Source: Thelonectria olida (Eukaryota; Ascomycota; Sordariomycetes; Hypocreales; Nectriaceae). Taken from it: a DNA stretch of 64,000 bases. Positions 1 through 64,000 of the stretch are shown here, one piece after another. Under the pieces are notes generated by a model. That model was not told the DNA's origin. It searched no databases and saw only the letters and a list, made by a program, of their open reading frames with translations. The stretch covers positions 2,046,001 to 2,110,000 of the forward strand of contig JAGPYM010000005.1 of NCBI GenBank assembly GCA_020736575.1, given 5' to 3'. The position numbers and the translations under genes are program-made. How positions within the stretch are numbered: the first letter of the stretch is position 1; the number at the start of each line of letters is the position of its first letter.

Positions 1-733
1 GAGGTCCGGCGCCGATGTTCTGGCTATCAACCATGGAGAAGATGACCATCTGCAGAATGGTGCTGGCCACGAATTCGGAAAAGAACATGCCCGTTCGAGT
101 CATAAACTCTGCTGGGTAAGTGCAGAAGACACCAGCAGTCGAATTCTCGAGGCCGACAGTTCGGATACCCGGGCCACCCTCATACATGTCGAAGGCGGAC
201 TTGTAGTTTGCATAGACAATGGCAGCTCCAGCCATGGCTCCGAGGAGTTGGCCAAAGAAGTAAACGGGGAACTTCCTCCATGGAAGACCGCGGTAGAGGC
301 AGTTGGCCAAAGTCACAGCCGGGTTGAGATGGCCTCCGGACTTGCCGCCAACGTAGACTCCAAACATGACTCCAATGCTATCGAGAGTCAGCATATTTGA
401 TACAATTGAATTAGTAGGGGGTAAAACTCACCCCCATCCCCAAGAAATGCTCTGGTAGTCTCCCTTGGTACCTCTGCTGAGCACAACTTGGGCCACGACT
501 CCATCACCAAACAAGATCAGAGTCATGGTCCCCAGGAACTCTGAGAAGAAGTCCATGCAGTAATCGCGAGCCCGGCTCCAGGCCAGCTGCTGCTCAGCCG
601 GGGCAGGGGGCACGGACTCGCTGGAGAGCTCGTCATGTTCAATCGCTTTGGAACTCATCTCGATGTTGCGAACGCGGGTGGACTTGTCAATAGACGACTC
701 GGACATTGAATCTTGGACAGGAGAGATTGGCAT
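1..733 (-). CDS. Aquaglyceroporin (MIP family), partial at left edge
   Basis: Membrane channel for glycerol and water. Two exons are visible on the minus strand, 733-432 and 377-1, joined across an intron at 431-378 (GTGAGT donor, GATAG acceptor). The N-terminal tail is hydrophilic (about 60 residues, Ser/Glu-rich) and presumably cytoplasmic. It is followed by a first membrane helix (FFSEFLGTMTLILFG) and, after the intron, by the first pore motif in the form HLNPAVT. The family has a second NPA-type motif, which would lie beyond the window edge, so the gene is incomplete here. It is divergent from glycerol kinase across about 1.1 kb, which suggests joint control of glycerol uptake and phosphorylation. 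The start at 733 is the first Met of the frame; Met at 703 is an alternative. Confidence 0.93.
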
Positions 734-1844
734 TGAGATGATCGAAGGTGGCGTGGTTGTTTGACTTCAAGGGGAACAGGGAAGATTTTATGTTCCCGGC
801 GTGGGCGAGTTTAACGAAGCCGTCCCCGCAAAGTGTTGCAACGACATTGAGGGGCCGTGATCAAGACAGGGTAAATTACTACGAATCTGGACGTTACTAT
901 CGATTCCCCCGTCATCTATCGCTGACGGACGCCCAGACGCCCTCGCCCAGGCTGCCCGGGCCTCGCCCCCCAGACCGGATCTGGGCTAGAGTACGACGAT
1001 AATCCTGTGAGGCAAATTCCAGCCATACCCCAACCGCATCGAACGATACAAGGGGTTGGAAGAGACCCTCGGGGGAGGCTCGTACGCTTGATGCATTCTC
1101 GGTGTGCGGGACCGAATGGAAGACACGGAATCTTCGGTGGATCGAAGGGTCACCGGGGGGGGGTAAGAGAGAATGTTCCAAGAAGATTGAGAATCGGCCC
1201 CGAGACGAAAACCCGAGACGGACAACCCACCCCCGAGCCCCCGGATTTCTCCAGGCGAGGAGCATCCAAGCGTCGCGGAGAAACGGATGTAGGGCCAAAA
1301 CGGTAGGAGTCCACGTGGGAAACGAGGAGCGAGGCGTTCCTGTGTGTGAGCGAGCGTGCATTTATCCGGCTAGACGGTTGCAAACTAACAGCAGCACGAA
1401 CCGTAAGCAACGAATGCAACTCGGGGTTGGCATCCCGAAGGAAGAGAAGTCTGGACTTGGTCGAGATTTTTTGTGTCCGTCACATGGACGCAGAAACCTC
1501 CACTAAGGTAAAAAAGACGCGGCTCCCAGGGGGCCGGGTCTCAGACATGACTTGCGGACTAGGCAGGGTAGCATCATCCCCACAATCCGGGGATCATGGA
1601 TGGGGTACGGAGGAGCGTCTTGGTGGCAGCTGGGGTCGACGCTCCGGATTGCACCCCGCGGAGGGCAGCTCTTTAGCCGACGGACCTGGGGAGAGCTCTT
1701 TCACATGGAGGATACAAATATTTGAGGGTCCAATTGCTTCTTGACCTCACTATCACCTCATTTTCCCCTCCTCTCCTCTCAAGTCGTCTCTTTGCTGCAA
1801 TTATTCACATCTTCCTCAATCTTACAATCTTACAATCTTGCACA
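734..1844. promoter_or_regulatory. Shared divergent promoter of aquaglyceroporin and glycerol kinase
   Basis: This is 1.1 kb without a convincing gene. The small frames on both strands lack family features and overlap each other. GC-rich stretches with G runs (around 1150-1165 and 1530-1545) precede a TATA-like ATACAAATATTTG near 1712. Just before the kinase ATG the leader has an 8-base tandem repeat (CAATCTTA twice plus CAATCTTG, 1817-1840). The placement suggests one regulatory region serving both genes; no specific operator was identified. Confidence 0.6.
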
Positions 1845-3528
1845 ATGCCTTCTGCCAACGGGACTACGCACCTTGCCTTCGTCGGCGCCATTGACCAGGG
1901 CACGACCAGCTCGCGCTTCCTGATCTTTGATTCCACGGGTCAGGTCGTTGCGGCGCATCAGCTCGAATTCAAGCAGATTTATCCTCAGCCTGGGTAAGTT
2001 GCAGGCCTCATTGCGCCCCGTTACGTATTCAATGGCTTACAGTTCGTTTCCAGTTGGCACGAGCATGATCCCGAGGAGCTCATCTCGTCGGTTGAAACGT
2101 GCATTGACGGTGCGGTCGAGGAGTTTGAAAACCAAGGCCACTCGCGCGAGCAGATCAAGGCCGTCGGCATCACAAACCAGCGAGAAACGACCGTAGTCTG
2201 GGACAAGACCACCGGCAAGGCCCTGCACAACGCCATTGTCTGGACCGACACCCGATCCAAAGACCTCGTCCGCCGTCTGAAGCACAGACTCGGAGCCAGC
2301 GAGCTTACATCCCGATGCGGTCTCCCCCTTTCCACATACCCCTCCGTCAGCAAGCTTCTATGGCTGTTGGAGAACATCCCCGAGGTCAAGGACGCCTACG
2401 AGCGAGGCGTTTTGGCTTTCGGCACTGTCGACTCTTGGTTGGCGTATAAGCTGAACGGCGGACCGGGGCGCGACGTCTACGTCTCGGATCCCACCAATGC
2501 CTCAAGAACCATGTTCATGAACTTGGAGACGCTCGATTATGATGAGGACCTCATTGACTGGTTCCGTTTGGATCGCAGCAAGATCACGCTCCCCAAGATC
2601 GTGCGGTCTTCGGACAACAAGGCATACGGCTCGCTGGTGAGCACCGCGCTCAAGGGCACCAAGATCACCGGCTGCTTGGGCGACCAATCTGCTGCGCTTG
2701 TGGGACAGAAGGGCTTCACGGCCGGCCTGGCAAAGAACACGTACGGCACGGGATGCTTCTTGCTGTACAACATCGGGAGCAAGCCCGCCATCTCGACCCA
2801 CGGCCTCTTGACCACTGTCGCCTTCGACTTTGGCGAGGGTCGCACCATGTACGCTCTCGAGGGTAGCATCGCCGTGGCCGGCTCCAGCGTCAAGTTCCTC
2901 GTGGACAACTTTGGCTTCATCGAGACGTCGTCCAAGCTCAGCGCCCTCGCCGAGACGGTCGAGGACAACGGTGGGTGCACCTTCGTCACGGCCTTTAGCG
3001 GCCTCTTTGCCCCCTACTGGATTGACGATGCTCGGGGCACCATCTTCGGCATCACGGCTTACACCCAGCGAGGACACATTGCGCGCGCGACGCTCGAGGC
3101 CACATGCTTCCAGACCAAGGCCATCCTCAACGCCATGGAAAAGGACAGCGGCCACGCTTTAACTGAGCTCGCCGTGGACGGCGGCATGTGCAATTCAGAT
3201 CTCATCATGCAGGTACGTTTATCTCGGGGTGGAACCCTGAACCCTCCCGAGCCGCAGTTGTTCGCTTGAAGCTAACCATACGTCTTAGACCCAATCCGAT
3301 CTCATTGGCATCCCTGTTGGGCGCCCTGCCATGCGCGAGACAACGGCCCTTGGCGCCGCTATCGCTGCGGGCTTCGCCGTGGGGGTCTGGAAGGACTTTG
3401 ATGACCTGAAGCATGTGAACACTGAGGGCCGGACGACGTTCAAGCCGAGCATCACGAGCGAGGAGGCGACGCAGCGCTTTGGGCAATGGGAGAAGGCGGT
3501 CCAGATGAGCAGGGGATGGTCGAGCTAA
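1845..3528 (+). CDS. Glycerol kinase (FGGY family)
   Basis: Phosphorylates glycerol to glycerol 3-phosphate with ATP in the cytosol. Exons are 1845-1993, 2054-3212 and 3289-3528, giving 515 residues, the usual length for the family. The N-terminal FGGY phosphate loop is present ([12 protein letters not shown]), as are the TNQRET segment, the substrate region IVWTDTRS, and the C-terminal [21 protein letters not shown] block that is split by the second intron. Every exon junction keeps frame. The gene is head-to-head with the aquaglyceroporin, so uptake and trapping of glycerol are paired. No disabling change was seen. Confidence 0.96.
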
Positions 3529-4475
3529 GGGGGGTGTTCTTTTCTTCCAGCGCGGTTCTTTTGTGTTAGCACGTCTTTTACTGTACTAGTTAGTCCTGTC
3601 ATCCCATCCCTCCTCCGGGTGGACTCTCTTAGGTTGAGTCTGTCTCGATGAGTTTATCCCGTGGATCTTATCACACACCATAAATCAATAGTCCGCCATC
3701 CAGTTTTGTGTTTTTCGCCTCATCACCTCGCAGCCGTCTCCTTCTTCCCCGTCGATTCCGAGACAAGCCGTGACCGAGGGATTAATTAGCTATTGATTTG
3801 TCTGCTTCGTACGGTGCCCGCACTACTCCGTATTACGTATAGCCGCATGCCCGCGCCAGTTTGCGGCCGGGACTCGCCGGTCCTCGCTGACTGAGAGCTG
3901 ACCCTTGGCCTGCCCCCCCGGGTCTAGGTCCATGCCTCGCTGGTAGGGCTTACCATGCGAAAGGATTTTAACCGGGGATAACCAGTGGAGAAATAGGCAG
4001 CTGATGTTTTTACCTGCCCGTTGTATCCGTAGTCTTCGGTGCACCGATGCCACCTCGCATTGCTCGCCCAGCCCCTTTTGACTCGTGCTGAATCGAATCG
4101 AGACTGGTACGCGGCGAGGCCAAGCACCGCACGTTTCGAAGGAAGCTTTCCCCCTTCGGCAGCCGTTGGTGCAGAAAGTTCCATGCAAGGAACACCGCCT
4201 CAAACCACTCTCGTCCCGGTCAAGCAACCGGCTCCGGGCGACGCACACCGAGGCGTTTGCACATCTTGATTTCATCACCATCTCAGATACTCGCTACTCC
4301 GTAACTCAGTCCCCAGATTTCCCCACAACCGAGGATAATCTTTCCCTCGTCTCCCCAAGCTTCTGTGCTAAGTCCCTTTATTTTATCTTATTTTTTGGAG
4401 AACTCTGGGCCTGTCATTGATACATAATCCATCCGTCTCCATATCAATAGCACCACGGTCTCTCCATCGTTCGAG
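3529..4475. other. Intergenic region, no gene seen
   Basis: Terminator of glycerol kinase and promoter of the Zn2Cys6 gene. AT-richer stretches occur near 3660-3800 and 4370-4450. The overlapping small frames on both strands (3823-4420) have no recognisable features and look like chance. Confidence 0.5.
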
Positions 4476-6965
4476 ATGTGGAGCAGGACAGAGCCGTCTC
4501 CTGGTAATGCAGCTTCGGTACCAATGGCCGAGGAAGAGGTCAATTCGACATTCAGTCACGACGACGCCTCCAGCGGCGAGGATGTCGTCGGCACCACCAC
4601 CGGGTCAGGGTCAGCGAGCGCGCCGAGGAAGCGAAGGCGGGAGAGATATCAGAAGACTTCGTGAGAATCCCGGTCGCCCGGTGCCCGTTGCGCATCCTGT
4701 GAACTGACAATTTGCAAGGTGTGAGCTGTGCAAGGCGCGCAAGGTGAAGTGCGATCGGGCCGAACCAGCCTGTTCGTGGTGCGCGCGGCACAATCGGACC
4801 TGTGTGTATGTCGAGAGACAAAAGATAGGCAACCGCGCCGGCATTAATCTTGAGCTCGAGGCCAAGGTCAATCGCATCGATGCGCTGTTGCAGGCTCTTG
4901 GCCGTCGGGTTGAGGCACATATTTCCCATGACCACGCCGTGGCCGCGCAACAACTGTCACCGTCCATCAGCACCATAAGCTCGACCCAAGTGGACAACTA
5001 TCAGCAGAACGAAAGTCGGCTTAACAACCTGTCGAGGGCTACGCCAACCTCCCAGGCCAGACCACAAGTGTTTCCAAGCCCTGACTGGCAACAGACAGAC
5101 AATGGCCAGGCACGACAACCCCAGCCCCAGGGTGACCAAGCATCTGCTCAATCGCAGATGAATATCATGCACAACGACTCTTCCGGCTTCTCCAACACGA
5201 ACCAAGATGTCACGGCGTCGCATCACCTCCTGTCGTTACGATCGTCGAACCCAGACCTCCCGCCTCAGTACATGCTCTACACCCTCGTCGACCTCTACTT
5301 CAAACACTGCAACACCTGGAGTCCCATCCTTGACCGGAAGACAACCTTTGAAAACTTGTTTGGTCCAGAAACCCTCGAGGAATCCGATGAAATACTGCTG
5401 TACGCCATCATTGCGACAACGCTGAGGTTCTCCAAAGACCCCCGGCTCCCGCCAGAGATGAAGGCGCATTATCACAGAGTGTGTCGTCACCGAGTCCAGA
5501 TCTATGCAATGGAACACATTAGCATACCTGCACTAAGGGCCTTGGTCATTGTGACTCTTGACGAGCTGGGAACCTCCAACGGGCCCCGTGGGTGGAATCT
5601 TCTCTCGCTTCTGGCCCAGAATGTGAGGCAGCTCGACCTGTATAAGGAAACCAGCGTCTACCTCAAGGCCGAAGCCCAGGAAACGCCACACACGGGCTCC
5701 ATTCGAAGAGTCGCCAACAGCGAGCCGTCGTCTTGGATCGAGGACGAGGGACGTCGACGTCTTTGCTGGGTTGTCTATCTGCTCGATCGATACGCCACCG
5801 TCGCCACGACGACCTTCAACTTCATGCTCGACGACATGAAGATGAAGAGGGTTCTCCCATGCTCCTATGATTTGTTCTCCAGGAACGTACCAGTCGAGAC
5901 ATCGCCGTCTAGTTCACACACCGGTCAGCAAGATCCCATGGAGTACATCATCACCAAGCCGGAGAACCTCGGCAGCTTCTCCTACCACTGCGTAATCACC
6001 CGCATCCTCAGCAAAGTGCACAACTTTCTCAGAAACCCCGTCGACATCACCTCCTCGGCAGACATGGCCAGCTGGCGCAACACATACCGGTCGCTGGACG
6101 GCGCCCTGAACGACTGGCTGCAAAACCTGCCCAGCGAGTACAGCAAGATCTCAGCCCTCTGCCACTCGGACCCTGCGAGCCGCGTGGCAAATTGGTTCAT
6201 GCTTCATAGCGCCTATGTGACCACCGTCGTTCGACTGCATTCGTCTGCCGCATATCCTGCCGTTCGATCCCATATCTTCGTCCCCTCACATTACGCCATG
6301 CAAAAGTGCTTGTCGGCGGTAAAGAGCCTTGGTGATATCGCCCAGGATGTGCTTGAGGCGAACGGCCTGGATCTCCTTGGTCCGCCATTCGCATTCTCTC
6401 TGTGGGTGGCGGCCAGGCTGCTATTAGTTCATGCCTCGACGACGGGGTCCCTCGATCCAAGGATTGCCTTCTTCATCGATACTCTCCGTCACGTTGGCCA
6501 GCATTGGGAAGTAGCAAACAACTACGCCAAGATCCTGGATCGCCAGGTGCAAAGAGAGCGACAAGGAGTAATGAGCTTTTCCTCTATGAGAAGGTCGGTC
6601 TCTATGTGAAACTCGTCGTGAGCCATATCATGCTAACACCAGCTAGGAGCGCCTACGATCTAGTAACCCTGACATCGACCACCCGACGATCTGGCCTGGA
6701 GCAGACATCGACGCAGGTCACGTCACTCAGCGAGCTAGACAACATTGACGTCTTTGACTTCTTCAACTACCCCAAGGTTGTGAAATCGGTCTCTACAGCT
6801 TCCAGCGGGCAGATTAATACACTGCAGACACCAACACCATCGCAACCACAGCCAACGCCACAGAGCCAGTCTCCGAACGAACTCAACAACGCGGACGCAG
6901 CGAGGATGAACGGCGTTTTGAACCTCGAGCCCGACTGGCTAGGATTCAGCACATCATTCAATTGA
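4476..6965 (+). CDS. Zn(II)2Cys6 transcription factor with fungal-specific TF domain
   Basis: Nuclear regulator, target unknown. Exons are 4476-4660, 4719-6593 and 6647-6965 (792 residues), with a good TGCTAAC branch site in the last intron. The binuclear zinc cluster is split by intron 1: Cys63, Cys66, Cys73, Cys80, Cys83 and Cys90. A basic run (RKRRRERYQK) lies just before it and a short coiled linker follows. Gln/Ser-rich sequence spans about residues 130-220. The middle carries the fungal_trans block with the typical LCWVVYLLDRY stretch. The C-terminus is Gln/Pro/Thr-rich and probably an activation region. Met at 4527 is an alternative start. I do not recognise an ortholog. Confidence 0.92.
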
Positions 6966-7359
6966 TACATAAATAACATGTCAGGGCAGATGAATCTTCT
7001 CTTGATGTCGGGGACACGCAAGTCGATCCACTTTCTGCCGTCCATCAACCAAATGAACGGCCCGCGAGTGATGACGAGGCCCTAGTCGACCAACCAAGAG
7101 ACGGCTGGAGCAAGGGGCAACGGGGCCTGGGTATACGTAACATCACGAGAGCGTGCGTAAGACAATGGATGGGAACGACGCTGCGAATCTGAAATAAAAC
7201 CAGTCTGGCGCCCGCTGCGCTTCTGACTGTTTTGCTGCTTTTCCTCCCCATCTCATCTTCGTCTGTCGTTATTGATCTGCTAGCGTTTGTGCCACTGTCT
7301 GGTTGAATTGTCCAAAGCATCGCTCGATCATTGTCAAGAGACCAATCTCAATCGCCAAC
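6966..7359. other. Intergenic region
   Basis: About 390 bases holding the 3' end of the regulator and the promoter of the small wall protein; a pyrimidine-rich leader (TTTTCCTCCCCATCTCATCTT, near 7238) precedes its ATG. No gene is seen. Confidence 0.5.
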
Positions 7360-7929
7360 ATGAAGTTCTCTGCCGCCACCCTCGTCTCCTTCTTTGCTGT
7401 CGCCGCCCAGGTACGTCGCATGTTCACCTTTACCCGCTTTTGATCGCCTTGATCAGCGCGTCCATGACGAAGCGAGGACTAACACGAACGACTCATGCAG
7501 GCCAGCTCCTCGTACACCTATGCCGACGCCTCTGAACACAACGCCGCCACATCTGCCCTCGCCGCTGCCAACAGCCAGTACAGCAAGGTGGCCGCCCAGC
7601 TCTCCAGCATCGCCGCCACCATCGAGGTAGCCACTGCTACCGCCGTTGCCACTGCCGCGCAGACTACCCTCGTTTCCAGCAAGGTCACCAGCGCCGCCGT
7701 GTCTGCTGCTGCTAGTAGCGGCTCAGCCTCTGCTTCGGCCTCTGGGTCCGCTGCCTCGGCTGAGAGCTCTGACAGCGACTCGACTGCCACTGGCACCGAG
7801 ACGGACACCGCTGCTTCTGCTTCTGCTTCCGCCACCAGCACTGAGAGCGACGGCGCCGGCTCCATGCCCACTGCCGCAGTGGCTATGGGCGCTCTCATGG
7901 GCGGTGCCGCTGTTCTGCTCAACCTGTGA
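7360..7929 (+). CDS. Small Ala/Ser-rich secreted, probably GPI-anchored wall protein
   Basis: Exons are 7360-7410 and 7501-7929 (159 residues). The first exon encodes a signal peptide (MKFSAATLVSFFAVAAQ) and the intron falls at about its cleavage site. The mature part has a short helical segment (AATSALAAANSQYSKVAAQ) and then long Ala/Ser/Thr runs suited to O-glycosylation. The C-terminus is a hydrophobic tail (VAMGALMGGAAVLLNL) after small residues, as in GPI attachment signals. Role inferred: cell-wall mannoprotein. The opposite-strand frame over the same region is a codon-bias shadow. Confidence 0.85.
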
Positions 7930-8963
7930 ATCGCGTGCTTGAATGATGCCAGGATCGTCGATATTGTTCAATGCAGAGGATACGCGTACACTTCCGTGCA
8001 GATATTGGATTGCGGAGTCTGTGGCGCAAGAGATGCAAGGGTTTATCTATAATAATATGTAATTATCGAGGAGTCAAAATGGAATAAAAAAATTGAAAAT
8101 TGGGGGGATTCGTTTAGGTACATTTTTGTTAGTGAGCTGATGTCGAGGATACCTTCCAATGAATGAATGCATGGAGTCTCTCCAATTGTGCGTGTGTTAA
8201 CTAGACGGTCAGATCACTCAATTCAGTGTGGCGTCTATTTATCTTCTTCAACTTTATTAGACTACAAGTTCTGGACGCAAGTGTAGCTTCTCCGTTCTCT
8301 AATGCCAGTAATCATAATATCTTGACTGGCTTCTATGGTTGTGCTTCAGCGTTGGTTACCCTAAAGCTACAAAAGCTTAACAAAGGCTTGGGAAAATCGG
8401 TGAGGAGTTAATACAAGTTACCTGGGACTCCTGTCAAGACTTTCCCTGACGAAAAGAGCCAATTACATAAGTCATTAGGTTCCCCGCGTTACTGTAGAGT
8501 AAAGATCTACACTCTGCGCGTGAAAGTAAGAAGTTTACGTGCGCGCACTCAAAGTCGACCCGCCACGGACACAAGGAGCTACTACTCACACAACGACACG
8601 CCTTCTAAGTAGTTTCCCAGGAGAGGCGCTTGATCAACGTCTTGATTGAGTTCCGTTACGAACAAAGTCCTCAATTGATTGTGTGTTTCGTTGCATCGTA
8701 GGAGCTCACAGTTCGTACCTCGTAGATATGCTAAATCGAACACATGGCTGCTTAGGCAATGGGTGATAACTCCTTACTCCACATGCCTGGAGCCTTTCGT
8801 CCGCTTACTCAGCCACTAATAAACGAACTAGTCAAATCCTTTTGTGCACCTGAGAAAAAGGCGGAGCTGCTAACCTCGTCAATGCGGCCTTAGACCCGGC
8901 TTTACCGACTTGCCTACCTACCTATGTAGTCTTAGTTGCCAGACTCAGCTCTTGTCGCCAGAA
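7930..8963. other. Intergenic region, AT-rich, no gene seen
   Basis: Just over 1 kb. It opens with AT-rich sequence that probably includes the polyadenylation region (8050-8120). Only one short frame is present (8226-8411), with nothing recognisable. Confidence 0.5.
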
Positions 8964-11243
8964 ATGCCCGAAGCACTGGAATTATGCTTCTTGCGTGGCG
9001 CCGCTATCGACGGATGCAGTATACACCATTTTTGAGGACTGGAGGACCCTTGCATTCCCGGTTTTGGGATGCGACTACAGTTTACAGATGCCATTCCCAT
9101 CGACAAGTCTAAGAATGTCGATATCTCCAACTCAGCTATCGACGAGACCTGGGTCAAGATTTACCTCTCGAAATCAAATTTTGATACAAACTATCCCCCA
9201 GAACCACCCATAATACCACAACCAATCTGGGGATTTCCGGTTCATGATCGAATACTGGCATCTTCTCTGCGCGACGAACAGCCATTTCAGAACCCAAAAT
9301 GGCATACAGGCCCTTTTCGATCTCTGTAGATCGCAGCCACACCAGCTCGGCGTCATGGAATGGGGCCACAGTTACGGTGGCCTCGTCAACTACCATGTTC
9401 ATCCCAAGGAGCTGTTTCCAGGGGAAGAGGAGCAGCCACGAGCATGGGGGGAAATGGGGTTAACAGGCGGTACTGACAGAAGCGATCCAATGGAAATACC
9501 TCATTTAGACCAACGTGTTGTAGACAAGAACTTGGAGGAAAGCCACAATACTGGCCAAGAACCCATGTCCATCACTGCTACCATCAATGACCCCTTTGGC
9601 CTGCTGCCACCTGAGCTCCTCATTGACATTCTTGTCCGCTCACAATCGACCGACGTGGCCAATTTGTGACTAGCCTCTAAATTCATAGCCAATATTGGAC
9701 TTCCAGACAAATTCTGGTCGGCGAGATTCTGGCCTGGCCGGGAATTCGAGCACCTCTTCGAGTTAACACATGGGCAGACCGCGCATAGGCGATGGAGGTC
9801 GATTTATGATCGGGTCCGGACCTCAAAGTCCCTCCCAGCCATGGTCAACAGGAAGCGCGTCTGGGCCTTGTCCTCCCGATTGAGCGACTTGGTTGCGATG
9901 AGGTTGGAGTCTCGGGTCTGCCACGGATCCCTTTGCAGGTCCGTCTTCAATCCACTCGCGGCAGATGATGATCGGACATGGCTCACGGCACACTCTGTGC
10001 TTTACCCCGCGACTGAGTATTTCACTAGTGGTTCAAGATCACTATATGATACAGTGATCACGGTTGAAGGGCTCACATCTACGGCCTGGGCATCACTTGT
10101 GAACATTAACGACAAAAACTACGTTTCTGGTCTCCGGCTCGTCCAACCTAACGGAGACACCGTGCAGCTTAGATATCGTCATCCTCAACATGAAGTCGCT
10201 TTTTCTTGGGATAACAGTCTGGAACTGTGGAATCAATTTGTAGGGTTCCAGGTGGCAGCCGAGGCCCGGGGTATTCGTGGACTTTGCCTGCTATCTGCCG
10301 GAGGAACGCGATATTGCTAGGTTGGAGACTACTTGGATGTCCCCAGGGAATCCATCACTTGGACCCATGTTGAAGCTGCCAAGGGAGGATTTGACGTGAG
10401 GATTGCCGACTTCAACTTTGACGCAGGTATGCTCACGACAAAGTAGGCTTTAAAGATGGTATATCTGTCTATTCATGGTCCTGACCTAGACGAGATAACA
10501 CAGGATAGACAGGACCGAAATGCTGATTTAGGAGAGTCTGCACTATGGTACCCCGGGATACCAGATCCTTCCCTACAATTTTTGGGTGTGACACACCAGA
10601 GCCTTTTACGCTGGGTCAGAGACATGCCCTACTCAATGTGCTTATTTGGCGGGAGACGACGGGGAGCTACTACTCCAACATCTTACCGACATTAATGTTT
10701 GGATTGTTGACCGAACCGACGAGGATTACGGTGTTCACACCAATATCTGGGCTATGGAGCTTTGCTTCAACGGACCTACAGTTGATTCCTAATCAATGAC
10801 TTTTGGTCAAGTTCCAGGCCCAGACATTTCTCAAGCGCCAATACCATCACGTCTCGCTTGACTCTCGCAACGGGGAGAGGATTACTGGCGCTGACAGCTG
10901 GTATGATGACCCTGAAACGGTTTTCGCCATAACTGTGAGTATATATTAATCGATCATGTCGCTGTGGGACCGACTTCCTAACTCCCCTCAAGTTGCATAC
11001 CAGCTACGGCAGATGTATACAGATCCCGCCAGACATTTCGCCTATTGTTGACCAGACGAAAGTCTTTGTCGAGGAATTGCGGCTTATGGAAGCAACTATA
11101 GTTGGATGCTTCTCGGTGCTGGTAAGTTGATTTTCGTCCGTTTGAGCCTATGAACCTGGTTAACCTTTGACTCTCAGAAACACCACAAGATTTTCCAAAA
11201 TATCGGCGTGGCATGCATCCCATCATCTAACCCTGGAATGTAG
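8964..11243 (+). pseudogene. Decayed F-box protein gene
   Basis: Protein-like sequence runs through several frames. It starts near 8964, meets TGA at about 9033, shifts frame near 9245, and enters an F-box-like core (DPFGLLPPELLIDILVRSQS, about 9588-9647). TGA at 9667-9669 follows, probably replacing Trp since the next residues read LASKFIANIGLPDKFW. Further breaks are TAG at 10318-10320 and near 10444, more frame changes around 10550-10700, and TAA near 10790 within a conserved-looking stretch. Two introns near the 3' end still have good signals (donors near 10935 and 11122, the latter with acceptor near 11179), and the last exon ends cleanly at TAG 11241-11243. Six or more lesions make a working protein unlikely. 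F-box proteins act as substrate adaptors of SCF ubiquitin ligases. Confidence 0.75.
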
Positions 11244-11380
11244 AACTTGAAACTTGTATGCATAGGCAGTTATAGGATTTCTTTCGCGACTCATACATGT
11301 TACGAATACATCTGGACCTCAGCTGAATTCAGCGGCTATCGCTTGGTATATCATATTCTTATCGTGTCGTCATCTTCTAT

Positions 11381-13012
11381 CTAACCAGAGTGCTTCACCC
11401 AGTAAGCCTGCGGGTTGCACCATCCCTTCAAGCCAACCTCGCCCCAGTCCATACCAATACCACTGTGCTTGTGACCACCGAAAGGCACGTTGGGAGCAAG
11501 CTCGAAGTGAGTGTTGACCCAGATGCTTCCCGCCTCGAGCTGCTCAGCCATGCGCTTGGCACGCTCGACGTCCTTGCTCCAGACCGAAGCACCAAGACCC
11601 ATCTTGGAGGCGTTGGCGCGAGCGATCACGTCTGTCTCATCGGACCACTTCAATAGAGGCACAATGGGTCCGAAGGGCTCCTCGACGACAATGCGCGAGT
11701 CCTCGGGAGGGTTATCGATGATGGTCGCGGGCATGTAGTAGCCCTTGCCCGTCTTCTCGCCCGGCGCGCCGCCCAGGGCGGTCTTCCAGCCCTCCTTCTC
11801 AATGTCTGAGTAGAGATTCTGGAGCTTTTCGTGCTGCATGCTGTTCTGGATAGGTCCAAAGAAGGCCTCGACATCCGTGTGGTCACCGGTCTTAAGGTTC
11901 TTGACAAACTCGACCATGGCGGCGAGGAACTTGTCGTAAATGTTCTCGTGCACGTAGATGCGCTTGATGTCCATGCAGATCTGGCCTCCATGCACGAAAG
12001 CAAGGAAGGCAACCTATGTGAGAAGAATCAGTCAGCACCTAGAGCCATTACTGCTGGACCAATTGCCGGTTCGAGACTCACCTTTGCCACCACCGCTTGG
12101 ATATCGACATCGTCACAGACAATTGCCGCATCGTTTCCTCCGAGCTCGAGCGTAAGACGCTTCAGACTGCCGGCGCAAGCGGCCATGACCTTCTTTCCCG
12201 TCTCGGTCGAGCCAGTGAAGCTGACCTTGGCGACGTCGGGGTGCGAAGTGAGCATGGGTCCGAGATCATCGCCTCCGCTGATGGCCTGGAGGACACCAGG
12301 AGGGAAGATTTTGGCGCCAATCTCGGCGACCTTGAGCGACGAGTAGGGTGAGTATGGCGATGCCTTCCAAATGAAGGTGTTGCCTGCGAGCAGGGCGGGG
12401 ATAGCCTTGCCAATACCCAAGGCGAGGGGGAAGTTCCAGGGCACAATGCCGACGCCAACACCTAGAGGAACATATCGCACAATAGCTGTTCGCTATTTTT
12501 GGTCAGCACGTTTCTCAATTGCCATCAAAAGTCGGGGCGTCACGCACGTCCTCGTCGTCAATGGGCTTCTCCTCCTTCAATCGCAGCTTGGGCGTCTCGC
12601 GAGCGCCGTTCATGACCAGAAACATCTCGAAGCCTCCAGCCTGAGGAGGCTTTCCGGCCTCCTTGCCAAGCAGGGTAACGAATTCTTGCGTGTTGGCCTC
12701 AATGGCGTCGGCAAACTTGTTGAGGTACTCGGCACGCTCGTCTTGAGAAAGGGCACGCCAGGCGGGGAAGGCTGCTTTGGCAGCGCTCACGGCACGGTCG
12801 ACATCTTCTTGGGTGGAAACGGGCGCTTCCCAGAGAGGCTCCTCGGTGCTGGGGCAGATCGCATGGCGCGTCTCGGTTGTTGGGCTTAACTCGTTGTTGA
12901 TGACATTTTGGAAGGTCTGTGAGAGTGTAAATAAGTATGCGGGGGTGCGAGTGTCCAAGTATTTCACGAGACATACCTCAAATGAGACTTTGTAGTCTGT
13001 TTCTGAGGCCAT
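11381..13012 (-). CDS. Aldehyde dehydrogenase (NAD(P)+-dependent family)
   Basis: Oxidises an aldehyde to its acid. Exons on the minus strand are 13012-12977, 12916-12548, 12492-12082 and 12013-11381 (482 residues). The cofactor segment has PWNFP, the general base sits in LTLELGGND, and the catalytic cysteine is Cys285 in GGQIC. The later EEPFGPIVPLL and FGGHKHSGIG blocks are present. No targeting signal is evident and the C-terminus (VKHSG) is not PTS1, so it is probably cytosolic. Met at 13033 is an alternative start. The substrate cannot be told from sequence; 3-methylbutanal from the amine oxidase downstream is a possibility, but no CGGWCCG site precedes this gene. Confidence 0.93.
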
Positions 13013-14745
13013 AGTTGCTAGCGAAAGGATCAATCACGAATGCGGAATCGTAACCGTGTCTGAGAATGGGAGTAGCTGTACTGTTTGGACGAATTGAGTT
13101 GATAGCTCATCTGGGGGAACGACTCCATATGGGGGAAAAGAGGGGTCATCATAAATACTCCAAGATTGAGAGCTGACGCTGGCTTACGCTGACGCTCGCT
13201 TGGCCTATGCCTGGGCTCTTGCTGATCCATGTCAGGAGAAACGCTGGACATACGTGGTCTTAGTAGAGAATCCTACTCTAGGCAAGGTACTGTGCTGTTG
13301 GAGGACCAACGGCTATCCACCATCGCGGATCATGACTCTGTGCAACGGCGCGTTCACCTGGAGTTTCTGGCAGCTTTCACCGTGTTGCCAACCACCCAGC
13401 CAACCTAGCGTATCGCCCGAAGCGGGGGAACAACCAATGCAGCATTGATTAACTGACTCGCTCCGTCTGTGCATCGAAACGAGACTTGGGTATCCTGAAA
13501 CGAAGAAAAGGTCCACGTTACAGCGCAGAAACCGGATCCGTAGAGGGTAGCATGGCTCGCATGGACATGGTTGGCATGTCAGGCCATTCCCACCGTATCA
13601 CCGACCGACAGCACCGCTAGAAAGAGGGTCAAGTGGGATCTCAGAACACGGGTACAACCGCGACACGCCATTTATAAAGAGCAGAGGTTGGAGTCGGTTC
13701 CGCACCTCGATCAAGGGGAATAGCTCGTTGCTTTGACTGCAAGTTGGCTGTGAGCAATAAGCTTAGGGCTGACACAGCAACACTGCAAAGTAACCTCAAA
13801 CAGTGCAACAACAACTGCATGTTTAAAGGTCCATACTAACTAACTAGCCGACTAGACGTTCTAGCGCGCATTGATTTCCCGGTAATTGAGCCTCAATTGA
13901 CCTTGCTCCGGCGCTACTTCTCTCACTACGTACCCAGCCTCAACAACAGCCTCAATAACCATGTTCCGATCTTCAGGAGTATTACGGAAACACGGCATGT
14001 CGCCGATGGCTGTGGATTCCTCAACTCGGCATAACATCGAGTGGCGCCGTTGACGAAGTGGGATCCCTTTTGGGTGTCCATCCGGTAACGTCGTAGAAAA
14101 AGCAACGAACGGAAACGTCTTTCTTCGTATGGACACTAGAAATTGTTTTTTATGTTCCCATTGTTGCGGACTCGAATTCGGCTTGACACCTTGAGGCCAC
14201 TCACATGCATCTTGACGCACCTGACCGACAGGGGTCCTTGTCACCTACGCCGCGGCTGCTCTGCTTCTGTCACTTCAAAAGTAAGTGACAGGCCCATAAC
14301 TCTGCTCCATGAACCAGATTTGGAAGTGAAAATTTCACATCCATCACATGCAGTGGCCCACGGTGTTGTTGAGAACTGGATTGGACGTCTTAAGAGCCAG
14401 GCACCCTGGGAGCACCGCTCTCCTGGATTGCCCCTCTGCGCCTCAATTGACTCCTGTCGACACTTAACCGGCACATGTCGGGAAAGTCTTGCTGCACCCT
14501 GCAGAACACATCGGAGGATTAAATAGCTAAAACATGACTGATGGTCCGTTCCCCTGAACAAATATGTCCTCGCTTCCTTGACTGCCGTCGGTAATCACGG
14601 AAGTACCGCCCGTGACATTCCCTTGGGTTTGGTGACTCGAACATGGAGTCCAGGCTGCGCTGAATCAAACTCATTTGTTTCTTTCCATCTCAGTCTAAAC
14701 GAGTTTACATTATCGAACCTATTCCAGCTTTCCGCAGTCGACAAC
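13013..14745. other. Intergenic region with one doubtful reading frame
   Basis: 1.7 kb between divergent genes. A minus-strand frame at 14244-13861 (127 codons) ends with a protein-like stretch (TPEDRNMVIEAVVEAGYVVR) but has no clear start context, partner exon or family match that I recognise; it may be a relic. The rest shows nothing. Confidence 0.4.
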
Positions 14746-16183
14746 ATGGGTGCGTCTTCGGCTCTTGTCGAGACCTGGTGCCTTTATAGCGTGGGCTCGC
14801 TCGTCATCTTTGCGAGAGTGTTCTGTCGTTGGCGAACCATTGGTATAAGGGGCTTCAGACCAGATGACTACATCATCTTTTTATCATGGGTGAGCATTTG
14901 CAGTCTTCCACAGTGTCTCGCCTGTCAAATTCACGCTCGTCATCAACTGACCCCGAGCATCCATAGATCACATACACAGTCATGACAGTCGCCGCTCACA
15001 TTGTGGGCGGACTGGGAGATCTCCATGCGTTGACGCTTGCGCAAAGAAAAGCCCTGACGCATGACACAGCCCAGCCATACATCTACGGCACGAAGTGGTT
15101 CTGCGCCGGAGTGTTTACGTATAACCTCTTCATCTGGTCTCTGAAACTCAACATGCTCTTTCTATACCAGCGCGTCGTCAGAGGCCTTTGGGTGGAGAAG
15201 TACATCAAGCCGGTGATGCTCCTTGTTGGCGCAACATTTGTCGCCATCACTCTTATTCTCTTTTGTGCATGCCGTCCTTATAACCGCATGTGGATTGCGT
15301 ATCCCGACCAAGGATGTAAGTATCGAGGGGAGAAGCTGAACTGACCTGATGGCTGACATTACCTCTCCGAACTAGCGCTGTGCAAGCCGCAATCTACCCT
15401 CAACATGGTACCGCCGCTTATTATGAACATTCTCACGGATGTCTGCATCATGGCGATACCGGCGCCTGTCATCATCCCACTCAAGACTACTCTTTGGAGA
15501 AGAGTTGGGCTTATTTTCCTCTTCGGTGCCGGTGTCTTCGTCATGATTGCCGCCATTCTTCGCGTGACTATGGTGCTTGTAGTAAGTTTTTGCCCTTTCT
15601 TGACCTGTTCTCCGTTGGTTGCTGGTCCTAACACAGTTGCTAGGAGAAGAACGGCGCCACAGCGGCGATCTGGTCGTGTCGAGAGGACTTTGTCGCCATC
15701 GTTATTGGCCAAGCCATTCTCATTCGGCCCATGTTCACCACCAAGTTCTGGTCTCCCAATTACACTGGCCCTACTGGGTACTCATCCGGCCCATCAAAGA
15801 ACAGCGCCCATGGTGGTTCCATCGAGATGAGCGGAGTAAAACACAGCCTCAAGAGCAAAAACAAAGACCCCTTTAGCGTCACGGCTGCTCTGGCAACAGT
15901 GCGCGAGAGCGGCGATAACGGCTCGACGGATCGAATCATCGACAACCCAAGCGAGACGACGCATCCTACGAGAGGCCATTCACCCGCTTCCACCGTTGAC
16001 TTGGAAAAGAACGGATCGACCGATAGCGGGCGGATGGTCATACACGTGAATAGGCGGGTGGAAATTGAGAATATGGAGGCGACGGATGATAACTCTCGAC
16101 ATGTGTATCGGCCGAGTAATGCTTTGAAGAGCCCAAGTAATGGAAGATGTTGGAACGAGGATCAAGGGTATTACGGACATTGA
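14746..16183 (+). CDS. Rhodopsin-like (PTH11-type) integral membrane protein
   Basis: Exons are 14746-14889, 14967-15315, 15376-15581 and 15644-16183 (412 residues). It belongs to the large fungal family of seven-helix proteins with the RPDDYIIFLSW motif after the first helices. Other typical landmarks are WSLKLNMLFLYQR, the CRPYNRMW loop, LTDVCIMAIPAPVI and WSCREDFVAIVIGQAILIRP. A long hydrophilic C-terminal tail (about 120 residues, Ser/Thr-rich) is probably cytoplasmic. Some relatives act as surface receptors, but most have no known ligand; I infer only a membrane sensor or unknown role. Confidence 0.9.
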
Positions 16184-16458
16184 GCATTGGCGGTTTGAGC
16201 AAAGTAATAGGCCGGGAAAAGCGTGCATTAGTTTCAGGACCTGTATATATATCTCTGTACGAAGGATGAGGAATTAACTTCGCTTGGCACTGATACATTG
16301 CTGTGCAGTCATCATCTTCCAGTATTCGCATCAATGAAGCGTCTGACTAAGACTGGCCTCCTGTTGGCACCGTCAGATTTTTTGGTCGCATTGACCCTTC
16401 GACTCATCCAAAACTTCCACCACTTCAGTCTCACGCGTTGTGAATCTTAGACACATCA

Positions 16459-18129
16459 ATGGACCTTTTCTCGTCGCCGGATTTCTCCGCTCACGTCAAT
16501 GACTTGATCAGGAGGCATCACGTCCCTGGAATCTCAATTGCAGTGGCCCAGAATGATCAGGTTGCATCGGCAGGCTACGGCAGCGCATCTCTTGACTCGG
16601 AGTCAGAGACGCCATGTACAGCAGACACGCTCTTTGACGTTGGATCATCCGCAAAGTCGTTGACGGCTGCCGCCATCGCGCTTCTGGTTGATGATGACCA
16701 GAAGTATCCTCATATTCATTACGACGCTGTCATGTCCAAGTTGCTGCCTGACGACTTCGTCATGTCCGATGCGGCATATACCGACAATGTGACTTTGGAT
16801 GACATGCTTGGCCATAGGACAGGAATGCCTGGGTAATTGAGTGTTTTCTGTTTCTTTTTGGCTCTAGAAACTAATCAGTCCTATAGACACAACGATTCGT
16901 ACTTGGGCGTCAGAGCAGCGGAGCCTGACAATGCGCGCTCCATCACGAGGAATCTGCGTAATTTGCCCGTTACTGCTCCATTACGCTCGCGATATCTTTA
17001 TTGTAACATGATGTATACGGTTGCGACACATCTGATAGAAGTCGAAACTCAACAGACTTTTGCCGATTTTCTACAAGACCGTCTGCTTGAGCAATTAGAT
17101 ATGACTTCAACAAGTCTTCAGCCCAGCCGCGTCCGAGAGAAAGGCCTGGGCGACCGTCTTGCAACCGGGTACTTCTGGGATAAAGCCGCCTCATCATATC
17201 GCGGAATCCCAAGCCAAGATTGTCCCGAGGGTCAAGGCGCGGGCTCAGTCATTTCGAGCGCGAATGACTTCATCAAGTGGGTGAAAGGTTTGATGAACCG
17301 CGAAGGGCCCATCAACGAAAATGTGTATCAAGGTCTTCTCCGTCTGCGCTCATTCAAGAACCCAAATGCGAGAAAGTTGAAGCCCTTCACGTCTCCGGCC
17401 TTCTACGCAGCCGGTTTAGAGATCTACTACTATCGCGGACATGCAGTAGTCTGGCACAATGGCAGTGTTGCTGGCTTTGGGAGTCGTTTTTTTTTTCTTC
17501 CTGACTTTTCCTTTGGCGCCGTGATTCTTGGAAACTCGGAGGGAGTTGGGCCTGTGGGCGCGATGTTGGCACAGGAGCTCATTGACGAAGTCCTCCAGGT
17601 TCCCGCTACGGAACGCTCACATCAGAACCAAGGCCCGAGAGTGAGAGAGGGTACTCAAGAGAACCTTGCAGTACGCCCAAAGAAGAATAAGAACAAAAAG
17701 CAGGGTCAACCTAAACCGAAAGTGATGAGCGACAAGGCCGAGAAGGGGGCGGCTGCATCTGCAGCAAGAGAAGGAATGGAAAATGCGAAACCAAAGGGCG
17801 TCGTCGGTCTCAAAGACAAAGAACCTCAAGAAATTGCCCTTGATGCCTACACAGGCGTCTTTTGGCATGCGGGATATCGCGGCATGATGGTTGAAGTCAA
17901 TGACGGCCGACTTTTCATCGATGCGTCAGACCGCTCTCTGGGATTTACGCTCACTTTTGCACACCAGAGCGGCCAAACAAAATATACAGCGCATTTGCGT
18001 GATCTTTTGGAAGATGGCGATGACCCGGTGGCTGCAGAATTCGTAATTGAGGATGGTAAGGTCGTGAGAATGGGCTTGAAGCTGGAAAATGTGATTGACG
18101 AACTGATCTGGTTTGACAGAGTAGAGTAG
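16459..18129 (+). CDS. Serine beta-lactamase-like (class C/esterase fold) hydrolase
   Basis: Exons are 16459-16832 and 16887-18129 (538 residues). The SxxK nucleophile motif is Ser63-Ser-Ala-Lys66 and the YxN motif is Tyr163-Cys-Asn165; a WHNG stretch stands for the third motif. Fungal members of this fold are usually esterases, amidases or hydrolases of secondary metabolites rather than drug-resistance enzymes. There is no signal peptide, so it is probably intracellular. A Lys/Gln/Ala-rich low-complexity insert separates the catalytic domain from a C-terminal lipocalin-like beta domain. A run of ten T at about 17486-17495 encodes FFF and is a place to check for sequencing slips, though the frame continues correctly. 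Confidence 0.9.
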
Positions 18130-19416
18130 ATGATATATCTCTGAGATGCTCATGGTAATGGAAAACACCAAGCTTTATTTTGGAAAAACCGTAGTTTAAT
18201 GGGAAAAACGATTGACATGTCTCAGTTCGAACTTCCAAGGGATATCAAGTTTTGGATTACTTTAATCGTGGCAACTCTCAACAGTTGAACTCTTGGCTCC
18301 AGATACGCCACAGACATTCACGCAGCACTCCTGTGGCTAGAATCTAAGTTGAAGGAGACTCACCGCATTCCTAACGAGATCAAAAAGTGAAAAGTCTGTC
18401 CCAGGCCTGGTTCTCAGCTGCCTAGGGACCCCTTTACGCCATCCGTTCAGAGCCGGCAATACCAAGTTGGCTGGGCCCTTGGCAAGGAATCCGGGCCACT
18501 GGTTCCCGACCGCGCGAGAACAAAACTGCTCTGGGTTATGCTTAGCTATTAGTTACCAAGGTTCGGCAGCCTGCTGAAGTGATTCTCAGCCACGACTCAT
18601 GGCAGCGGGGAGCTGTGGAGGCGCTTCCGGGCCACAAGACTGGAATTGGACTTTTGCCTGGACTCAGTCTAGACAATCTAGCTTGGAACCTGTCTTGTAC
18701 CACTTCCTGTCTTGAGCTAGATAGGTACGTAAGCAGGCAAATATGGCTACCTGAATGGCCACTAGCTAGAGCTTAGGTTTCGGCATTGTTTCCACATCCA
18801 GGTGTGCTTGGGTCGAGCCGATACAAAGTCGTAACCATGGCGTTTGCTATAGTTACCGCTTGGAATGGAGTTCACCTCGGATATGGGCAAATTGCATGCC
18901 TGGATATCAATGTTCTCGCTTAGCTAAATCCTCTTCTTCCAGCTCTGACCTGCTCCATGTCGCCGATGTCCCCAATGCCTTCGGACGTTTACACCCGTTG
19001 CCGTCCCTTACCCACATGTTTGAAACCTAAATGATCTTCTAGAATCCGCAAGACAAGTGCCCAAAGGCCCAAGATTCCTTGGCGAACTGCTCGCAGACTG
19101 GCAACATCTGGGGTAGGGGTGACACGCCAGTCGCCTTCACCGTTAGCCTAGGTTCGTAGTTGGTAAACTCTTTGCGTTTGAGTGACGACCCAAGTTGGTT
19201 CGATGTATCTTTTAGGCCAGAGCCCGCTATCTCAGTTATGTGATAGTCCGAGCTGTGTTTGCCCAGACTGGAGGGACAGAGCTCCTTGGAGATTGTATAT
19301 GACTCCACGCTGATGCCCTACCAAACCAAACTATTCTCTTCATAACATTCGTTCCTCTTCATCATTATCCGGCGATATTATCCAATAATCCCTTTTAATA
19401 CTTCTTCTACTTTAAA
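18130..19416. other. Intergenic region, no gene seen
   Basis: 1.3 kb between tandem genes. No frame longer than about 90 codons, no tRNA-like arms and no repeats were noticed. Confidence 0.5.
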
Positions 19417-20841
19417 ATGGTGAATTTCAAGAACCTCGTTATCGTTGCCACAGCCGTCTTTCGGTGCACTCTTGGTGCCCCAACTGTCACGCAAGGCGAT
19501 ATTATTCCAGACAGCTACATCATTACTCTCAAGCCCACAGTCAAGGCCGCCGACGCCAAAGTCCATATAAAATGGGTCCAGAACGTTCATAAGCGACATC
19601 TGAACAAGCGGGATGGTGCCAAAGGCGTTGAGAGAAGATATGATGGCAAGTCTGGCTTCCAAGGCTATGCTGGTAGCTTCAGCAAAGCGACCATCAAGGC
19701 GATTCAAAAGAGGGATGATGTGAGAAACTCTGTCTACAGACACTCACACTGAAATATCATGATAAATGCTGACATATCATTCTTAGGTCCAAGATATTGA
19801 GCCGGATCGCGTCTGGAAGCTCACGTTGGTTAAAGACCCCAATGAGAGGCTTTCTGCCAAGGATGCCGAAGACATAGAGGAGCGTGACCTCGAAAAGAGA
19901 GCCATGATTAACCAAACGGGTGCTACCTGGGGCCTCGCAACAGTGTCTCACAGAGACAACAGCTCACCTGGCTACCTCTACGATAGCTCTGCCGGTTCCA
20001 ACACATATGCTTACGTCGTCGACACTGGCGTCCGACTCTCTCATTCCGAGTTCGAAGGGCGAGCAACATTTGGTTGGACCGGGTTCGGAGCAAAGAAAGA
20101 TGATACCCACGGCCACGGTACCCACGTCGCCGGCACTATCGCCGGAAAGACATATGGCGTGGCCAAGAATGCCCAAATCGTGTCAGTGAAGATCTTCGAT
20201 GGCTTGTTCACTACGACCTCAACCGTGATAGCTGGGTACAATTGGGCCGCAAATGATATTATCAACAAGGGCCGAACTGGACGGGCCGCGATCAACCTCT
20301 CGATAGGAGGTGAGTATCTCGACTGAACTCGACATCCATTTGCTAACTTCCTCAAGGTGGCTTTTCCTCCGCCTTCAACGGAGCTATCAATGCAGCATTC
20401 AAGTCCGGTGTGATCTCTGTTGCTGCCGCCGGCAACGCAAACTCGGATGCCTGGTGGACGTCGCCCGCCTCTGCCACGGGGGCTATTGCCGTCGGCGCCA
20501 TTGATAGCAGCTGGAACATTGCTACGTTCTCCAACTGGGGGAATACTGTCAGAATCTTCGCGCCCGGTGTCGGTGTCAAGTCTGCTTGGTTCAGCAGCGA
20601 CACGGCGACGGTGATGATGAGTGGCACCTCGATGGCTACTCCTCACGTGGTTGGCCTGATTCTCTCTGCTTTCTCAGTCAACAAGATCGCTTCAGTCAAC
20701 GTTATTACATTCCTCACGCAAACTGCCACGGCTAGCAAGATTACCGGCAACCTCCGTGGCGCGGCGAACCTGATTGGCAACAATGGAAACCTGCTGCAAT
20801 TACCATTGCGAGCTCCCGTCAAGAACAAGGGACAGTCTTAG
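19417..20841 (+). CDS. Secreted subtilisin-like serine protease (S8, proteinase K type)
   Basis: Extracellular endoprotease. Exons are 19417-19719, 19787-20309 and 20357-20841 (436 residues). An N-terminal signal peptide is followed by an I9-type inhibitor propeptide (DSYIITLKP), and the mature enzyme begins after about residue 135 (EKRAMINQTGATWGL, with a dibasic KR). The catalytic triad is complete: Asp in VVDTGV, His in THGHGTHVAG and Ser in SGTSMATPH; the oxyanion Asn is in AAGNANSDA. Length and order match proteinase K-like enzymes of saprotrophs and pathogens. Confidence 0.95.
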
Positions 20842-22048
20842 GATATATCTACACTGTAATCACCTCATAATATATGTATAAATGACTTTTGATAACAAGA
20901 CGGCACATCTTTGGTTCTCGCATACCCCACAGAGTAGGAAAAACTTCCCTTATTCTCTTTCTTTGGTTCTCGCGCGTTTGAGGTAATAGCTGTATGCCAA
21001 TTCCTCAACAGTGTGGGCGTAAAACCTCATTCGCAGGGATATCGCGTGCCGCATATCCGAATCAACGTCTCTTCTTCAATATGCCCAAGACATCGACCAC
21101 ATACGTTGGTCATGGGCAAAGTCTGTGATTGGCGAACAAACGAGGTTCTTGGGAACGTCTGATAAAAGGTCCATCACTGTGCATAGAAATGAATGAGCCG
21201 GGCTTTGTCACCAAGATGGATTGAGGAAAACACTCAAGTCCTTTGGTACAGTGGAGTAATAGAGTCTTGTATCGGAAAATCGGAAGTTTGGCGTCTTCCT
21301 TCGGATCCTTCGTTCATTTAATCCCCAGGTCCCCCCCAGCCTTGGTTCAATCCTCCCATCCTTCAACCCTACCATAGTTTTCAACTGCCACGTGCGCACG
21401 TGCGTGCTCTCAAAAGCGTGATAGGTTCTCGGTATCCAGATCTGATAGCATAGTTGCTCTACGTTACGACATGTAGTGTCGACTTGACATGCCGTGCATC
21501 CGTCACGATCGCCCGAGTTGTGCTGTGCCGCTTTTTAGAAGTTTCAAGTTTCCAATATAGAGACGAAAGCTTCTGAATGCCCAATAGCATGTCATTAAAT
21601 AGCCACAAGTCAACCCTTCGAAAGGAGTCTTCCCCATTGCAACCGAACCAAGCTCGTCAACCGAAAGATTGCACGAACCATGTTCCTGTACCTTGATCGT
21701 TCACCCCTTGCCAACTTTGTAAACCGAGAGTCCAAAAATGTTGAATAAGGAATATCTTCCCTGCTGTATCAAGCCTTTTACAACGGCCATCAGGTAAACG
21801 CGGACGATCTTTTGATGAGAAGGATTCTTTGACTCGACCCTTTCGCCTGAGATGTAATTTACAAGGACTTAGAAGTGGAAAGCGATTTAGACATCACAAG
21901 GCTTAGATATAATTACCTATTTAACAGGCGCCAAGACCTTGCCAAGGTGCCAAGAGATCCAGCATCGACAAGCAAACTTCATTGTTTCAACTTCTTCACT
22001 CGTTAAGTCCGCAAGAGTCTCATTATACTTGCTCTTCATTTATTCAAC
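20842..22048. other. Intergenic region, no gene seen
   Basis: 1.2 kb. It holds the 3' region of the protease and the promoter of the next secreted protein; only short frames occur. Confidence 0.5.
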
Positions 22049-23571
22049 ATGTTGCGATTGACCTTTGTCGCCGCCGCCCTGGCAACAACTGCCCTTGCAT
22101 TCCCATCTCCGGCTCCAGTCGTTGTCCCCCGTTCGAATTTGACCGTACTAGAAGTTGTGTCTACCACCCAGTGTGCAGGTGATACTTCTTCAACCGATGG
22201 TGTTCAAGCCATCTTGGACAATGTCGGCCCAATCGACTGGCTGGACATTATGTTTGCTACACTCCCCAATGGGGAATCGGATTGGCTGAACAAACTCTGG
22301 ACTACAGTCTTCCCGAATGAGGGATCATCTCCTCTCTCAGGCTGTGGCGACATTGGGGGCGACTGCAATATCGACAGCATGTGTCAGGACTACTCGAGTC
22401 CGATGGCATACTGGGTCATGAAGTCAGTCTCCATGCTGCACAGCAAGATCAACACAATCCATTCCATGCTCCTTTGGGATGGTTGGTTGTCTGGTCTCTC
22501 CATTGATCAGATCGCCAAGGACTTCTCCAGCACCAATCCTAGCGAGGAGTGGGCCAAATGGATCTCGGCTGCCTTCAGCATGGCTGGCGGTATTGCAACT
22601 GGAATTGACTTATCGAAGCCACTTCGAGGAATGATTGGCTTTGCCGCTGCGGGCATGACTGATGTGTCTCTTACACCCTCCAGCGGAGACATGGTCGACG
22701 CAACTTCTGTTGAGAATACCCTCAGAAACATGGTTGGCGGGGCTGGCAACTATGTGGCCAGTATCCTGCAGAATGCAACTGGAAACGGCGAGAGCGATAC
22801 TTTGCCCATCTACACCTGGACTACCCTTCAGTATGCCACTTCGAGGTTCTTTTCCGATAACACCATTCTTCTCGATGAAAACAAGGACAACTCGAGTTTT
22901 GTCTCGGCTTACAACACATTCGGGTCCAACATCGTACGTTCATGACAATCAAACTCTCATCCATTCTCGATGCTAATCCCTAGCTCTAGGAGAAGAAGCT
23001 TGTTGACGTGGCCATGAAGACGGCTTGGTACGTTCTCGTTGCCGAAGAGGACGTCGAAGAGGTCGACTGCACCATGACCGGCTCCCTGTGGCTTGAAGCA
23101 AAAGGCACTTTCCGCTGCTTCTACCTAACACACCCGGGAGATTCTCACGACTGTGGCGATAACGACCCAAGCACTGTATGTAATGTGCTGGCTGGTGGCT
23201 TGACACTCAATGCTAATGAAATTTGCTCATAGTGTGTTTCCGACGCTTGGCTCTCTCCCTACAACTCCAACAACAAGTTTGATAACGGCATCTACACCAA
23301 GCTGACTGACACGTACGGTTTTGACCTAGATGTGAGTGCATTGATCCCGCGAGAGCGTTGTCCATGTTCTTAGAGTACTAATTCAGGATAGGAATACTAT
23401 ACTTCCCTCATTGACTGCGCGGTCAACGGAAATGGAGATGTTGATATGACTGCCTTCACCAACGACGGCAAAGTTCCCAGATGCTACTACAGCTTGTACG
23501 TGAGGAGTGGATACTGGTATGATGATGGAACCGCCATGCTGAATCTCTACTTCCATGGCGATCTTTCCTAG
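22049..23571 (+). CDS. Secreted protein of unknown function, Cys-containing
   Basis: Exons are 22049-22933, 22990-23175, 23233-23331 and 23392-23571 (449 residues); all junctions keep frame. It has a signal peptide (MLRLTFVAAALATTALAF), possible N-glycosylation sites (NLT, NAT, NSS) and spaced cysteines in the N-terminal (CGDIGGDC) and C-terminal parts (DCTMTGSLW, FRCFY, DSHDCGDND). The C-terminal half looks like a compact disulfide domain. I do not recognise the family. It lies next to a secreted protease, but nothing shows a shared role. Confidence 0.8.
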
Positions 23572-23707
23572 ACGATGCCAACGGATTTATCCGCAGGGAA
23601 GCGTGTATGATTACCCACCTAGAGTGAGGATAGAGAAATGCGTCTTTTGCCAGCTGTCGAATTGAACCCAACTCTGTCCATGGTACATATAATTAGATGC
23701 ACCTGTA

Positions 23708-25303
23708 CTACATAACTAAAACTGGAATATCACTTGTGATAACGTCAGTCCATCTCCTTGGAGTGTCCATCGCCCATAGCTTCTTCAACGCCTCCAATGC
23801 AGCAGGGATGGATCCAAAGCCGGTGTGAGAATACAATGACACGAGACGATCTGAAAAGAATTTTCGGTGCTCTGGAATCGTGCTTTCGGCGGCAGCAATA
23901 AAACAGGTCCAGACAAGAGCATGAGAGCCTGGAACATGCACTCCTAACGCGGCAACCTTTTGCCGCAATTGCTCGACGAGGTGAATGGATTCGTCTTGGT
24001 TCAGGGAAGACTCTGCTCGTCTTCGATAGAGTCCGCAAGCGTCACAGATGGCGCCTCGTATAAGGCCGAGGTTGTTAAAGTGACCGGAGTCTCGGGCGAG
24101 ATGGGGATATTCCATAAATTCGAAATAGTGCTCGGGAGGTTGCGTAACTACTTGGAGGCCTTTTTTCTCATTGGCCAGAGGGAGGCCAAAGAGCTGGAAC
24201 CTAGAGACGAGTCAGTACCGGAACAACGTGCGACTGAGCCTTGGGACACTTACATCTTTATCTGCTGTCGGAAGAAGTCTTCCAGTCCCGTTGGTAAGAC
24301 GCCAGTGCCGAGTGCCTGCGTAAAGCACTCCAACATTTCCAGGAGATAGCCATAATTATCAGCGCCCGTGATCGTCTCCCCGACGAGCAGAACGAGCACA
24401 GTAGCCAAGGTGAAGTGATTAAACACCTCGCCGGGCCGCAATAGGAGAGAGTCACGCCGCAGCTTCTCAATGATGGCATGATGGCCTGCTTCAGCAGTTT
24501 GCCTCAAAGCTGGCACTTTTTGAGCCAGATGAAAGGTCGCGGCAACTGACACTGCACGTCCGAGGACGACGTCCTGGCAAGCGAGTGGTAGAATAACATC
24601 TCGGTAGCCGTTACTTTCAGAGTCGAGCACAACCATGATTGGAGCGACACTTTGGGCAACTACAGGTTTAGTTAGCTTTAGAGTGCTTCATTAGTGGAGG
24701 GAGCTGTTGAGTGCTTACAGTGCTCAAATAGCATCCTTGCCTGCGGATGTAAAGGCTCATCAGGTGCTGGTCTTAGAGGGGGTTGACTGATGGTAAGGGC
24801 CATCTCTTTTGACAAAGGGAGACCGGCATCGTTGAGATCGTTGGCTGGAGTGTCGGAGCGCAAGCTTGGAGGACTGTTGGGTGTAGATTGAGTCGACTGT
24901 GCTGGGCTACGTCCCTTCTTGAGCCTATCGCCGACATCGACCCATCGGTAGTTCCTTCGAGCCCTAGATACTACGGAGGGAGTAGGAGAGGCTCTGGGGT
25001 CAGTCGTAGGTGGCGACTTGGAAGACACGATGGCTGTATCCGAGTGCGACTGGGGCATAGGATTCTTATTGGCCATGTGGCTGCTGAATCGACAGCGAAG
25101 GCCCTGTCCCGAGCATGAGATGCCCTTCTTGAGACACTTGAGACATTGAGGCTCTGTCTTATCGCACTTGAGCCTTCTCTTGAAGCATTCGTAGCATCCT
25201 TGACAGATTCCGTGTTAGTTGATCCCATAACCGAGCTCATCAAGGGTTCCAAGGCCCACCAACACCGGTTCACCGTACCATCGTTTCGTCGGGCCAAGGA
25301 CAT
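23708..25303 (-). CDS. Zn(II)2Cys6 transcription factor (fungal_trans_2-like)
   Basis: Exons on the minus strand are 25303-25279, 25198-24719, 24659-24254 and 24200-23708 (467 residues). The zinc cluster follows a very short first exon: Cys10, Cys13, Cys20, Cys27, Cys30 and Cys37 after SLARRNDG. The linker is Ser/Pro-rich. The body has the helical arrangement of ARCA-like regulators (PLACQDVVLGRAV, HYFEFMEYPHLARD, VWTCFIAAAES, RRWTDVI). Introns have CTAAC branch sites. Met at 25333 is an upstream alternative. It is about 600 bases from the 3' end of the amine oxidase on the same strand, so it could regulate that module, but this is only positional. Confidence 0.9.
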
Positions 25304-25905
25304 GTTACACACCAGCCCTGTGCCAGCATTCAAGTCCGTCGAAGATGGAGACGCCGGAACCGGGCGGCGGCTTAGTATGGAGTTACGTGTAACGCGATAT
25401 CGTTGTGAATGGCTATCAGCGGAGGGATAAAAAGTCGATATGACGAAGAGGCGAGCGTGAGATCAGAGGGACCAACGTTACGCGTGCGTGATGAGAAATA
25501 CGCAGGCATAGTGGCCCATTCTACGCCCTGGGACCAGTAGCGTTGGTTGGGTGACAGTCTGGAGGGGAACTAAACCGAGCGAAGATAAGTTTAACAAAGG
25601 GGAGAACCAAGAAATACCACCTTGTGCCATCTCATGATTGTCTTGGGGGCACAGGGGCAACATGTTTTCGATATCAAAATTGAAAGAATGGTACGAAACT
25701 AGCGCATCTCAACGGTGAGGGCTCATAGCAGACTCCTATCCAAGGGAACACAACAGGACTTTGAGGAAGTGTCGCTATCCCTCGATTAGACAACAACGAG
25801 GATTGATTCTGGGGTACATGTGCTGAACAAAATTCACCAAGAAGTGTGATTACAGATAGTATCTCGTTAAGGCATCCGAGAAAGGTATTTCATCACACAT
25901 CAGTT
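25304..25905. other. Intergenic region
   Basis: About 600 bases between tandem minus-strand genes, holding the promoter of the Zn2Cys6 gene. No gene and no CGGWCCG site are seen. Confidence 0.5.
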
Positions 25906-27603
<1,698 letters not shown>

Positions 27604-28449
27604 GTTGAAGGAGTTGTGGGCAGGAATTCGATGGCTTCGGGAAAGGCAGGCTAGGATAACAGAAGGGAAGAGCACAGACGAGAGAGCTTTCCGAGGTGGT
27701 TGAATGAAGGTGCGGAATCAATTTATCTTTGTCGAATCCTTGTCTTTGTGTGCCTGTCATCTTGCCCCAACCACGGCTATCGCCTCGTCATTTTGACGCA
27801 TTCCCCATTCGGGAATTTTCTGAGAGAAACACTCGCCGTCATCTCCATCCCTGCAATCAATCTAGTGGCCGGGTATCTCGTGACGAACCCTGGTCAGTCT
27901 GTATTCGTAGTTTTGTATAGGTTGCTGGTCCCTTGTCTCCTCGCCACCGGCCACCGACCGAGTGGCTTCGACCATGGGCCACCACGCCCGGACCGGGACC
28001 CTCTTGAGGCCACGATCCAATCATGCCTCCTCATTTTCTCACAGAATTTCCGGATTCGGGTAGTCGTTTTGCTGGGAGGCATGCGTGTGTGCAAAACGCG
28101 GGGTAATGCAAGATACCTGTATCAACTTATCTTGATCATTTGGCCGTATCAACTACATGGGCTAGAATAGTACCGTCATGTTAGTCAATCGGGGCGGTGA
28201 TGATTACGCCAGTTCTGGTCGATATCAGGCGGCGTGTTGAGAGATGTCCTGTCTCAGCAGTCAAGCCCCTTCTTATCAACATGGTGTGCGTGTGCCACCT
28301 TCGGGATCTCGTTGCTCAGTAGTATAATTACCTTGTGCAGTCCCCCCGTGCAACTACAGTTTGCCTATAAATGCGACAATCGCCCCTTTGAAACTGTATT
28401 CTTCCCTTCCCGAGTCATTGCAGCATTCAGAGCCATTACGTTGCACAAC
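27604..28449. promoter_or_regulatory. Divergent promoter of amine oxidase and permease
   Basis: 850 bases between head-to-head genes. It contains one CGGACCG palindrome (listed separately) and a TATA-like TATAAATG at about 28364, near the permease leader. No gene is seen. Confidence 0.55.
27989..27995. promoter_or_regulatory. CGGACCG site between amine oxidase and permease
   Basis: Sequence CCCGGACCGGGA; it lies 386 bases before the oxidase ATG and 455 before the permease ATG. It is one of the intergenic copies of the shared palindrome and is itself extended to a longer CCCGG-A-CCGGG palindrome. Confidence 0.5.
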
Positions 28450-30440
28450 ATGTCTTCCTTGAAAATGGATTCCCATCCTGCACAAGGTGCTCTACAACAG
28501 CGCCTATCAACACTGACCATGGTGGCCATGGCGTTTGCAATTCTCAAGTGCGTTCCTTCATACTCCATCTTGAGCCATACTAATCACCAGAGCCAGTACC
28601 TGGATCGCTCTCGCCGGCTCCATCGCCTACATCCTGCCTTCGGGCGGTTCCGTCAGCTTCATATACGGATTCATCTTCTGCGTTCTCTGCAACCTAGCTC
28701 TTGCTGCCAGCCTAGGGGAGCTTGCTGCTATCTGGCCAACGGCAGGAGGTCAATACCACTTCATGTATGCGTTGTGCACCCAACGTTGGAAGCGCTCCAT
28801 GGTATGTCCTTCAACGAGACGGCTGTCTGATGGCATAAAGGACTAATGATTTCACAGAGCTTCTTCGTAGGATGGACGAATATCGCTGGATGGCTCACAG
28901 TTGTGACTACGCAAGGCTTCTTCGCAGGTAGTTCAAGTCACCTTCTCATCTCGTCCGCTCAAGTGCTCACTTATTTAAGCCCAATTAATCTCAGCAGCAG
29001 CCGTCGTGGCTTCATCTGGAGCATATGAGGCTACCGCCTGGAAAACATATCTCTTCTTCCTCGCAATCCTCTCATTCGGCACAGTCGGAAACATTTGGGG
29101 AAACAGAATACTGGGACGGTGGAACGATCTTGCTTGTGAGTACATCCTGAAGCCCTTTTTCGGGTCTTCTCTAAGTCAACCGCTCTGTAGTATATTGGTC
29201 CGTTCTAGCCGTCATCATCATCAGCATCATCCTCTTGTCGACATCCGAGAAAACAGACGCCCGACACGTCTTTACCGAGTTTAGCAATGAAACTGGCTGG
29301 CCTGATGGAGTGGCTTGGATCCTGGGCCTGTTGCAATCCGCGCTGTCACTTATTGGGTTCGACGTCGTGCTGCACCTCACAGAGGAAATGCCAAACCCCT
29401 CCAGAGATGCGCCACGAGCTATGCTATTGGCCATTGTTGTAGGGGGAGTCACGTAAGAAGCCTACTAAATCTCATGAAAAGCGTCACTCCTATACTAATC
29501 TATTCCTAGGGGACTCGCTTTCATCTTGGTCATTCTGTTCTGCCTGACTGATCCTGCTACCGTTCTCGGAACACCGACAGGGATGCCCATTGTCGAGCTC
29601 TTCTTACAGAGCACCAAGAACCGGGCCGGCACCACCATCTTGGCTCTCATGCTTAGCGTCTGCTTCATCAATGGTACATCGGCCAGCATAACCAGCGCTA
29701 GCAGACTGCTCTTCGCCATGGCTAGAGACCGAGGGATCCTGTATCACGGTTTCTTTGCCCACATCCAAAAAGGCCTCGATGTTCCTGTTCGAACCATCAT
29801 GCTCTGCTACGTCTTCAATGCTCTCTTCGGGCTGTTGTACTTGGGCCCATCGGTTGCTTTTGGCGCCTATGTCGCTTCTTGCACCATCTTCCTCAACATT
29901 TCCTATGCAAGCCCCGTTGTTGCCTTACTTGTGAGGGGGCGCAGAATTCTTCTGGAACATCAAACGAACAAGACGCCAGCCAAGATGGGCGTCAGAGCCG
30001 GTGCAGTCGTGAATATGATCGCTGCGACATTCGTCATCATCACATCCTTGGTGGGTAGCCAAATGGCAAACCAGACCAAAAGCGCCTGTCTAACACCATG
30101 GTTTACTAGTTCTTTTTCTTCCCCTCGGCACTGCCAGTGTCTGCAAACACGATGAGTGAGTAATCCTCTCCCACTACGAGCCCTCTTACTAATGCACGGT
30201 CCCAGATTATGTATGCGCTGTGGTGGGAGGGTTCTATGTGTTGATCAGTCTCTATTGGCTGGTGCATGGCAAGAGCTTCCAAGGACCAGTAAGTTACCCC
30301 TCAGGCAGTCGACGAAATCGAAGTGAACTGTGCTCATGATTGAACAGGATTTCGAGGAGCTCATCGGCCAGCCACTTCAGGCTGCGGGCTCCAGATTTAC
30401 AGATGTCAAACGAGTTGAGGGGGAACGGGTCAAGGCTTGA
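28450..30440 (+). CDS. Amino-acid/GABA/choline-type permease (APC superfamily)
   Basis: Plasma-membrane transporter for an amino acid or amine. Nine exons: 28450-28547, 28597-28801, 28858-28927, 28980-29135, 29191-29452, 29510-30050, 30110-30155, 30206-30288 and 30348-30440, giving 517 residues. Landmarks of the fungal GABA-permease group are present: LGELAAIWPTAGGQYH, WTNIAGW, then GFDVVLHLTEEMPNPSRDAPRAM and TSASRLLFAMARDRG. About 12 membrane helices are apparent. It is head-to-head with the amine oxidase, which suggests uptake of an amine substrate. The exact substrate cannot be told. Confidence 0.93.
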
Positions 30441-31159
30441 CCTTGTACACCATTGCATGTCGTTTTGGGATTGCTGGAGAAGTCTAGGGATACGTTTTGG
30501 GCGGCTCCCGAGCATATAGCAGGTGATTGGGAGTGTGAGGCGATAGTATCGTTTTTAAACGTGAATCGTATAGCCAATGTTAATTGACCTAATGAAGGAG
30601 ACGATATCACATGAAAATCTACGTTTGTAATGTTACGGAAAATATACTGCATCTCGATTCCGTGTTGGACCTTGTTGCTTCGGTGGTTGGACGGACACGA
30701 ACGGGACGATCAAGCTACAGCACCCACACCCTAGCCCACTGCAAATCTCCAGACGCCTCAGGCATATAAAGGTGGCCCTTAAACCCATAACAGCATGAAA
30801 ATTACTCTAGTCATCGTTATCCACGACTGCTCTGCTCATTACCCCTTTTGGTGATGAGTCTTGGTGAGCCCGGACGGCCGGGTCGCGTACGGACATATTT
30901 CTGTGCCCATGTTCGGACCGCTCTCCGCTTCAATTCCGTCTCTTTCCAGCTTAGACTCGCGTTTCGGACCGCAGCCCGAAAAGCGGAACTGGCCGGCCGG
31001 TTCCCACGGACCTCAGCGGTATTGAGCCATGATGGCACGGTTAGGGATCTGCGCTGATTGGAGGCGACATGCTAGTGGCCTGCATATCGGTAGTTATAAC
31101 TCTGTTATGGCAGTTGATGCGTTCAAACCCGGGCGGCTTCATACATCGTAGTGAGCAAC
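30441..31159. promoter_or_regulatory. Promoter region of the CTF1-like regulator
   Basis: 720 bases. Holds a TATA-like CATATAAAGG near 30763, a 14-base palindrome CCCGGACGGCCGGG (30869-30882) and two CGGACCG sites (30914 and 30965). Such density of CGG triplets is typical of Zn2Cys6-controlled promoters. Confidence 0.6.
30914..30971. promoter_or_regulatory. Two CGGACCG sites before the CTF1-like regulator
   Basis: Copies at 30914-30920 and 30965-30971, both in the form TTCGGACCGC, 44 bases apart edge to edge, and about 190-245 bases before the ATG. They fit autoregulation, or control by another regulator of the same regulon. Confidence 0.55.
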
Positions 31160-33544
31160 ATGGTCGTTTCTGCTTGTGTGCATCAGGACTCAGTTCCAAC
31201 TGCACTGCCTATCGCCATCGAAAGTGACGTAAAACCTCTTCACATTCTCAAGTTCAAGCCGCCATGCAGGCGAGGTCCCAAATTGAACCAACGCAGAGCA
31301 ACTCGAGCGTGTCTTGCATGTCGCGTCAGGAAAGTGAGATGCGACGTCACGAGGAGGCAGCCATGTGGAAACTGCCTATGGACTGGCCAAGAATGCACAG
31401 TCAGGAGTCATTCCAAACAAAGGTTAGTGGTTCTACCAGTTGCATCACTGGCTCGCCAAGCTCCAATATCAACCCTGTCTGCATTCCCATTCACAGTCCA
31501 CCCCCACTGACTACCCATTAGCCATGGCACCTTGCCCCCAGTGCCTTGCCATGATCCGACCAAGACCATTTCATACATGGCCGACCACTCTTCGCCAATG
31601 TTCTCACCAGCTTGCAGCTCTGATGACCAAGAGATGCATCACGGAATAGAAACATCCGGTATGTAACTCCTCCAAGCCAATGGTGCCCTATTAGCACTAA
31701 GCCAGAATATATAGAGCATTCACCGGCTTCCATCAGCTCCCTGGATAGCCATAATACAGTCCTCCCACCTCCCAGCACATGCACCGCGTCAGAGGCTGGC
31801 GAATTGCCCGAGCGTCATGTCCTTACGCCAAGTAGGGCTGAGCAAGAATATCTCAATCGCTTGCCGGGATTCATTAAACCCTTCGGCAGGGTTTTGGATG
31901 GCAGTGACTGGGAATTCTTGCGCGCTAAAGGAGCCCTCACGCTCCCGACTCCCTATCTACAAGCTGCCCTCATTCGAGCTTACCTTGAACACATCCAACC
32001 GCTGCTACCGGTCCTTGATGTCGGGGACTTTCTACAGTCATTCAACGCAAGATCTGGCCAATTGAGCCTCCTCCTCTTCCAGTCCGTTCTGTTTGCAGGG
32101 TCCGCCTTCGTAGATGTGCAGCTTCTCGTGAGCGCCGGTTTTCAGACCAGGACGGAAGCGCGCAAGGTCTTCTTGGACAGAGCTCGAGTCAGTCCATTGC
32201 CCATGCACTGCTCTCCCACGTTCTTGATGCGTGAGTACTGACATGAGATACAGTTACTATATGATTTTGGATCAGAGAAGAACCACTTGACCGTCATTCA
32301 ATCGCTCCTTCTCTTGACTTTATGGCACGAGTTACCGAGCCAACATCGGAATGTGGCTCATTGGATCAACGTGGCCATTTCTCAAGCCTTTGCCAGTGAG
32401 CTTCACTTGGAGCCTTCACTCATCCAGCCAAAGATACCGGCAAAACTCCAAAAGCTCCGTCGACGCCTCTGGTGGTCCTGTGTGATCCGTGACCGTTTGG
32501 CATGTCTCGGAACAGGACGGGCTCCTATGATCAGAGATGGCGACTCCAATGTATACATGCTTGAACTAGCCGACTTTGAGTTCGATCACGTATATTTCGG
32601 CAACTCGAAACTGCCAGAGATTGCATGCTCATATATATGGGATGAAGACAGGCGAGAAGAGTTGGCGCGAATTTGCATCGCTCAAGCAAAGGTTTGCAGA
32701 TGTGTAAGGTATGAGTTGCCGTTCTCTTCTTCCCCCATTTCTGATGAGGTCTTTTCCTGACTTTGAACCCTCCAGGGTTCCGCCACTCGACAAGTCGACA
32801 TTTGAATCCTATCAACGAGACTTGCTAGGCTGGTACGACTCTCTCTCACACTGGGAACAGTTCCGTCCTCTGACGACTAGTGAGTTTGAACACGATGGAG
32901 ATGCCAGCGCCGAGTTCAATCGTGCGATACTTCATGTGATTTATCACACTGCCTGTCTACGCCTCCATCAGACAAGACTCACTGTGTTACTTCATGATGC
33001 CAAAACATCAAAGTTTGACCTAGAACTTCTCAAAATTGACATGCAGCATTCCATTTGTCGCCTCGATGAGGTGATTCGCAACATTCAAGAAGTCAAGCCA
33101 ACCCTATTTCTTTCAACATTGGAGATGGCCTTTGTGGTTTCAGCCAAGGACATCGACTTCATGTCCGGCGGGGCTCTTCTGCAAGCAAACCACACACAGG
33201 GAGATGGTTGCTGTCGATGCACGCAAATAGTCGACTCAATACCAGAACTGGGGTCCGTCTCGAGTCCTAGCATCGGTTCTGATCCGGCGAAAACGCCTAC
33301 AGATTCTGCATCGTTCAGCACTTATGGAAAAGACGCCATGGAGAGCACTCATGTTCCTCTCACTCATGAGGAGATGCTACCAGGCTTGTTGAGGGCGGTA
33401 TTTGTCGACGAGTTTATGCCTTCAATAATGAAGCGTCGGAATCAGGGTGAGGAACCTTGCACAGAATTGTCAGATATGTCGCAGATACCTGATTGCGTGT
33501 TGGAAGGGTTAGGCCCGCTGTACGAGATGTTTCTAGCAGAATAA
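31160..33544 (+). CDS. CTF1-like Zn(II)2Cys6 transcription factor
   Basis: Exons are 31160-31422, 31522-31658, 31715-32187, 32254-32708 and 32776-33544 (698 residues). The zinc cluster is Cys51, Cys54, Cys61, Cys69, Cys72 and Cys79, in the context RRATRACLACRVRKVRCD. The body reads like cutinase transcription factor 1 relatives (LPGFIKPFGRVLD, ALIRAYLEHIQPLLPVLD, RRRLWWSCVIRDR, and a LLYDF stretch after the third intron). CTF1-type factors control cutinase and fatty-acid genes in Fusarium and relatives, so a fatty/branched-acid regulator is a reasonable guess. The donor of the third intron (GTCAGT at 32188) is the least certain junction. It stands at the left end of the carboxylase cluster and its own promoter carries the shared palindrome. 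Confidence 0.9.
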
Positions 33545-34034
33545 TACCCGTAATCTTTGATCGAAGCAAGATGTCGTTTATTCTCAGTTCCATGTCTATT
33601 CAGACACCGTGAGAACGATGAAGACAAAATGGACTAATGCAAGTCACAGCTCTATCTATATCAACCTTGATAATTTATGCCATTATAGTGGCTTTTTTTT
33701 CTTTCGAATTAGCGATTGGCATTCGGGCAATTTAGAGAGGCATTATGTATTATGAGCCCCAACTCGGTGTATGAAGCACAATAGAAAGGGGACAGATAGA
33801 ATATCAACAATAAAACAATAAAAGGGATAAACAAAGAAACCTTCAAGATCTTACTACTAAGGGTTCTTAGTAAACATGGCCGTTCAGAAATACGATAGCG
33901 GACTACCGAGTATCGTGAAAGCATCAATAAAAATAATAAATCGACGACGTATGGGTGGCACCTAAGCTATGGCGGCAAGTATGCTCGTTTAGCTAATTTT
34001 AAAATGTTTTGAAAATAAGTATAGGTAGTAAGTA
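33545..34034. terminator. Convergent 3' region
   Basis: 490 AT-rich bases between the 3' ends of the regulator and the carboxylase alpha gene, with several AATAAA-like stretches (for example around 33810-33830 and 33927-33940). It is presumably the polyadenylation region for both. No gene is seen. Confidence 0.5.
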
Positions 34035-36519
34035 TTAAGCAATACGGCACAGCACCCTACCCTCCTCGGAAGCATCTCCATCCTTCCAAGTAGTTTCAAA
34101 CAGTCCTCCTTTACTTGCCTTGATGCTGACCTCCATCTTCATGCTTTCAATAACCATAACCAGGTCGCCTTCCTTTACTTCATCTCCATTCTTCTTCTTG
34201 ATGGACAAGATCTTGCAGGGCATCGGCGCGACAATGTCATCCTCGACCTTGTCCGTCTTCGCGCGCACCGAAGCGCGCTGGTTCTCGCTCCAGGTCAACA
34301 GGCTGTCTCTTTGAAACTGGATGCATGTTCCTATGTGTGGAAAGTGGCAGAAGACGGTTTGTGACTCGTTGGGAAATTGACTCTGGTTAGTGGGCGCAAC
34401 GCAGAAGGCTCGAATTCTCTTTCCACCAACAGTGACATCAAGAACCGCCGAAGCTGGCTTGTCCGCAGGCGAGAGTTCTGCTGGTCCGAGAGAGGCCCAA
34501 GACAGAAGCTTCAGGTCCAACGACGGCGAAGACACGCGTCGAAGAATGTTGCTGACGCCATTGTACTCGTCCGCAATGACTTTAATGGCAGAGTCTCCTT
34601 CGTGGGCCTTGTCGGCGGACGCTCTGAGATCATCCAGGGCAATCACCCTAGCGTTCCCGGATCCGACGATGCGAGAGTTCTCAGGTGACCAAACAAACAG
34701 CGATGATGACTTTTGTGGCCCGGCTGAGCTCAGCCAGTCCCCCGTCACAACGTCGGAGTGAATATTGACGGGGTCGTGGTGCTGGTTGCGGAAATGGGGA
34801 CGGACGCTCTGAAAAGGCCGTCTGTTCCTTGAGCTGTCCTGCGAACGATGATGCAGGCTTCGAAGAAAGAAACTTGGTATCAACCCCAAGTTTCGATCAT
34901 ATCCACGCGGCGGCAGCAGCAATTCGTCGCGATTCCGAGGAATAAACGACGTCTGGTATCGACCGCCCCGAAACTCCTTGTGAGCCAAGCACGACTGAAG
35001 GAACAGCTGGTTGGTCTTTACACCGACACAGACAGTGTTTGCCATGACATGCTTCATCTTCTGGATCGCCATCTCCCTCGTCGGCGCCCAGACGACAAGT
35101 TTCGCAATCATCGAATCGAAATTTGTCGATACGGAAGCACCGGACTGCATCGCCGTCTCATACCGGATATCCCTGCCTGGCGCAAGGGAGCCCTCGCCTG
35201 GGAGCCAAAGATGGATTGGGCCGTGGTCCGGTAGAAAGTCGCGCTGGGGATCCTCGGCACAGAGACGACACTCAATCGCATGTCCGACCTGCTTGAGAGA
35301 GGTGACTTGCGGGAGCGAGGTCAGATTCCCACCCGAGGCCGCGAAGAGCTGTAGAGCAACGAGGTCTACGCCAGTGACTTCTTCTGAAATGGGGTGTTCG
35401 ACTTGTAAGCGGGCGTTGACCTCCAAGAAGAAGAAGCGGGACGTGTCGACGTCAAAGACAAATTCGACGGTGCCGGCGTTGCTGTATCCGATGAGTTTGG
35501 CGATGCGTACTGCAACCTGGCCCATCTCGCGGCGAATCTCATCCGACAGAACTGGACATGGGCTCTCTTCGATGAGCTTTTGATGCCGGCGCTGCACAGA
35601 GCAGTCTCTCTCAAAGAAACTCACGACATTTCCGTGCTCGTCGCCTAGAATCTGGACCTCGACGTGCTTGCTGTTTTCGATGTACTTTTCCAGAATGCAA
35701 TCGCTCGACCCAAAAGACCTGGTTGCTTCGGATTGCACCCGCTCCAGCTCCTCGCGCAAATGGGACGGCTCGCGAACAACTCGCATGCCTTTGCCGCCTC
35801 CACCTGCGGACGCCTTTAGCATGACGGGATATCCGATCTTGTCGGCGGCCTCTTCGAGATGCTCAATCTGGACGCTTGAGCCAGAGAAGCCTGGAATGAG
35901 CGGGACATCGGGAGCGTTCTCCTCGAGATATTTCTTTGACATGCGCTTGTCGCCCAAAGTCGACATGGCCTCAGGGCCTGGGCCGATGAAAATAAGACCG
36001 GCTTTGGCTACACTGGTGGCAAAGTCTGCGTTTTCGCTCAAGTATCCGTAGCCAGGATGAATGGCATCTGCTCCAAGATCCAGCGCTGTTTTGACGAGGA
36101 GGTCAATATTCAAGAATGGGTTGATCAAATGCTGATTGAGGCTTCCCACATTCAGCGCATTGTCAGCTTCGACAATGTGCCGGGAGTTTTGGTCTCTGCA
36201 CCCGAGTCAGTTTCCCAGATCAGATTATTCGAAAATGGGCGATTTGGCCTCACTCTTCCACGTAAATTAATGCGCTCTGGATGTTGAGTTTCCGACATGT
36301 CTGGATAATCCGAGAAGCAATCTCTCCCCGGTTAGCAACGAGAACTTTCCGAATGAACGGCAGGCCAGTATTGGGGTCAATTGGTAGCGGCGCAACGAAA
36401 AGCGGCGGCCTTTGCGGACAGGCATCAGGGTGCAGTGTGTTGGAAGACATGGCAGCGCACTGGCAGTGAGAATAGTTCCGAGCACAATGGAGATGATTTT
36501 CAGCAAGAATCTCTCTCAA
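34035..36519 (-). CDS. 3-methylcrotonyl-CoA carboxylase-type alpha (biotin) subunit
   Basis: ATP-dependent carboxylation of biotin and biotin carrier, for a 3-methyl-2-enoyl-CoA. Exons are 36519-36254 and 36195-34035 (808 residues; 785 if started at Met 36450). Order: biotin carboxylase N-domain (RKVLVANRGEIASRI), ATP-grasp with KASAGGGGKGMRVV, the EVNARLQVEHP block, a middle BT region, then a biotinyl domain with the acceptor Lys in ESMKME, 33 residues from the end. The N-terminus from either Met lacks the basic amphipathic presequence of the mitochondrial enzyme. The C-terminus (CRIA) is not PTS1, so import might depend on the beta subunit. It pairs with the beta gene 580 bases away on the same strand. 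Confidence 0.94.
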
Positions 36520-37098
36520 AGACGAGCTATTGGGTCACACTTCAGCATAAGAACTCGACCGCTATTTCCCCATTCGAGTTCGCTGCGACTTGGTGCTCTC
36601 CGTCGTGCCGGAGCCCACACACGCGGACCGAAGCCTGCAGGCGGGAATAACCCCAGGGCAGGCTACGGTTCATCGGGTTCGCTCCGTGCATCCCGCATTT
36701 TTAGTGCATCTCCGATTGATGGGGCGAGGATGATCATGGGGGATGGGATTCGAGGCGAAACGGCATCGGATAGCACGAGATTCACATGTCTACAGCTTTT
36801 GACATTGTTCAGGGGCGGGAGATCAGCCGCGTTTCCTCAAGGTAGTCGGCATTCGGCTTAGGGAACAAATGAAGACGATTTTACAGATTTGATCTAGTCA
36901 TTACACCTCTTTCCTCGTGAGTGTTTGAATGAGACAGAAGCCTCGAACACGAGTATAGCGAAACATCACTGTCATTCCCTGAGCTGGGCGTAGACTACAT
37001 TATTACCAGTAATGATACCATGATTTCGATAAATGTCATATATGGACGACCAATTTTAAATGAAGCAGAATTAAATGTTTTAATCTAGTGTGGCCAAA
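36520..37098. promoter_or_regulatory. Promoter region of the carboxylase alpha gene
   Basis: 580 bases between the two minus-strand carboxylase genes. It contains one CGGACCG site and, at the far end, the 3' region of the beta gene. No gene is seen. Confidence 0.5.
36624..36630. promoter_or_regulatory. CGGACCG site before carboxylase alpha
   Basis: Context ACGCGGACCGAAG, about 105 bases before the Met at 36519 and 174 before the Met at 36450. The 3' flank (CCGAAG) is the same as at the beta/synthetase site. Confidence 0.55.
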
Positions 37099-39105
37099 TC
37101 ACATTCTAGCCAAGAATCTGGCATTGTCGTTGGCGCTGATGCCTGCACCCGTAACCACCTCTAAGCACATCCCCAGGACATCGCGAGTATCTCTCGGATC
37201 AATAATGCCGTCATCAATCAGCATGCTGCTAGTGGCATAACTCTCAGCGTCCCTCTGCACTTGTGCTTTGAACTGATTCGTCTGCTCCTTAATCTTCTCC
37301 GGAGACAGTTGCCCGCCCTTTGCATCAGCTTTGGCGGTTTGGATCTGTTCCATGACGCCCGCGAGCTGATCCGGCCCCATGACGCTGCACTTCCCAATGG
37401 GCCATGTAAAGATGAATCGAGGCTTATAAGCTCTACCACACATCGCGTAGTTTCCGGCACCATAAGACGACCCGAGGATGATCGAGATGTGGGGGACCTG
37501 TGAGCAAGAGACGGCAGAGACAAGTTGGGCACCCATTTTGATGATCCCAGCATGTTCTGCCTTTGCGCCGACCATGAATCCAGTCACGTTGTGCAGGAAG
37601 ATAATGGGCACGGATCTAGAAGGAGAGCGCAAATCAGAGTCAGCCATCACCAAGAAAATTCGCTTGGGAAACATACTGTTGATTGCAGAGTCGAATGAAC
37701 TGGGCTCCCTTGGCTGCCTCGTTCGGATTAATGATTGAGACCTGGTTTGCCACGATACCAACAGGGAAACCTAGAATATTTGTTAGCAGCTTCTGCCATC
37801 ATTACACACAGTAAACCTACCCATGATGTGTGCCCACGCTGTCATCATGTTTGGCCCGTATTTGGGCTTAAAGATGGACAATCTCGAGTCATCGACAAGT
37901 CTCAGAACAACCTCTTTCATGTCAAAGGCCTTTCGAATGTCGGGATTCACGAGTCGAAGAACATCGTCAATGGGATAGCGAGGAGGTAGAGGGTTACACT
38001 GGGCAACCTGGAGAGAAGACAGGATCAATCGAGGCTCTAGCGAAGCTACCCATTGTCGCGCTTTTCGAATTGCATCAAATCTGGAAAACGTGTAAGCAAT
38101 TCTGTAGAATGAGGAAGATATGGTATACATACTCGTCCACGGCAAGCTGGTCGGCAAGACCTGTTTGCGTCGCATGAATATCAGCACCGCCAAGCTCCTC
38201 GGCGCCAATGATCTCTCCAGTGGCCATCTTAACGAGAGGGGGCCCCCCAAGGAAAGCCTGAGCTTGGTTTTGCACAAAAATGGTGTAATCTGACAGCGCT
38301 GGATGGTAGGCACCTCCAGCAGTCGAGGATCCGAAAACAATGGCGCAAGATGGCTTTCCATTGAATGAGCGGACGGCAAGGTCGTGGAATAATTGGCCGC
38401 CCTTGTGGAAGACACGGAATTGCTGGGGGAGAAAAACACCAGCCTTGAAAGATGAAGAATTAGAGAGATCCGACTTGCACCGTCACTGCATGCATGAACT
38501 CACAGACTGCACTAGGGATATGAGAGGAAGATCATTTTCGGAAGCAATCTCCAACATGCGATTGACTTTGATGACTATTCTCAGTTAGCAAAGTCTTGTG
38601 TGGTGCGCATCGAATGGCTATCAGACCTGTCATCTCATTCCAAGCGCCACCACTCTGCGTCGGGATATGAGACATCAACAAACATATTTTTCCACTGCTC
38701 ATGTCAGCAATCCCGTCTCGGCAAACCAACATTATTACACTACCTCACGACGCCAATTCCAGATATCAAGTTGCCGCATGGTGTCGAGTTGCTGTTCCCG
38801 AATCCCGCAAATGGGCAGAGCTCGAGGAAAGGCGAGTCTTGGTCCAACAGCAAGCCAATTCGATCTCTCGCTAAAACGACTCAAGATCAGTTTTCCCCTC
38901 AATTTTGACTTGGAGATAACAACTCACGAAGCAATTGGCCTCTACTTTGGTGGCGAGACAGTGAGGCGTCGGACCCCTCGCTGCAGACATTGTGAAGGGC
39001 CGTCTCGAATCGCTCCAGTACTGGCGCCCAGCCTTTCTCATTCTCCGTGTAGGTCTCCTCTCGGAGATTCACGCTTGATTTCTCGATGGGGTACATAGCA
39101 GCCAT
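37099..39105 (-). CDS. 3-methylcrotonyl-CoA carboxylase-type beta (carboxyltransferase) subunit
   Basis: Transfers the carboxyl group from biotin to the enoyl-CoA. Eight exons on the minus strand: 39105-38928, 38870-38744, 38694-38627, 38574-38504, 38443-38133, 38080-37821, 37770-37677 and 37615-37099, giving 541 residues. Landmarks: RGQLLPRDRI, LISGIGVV, GGAWNEMTV, GVFLPQQFRVFHKGGQLFHD, FGSSTAGGAYHPALSDYTIF, GGPPLVKMATGE, then IFLHNVTGFMVGAKAEHAGI and SSYGAGNYAMCGRAY. The N-terminus (MAAMYPIEKSSVNLREE) is acidic and not a mitochondrial presequence. It ends LARM; ARM is a weak PTS1-like tripeptide, whereas the mitochondrial enzymes I recall end FRM, so this alone is weak evidence. Confidence 0.94.
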
Positions 39106-39509
39106 GATGCAAGATGTGTGAGGTGAAAATGGTCTGGAGGATTGGAGTCAGCTACAAATGCGCGCTCAAGCTTCATCAATGATGGGTACAGACATTAGAC
39201 TACACAATGGCAATAACACTGGTAAAATCGTGGCATCCTTACGCTGTGCGTCCCCGGACGGCCGGCATCCGGACAGGCGGTCCGAAGCCGTTAAAGTGGC
39301 GCTCCCGGATATTACAGTCTACGGATGCTCCAATGGACCATGCCGAGCCGGATACCGCGAGCATGGGAGTAAAGACATTTGAAAGATTAATTGAGGAAAG
39401 AGGAGAGATTTGTGAGTCCATATGTGAGAATCCCAACCATCAACATAGCTCTCATCGCCGATCTCATCACTTGTTCCTCCCGAATTGCCCCTTCAGAATA
39501 CAGACCATC
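39106..39509. promoter_or_regulatory. Divergent promoter of carboxylase beta and acyl-CoA synthetase
   Basis: Only 404 bases separate the two start codons. A block at 39253-39284 packs four CGG triplets: CCCGGACGGCCGG (39253-39265), CATCCGGAC, and CGGTCCG (39278-39284). The 13-base element is also found in the promoter of the CTF1-like regulator. Confidence 0.65.
39278..39284. promoter_or_regulatory. CGGTCCG site shared by carboxylase beta and synthetase
   Basis: Context AGGCGGTCCGAAG, 173 bases before the beta ATG and 226 before the synthetase ATG, so it can serve both divergent genes. Confidence 0.55.
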
Positions 39510-41485
39510 ATGGCCAATTCCTCGTCCCTCAGCTTGCTCCACGGCCCAACACATCCACCTCTCTGGCAAAAGTCTGTGGGATTGCTAATTGACGAGCAAG
39601 CCGATCTCTACGGCGACAGACCTGCGGTCATCGTCCCTTGGCAGTCCGTTAGGCTGTCCTTCCGTCAACTGGCAGCTCGAAGCTGGGCCATCGCGGATGC
39701 GTTGCTCAAGTTTGGCTTACGGCATGGAGACTGCGTGGGAATAGTCGCTGGGAACCGGTATGAGTACTTGGAAGTGTTTCTTGGTGCTACTAGACTCGGG
39801 TGTCCTGTTGTCGTTCTCAACAACACTTACACCCCCGACGAGCTGCAGAATGCCCTACAAACAACCAGTAAGCAATCTTCCGGTGCTGAAAGTCGTAACT
39901 GGGCTTATATTAGTCTAACACCTGGCAAAAGGATGCAAATTACTATTCATTGCGACGTCGATCGGAACCAGGTCTATGCAACGCCACATCGAACATCTAC
40001 AAGTACAATCCGTCCCAAACTCGGGACTTTCCGCTTTGAGGCAAATGGTGTTGCTCGGAGATGACTCTGAGCTTCACCATCTTCCAACACTGCAAACCTA
40101 TGTCACTTTCATCTCAAGATGGTCCACGGGGGCAGATAACGTGGAGACGAGGCAGGTTGCAGCCGCCGTTGTGCCCCAGGATATCATCAATCTCCAGTTT
40201 ACGTCTGGTAAGTGCATTTTCACAGAATCAACGCTTCTCGCCAGCTAACTCCAGAAAGGTACAACGGGCACCCCCAAAGCGGCCATGTTGAGCAGCAAGT
40301 GTGTAATCGTCCCCGTCGTCCCAATGTCGCAATGCTGATGAAAGGTGTAGCAATATTGTCAATAATGGCAGGTTTGTGGGCGATGCTCTGCGACTGACCC
40401 CCGACGATGTTGTATGCTGTCCTCCTCCGCTGTTCCATTGCTTCGGTCTAGTCATTGGGTTTCTCGCCTGTCTAACTCACGGGAGCTCAATTGTGTTCCC
40501 CTCGGACGCTTTCAACGCCGAGGCGGTGATGAATTCCGTTATTCGAGAGCGTGCAACCATACTCCTTGGTGTTCCGACCATGTTTGTTGCTGAGCTCGAA
40601 GTCCTCCGAGAGACTGGGCTCAAACCTACCAGTCTAAGATGTGGTCTCAGCGCAGGTTCAGCCATGCCAGCCTCTTTGGGTGAGCGACTAAGTCAAGAGA
40701 TGGGGTTAGACATGATCCTAATCGCTTATGGTATGACCGAAACGAGCCCCGTCTCGTTCATCACCGGAATGGGAGACTCTAAAGAGCGAAGACTCAAGAG
40801 CATTGGTCGCATCTTCCCGCACACGATGGCCAAAGTCATTGATCGGGAGGGAAGGGTTTTACCTCGTGGTCAACGAGGCGAGCTTTGCACGGGTGGTTTT
40901 GTGCTTCAAAAAGGTTACTGGGAAAATCAGGCCAAAACGGATGAAGTCATGAAGAAAGATGCGGATGGAGTCGTCTGGATGCACACAGGTGACGAGGTTG
41001 TTATTGACAACGATGGGTATGGGTACATTACGGGACGCATCAAAGACATCATTATCCGAGGTAAGCCTTCCATCAGTGCTCTTGTTTTCCTTGGTCTTAT
41101 ATATATATACTAACGCATCATCTTCCGTTGCCTAGGCGGAGAGAACATTTTCCCTCGAGAAATCGAGGACCGACTCCTCGAGCATTCCAGTATCACAGAA
41201 GCAAGCGTCGTGGGTATACCAGATGACCGCTACGGAGAAGTTGTGGGAGGCTTTTTGCGATTGGCACCTTCGACGCCTCGTCTTAGCGACGAAGATGTCA
41301 GACAGTGGGCGAGGCAGAAGCTGGGTCGACACAAAGCCCCGAAGCACGTTTACTGGGTTGGTGATGAAGGACACATTACTGATTTTCCCAAGACGGCGTC
41401 TGGAAAGCATCAAAAGCATATACTGCGGGACATCGGGTCGCGACTCGTTAAGGAGACGAATGCCGATGTGCGAGCTAGGTTATAG
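39510..41485 (+). CDS. Acyl-CoA synthetase (AMP-binding) ending in ARL
   Basis: Activates a free acid to its CoA ester with ATP. Exons are 39510-39867, 39932-40207, 40259-40298, 40351-41060 and 41136-41485 (577 residues). The P-loop-like signature QFTSG|TTGTPKAAML is split by an intron. Others are PPLFHCFGLV, AYGMTETSPV, the hinge HTGDEVVIDNDGYGYITGRIKDII, and the C-terminal catalytic Lys region FPKTASGKHQK. It ends RARL, a PTS1 form, so it is probably peroxisomal. The fourth exon restarts with NIVNNGRFVGDALRLTPDD after a 52-base intron. Its place between carboxylase beta and the lyase-hydratase suggests a branched short- or medium-chain acid as substrate. Confidence 0.93.
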
Positions 41486-41987
41486 ACTAAGGACTTGATA
41501 ATTATATTTCTCTACTTTGAAGACTTGATCAGATCTTGAATCCACTGAATTACTCTGTTCCTTGTGATTCGCTACGTGCCATCGAGCAAGCAATCATATC
41601 ACCAATTCTGTACACAACCAGGTGACCACCCACCACTTTCAGCTACGCATTTGTAAGATCAGATCGACTCAGCCAGTCCAGGTCAATCAAGCAATCTCAA
41701 GATCGGTCCGCCAACTTTCGGCGGAGCTTCATATGGAGCCGGCGGCTTCACCACCATTTGCGGTCCGATGCGGTCCGCGTTTTGGCGGGAGGCCATGTAA
41801 GCGGGCTGGTGGGCGCCAACGCGGGGAATTTCCGAACTTCGGGCTTTCGCTGGACTCTGAGCGGGACAGGAACTAGTTCAAAGGACAGGAAGAGGAAGCA
41901 GAGGAACTCATTTAATGTGTAGAATCAGGGTGCAGCGGTCGAAAGAGTAACACTTCGAGATATCGCAATCCCAGATCGAAGTGCAGC
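41486..41987. promoter_or_regulatory. Promoter region of the lyase-hydratase gene
   Basis: 500 bases. A GC-rich block at 41701-41780 contains three CGGTCCG copies and further CGG triplets (GGCGGAGC, GCCGGCGGC). No gene is seen. Confidence 0.6.
41704..41777. promoter_or_regulatory. Three CGGTCCG sites before the lyase-hydratase gene
   Basis: Copies at 41704-41710, 41761-41767 and 41771-41777. The last two start exactly 10 bases apart, about one helical turn, and so would sit on the same face of the DNA. Distances to the ATG are about 211-284 bases. Confidence 0.6.
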
Positions 41988-43846
41988 ATGACTCCGAACG
42001 TCAGAATTGTCGAAGTTGGCCCCCGCGATGGCCTGCAAAATATTTCTCAGAGCGTCCCAACAGACGTCAAAATCGAGCTTATTCAGAGATTGTCTAATTC
42101 GGGGCTGCAAACCATCGAGGTCACATCGGTCGTGTCCCCAAAGGCGGTTCCGCAGCTAAAGGATTGCAAAGAGGTTCTCACAAGCCCAAAGGTGCAAGGA
42201 CTGCTGGGGAGCGGCTCAAGACGGCTTCCTGTTTTAATTCCCAACCTCAAAGGACTAAACATCGCGGCGCAATGCGGCGTCTCAGAAATCGCAGTCTTCA
42301 TCAGCGCTACCGAAGGGTTCAGCAGGGCCAACATCAAGTGCACTGTGGAGGAGGGCTTCGCGAGAGCACGTGAAGTTGCTCAAGCGGCTCGCAAAGCGGG
42401 CATGACAGTTCGTGGGTAAATATCAGTCTTTCTTAAACTTCTTTCATCTTCTTACTTGACAAGTAGCTAACATGCAGAAGATATGTATCTTGCATATTCG
42501 CCGATCCGTTTGACGGGCCAACAAGTCCCGAAGCCGTCGCAAAGGCTGTGGAAGAACTGCTCAACATGGGTTGCTACGAAGTCAGTCTTGGTGATACTCT
42601 TGGCATCGGCACACCACAGGCAGTTCGAAACCTGATCGAATTTCTCAAGGCGCGAGGGACGCCCTTGGATCGGTTAGCAGGTCACTTCCACGACACATAC
42701 GGACAAGCATTAGCCAACGTATGGGAGGCCTACTCCCGCGGGATAACCGTGTTTGACAGCAGCGTCGCAGGTCTTGGTGGGTGTCCTTTTGCGCCGGGAG
42801 CCAAGGGGAATCTCGCCACAGAAGACTTGGTCTACATGTTTGACCAAGCAGGAGTTTCGACTGGGGTAGACTTGGCCAAATTAGTTGCGACAGGAACCTG
42901 GATATCCGACAAACTATCTCGCAGAACCGAGAGTCGAGCAGGAGCTGCACTGGCAATTAAGTATGGAGTCGTGAAGAAGGCCCAGGAAACGCCTCGGTCT
43001 GTGACCAAGTTAGTATGGACTCAGGTGAAGGAAACGGATGGCCTCCTTCTAGATCGATCCGGGGCCAATCTTCGAGTAACGATGAACCGGCCAAAGAATG
43101 GCAATACGTTGACTACTGCCATGATTGAGCATCTGATCTCGGCAATCATCGACGCTGGCAAGGATGAGTCAATCAATCGAGTCGTCATCACTGGAAACGG
43201 AAAGTTTTTCTGCACAGGCATGGATCTCTCCAAGGACACCCCAGTAGGCGGAGGAGGGTCTTCTTCTGATCTTCAGTACGAAAGGCTCACGCGACTCTTC
43301 GACACGATCGACCAGTGTCCCAAGACCACCATAGCCTGTGTGAATGGACCAGCATTTGGTGGCGGAGTCGGACTGGCTTTCGCGTGCGATCTTCGCCTTT
43401 GCACGAAAAACGCAAAGATTACTCTGAGCGAGGCCAAGCTGGGGCTTTGTCCGGCTACAATCTCAAAGTACATCGTCCGAGAGTTTGGAGTTGGGTTTGC
43501 ACGCGAGGCCATGTTGACGGCTCGACCCATCTCGCCAGCAGAACTGAAGCTCCGGGGAATCGTGGCGGATGTGGCCGATGATGGCGAGAAGCTGAAAGAT
43601 CTCTTAGACTCTTTGCTTGCCAATTTACGAGGCGTCTCTCCAGATGCGTCTCGCATGTGCAAGTCCTTGGTCCAGGCCGGATGGGTCCATGGAGGGCAGG
43701 ATGAACAGGCCCGTGTGATGAAGGAAATGTTTTCCGAGATGATGGTGCCCACATCGGCGGGATCGTACGGAGTCAAGGAGTTTCAAGCTGGTCGAAAGGT
43801 TGATTGGGACAAGCATCATGGTCTTAAACCCCATAGTAAGCTGTGA
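41988..43846 (+). CDS. HMG-CoA lyase fused to enoyl-CoA hydratase, ending in SKL
   Basis: A bifunctional protein of 598 residues; exons 41988-42415 and 42478-43846. Residues 1 to about 300 are an HMG-CoA lyase barrel: PRDGLQN with Arg13-Asp14, metal-binding HFHD (His212, His214), and the catalytic Cys245 in GLGGCPFAPGAKGN. From about residue 330 there is an enoyl-CoA hydratase domain with both oxyanion motifs (FFCTGMDL, GPAFGGGVGLAFACDL) and both catalytic glutamates (SEAKLGLCPATI and AREAMLTARP). The last three residues are SKL, the canonical PTS1. There is no presequence; the barrel starts at residue 5. The two domains do consecutive steps: hydration of methylglutaconyl-CoA, then cleavage to acetyl-CoA and acetoacetate. 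An equivalent isoprenoid intermediate is an alternative substrate. Confidence 0.95.
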
Positions 43847-44354
43847 ATTGTAGAGTAAAACACAACCTGTGGGCGCCTGTGGTAAGTAATCCATCAAGGA
43901 GAGGCCACAACTAAATAGTATTTTCTATGACTACCTATTTCATTTTGAACTCCCAAGATAGAGCAACGATAAGATAGGTACATAGCTCAAACACCCATAT
44001 GCTACCGCTCAAGAACCGAGATACAAAGACGAGGCATTTATCATTCATACAAGTACAAGTAATAAAAAGTTAAAACAACGAAACGAGCGAGTGTAGCTTC
44101 AAAAAGCCTAAGAACCCAGAAGAAGAAGAAAACCATTCCGTGCCAAAGAAAACGACACAATCATGACTGCCGATTCTTGATGATGACAGAAGAAAATGCG
44201 AACCAACAAGCCATAGAAACGAGAGCATCCACAACTCGAACTGTGGTGGCACACCTATGGGGCGAGTACCGCCTCAGAAGCCAGCCCTGTGAAGTCTACC
44301 TGGTTTTCTTTTAACTCGGCAGTCAGACCACCAGTGGCCCAGTTCTGCGCTTGG
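43847..44354. other. Convergent 3' region, no gene seen
   Basis: About 500 bases between the 3' ends of the lyase-hydratase and the wall-protein gene, AT-rich around 43910-44090. It probably holds both poly(A) signals. Confidence 0.5.
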
Positions 44355-45911
44355 CTACTGATGCTTGACAACAGTAACCATCTTGAAGCGTTTGGAGGGA
44401 GGGTCGTAAGCGGTGGCGATGACATGTTCAGTGACTGTGACAGTCTCGGCTGCATTCCTGGCACTAGTTTCGTCCGCAACGGGGCAGACTGTGGTGTAAT
44501 AGTCCACAATCTCGACGACTACGACTGTCTCGGCTGCATCTTGACCGCAACTAGCGACGGAGTTGGCGCAGCGAGTATCTGTGTAGACATTGGTAGAGCG
44601 GATGGTGGTGGTTTGGGCGGCAGGCTCGGTCACGGTCGCGTCGTTGCCTGTGAGTGTCTGAAGAGTTGTAGATGCTGGAACGGTATAAGACATCTCATTG
44701 TTTCCAGTAGAGTTCGCGTCGGCGCAGTCCTCAGACTCCGATGTAGTGGAAGTAGCGGAGGCATTAGAGGTAGATGAAACGGAAGTTCTGTGGTGCGTCT
44801 TGGCTGATGTGGTGGTGGCAACAGCAACACTTGTTTGGGAGACTTTCTCCAAGCACTGCGTCCCAATTGCTCCCTCGATGAAAGTCGTTGACGTGTCGGG
44901 GGCAACACCTACTGTGGCACTGCCCGGACTGAGATCGACCCCGGCGTAGACACCAGCGTTGACGTTCCAGGATTCAGAGACTTCCAGTGTGCACTCTTGG
45001 TCTTGGGGATTGTTCTCAAGATCGACAACAAGCTCGATGATGTTGAGATAGACACCGGCTTTCACACCCGCATCGATATCAATGAAAGGCGTGTCGGCAC
45101 TCACGCCAGCCTCAGCACGAAGACGAATAGATGCTTTGAGTGTCGTCGAACCACTTGACACTTCCCAAGGAATCATGCTGCTTTCCGAGCCGTCGCTTGA
45201 AGAAAGTCAGTCAGAAAGCGAGTAGAAATTTCGACTTGACCCGAACTTACAAGCTTGAGTCAATGATGCCTCCCCCCAAGCTAACAGTGATCCAAGATCC
45301 CTCAGGAATGGTGAACTCGAATCCTCCTGTCGCTTCCAATTCGTGGTCAAGGGAAATTACTAATTCGAGGTTGAGACTGACACCGAGGGTTGTTACGGAA
45401 CTCTGTGCAAGGTATTAGTATCTACAATTCGCATCCAATATCTCACACTCACACCCAGGGAAATGCCTCCAAGGTTCCATAGTGGGATGACTTGTTCACT
45501 GCCAGTACCGGCGAGTACGTCGAGATCGAAGTGGCCATTAATCTTCGAGAAGGAAATCTTGAGGCCAGACGACCAGATGTCGGGGAACTGCTCGTCGTAG
45601 GAAGTAGTCACACTCCCAGTAAGCGAGCAATCGATACAGTCGATCTTGAATTTGTTGTCCTGCAAGTCACTAAAAGGCCGACAGTCAGTCCTGCTTCTTC
45701 AAGAAAAGAGATGGTAAGCATACACATCGACGATATTTTTGTTTTTCTCTGAATATTCGAATTTGTTCGTGTTCTCTGAGTCCCTCTGAACAAGGTCGCT
45801 CCGACCGACTGAGGCAATCTCGAAGTCAACGGACCTAGGATACCTAGCAACACCGGCAAAGGCCAAGCTAGCCAACAGGGCCCAGACGGTAACAAAGAAA
45901 AGAGAGTGCAT
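44355..45911 (-). CDS. Secreted Ser/Thr-rich protein of unknown function
   Basis: Exons on the minus strand are 45911-45724, 45669-45453, 45402-45251 and 45195-44355 (465 residues). A signal peptide (MHSLFFVTVWALLASLAFAG) leads into a beta-rich N-terminal half with alternating hydrophobic strands (IDCIDCSLTGSV, GHFDLDVLAG, LELVISLDHELEATGGFEF). The Thr/Ser-rich C-terminal half is probably O-glycosylated, with paired cysteines (CANSVASCGQ). The end (MVTVVKHQ) is not a GPI signal, so it is probably wall-associated or free. I do not recognise the family beyond similarity in style to fungal surface proteins. It lies inside the catabolic cluster, but no CGGWCCG site was found in its upstream region. 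Confidence 0.82.
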
Positions 45912-48900
45912 ATTGAAAAGAGTGAAGGAGTGATGAAGAATGGTAATGAGAAAGGAGTGAGAAGTAGAAGGATAGATAGTAAACAAGAGATCGTGTGCGT
46001 TTGTTTACTAGTAACTACCTACATGGAAGTCGAGTGCGAGACCTAAGATTTTATAAACACCAAGACGATCGTTTCCCAGCTCGCATCAAATCAATCAGCC
46101 CACCTCATGTTTTCTACAAGCCTCTAATAATGAAGAACCCATATGCGCGACTCCTCCCAAAATCCAGACCTGAGACTTGGGTGCGGTCTCACGAAGGAGC
46201 GGCATGCATGGTTATGCACCCGTAAGCGCCGCAATTGCATTGAACCCCGGGCTTGACTATTCTTATCTTAAGACGGCGTTTCTTATTTGTCCCAGCAGTA
46301 ACATTCCTGCATGTTGGTTGCACTCAAAACAAACCCAAATTCACCACCCCATGCATCCCTCTCTCCACCAATGCCCTGTAAGGCAGAAGAATCGGTCGCC
46401 TTTCTATCCACGTCGCGGATTGCTCTGGAGGGGTCACAAAAGGTGGTGACCGAGGCCATGGCGGCGACCGGGAGGATCTATTACCTGTCTCATTCGTTCC
46501 TTTGCTCACAAAATAAGAATCACCTCAGATACGGTCTAGAGCCTTACTGCAGACGAGGTTTGACGTTTCGACGTGCACATCGCTCAGTTGATGAGGCACA
46601 GTCGAAGCCAGGCTCATAAATGCCTCTTTGGGGGCCAAACCCACGCGCCTACAACCAACCCCAAGGAGTTTCGGTACTGATACCCATGATCCTTTGGAGT
46701 AGACGTGGGCAGATGGCATTTTCAGAGAGTCTGTAGAGCAACGTAATTACATGCCATCTTTGAGCCCTAAGTCGCGTCCCATTCCGTCGGTGCCTTGGAG
46801 TTCCGCGTTTCTCATGCATCTCGACCAGGTTTGCCATCATGCAACAGACCCTGGTTGGCAAATCTTGGCATTGGGGGCGGAAACATAGAAATAGGCGCCC
46901 AAGTTGGCATTCATATCTCACGTCTCCGAACTGGATGGAATGACACGTCTTCGCCGGTCGCAGAAAGCCCACAGAACACGTCTCTTGACCGACTGTAAGA
47001 TGCATTTACGCCTATTTTTCTCTTTGATTCCGCTATCAATCACACTTCGGCTCAAAAGCACCATTCATCATTTACCCGCCCTTCAAGGTTTCTGCCTACA
47101 CTAACAACCAACAGCATAACATCCCAAGTCATGATAGGGCGAATTCGTTACCGTTTATCCACAGTCTCGTGAGTGGGCAGTGACCCAATCCAGCAAGCTT
47201 AAACGGATGAATACCCTTTATGTGTAAGTTGCGTTCGTTGTGAGTCAGTCAACTCCCAGGTCAGTACGCTCACTGCCTTAGCACAATCTCATTTTAAGCA
47301 CTTTAAGTCCCTTCTCTCTAAAATAAATGCACTCCACTTACAGGCACTACTGACTTACAATGAGTATTGGCTCGAGGCTCCAGCCAGCCGTGACAGCCCT
47401 GCCGAGGGACGGCACGAGCCGACAGCAAAAGCAAAAGGCCTTTCGGCCGGCCCTCGATAGTCTGACTAACTAAAATCCGCTTTCAAGAAGCAGACTCGGG
47501 TATTCTCCGCGCTTACATGCCTTGTGTGTAGGCTGGATCCGCAGGGTCGAGAATGAGGCCGTCCCCAAAGTTGGAACTTCATTCATGGATCAGGGTTAGA
47601 CAACGTAAGCATACCTCTAAGACTCCCCAAGTACACAACATTAAATAACATGGGTACCTATCAAATGTAGGCTATATTGTTACGTACTGTTAACACTAAA
47701 TCGACTCGACTGACCGACAGCTTTACCCCTCTTAACGAGGCAATGGCATTTCAGCTTTGTTCCAGCCAACGACAGCGCCTTCTTGATTTTCCCTCATTAT
47801 TTTCTCTACCAAACACTTACTCCAATCTTCCCCTATGACAGCCTTGAGCGGTGCTACGTGAGGACTCATGGTGCTTAGACGAGCCGCGACGTCTGGATAG
47901 AGTCGATATGTGGCGATGCATGGAACATCTGTTCCCCACCAGACGGTCTGAAGCAAGCGCGCCATAATTCTCTGGTGCAAATTTGGCCGTGACTTTGCCA
48001 TCTTCTAGATTCATTCTGTCCTCAATTCTGGCCTTGGCATCATCCTGTGCACTCTTCACTGAATCCCCCACTTTTTGGTATCTTTGCAACGATATCTCTG
48101 TAACAATCCTCGACTCTTTGAACTCCATCCTTGTCGTCAGTTTTTGGGACTTTCTCTCCGAGAGCTTTCGTGATCCAGCTATTAATAATGTCACCAAAAA
48201 TCTTAAGAATGCTAATGAATAATCCGAGACTACCGAGACCACAGCTCTTACACGGGCCATGACATGATCAGCTTGAAACTTCCAAGATCAATGCCGCAGT
48301 TGAACTTTGACTTGATGTTGATCTCGGTACCATGGTACCTGGACTGCTACCCTATATTTACAACATTATTTCAACGGGCACAATTGCCCTGGCTGATTGA
48401 GAGGGAAAACGAAGCATTATCCTTCTCCCTATTCTTCCATGTTCCTTCATCATTTACACAGAACAACTCGTGACACGGTCCACACCATCTAATGTGATCT
48501 ACGTACTCCTTCTCCTCTCGCCCGCCTGGACAACTTCCGCCAAACCACACTTGGGTCAGCCCTGTCAAATTCGTCTTGCTTAATTGGCCACTCACCTTGT
48601 GGCGTCCTACAGGCGAGTATCTCAGTCGTTGATTGGACATTTACCTGGCTGAATGCACGTCTGAGAGAGTGTTTGACTCCCGTCTGTCCTCGTTGACCGC
48701 GGAATGGAAAAGCCGAACTCTTCCGAGTCCGCCATCTCCACCTCCCACCGCAGATCTCTACCTAATAATCCCAAGCTCTTTCGAGGGCAGCCATAGCCCT
48801 TCTCCCCCGCAAATGCCTTGATTCGTTCCCCTCCATCTCTCCCCTTTGGTGTCCTCCCCGGCGTCCCGGCAAGCGGGGGGACTCGGGCTCGTTCTACTCC

Positions 48901-49002
48901 GCCACGAACCCCAGATTTCCCCAAGCAAATGACACAGCTCAAGTTCTCCTCCAAACACACACCTTTCTAGACCCTTGAGAGGACCTGTTCTCTCGTAATC
49001 AC
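45912..49002. other. Long gene-poor stretch with possible gene relic
   Basis: 3.1 kb. Most frames are short and overlap on both strands. The only protein-like part is on the minus strand at 48260-47732 (listed separately). A T/C-rich leader precedes the next regulator (48700-48960). No repeats or terminal inverted repeats were found by eye. Confidence 0.45.
47732..48260 (-). pseudogene. Possible broken small gene
   Basis: A minus-strand frame from ATG 48260 (starting ARVRAVVSVVSDYSLAF) is helix-like up to about 47970. In another frame the stretch from about 48001 to the stop at 47732-47734 also looks protein-like (LLQTVWWGTDVPCIATYRLY). One frame change near 47970 would join them into a protein of about 170 residues. 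No family was recognised, so this is a weak call; an unrecognised intron is the alternative. Confidence 0.3.
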
Positions 49003-51408
49003 ATGATGGAGGCACGTCAACGAAGACCGTCGCAGTCGGGCGTCATAAAGCGAATACGACAAGCTTGCACGAATTGCAGGTAAGTCACGCGCCTTCGGTG
49101 AGCGTGCCTCAGCTAAATCACTTTCTCTACCCGTAGACGACGCAAAGTCAAGTGCTCCGGTGACCGTCCCATTTGCGCCCACTGCCAGCAAAACCGACGC
49201 AGCTGCGTATACGAGCCGTACTCGACGACTTCATTCGGGAGCAGCGATGCGACTTCAGCCCCCCCTTCTGACATGTTTAACGTGAGTGCCTCTGGCTGCT
49301 GACGCCTGTACCGTTCGGTCGCAATCCAATTGGCTCCTGGGCTAACAAGACGTCAAGAACGTCCTCCTGCAGCGCATATCCTCCATCGAGAACGCATTGA
49401 GCAAACTAAGCCAAGGAGACATTCAGTTCCAAGGGTGAGTCTCGCCCCGACCAGTCGCATGCGCCTGAGCTCATTGTCCCTAAAACATCCAGCCAACTGC
49501 CCTCGCCCACGACCTTTGCGACGGAATCAGCGAGATTGCTTTCCTCCAGTAATCTATTTGAGCAACCTGGATTCACAGACATGCAAGACGCGCCGCCCTC
49601 GGATGTCGCGACTTCAGATTTGTACGATGAACCCGTTGCCGATTCGGAAGGGCGCGTGCTAATGGAATCCATCCCACCCAGATCTCTCGACCAACTTCCT
49701 CCACCGTCCATTGTCCAATCGCTCATAGACACCTTCTTCGCCCGCGCGCACAACCAGCCGTACTCCTTTTTCCACCCAGCCTCTTTCCGACAGAGCATCG
49801 ACGACGATACGGTGCCGAGATGTCTCTTGTTCGCCGTTCTTGCCATTGCGGTGCGATACTCGACCCATCCGGCTTTTGTCGGAAGAACATACGAAGCTTC
49901 AAAGGCATACTCAAAACGGTCTTGGCTATACGCGTTGGAGGATCATCTGGCGACCGATGACAACTCCGACTTGACTTTCGTGCAGGCAGTGGCTATCTTG
50001 GCCATCATCGACTTCACTGGTGAGACATCCCACCATCCGCAGAAGCAGGACAAATGCAATCTTGAGGCACCTCGCACATGCGATCAAACTTGCTAATACA
50101 CACGCTTTTAGCCGGCAAGGTCAGTTCAGGTTGGCTACGACTGGGCCTCGCCATCAGACTCTCACAAGACCTCCATCTCACTTCAGAACCGCCCCCATAC
50201 CTCCCAAACGAGAAGAAGGAAGAGCAGCGACGCACCTTCTGGTCCATATACCTCCTTGACAAGCTTATGTCGTGCGCCCGATCCAAGCCAGCGGCCCTGT
50301 TGGACCAAGACTGCACCGTCCAGCTCCCTTGCGATGAGGCGACCTTCCGCAACATGGAGCACAAGCAGACCCCCACGCTGCAGCAGATGCTGAGCTGGGA
50401 CAGCGACATTGAAGAGCCTCCTAGCCTGTTCAGCTTGACCATTGCCACGTCGTCCATCTTTGCGCGCTGCACGAGGTACGCGCGCGGGCAAACGACGGCC
50501 GACAGCCTCCCTCCATGGGACCCCCAGTCCGAGTTCACGGCAACCAATGCGTCGTTGCTCTTTGTCGAGTCCTACCTAAAGCGCGGCCCCAGCTCTATTC
50601 TCAATCTCATCACGAACGGGGCCAGCGAAGACGACAATCTTGACGTGGACCAACTCTGGCACCTGATACTCGCCCACTCGCTCTTTCATCTCTGCCACTG
50701 TCTTCTTAACCACCCTTTCCTGATGCGACTGCGGCTGCGGCCCGTCACTGCGAAAGCGCCGAGTCGCTTTGCTTCGGGCTCGTTTCAACTATGCCAAGAT
50801 CACGCCCGGAAACTCACAGACATGCTGGCGGCAGCGGCGGCGGCGGAGAGCAAGCTGTTCATCAAGTCGTCCTTCTACACTTATTGCGCTGCGATATCAG
50901 CCGGTGTGCACTGTCTTGCGAGCAGTGCACAGCAGCAGGGCGTCGAGGGGGTGGATTACGATGCGCGACGGTATTTTGAGAGGAGCGTGCATGCACTCGA
51001 GAAGTTGGCGGTGATCTGGCCGATGGTAGCGGAAATGGTACCTTCTCTCCACGCTCTACTTTATTTGAAGAAATTACTGACCACTCTTCCTGTATTTAGG
51101 TGAAGAAGGTGACGGAGTTCGGCGCTGAAGCCAGTGCATATGCCAGCTTATTCGACGTAAAGTGCCTGGCGGACACGATGGACTCTGCGACGGAGAACAC
51201 TCTCTGGACACTGATCGATTACGGTCTTTTGGCCAAAGAAACACCCGGAAAGTCCCCGGGGCCCATCTCATTCTTATCCAATCTTCCCTCTCCGAGCACT
51301 TGGAGCTATCCGATGGACGAATTTGCAACGGGCTCGGATCTTTGCACTACCGCGACTGAGAATCAGATGCTGTTCTTGGGCGTCGATGGTAGCCAGACGG
51401 GGTATTGA
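49003..51408 (+). CDS. Zn(II)2Cys6 transcription factor with fungal-specific TF domain
   Basis: Exons are 49003-49079, 49137-49281, 49358-49434, 49493-50019, 50112-51037 and 51100-51408 (686 residues). The zinc cluster is split by intron 1: Cys22, Cys25, Cys32, Cys39, Cys42 and Cys49, with the RRRKVKC core. A short coiled-coil dimerisation segment follows (VLLQRISSIENALSKLSQ, residues 75-92). The fungal_trans block has SGWLRLGLAIRLSQDLHL and RRTFWSIYLLDKLMS. It lies immediately upstream of the acyl-CoA dehydrogenase in the same direction (540 bases apart), so it is a second candidate regulator of the cluster. Met at 49006 is an alternative start. No CGGWCCG site precedes it. Confidence 0.92.
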
Positions 51409-51536
51409 ATATGGCTTGCATTGGCGTATTTTTGAGCCGATTAGTTTGGGCGTTTAGGTTGATTCAGTTGGAAGTTTGTTTCTTGATTGACAATGATCTT
51501 GTTGGAGTTTGGTGATGAAATGGGACGGACCCGGAG

Positions 51537-51579
51537 CGGACCGAGGGCCGAAAAGCAGCGTCACAAGGCGACCGGACCG
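51537..51579. promoter_or_regulatory. Two CGGACCG sites before the acyl-CoA dehydrogenase
   Basis: Copies at 51537-51543 (GAGCGGACCGAGG) and 51573-51579 (GACCGGACCGAGC), 36 bases apart start to start, with a further half-similar CGGACCCGG just before. They lie 370-415 bases before the ATG, past the 3' end of the upstream regulator. Confidence 0.55.
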
Positions 51580-51783
51580 AGCTCACAGTCTTTCATACGG
51601 TGAATAAGCAATTGTTTCGGATGGCAGACAGAACCTTTCAAAATCTATACGCATGATGCGTAGTAACATGAGACTGTCGAAGAGTGATCAGACCCTCCCG
51701 GCATCAAGGTGTTGTGCGAAGATCTAATTAGGATGCTATCTTTTTCATCTTCAAGTGGAAATGCTGAGCTCAGTTCTCAATCT

Positions 51784-51790
51784 CGGTCCG
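51784..51790. promoter_or_regulatory. CGGTCCG site before the acyl-CoA dehydrogenase
   Basis: Context TCTCGGTCCGGCC, 161-167 bases before the ATG, the usual distance for a fungal activator site. Confidence 0.55.
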
Positions 51791-51950
51791 GCCCCGTCCA
51801 AAGTGGGCTTGACTAGACTTGCGAGGCGAACAACTCGGGATCGCGACGGAGAAGACGGCTACTTTATTAACACGCATTATTTTATAGTGTCTATAATCCA
51901 AGCAATCTACAATCACAATTAATTCGCATTCGATTAAGAAAGAAAGCAAC

Positions 51951-53448
51951 ATGTCTGACATTCCATTCGCGGATCCTCTCTGGTTGACGAGGAGAATCAG
52001 CCCGTACTACAACGACTCTCATCGCCGCTTGCAACAAGAAGTCCGGTCTTATGTCGATACGCACATAGCCCCGTTCTGCGATGAATGGGAGAAGAGCGGT
52101 GTAGTCCCACAAGAGGTGCGATGAGTCTATTTACATTGAGCGCCCATCTACAAGGGCCGTTAATGACAATTCTTAGGTCCAAACCCGACACGCACAACTT
52201 GGATACACCGCAGTGGCAGCTTTCCCCATTGGCGCAAACTATCTGTCAGGCCAAAGACTCCCCGGCGACATTAGCCCGCAAGAGTGGGATAGCTTTCACG
52301 ACCTCATCGTCATCGACGAGCTGGCCAGGTGCGGCTACTTGGGCATCGTCTGGGCCCTTGGGTGCGGCAACTCAATTGGCCTACCTCCCGTGATCCAGTT
52401 TGGCAACGAGGCCCAAAAGCGACAGTTTCTTCCGGATGTGCTTTCGGGAAAGATTAGGTTCTGCTTAGCCGTGACGGAACCAGACGGTGCGTCGCAACCA
52501 ACCATCTATGCATCTGTATGAGAGAGACTAACCAGACGCGATACCAGCCGGCTCGGATGTCGCAGGAATAACAACCACGGCTGTGAAAAGGGGCGACAAG
52601 TATATTGTCAACGGCGCAAAGAAATGGATCACAAACGCCATCTTTGCAGACTATTGCACTGCCGCTGTGAGAACTGGAGGCCCTGGGAGCTCGGGAATCT
52701 CGGCCCTGATTATCCCCCTCAACGCGCCGGGAGTCACTTGCAAGAAGCTCGAGAACGCCGGTGTTAATGCGAGCGGTAAGTACCAGCTTTGGTCATTGCA
52801 CGACTATGTTGCTAATGATGTCTAGGCTCTACCTACATCGAGTTCGACGATGTCGAGGTTCCAACTTCAAATCTCCTGGGCCAGGAGAACAAGGGATTTC
52901 CTATTGTCATGCACAGTGAGTCTCGATGTATGATTTAGCCATGATGCGGACGCTCATATATAAAAGACTTTAACCACGAGCGTTTGTGGCTTGCTTGCAC
53001 ATCCCTCCGTCTCGGCCGTGTATGCCTGCAAGACGCGTACGAACACGCAAGAAGACGAGAGACGTTTGGGAAGAAATTGATCGAGAACCAAATCATCCGC
53101 GCCAAGTTCAGCACAGTTGGCCGACAACTCGATGCAGCCTACGCCCTGATGGAGAATCTCGTCTACGTCTCTCAAGCCTCGACTCGAGCTGGCCAAGACG
53201 CGTATCTGGGAGGACAATTCGCCAACCTCAAGATCTTGGCGGGACAGACGCTGGAGAAGGCCAACAGAGAGGCGCAGCAAGTGATGGGTGGCCTTGGGTA
53301 TTCCAAGAATGGGCGAGGGGCGCGAGTTGAGCAGATTAGTCGCGATGTCCGGGTCATGGTGGTGGGAGGTGGTAGCGAGGAGATTTTGACGGACCTGTCT
53401 GTCAACCAGGAAACCAAGGCAATGACTAAACTGGCAGCCAGACTGTAG
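51951..53448 (+). CDS. Acyl-CoA dehydrogenase, isovaleryl-CoA-dehydrogenase-like, ending in ARL
   Basis: FAD enzyme that makes a 2-enoyl-CoA. Exons are 51951-52115, 52177-52486, 52548-52775, 52826-52915 and 52967-53448 (424 residues). Signatures: LAVTEPDAGSDVAG, NGAKKWITNA, the DDVEVPTSNLLG loop, RRETFGKKLIENQ, and QQVMGGLGYSKNGRGARVEQISRDVR. The catalytic Glu of straight-chain enzymes, in the loop that reads YEGT in MCAD, is replaced by Gly (VGGGSEE). A Glu is present instead at residue 269 in NHERLWLA, the helix-G position used by isovaleryl-CoA dehydrogenase. It ends AARL, a PTS1 form, and has no mitochondrial leader. This fits a peroxisomal branched-acyl-CoA dehydrogenase. Confidence 0.92.
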
Positions 53449-53909
53449 ATGCACCGACCGAATGAATCATGGCCGTTTCTTCATGATTGTAGCAAATGCC
53501 AAGATGACAGGGGGATTCTCATTTGATGTTGGCTCGTTTTGGTGGTGGTCATTCCCGATCTTGAATGAATCGAAATGATTCATCCAGCAGAATGGCCAAA
53601 TACGGTAATTATAAGTGGGTCTTGCGTTATGGCGGCCTCTGATTGGACAAGAGCAGGAATCTGGTGAATGGGCAGTTGCGCTCCCAAGCTCCTTCCAATT
53701 GATGGCGATGATTGATTCACGACAATATTCTTCCATCCCTTCATTTTTTTTTTTTTTTTAAAACCTGTTCAAGTCTCGCGACAAAATGTTTTCTCTTCAA
53801 TCAACCTGTTCAGTCTCCAAAGTCAGCAGCAACATTGCACAGCAATCAAGCTGCACATGTCAACAACATCCAAAAAAATACGCCTCTAGACTCGACACAC
53901 ACAAGTCTC
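53449..53909. promoter_or_regulatory. Intergenic region before the MFS transporter
   Basis: 460 bases with a run of 16 T at 53744-53759, a pyrimidine tract typical of fungal promoters. The transporter frame stays open upstream to 53712, so its start could be further 5'; Met 53910 or 53922 gives the usual N-terminus. No CGGWCCG site is seen. Confidence 0.5.
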
Positions 53910-55680
53910 ATGACACCAAGCATGGGCGAAAAGCCCCCCTTAAGCGAGGACTCTACATCGACGTCAATCAAGTCAGCCTCTGATCTCGTCCCCGAGGCCG
54001 ATCGAAACCAAACATCCAAAGCGAACGCGCCCGACCTTCAACATGACGCAAGCACGCCCAAGTCAAGCGCGGAGAAGGAAGATGCGATAGACTATCCAAC
54101 CGGATTGAAGCTCTTCTTCATCATGCTCGCCCTGGCCCTCAGCATCTTCCTCGCTTCTCTCGACATGACCATCGTAGCGACTGCCATCCCCAAGATTACC
54201 GACGAGTTCAAGGGCCTCGACAAGGTCGGTTGGTACAGCACCGCTTTCTTCATGACAAACGGAGGCTTCCAATCCTCCTGGGGCAAAGCCTACAAATACT
54301 TCCCCCTCAAACTGACCTTCCTCATGTCCGTCTTCGTCTTTGAACTGGGGAGTCTCATCTGCGCCGTAGCCCACAACTCGACCAGCTTGATTATCGGACG
54401 AGCTATCAACGGCCTCGGAGCCGCAGGCATTGGCACCGGAGCCTACACCATCATTGCATTTGTCGCGGAACCGCACCGAAGGGCTAGTTTCACAGGTGTC
54501 ATTGGTGTTTCATACGGCGTTGCTTCTGTCATCGGACCCCTCATCGGTGGCGTCTTTGCAGACAAGGTCACATGGCGCTGGTGTTTCTACATCAACTTGC
54601 CCATCGGAGGTGTTGCCGCTGCTATTATTATGCTATTCTTCCACACGCCTGCCAACGCGCGTCCAGTTGCTGCTACGTGGAGGGAGAAGCTGCTGCAGTT
54701 GGATCTGATGGGCGCCTTCCTGCTGGTCGGTGCCATTGTGGCCTACCTTCTGGCTCTTCAGTACGGCGGCCAGACTAAACCATGGAGTGGCAAGACTGTC
54801 GTTGGGCTGCTCGTCGGATTTGTCGCCATCGGCGCTGCCTTTGGCATTTGGGAGTGGCACCTCGATGAGCGCGCCATGGTTGTACCCAGGCTTATGAAGG
54901 AACGCGCTATTGCGGTCAGCTCTCTGTTTATTTTCTTCTTCGGAGGCTCTTACTACCTGACCATTTACTATTTGCCTCTGTACTTTCAGAGTGTGGATAA
55001 CTCGAGTGCAATCATGTCCGGTGTCAAGAACCTGCCACTCATTATAGCAGTCACGATTGCCATGATTGCGTCCGGCATCTTCATTAGTGCCACGGGACAT
55101 GCAGCTCTCGTCCAAGTATGCAGTTCCGCTGTGGCTTGCATCGCTGCCGGTCTATTATACACGCTCGAGGTCAACTCAAATGCAGGCAAGTGGATTGGAT
55201 ACCAGATTCTTGGTGGTGTTGGCTGGGGAGCAGCTCTCCAAGTGTCCATCATCATTGCCCAAGGCAGTGCTGCACCTGAGGATATTTCATCGACAACGGC
55301 CATCATTCTACGTGAGTCTATACCATATCTCGACCCTGTCCAGCTTCTATGCTAACAGAACTGTAGTGTTCCAGTGTCTTGGCGGAACCATGTTCAACTC
55401 GGCAGCTCAGGCCGCTTTTGTGAATAGCATGATCCGAACATTGCCCAACAATGCCCCCGGAGTCGATGGCCAGAAGGTCGTCCAGACTGGCGCAACTGAG
55501 ATCCGCCATGTCTTCTCTCCGGAAGAAATTCCTGGCATTGTGGAGTCTTACATGGCAGGCATCAAAGTTGCCCTCGCCGTTGCCCTTGCAGCTTGTTGTG
55601 TGAGCTTTCTTGTGAGTCTTTTCAACGAACGCAAGAGACTCGGCAAGGAGCAGGTCAAGGATGCTGATGCTGTTGCTTGA
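53910..55680 (+). CDS. MFS transporter (DHA2-type, 14 helices)
   Basis: Exons are 53910-55311 and 55367-55680 (571 residues). A hydrophilic N-terminal tail precedes the first helix. Drug:proton antiporter motifs are present: LDMTIVATAIPKI (helix 1), the loop with WGKAYKYFPLK, IIGRAINGLGAAGIGTGAY, and GVSYGVASVIGPLIGG with WRWCFYINLPIGG, typical of the DHA2 group of plasma-membrane exporters. The cargo is unknown. It is next to the dehydrogenase, but its upstream region has no shared palindrome, so membership in the pathway is uncertain. Confidence 0.94.
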
Positions 55681-56442
55681 AGAAGGCAACTTCTTTTTGA
55701 GAACTCTAGGATCTTTAATTTTCTTTTTACTTTCTTTCTTTGTCTTTACATCTATGGGAAGCGAAAAAGGTTCGAATAGACAAGGGAAATAGGGCCACAG
55801 AATTAAGAGCTTTACATGGAAGCATCCTTGTACGTAGGTAGTGCAATCTAATGTACAAATACCCCCCTACAAATAGCTTTGCATTAGGATCGGGGCGGTG
55901 GTCTATTTATCCGCCCTCACTCCGCAATAGGAAATTAGATTTCTCCCTCCGCAAGTCCGTATCACCTTCAGAGAAAACATAGAACTATTATTTGCATACG
56001 CATGGCCACCATACTATTCTTTATTGCCTATCCCTTCATCCGATGTAACCTCGTGGTATTCTCACAGTGGGGCTCGCCGCCTACCGCGGAGAAGCATGAG
56101 CGGCTCCGAAGCTTGGATGGAATCATTGGATGGAATCAGTGGATGGAATCCTAGTCAAGTTGAGAATTGGCCTTTTTTGACCTTGTTTAATAATCATACC
56201 AACCACAGTACTTTGTAATCATGTCTTTTTCTCCTCTCCATGTCGTCATGTGGCTCAAGACTCCACGGCCTGCGCCCTTTGCAAGACAGCTTCCTTTCGT
56301 CTGACAACGAACAAGGGATTGGAATAAATAGACCCAGCGCCCGCCGAATGTCCGGAGTAACAATTCCTCATCAGCAACACCACCGTTCTTCAGTCTTCAC
56401 GAAATTTGGGCTACTCTACAGGCAACGACCTCGATATCCAAC
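55681..56442. other. Intergenic region with a small tandem repeat
   Basis: 760 bases between two plus-strand genes. It is AT-rich after the transporter stop. It contains a 13-base tandem repeat at 56115-56151 and then the promoter of the GST gene. Confidence 0.5.
56115..56151. repeat. 13-base tandem repeat, nearly three copies
   Basis: Units GGATGGAATCATT, GGATGGAATCAGT and GGATGGAATCC in direct succession, with only one internal difference between the two full copies. A short minisatellite, probably variable between strains. Confidence 0.8.
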
Positions 56443-57305
56443 ATGACATCTCCGACTGCTGTCCCCGTCTTTCACTACTTTGACCTCGGACGACTAGGCC
56501 GGGGAGAAGTCGTACGGTAGGTAGATCACCTTTCTAAATCAACACACCCACGTCGGGAATCACACTAACAAGCGAGCTCACAATAGTCTGTTTATGAGAG
56601 ACGCAGAGTTCGAGTTCGAGGATGTTCACTATGCCTACGATGACACTTGGCCGGCCGTCAGCAAGACGTTGGACCCCAAAGAACTAGGCCGAACTGGCAA
56701 GCTGCCTGCTCTTGAATACAACGGAAAGATTTTGACTCAGGTGAGTGCATCGCTATTTAGCCATTATCCTCTCAAAGCCGTGGCTAAACCTCTCGCAGCA
56801 TATTCCAATGCTCCGCTTTCTCTCTCGAGAGCTTGGTCGCTACGATGGGGAGACAAGCCATGAGAAGTACCAAGTCGATGCCGTTGCGGACCTCTACATT
56901 GACTGGAGGGTGAGTACATAGCCTTTTCTCTCATTATCATAACTATACTCATCATCTCAGTCCCAATGGGTGCCTCAGTTGACGAAGCGTACCGACGAGT
57001 ACAAGGACGAATTCCTGCCACACTACTACAACCTGATTGCGCAGCACTACTCTGAGAGCGGAGGCCCTTATCTCCTTGGTGAAAAGATCACCTACGCCGA
57101 CTTTGCGGTTTACCAGTCCATCGACAACGACAAGAGGATTGGAACTCTCCCGGTACGTCTATACCCTTGACCGCTCTCTTGCTCTCTGAGTTCATATATT
57201 AACAATAAGTAGGCTGCTCTCCCCGCTTCGATTGAAAAGTTCAAGCAGGCGTTCGAGGCACGACCCAACATTGCTGCCTACATCAAGGAGACGGCAGCGA
57301 AATAA
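56443..57305 (+). CDS. Glutathione S-transferase-like protein (sigma-like)
   Basis: Exons are 56443-56516, 56587-56740, 56799-56909, 56961-57152 and 57213-57305 (207 residues, usual GST length). The thioredoxin-like N-domain starts VPVFHYFDLGRLGRGEVVR, where the Tyr of HYFDLGRLGR is at the usual catalytic position of sigma/alpha/mu types. GKLPALEYNGKILTQ is the glutathione-binding strand. The helical C-domain has PYLLGEKITYADFAVYQ, the usual GST N-capping motif. It conjugates glutathione or reduces peroxides; a link to the amine oxidase's H2O2 is only speculation. No targeting signal. Confidence 0.92.
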
Positions 57306-57575
57306 GAAGCTTGAATGGAATTAGAGCTCTGAATGTTGCTGGAAATGGAGATCCTCTCCGATGAGCATTTCCCAGACTAATTGAATAAACAAGTTTTGAG
57401 GCGCCTCCCAAGCTATTTGCCGGATTGAATGCCACCTGGTGTAGGTCGGCAATACGTGTAAACATGGTGTCAGTGAGGACCACAAGAGGTCAATGTCTTA
57501 GAATTGAATCTATCTACCACGAAGTCCCTTAAAGAAGTCCAACCAGCTATCCAATTTCTCGCGTCCATTCTCTTC

Positions 57576-60392
57576 TCACAAGTATAATCTCTTTCGAGAA
57601 AAAGGCTGTCCTATTAATCCCGTTTCGTTCCCTTCAGTTTGTAACCCTGTGTCCCCCGTTAATGGAACCGCTCTGAGGGCAACGTAGCCAACGTCGTCCC
57701 CAGCACGCACATCCGCTAGTTGAACCCGGACTTCCCCTAGGAACTTTGCCCTGTCTGGTCCGTCCAGACCAGATCCTCCTGGAGGCAGAGGTACATGTGG
57801 ATTTTCCCGCGTCATCGAACTTGCAAAACCAAGCACATCTGGTCCATGAATGAAGAGCCTCAGACCAAGTCCAAGGATCGCGAGCATCTCAAGGATGGAT
57901 GTAGTGACCAACACTACGGCGACCCAGAACCGGTTTGCCCCGTACACATTGTAAGTCGTTTTCGCTACCGCCTCCGTAGAGTTCATGAAGATTTCGCTGC
58001 CCGGGTACTCCGTCGGTTCCTCGACATTCCCAAGATCGCTACAAAAGGAAACGGAGGTTTGACCGAAAGGATTAAGGGTGGCGAACCAAAAGGTGTTGAA
58101 AGCAGTGGTAAGGCGCCGAGAGAAGGTGCTTAGGTCGATATCCGTACGGTTCCAGAAGATCCAAGGTTGCCCTGCAAAAGGCAGTTGTTCTCCCACAAGA
58201 TAGTTATCTGTTGGCGAGGCCGTCTCGATGGCAGCGGTCCCGGAAGCTCGTTGAAAGGAATTGAGCAGATTCCGTAGTATGGAGGGGCTTCTTATCATGT
58301 TTCCAAGCAAGCTGCTTGCTGCTTCTTGGTTGTGGACGCGACGTTGGCGTCTAGCATAGCAGCTTGTTGATGATGGGCGAGGTCCACATCGCATCTCTGT
58401 TTCGAGGGTCACCGTTTGCATGGTACAGTTGAAAAGAATAAAAGAGCCCTTGTAGACTTCGTACCGGGAGAGTTGACCTAAGCTCGCGTAAAGTAAATGC
58501 AGAGACGGAGTGTTGGACTTTTCCCAACTCCCCCAAGATCCTGGGCCTGTAATATTAACTGTAAAGGTATTGAAATTCTCTTGGTCGGTCACATCGAATA
58601 CCTTGGTTAGATCAAGTTGTCCAACATTTAACCGGCGTTTGTAGTTCTCCAAATCAAGGCCTCTTTCCACCAAGCCACAGTCGAAGTCGACATACGATGT
58701 CTCGAGCGAGAAGTCAAATGATTGGGACTGAGTTGATTCGTTCGCAAAATCGAGGCCTCTAATCGGGATCCCGAGCAATGATGCATAGTAGGCATCACCG
58801 CGACTGAGGGCACCTTGGTCAACATCGTAGGCTTTGCCTACCGCAATATCTCTTCGCCACTAAGGAATTCGGGGCCAGTCCCACAGATCTCGGACGGAGC
58901 GTTTTTGGCTCTCAGAAGACAACAGGTTGGACGCATATAGTATATCAACACTCGGTCTAGCCGTTGTTACAAACCTTGACATGGTGTAATGGGAAGTCTG
59001 ATAGCTTGGATGAAAGTAGTAGACAGTCCCGTTTTTATCAATTGTCGTAGTGTTCCCGAAGAGGAGCATCCTGGAGGAGCCCTGGCCGCCGAGAGGAGAC
59101 ATGGCCCAAGTGATGAGAATTGCTATACCAATAACTAGCTGTGTCCGGGCAAAAAGCAGTCGTTGGAAAGACCCGGCAAAACTCTGACTGCCGAATATTT
59201 GCTCGAGAGCTCCGAGCTTGATACCGTGCGGCTGCTCGAGATGCCACCGTGCTAGGTTTTATAGAATCGACTGGTAATGGCAGCAAAGAGGATGGGGAAT
59301 AGAATAGGGCTTAGACGGGTGATATCGAAAACCATCTACCCATGGGAGGAATGCGTTTGGCCATCAAGGCGAAGAACTAGAATTGACAGCGCTATATATA
59401 GAAAATAAAATAAAACGTCAGCTCTATCGCACAGATTTGTTTGAGTATACTTGCCGATAAAAAAGATGGGCGTCAATGTCAAGAGAACATCCCAAGTCCA
59501 TTCCATCCACCAGGAGAAATCTTTGACGTGCAACTCTCGCGGGCCGCCATGCCAGGTGGGTGGAATGTCAACAAGCATGGAGGAGGTTCCTGCGTCGAAA
59601 TGGGGCTTGTTCTCAATGTGTTCGGCGTTGACTTCGACTGGGACATGGCCAGATACTGGCTCATAAACCTTGCTAGCTCTATGAGGAGGATGTGAAAAAG
59701 GTGGCTCGCTAGACGCTGGGGTTGATCTGAGGAGGACGATGTGAATACAAAACATCTCTGGAGAAGTGAAAAGGGGAATATAAATCTCACCGAATACCGC
59801 TTCGCTGAGCCCACCAAACCTTCCCGAGTAGACCAAAGACAATCAAGGCGAGGAGGGCAACGCCAACAGTGACGCCGGCCACCTCTCCAGCATTGAAAGG
59901 CCGCCAGCCTGCTCCTGGGATTTTGGGGCGGTTGACTGAGCTTGTAGGCGTGGGCGTGGGCGTGGACAGGTCCGTATGTTTAGTGCCGGAGCCGGACGGT
60001 TTCTTGTTTCCTGCGTTGAGTAGATGCTCGCGTGCTTGCGGATTGGACGTTGTTAAGTCAATCACGGCAAGGTCGCGTTCCGGGCATCCTTCATCGAGGA
60101 TGCATGCCACTTGGCGGCAGCACCCAACAAACGACGGCTCGGTATATGCACAGGTGTACCATTGGCTGATGCCTTTCGCATCGTTACAATCTTGCTGAGG
60201 GATATCTTCATAGCGGTCCCTGTTGAAACTTGCTTTTCTTAAGTCGTCCTGAGGACATTCTCCCACATCGCCAGCGCAAGGATCACTGGTGCAATAACCA
60301 AAAAACTCTTTCCATGTACCCTCGCAGATGTAGAAGTCACCACCGTCGGGGCAGTTGAAGCCAAGGTACTCAACTGCGGTGTCGTTGGTCAT
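57576..60392 (-). pseudogene. Broken DUF3176-like membrane protein fused to a Cys-rich ectodomain
   Basis: Reading from Met 60392 there is a Cys-rich segment (GFNCPDGGDFYICEG, TSDPCAGDVGECP, a CCRQVAC pair), a Thr/Pro linker, a membrane helix (VAGVTVGVALLALIVFGLLG) and, after an intron with donor GTGAGA near 59791, a cytoplasmic linker. That runs straight into the DUF3176-like part (DFSWWMEWTWDVLL), with a probable GC-AG intron at 59454-59392. Then come TAG at 59338-59336 (HG*MVFD), a frame change near 59255 (FYKT/LARW), and TAG at 58862-58860 (RIP*WRRD). The rest is open to the stop at 57576. Three lesions suggest a pseudogene, although the 5' exon alone could still be made. I am fairly sure of the frames and less sure of the family name. 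Confidence 0.6.
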
Positions 60393-60959
60393 TTCTCTTC
60401 TCTTCTTTCTCACGGTCCGTAGGTGTTTATGTCAGGCTTGCAGAAGAGGGGGAATCGTGAAGGAGGAGGGAACAATGCCGGGGGAATGGGCGAGGCTGGC
60501 GTAAATACGCCGAGGAAAGAAAATGCGAGACAATGGATTCTTTTTGGCCCCCTGCATAGCCAAGAATTGACTAGTATATGTACGTTGTCAGCACTGCCTT
60601 GCGTAACAACAGCCACATACCTCCCTTCAGCAGTGAGTGCCGGCGTGGTAGACTCCTATAGGATGAGGCTGATGAGGCAGATTTCCCTTTGCCGCGGGTC
60701 TAACCAAAAGGGAATACTCGGTGGAGATATTTGATGCAGGAAAGAATTGAAGAAGAAAAAATGAAGGAATCTGCGTAGTCTATTCGTAAAAGCTGTGAGT
60801 GTGTGATGATGTTGACGAGGAGCTTGAGCTCGCCGCCACTAGAGAGGCAGGCAGCTACCAACTTCCTCAATTGATGGAAGAGGAACATTCAAGTCACAGG
60901 TGAAAAGAGCTAGAGAAATGAACTCGACAAACGATAGAATTAAAAAATATCGTCTAAAC

Positions 60960-63900
60960 TTATTTTGCTCCGATGAATTGGTAGCGTAGACAACCCGCGT
61001 CGATGTATCCTCCGACACCGCCGTTCGTGCCTTGAAAGGGTTAGCCACGATCTCATCAAGAATTAAACACAACTTACAGTCTGAATAGGCCTTGACCAAT
61101 ATGTCCTTGCAGGCCATTCCGTCGCTTCCAAGCGGCTCGGCAACGTCCTGGCGGTCCACACTTGTCACACACCCGTCAATCCAAGAGACGGAGTAGTAGT
61201 AGGTGATCTCGTGCTGGTCCAGTCGGACTCTTTCGAGGGGCTCATCTCCAGGGCCCATGTCGGTGACGCCGTTGTCCATGGTGTCGATCTCGCAGAAGAG
61301 ATCAGCGTAGCTGTTCTGCGCGCTGGGGCTGACGTCGGCGTGGCCGGGGAAGTCGGCTTCGTTTTCACACACGACCGGCTTCAACTCGAGGGGCGTCTGA
61401 GGGGGCGACGTAGTTTCCACCGGCGGTGGCTCGGTCGTCGTCGCAGGAATCTCGGTCGTCTCGATGACTTGCGTGTTCACCCACGAGGCGCATGTTGGCC
61501 TCTCGGCGCAGGCACTCTGACCGCCGGAGCCGATCACGCACTGCGTTACCGTTGCGGTCGAAGCACAGGAGCTTCCATCGGGCGTCGAAATGGTTGTTCC
61601 AACATCCGTGAGCGTCGGCAAGTTGGTGAGAACGACCGAGGTCAACGGTGCAGATGTGGTGGTAGGGCTGGCGGCGCTCTCATCAAAGACAGCCGTGAAC
61701 TTGTAGGTGCCACATCCGACATCGAGATTACCTTGGTTGTAAGTCTTGTCCTCAATGCACTGCGCTTCAAGTGTGTCCATGGAGTCGCTGCACGACTGAT
61801 CGCAATCGCCTTGGGCACCGCTCCAGTCAAACTCAAAGGTCCAGCCAAGGCAATCGTCATCTCTCGCCAGAAGCCTCCTCCTCTGCATGTCGAGTCGGGA
61901 GCGCTTCTCACTAGAGCCAGTGTCGATGTCATTGCTCGTGAGATTCTTGGTGAGCTGTTTGCTCTGGTCCTGGTCGACTTCTTGGCAGAAGGTGGGATAG
62001 ATGGACGTGAAGCACGAGGCAGGGACGCCTTGTAGATCGCCGCTGCATTCAGCCTCGGGTCCCATGTTTTGCTCATCTTCAAGAGAAATGTCGTTATCGT
62101 CAAACACGCCCTCGAAGTAATCCTCAGTATCCTCGTCAATGTCCTCTGCATCTCCGAAGTAGCCATCATCCGGCACTTCATCACCCCAGATGACTGGGAC
62201 CTCCGAAGCCACGGTAGTGGTGGTTGTGCTTTGATCTCCCGAAACGCAGCCTGTGACAGGCGGGCATGTTCCATAGACGGTGCTGTATCACGCATTGTCA
62301 GCAATGGTGGTCTTGATATACCTTATCTAGCCATGATATTTCAAGAGTTTAGCTTACCTTGAATAACCAGTTCCCTCTGAGATGTACGAGATAGTCTTGG
62401 TGCACTCCGGTGGGGAAGTCGTAGTGCATTCAGCCTCGGTAGTCGTGGAGTCATTCTCCTTGGTTGTAGTGTTGTCGTTGTCCGGGTCATCATCAGGATT
62501 AGGATCAGGATTCGTTGAGGGGGCCGGGGGCACGATTGTAGGCGGAGCTCCGATGATCGTCCACTTCCAACCTCCTGGGAAGATGATGACAAGTCCACCG
62601 TTGTCATCAGTGGTAGTCGTAGTCCCCGTATTCGTAGTAAAGTCGGGATCTTGAGTGGGGACATAGGTTGCAATGCCACCATCGGTGCCGGTTACGATTG
62701 TGCCGCCTGGATCCGTGGTTGACGGGCCGGTTGTCGTTGGCGGCGGTGCATCTGTCTGCCCTTGAGTTGCCGTTGTCGTGTCTTCCGGGTTCCCGGTGGG
62801 CGAGTCATCTCCCGGATCCGTAGTCGTGGTGGCTCCTGGCTGGTCAGTTGTGGTGGTTTGAGGCTGTGGGTTCTCGGTGGTTTCTGATGTCTGTTCCCCT
62901 TGCTCGGAGGTTGTTGTCTCTGCATCGGTAGAACCACCGTCTGTCCCAGTCGGGCCCGTAGAGACGCCAGTGTCCGTCTGGCCCGTCGTTGGGGTGCCAG
63001 TCTGGTCAGGTCCTGTTTCTGTCCCAGTCTGACCAGTGGGTTCGGAGGGAGTTTCAGTTTGGTCTGTAGGGCCAGTTTGACCAGCCGTACCTGTAGCAGT
63101 CTCGGTCTGGCCAGTACCTGTTCCAGTCTGGCCAGCAGTATCCGTGACTGCGCCGCTCTGATCGGTGGTGCCTCCAATCTGTGTCTCGCCCGTTGGACCG
63201 GCAGTGCCTGTCTGATCTGTGCCTGTTCCAGTCTGGCCAGCAGTATCTGTGACAGTGCCGCTCTGGCCAGTGGTGTCTCCAGTTGGGCCCGTCTCGGTTC
63301 CAGTCTGGCCAGTAGGCTCCGAGGGAGTTCCGGTCTGAGTAGTGGTGCCACCGATTGGCGTTTGGTCGGTAGGACCGGTTTGATCTGCAGTCCCTGTAGC
63401 AGTGCCGCTCTGGTCAGTGGTGCCTCCGGTCTGTGTCTCGCCTGTTGAACCAGTAGGTTCCGTGGGAGCTCCAGTTTGATCAATAGGACCAGTCTGACCA
63501 GCCGTGCCTGTTGCGGTGCCGGTCTGGTCAGTCGTGCCTCCAGTCTGCGTTTGATCGGTAGGACCGGTTTGACCAGCAGTACCTGTCGCGGTCCCGCTCT
63601 GGTCAGTAGTGACTCCAGTCCCCGTCTCGCCGCTTGGGTTCGTTTCTGTTCCAGTTTGGCCATCAGTTCCGGTGAAGGTTCCAGTTTGATCTGTGGAAAC
63701 TCCAGTCTCTGTCGAATCCGAAGAACCTGTCGATGTCCCAGTCTGACCAGTGCCATCGGTTGGTGTCTCGATCTCGGTGCCAGAGCCCCCAGTCTGCGTC
63801 TGGCCAGTGGATGTACCGGTTTGACCAGGGACATCTCCAGTTCCTGTCTGCACACCAGTGTTGGTGGCATCTCCAGTTTGACCAGGGACACCTCCAGTTT

Positions 63901-64000
63901 CTGTCTGCACACCAGTGTTGGTGGCATCTCCAGTTTGACCAGAAGACACTCCTCCACTTGTCTGCCCAGGAGAGCCAGGCGTCTCGCCAGCTTGGCCAGT
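60960..64000 (-). CDS. Large repeat-rich secreted protein, 5' end beyond right edge
   Basis: The frame enters at the right edge and runs to about 62354, crosses an intron (donor GTAAGC near 62357, acceptor near 62284), continues to 61078, crosses a second intron (61077-61031) and ends at TAA 60962-60960. More than 900 residues are visible. The first 420 or so are Gly/Gln/Thr repeats; next come TWKWTII-like and Pro/Asp-rich linkers, then a Cys-rich C-terminal half with LARDDDCLGWTF, CDQSCSDSMDTLEAQC, NEADFPGHADVSPSAQ and a terminal CTNGGVGGYIDAGC. That tail resembles C-terminal parts of large fungal GH18 chitinase-like surface proteins, so a catalytic domain may lie outside the window. Otherwise it would be an adhesin-like wall protein. 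Confidence 0.75.
62940..63990 (-). repeat. Coding minisatellite: Thr/Gly/Gln repeats
   Basis: Degenerate units of the type GTATGTAGQTGPTDQT and QTGTETGPTG recur along the stretch. At the 5' side, two units of 19 residues (57 bases) differ little: GQTGDATNTGVQTETGGVP and GQTGDATNTGVQTGTGDVP, at about 63830-63945. Codon usage keeps the CAG/ACT/GGC pattern, which produces a long antisense frame. Copy number is likely variable between strains. Confidence 0.8.

Follow-up and report, generated by a model that had tools for sequence, protein, structure and literature searches.

Gene content of the locus

The window (the whole stretch of 64,000 nucleotides of Thelonectria olida DNA that was analysed) contains a cluster of five genes at 34035..53448. 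The alpha subunit of a biotin-dependent carboxylase (36450-34035, minus strand; 785 aa, 2 exons) combines a biotin carboxylase with a biotinyl domain carrying the biotin site ESMKME and ends in RIA. The beta subunit, a carboxyltransferase with a GCC-type pocket signature (39105-37099, minus strand; 541 aa, 8 exons), ends in ARM. Three genes on the plus strand encode proteins with a C-terminal peroxisomal targeting signal (PTS1): an acyl-CoA synthetase (ACS; 39510-41485; 577 aa, 5 exons; ARL), a fusion of an HMG-CoA lyase-like protein and an enoyl-CoA hydratase (41988-43846; 598 aa, 2 exons; SKL), and an acyl-CoA dehydrogenase (ACAD; 51951-53448; 424 aa, 5 exons; ARL) with IVD/AtuD-type placement of the catalytic Glu. 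Two Zn2Cys6 transcription factor genes were recognised by Pfam, with approximate starts and introns. One, a candidate regulator, adjoins the alpha gene (31151-33544, plus strand) and the second lies directly upstream of the ACAD gene (49049-51410, plus strand). An MFS transporter also adjoins the cluster, alongside these two regulators.

All five gene models have GT-AG introns and a single open frame each. The beta and ACAD models were identical over their full length (100%) to deposited T. olida proteins, a check that covers these two. Domains of alpha, beta, the fusion and ACAD were confirmed in a Pfam scan of ten window sequences. NCBIfam names stayed below cut-off for alpha, beta, ACS, ACAD and the hydratase half (best 25 families for alpha, ACS and the fusion). 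The five genes of the original prediction were thus confirmed as real, intact and rightly placed, and its interpretation is partly supported.

Carboxylase subunits

According to the accessible part of PMC4673880, GCC beta subunits are marked by Gly in place of the pocket-blocking Phe191 of MCC and by absence of a 3-residue insertion, and possess an N-terminal extension said to be absent in PCC. The window beta carries Gly at the Phe191 column and lacks the insertion, as in GCC and not as in MCC. Its residues 9-527 align to residues 4-522 of GCC (5ikl_B); because the alignment starts from residue 4 of 5ikl, the N-terminal extension is present. The same gap pattern was seen in the beta subunit of a Pseudomonas locus (L125), which is closely homologous to 5ikl, with a score of 1015 bits. 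For 120 fungal betas among the matches listed, the Phe191 column held G in 105, A in 9, T in 4, no letter in 2 and F in none, and the insertion was missing in all 118 that had letters there (2/120 gapped). Both Phe191 and the insertion are present in the T. olida mitochondrial MCC beta. The window beta scored 386 bits against Pseudomonas GCC, which is less than against the MCC-type betas AccD1 (446 bits) and human MCC (430 bits).

A quick beta tree with midpoint root separated 14 fungal rows, together with 12 open-pocket ones from Bacteroidota, from the other 66 (SH-aLRT 95), the fungal branch being long (1.28). The mitochondrial beta was placed within the MCC group (84, inside a 99 group). 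The window beta lay outside this clade and was neither grouped with AtuC of Pseudomonas nor its sister. Since it groups with Bacteroidota and not with AtuC, it is described here as having a GCC-type pocket and not as an AtuC orthologue. The carboxylase had initially been labelled MCC, a label at odds with a beta subunit that is outside the MCC clade and has neither the Phe nor the insertion. Bacterial sequences came from 80 loci, kept out of at least 593 and retrieved with patterns from the fungal family; within this 80-locus sample the nearest bacteria to the fungal beta were Bacteroidota. We know of no function for these nearest Bacteroidota betas. HMG-CoA-lyase homologues were found within ~6 kb at 0/35 open-class bacterial loci.

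In the alpha tree, six open-class alphas of Bacteroidota form a group with the window alpha (93/84, unstarred), and six MCC-class alphas adjoin this group. The mitochondrial alpha grouped with MCC alphas (98/99), far from the window alpha. The top identity of the window alpha in the tree set was 42%, to an MCC-class alpha, and its best PDB match was Pseudomonas MCC alpha.

The GCC-type open pocket makes longer 3-methyl (isoprenoid-type) acyl-CoAs likely substrates. It permits a large substrate but proves none, and MCC-type use is still conceivable because GCC also carboxylates 3-methylcrotonyl-CoA (PMC4673880, accessible part).

Dehydrogenase, fusion protein and synthetase

IVD is distinguished by a catalytic Glu in helix G and a Gly at the position of MCAD Glu376. 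In the window ACAD, NHERL and VGGGSEEI align with DLERL and IGAGTSEI of IVD and with EERL and IGGGADEI of AtuD, so that the same Glu and Gly are in place. The mitochondrial IVD falls in an IVD clade (100/99); the window ACAD lies outside, on a long branch, which makes the earlier name "IVD-like" a misnomer. Some ACAD relatives among the matches listed carry names from metabolite clusters (AFT10-1, apdG), and an ACAD homologue (P0257) is present in Penicillium rubens.

The lyase half of the fusion passed the HMG-CoA lyase family PRK05692 of NCBIfam (367.1 bits, cut-off 246) and retains the motifs of the mitochondrial lyase. For the hydratase half, AtuE (4zu2) was the second-best PDB match with 103 bits, and human AUH (1hzd) reached 69.7 bits. 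The NCBIfam model for gamma-carboxygeranoyl-CoA hydratase (PRK05674) gave 107.9 bits, far under its cut-off of 426, and the half is not identified as AtuE. The lyase motif begins at most 20 residues from the N-terminus in 97 of 120 fusion homologues among the matches listed.

ACS was classified as an AMP-forming ligase by sub-threshold NCBIfam and PDB matches. Its best NCBIfam match, below cut-off, was the general fatty-acid ligase family PRK12583, and the steroid-24-oyl model reached 211 bits (cut-off 750). The family alignment begins at residue 7 when counted from the ATG at 39510. Translation from another ATG in the same frame, further upstream at 39207, would yield a basic N-terminus.

Targeting signals and the mitochondrial leucine set

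A strict PTS1 was defined as C-terminal [SAC][KRH][LM]. Among the matches listed, it was present in 93/120 homologues of the fusion, 89/120 of ACAD and 47/120 of beta. The two residues preceding the PTS1 vary among the tails listed, and the ACS signal is known from the window sequence alone. Among the matches listed, beta ends in ARI in 67 of 120 relatives, and AR[LF] tails (VARL/VARF) were also found in 6/35 open-pocket bacterial betas. Because of these bacterial tails, ARM on beta is weak evidence and was rejected as independent proof of targeting. The original proposal of PTS1 signals thus holds for ARL, ARL and SKL, with conservation in fusion and ACAD relatives, and is weakened for ARM. 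Alpha has neither PTS1 nor presequence.

Elsewhere in the T. olida genome there is a second set of MCC alpha and beta, IVD and HMG-CoA lyase, for which the original prediction had proposed a search; all four have mitochondrial-type leaders, and the cluster is therefore a separate route. The first 35 residues of the four mitochondrial paralogues contain 6-7 K/R and 0-1 D/E, versus 1-5 K/R and 2-7 D/E in each of the five cluster proteins. These K/R-poor, D/E-richer N-termini bear out the claim that the cluster proteins have no mitochondrial presequence, with the upstream ATG of ACS as a caveat. The route had been considered either duplicated or separately acquired. Duplication of the mitochondrial genes was rejected on the beta tree, where the mitochondrial beta falls inside the MCC clade and the window beta does not, and less strongly on the alpha tree, since the two alphas are far apart; separate acquisition is retained.

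Linkage and promoter motif

Among the relatives listed, homologues of beta and of the fusion lay on contigs of equal length, and so apparently on one contig, in 31 cases, compared with 26 for beta with ACAD, 20 for the fusion with ACAD and 7 for all three. The cluster genes are linked in many relatives. The promoters share the motif CGGWCCG, which occurs once in the alpha promoter (36624-36630), once in the promoter common to beta and ACS (39278-39284), three times in the fusion promoter (41704-41777; sites at 41704, 41761 and 41771) and three times in the ACAD promoter (51537-51790; sites at 51537, 51573 and 51784). Two further sites (30914 and 30965; 30914-30971) lie upstream of the first Zn2Cys6 gene. 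Thus, 8 of the 13 sites in the window are located in four cluster promoters, which make up 3.3% of it. This concentration ranked first of 8133 7-mers in a post hoc test (p 1.5e-9, uncorrected). Across the whole window the motif is not strongly enriched, 13 sites being reached in 4/100 shuffles. Genome-wide, the paired motif was found at 21 places, 2 of them in the cluster, and the reversed control was commoner (46). As the motif was picked after viewing the promoters and is outnumbered in paired form by the control, only the local concentration counts.

The 19 other paired-motif places, 2 of which overlap, gave 18 loci for inspection by eye (L141-L145, L146-L158). Dehydrogenase genes were seen at two: at L143 the motif is flanked by genes for an alcohol dehydrogenase and an aldehyde dehydrogenase, and at L144 there is an alcohol dehydrogenase gene. 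The other 16 showed no evident link among the ORFs listed, with L145, L151, L152 and L156 having no ORFs above the score used. CGGWCCG may mark a small regulon that adds upstream alcohol and aldehyde dehydrogenases; no gene for alcohol or aldehyde oxidation was recognised within the cluster.

Proposed pathway and alternative readings

Beta-oxidation is blocked by a 3-methyl branch, which mammals deal with by alpha-oxidation and Pseudomonas by the Atu pathway. On balance, the locus is probably a co-regulated cluster for peroxisomal, Atu-like beta-decarboxymethylation of isoprenoid-type 3-methyl acyl-CoAs. ACS would activate the free 3-methyl-branched acid and ACAD would form the 2,3-enoyl-CoA. 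The 3-methyl group would then be carboxylated by the open-pocket alpha/beta biotin carboxylase. Hydration by the hydratase half of the fusion and cleavage by its lyase half would split off the branch as a C2 unit. What remains, a straight 3-oxoacyl-CoA, would enter ordinary peroxisomal beta-oxidation. From the C-terminal signals we infer PTS1 import of ACS, ACAD and the fusion; the signal-less alpha would be carried in bound to beta. A complete, probably peroxisomal route from a free 3-methyl acid, alongside the mitochondrial leucine set, agrees with the original prediction; a specifically leucine-type substrate, ending in acetyl-CoA and acetoacetate, is not supported.

The same enzymes could nevertheless form a peroxisomal isovalerate/3-methylcrotonate (leucine-type) route that converts a short-chain substrate to acetyl-CoA and acetoacetate. 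The lyase half, above its family cut-off and with mitochondrial lyase motifs, the IVD/AtuD-type Glu position of ACAD, the good scores of alpha and beta against MCC subunits and the acceptance of 3-methylcrotonyl-CoA by GCC all agree with it. This reading is unlikely, as the beta subunit has the wrong pocket and clade for MCC, ACAD is not in the IVD clade and a mitochondrial leucine set is already present. If the proteins were instead cytosolic or mitochondrial, their C-termini would be chance or inherited tails. The ARM of beta may descend from the bacterial VARL/VARF tails, alpha is without signal and ACS has its upstream in-frame ATG; the frequency of strict PTS1 among the listed fusions and ACADs, though the preceding two residues vary, makes such a location highly improbable.

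Removal of the C24 branch of sterol side chains is another use of this chemistry, in which the C24 methyl would become a 3-position branch after terminal oxidation and be carboxylated as in mycobacterial phytosterol breakdown. In Mycolicibacterium, methylcrotonyl-CoA carboxylase is credited with carboxylating C28 of beta-sitosterol (PMC10049677, accessible part), and a Mycolicibacter locus (L083) is among the open-pocket betas. However, no gene for sterol oxidation was recognised among those of the cluster, and ACS matches the general fatty-acid ligase family best and the steroid-24-oyl model poorly, so that a sterol route appears quite improbable. Very improbable, too, is a cluster that makes or tailors a secondary metabolite through a branched dicarboxylic acyl-CoA unit and does not serve nutrient breakdown. 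The adjoining Zn2Cys6 regulators and MFS transporter would suit it, as would the metabolite-cluster names of some ACAD relatives, but a lyase fused to a hydratase points to breakdown, and inspection by eye of the ORFs listed, with Pfam covering ten of the window sequences, brought up neither a polyketide synthase nor a peptide synthetase.

Relation to known systems and significance

The mitochondrial leucine/isovalerate pathway (IVD, MCC, AUH, HMGCL) resembles the cluster in chemistry, there with a C5 substrate, and in lyase family; it differs in having its own genes elsewhere, with presequences, and a carboxylase of another clade and pocket. In the Atu pathway of Pseudomonas, AtuH is the synthetase, AtuD the ACAD, AtuF/C the carboxylase, AtuE the hydratase and LiuE the HMG-CoA-lyase-type enzyme (PMC4097962, accessible part). 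The reaction series and partner enzymes of this system (atuCDEF plus liuE) match the cluster, and carboxylase, ACAD and hydratase homologues occur together at bacterial loci L125, L127-L129, L138 and L140. Unlike Atu, the cluster is eukaryotic and PTS1-tagged, has a hydratase-lyase fusion and an ACAD on a long branch, and its beta is not a sister of AtuC.

Fungal ACADs called peroxisomal include A. nidulans acdA and ACAD10/11 homologues of R. toruloides (PMC6952808, PMC5922974); in the accessible parts of these sources no link to a carboxylase is described, in contrast to the cluster ACAD. Fungal "acyl-CoA carboxylases" appear in trees of a 2011 source, in its accessible part without function, pathway, location or cluster, and GCC is there said to have been observed in bacteria only. 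In the open-licence literature (titles and abstract openings listed), no fungal GCC or peroxisomal MCC/GCC route was found. An earlier mention is possible in a 2014 AEM paper said to deal with monoterpene-induced clusters in Grosmannia clavigera, and in a microbody proteome study reportedly made in Penicillium. Fungi living on monoterpenes were long undescribed, with G. clavigera as a later exception (2014 review, PMC4097962, accessible part).

We tentatively suggest, as a possibility somewhat less likely than not, that filamentous ascomycetes use peroxisomal beta-decarboxymethylation with an open-pocket (GCC-type) carboxylase of bacterial ancestry to strip 3-methyl branches from plant and microbial isoprenoid acids, which peroxisomal beta-oxidation would then consume. 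If true, this would be the first case of a GCC-type carboxylase in eukaryotes and of a biotin carboxylase in peroxisomes, as far as the literature was searched. A biotin-dependent multi-subunit carboxylase would then sit in peroxisomes, and the import of alpha would need an explanation. Many fungal betas named methylcrotonoyl-CoA carboxylase would also look mis-annotated. Fungal mineralisation of 3-methyl-branched compounds is poorly known, and a gene set linked in many filamentous ascomycetes would offer a genetic handle on it.

Gene models and neighbouring genes

The genome comprises 52.5 Mb in 165 contigs, with the window on contig C111. Hand-built models of the five genes use GT-AG introns of 49–75 bases; those for the carboxyltransferase (beta) and the acyl-CoA dehydrogenase (ACAD) agreed with deposited T. 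olida proteins over their full length, the deposited beta being identical to its model. Pfam domains were biotin carboxylase and biotinyl (alpha), carboxyl transferase (beta), HMGL-like and ECH_1 (lyase-hydratase fusion) and ACAD. The acyl-CoA synthetase (ACS) was assigned by similarity as an AMP-forming ligase; an in-frame upstream ATG (39207-39509, +) would give it an extra basic N-terminal stretch. The neighbourhood includes two Zn2Cys6 genes (~31.15-33.54 kb and ~49.05-51.41 kb) and an MFS transporter ORF with its start at 53.7 kb. Aldehyde dehydrogenase-like ORFs were seen by eye ~20 kb off the cluster (11381-13033, -), and the cluster's promoter motif CGGWCCG was absent for several kb around them. 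A repetitive long ORF rich in Thr, Gly and Gln occupies 62354-63949 (-).

Paired CGGWCCG sites also lie elsewhere in the genome, at genes identified by eye: at L143 (C46:210172) they separate an alcohol from an aldehyde dehydrogenase gene, and at L144 (C68:270833) they precede a further alcohol dehydrogenase gene. These dehydrogenase genes are possible regulon members. Deposited models from relatives combine ligase and lyase-hydratase (A. terreus, P0133), carboxyltransferase and lyase-hydratase (Colletotrichum abscissum, P0217) or Zn2Cys6 and carboxyltransferase (Macrophomina phaseolina, P0047). They are probably merged neighbouring genes, and would then show adjacency in these relatives.

A second gene set and targeting signals

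The T. olida genome was searched with alpha, beta, ACAD and fusion, and matches were translated. The original prediction of a separate, probably peroxisomal leucine-type route would have been countered by these being the only copies; they are not. A second 3-methylcrotonyl-CoA carboxylase (MCC) alpha (C35, start MRSLRANRRLHLKP), MCC beta (C111, 522 kb), isovaleryl-CoA dehydrogenase (IVD; C111, 506 kb) and HMG-CoA lyase (L048/L052, C1, 1.66 Mb; G000:C1:1661-1665 kb) were found, all with basic, acid-poor leaders of mitochondrial type. Residues 1-35 hold 6-7 K/R and 0-1 D/E in these four paralogues, and 1-5 K/R and 2-7 D/E in the five window proteins. The ordinary HMG-CoA lyase on C1 combines its leader with a C-terminal ...GASKL and, by these signals, may go to both mitochondria and peroxisomes.

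The window proteins end in ARL (ACS, ACAD), SKL (fusion), ARM (beta) and RIA (alpha). Tails were compared in the best 120 homologues listed for each of fusion, ACAD and beta, sets that possibly include paralogues or faulty gene models, using the strict PTS1 rule [SAC][KRH][LM]. Among the 120 fusions listed, 93 fitted the rule (all tails: AKL 50, SKL 36, PKL 11, ARL 6, AKI 4, VKL 3, PRL 3, seven singletons). The first lyase motif began within 20 residues of the start in 97/120, which leaves little room for a presequence. Fitting ACAD tails were SKL (66), SRL (10), AKL (9), ARL (3) and SKM (1), with 31 of the best 120 outside the rule. For beta, 47/120 fitted (ARI 67, ARM 30, ARL 17, ARF 1, five others). 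Bacteria lack peroxisomes. Since AR[LF] tails occur in 6/35 open-pocket bacterial betas and FRM tails are frequent in both bacterial classes, the beta tail would be a ready-made weak signal at best. Alpha, without a PTS1, would have to ride on beta.

Carboxylase subunits

Excerpts of Jurado and others (PMC4673880) describe an N-terminal helix in geranyl-CoA carboxylase (GCC) and MCC beta that is missing from propionyl-CoA carboxylase (PCC) beta, a Gly in GCC in place of Phe191 of MCC, through which geranyl-CoA is accepted besides 3-methylcrotonyl-CoA, and a 3-residue insertion in MCC directly before that position. The pocket stretch reads VFHKGGQLF in the window beta versus VFPDQNHFGRIF in the mitochondrial MCC beta. 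Among the best 120 fungal homologues listed, the Phe191 column held G in 105, A in 9, T in 4, no letter in 2 and F in none, and the insertion was missing in all 118 with letters there. Across 80 sampled bacterial loci it was missing in 35 (open class) and present in 45 (MCC class). A Pseudomonas beta (L125) scoring 1015 bits against the GCC structure 5ikl has the same gap. Judged by these residues, the window beta pocket is GCC-like and the cluster carboxylase is not an MCC.

In a quick 92-row beta tree (14/120 fungal, 77/80 bacterial and one mitochondrial beta), the fungal betas grouped with 12 open-pocket Bacteroidota betas (SH-aLRT 95), and the mitochondrial beta fell within the MCC group (84, nested in a group at 99). 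The open pocket is possibly ancestral. Orthology with AtuC, the beta of Pseudomonas acyclic terpene utilisation (Atu), was unsupported: the AtuC group stood apart from the fungal betas in this tree, and the overall score of the window beta against 5ikl (386 bits) was below its scores against AccD1 (446) and human MCC (430).

The 49-row alpha tree agreed in part. The window alpha grouped, unstarred and on a long branch, with six open-class Bacteroidota alphas (93/84), and the mitochondrial alpha fell with MCC alphas (98/99). Six MCC-class alphas adjoin the window alpha's group, one of which gave its top identity (42%); its top PDB match was Pseudomonas MCC alpha.

Dehydrogenase, lyase and hydratase

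In alignment, helix G of the ACAD carries a Glu and the usual base position a Gly, an arrangement shared with IVD and AtuD. In an ACAD tree the protein lay outside the IVD clade that contains the T. olida mitochondrial IVD. Three ACAD paralogues (L032, L033, L042) carry, by eye, a cytochrome b5-like N-terminal stretch, which may bear on how an ACAD passes its electrons on where mitochondrial ETF is lacking. The lyase half scored 367.1 bits against the HMG-CoA lyase model, above the cut-off of 246, and retains the motifs of the mitochondrial lyase. The hydratase half scored best in PDB against a general enoyl-CoA hydratase (105.5 bits), then AtuE (4zu2, 103); human AUH gave 69.7 bits.

Bacterial neighbourhoods

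Neighbourhood counts (homologues within ~6 kb) are lower bounds because many contigs end early. Of 35 open-class loci, at least 29 had an alpha homologue, 20 a hydratase, 16 an ACAD and 8 an ACS; of 45 MCC-class loci the numbers were at least 25, 19, 19 and 1, with a lyase at 4 or more. No lyase was found within ~6 kb at the 35 open-class loci, where many contigs end early, and no bacterial locus in this sample showed the full fungal gene set. The missing lyase fits Atu, whose lyase step is ascribed, in parts of PMC4097962, to LiuE from another operon; it eliminates acetate and leaves a 3-oxoacyl-CoA.

Proposed route

The route probably runs from ACS through ACAD and alpha/beta to the fusion. 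ACS would join acid and CoA, ACAD would dehydrogenate the acyl-CoA at positions 2,3, alpha/beta would gamma-carboxylate the 3-methyl group, and the fusion would hydrate and then cleave the product, the branch departing as a C2 unit. Candidate substrates are citronellate/geranate, farnesoate and acids derived from phytol. Acids from sterol side chains are rival candidates, for which the bacterial C28 carboxylation described in PMC10049677 sets a precedent. Among the papers listed, our literature search found no report of such a pathway in a fungus or a peroxisome. The straight 3-oxoacyl-CoA left after cleavage would enter peroxisomal beta-oxidation. Fungi oxidise longer acyl-CoAs in peroxisomes, and isovaleryl-CoA is formed in mitochondria. 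Branch removal that feeds peroxisomal beta-oxidation would explain a peroxisomal siting of the encoded enzymes.
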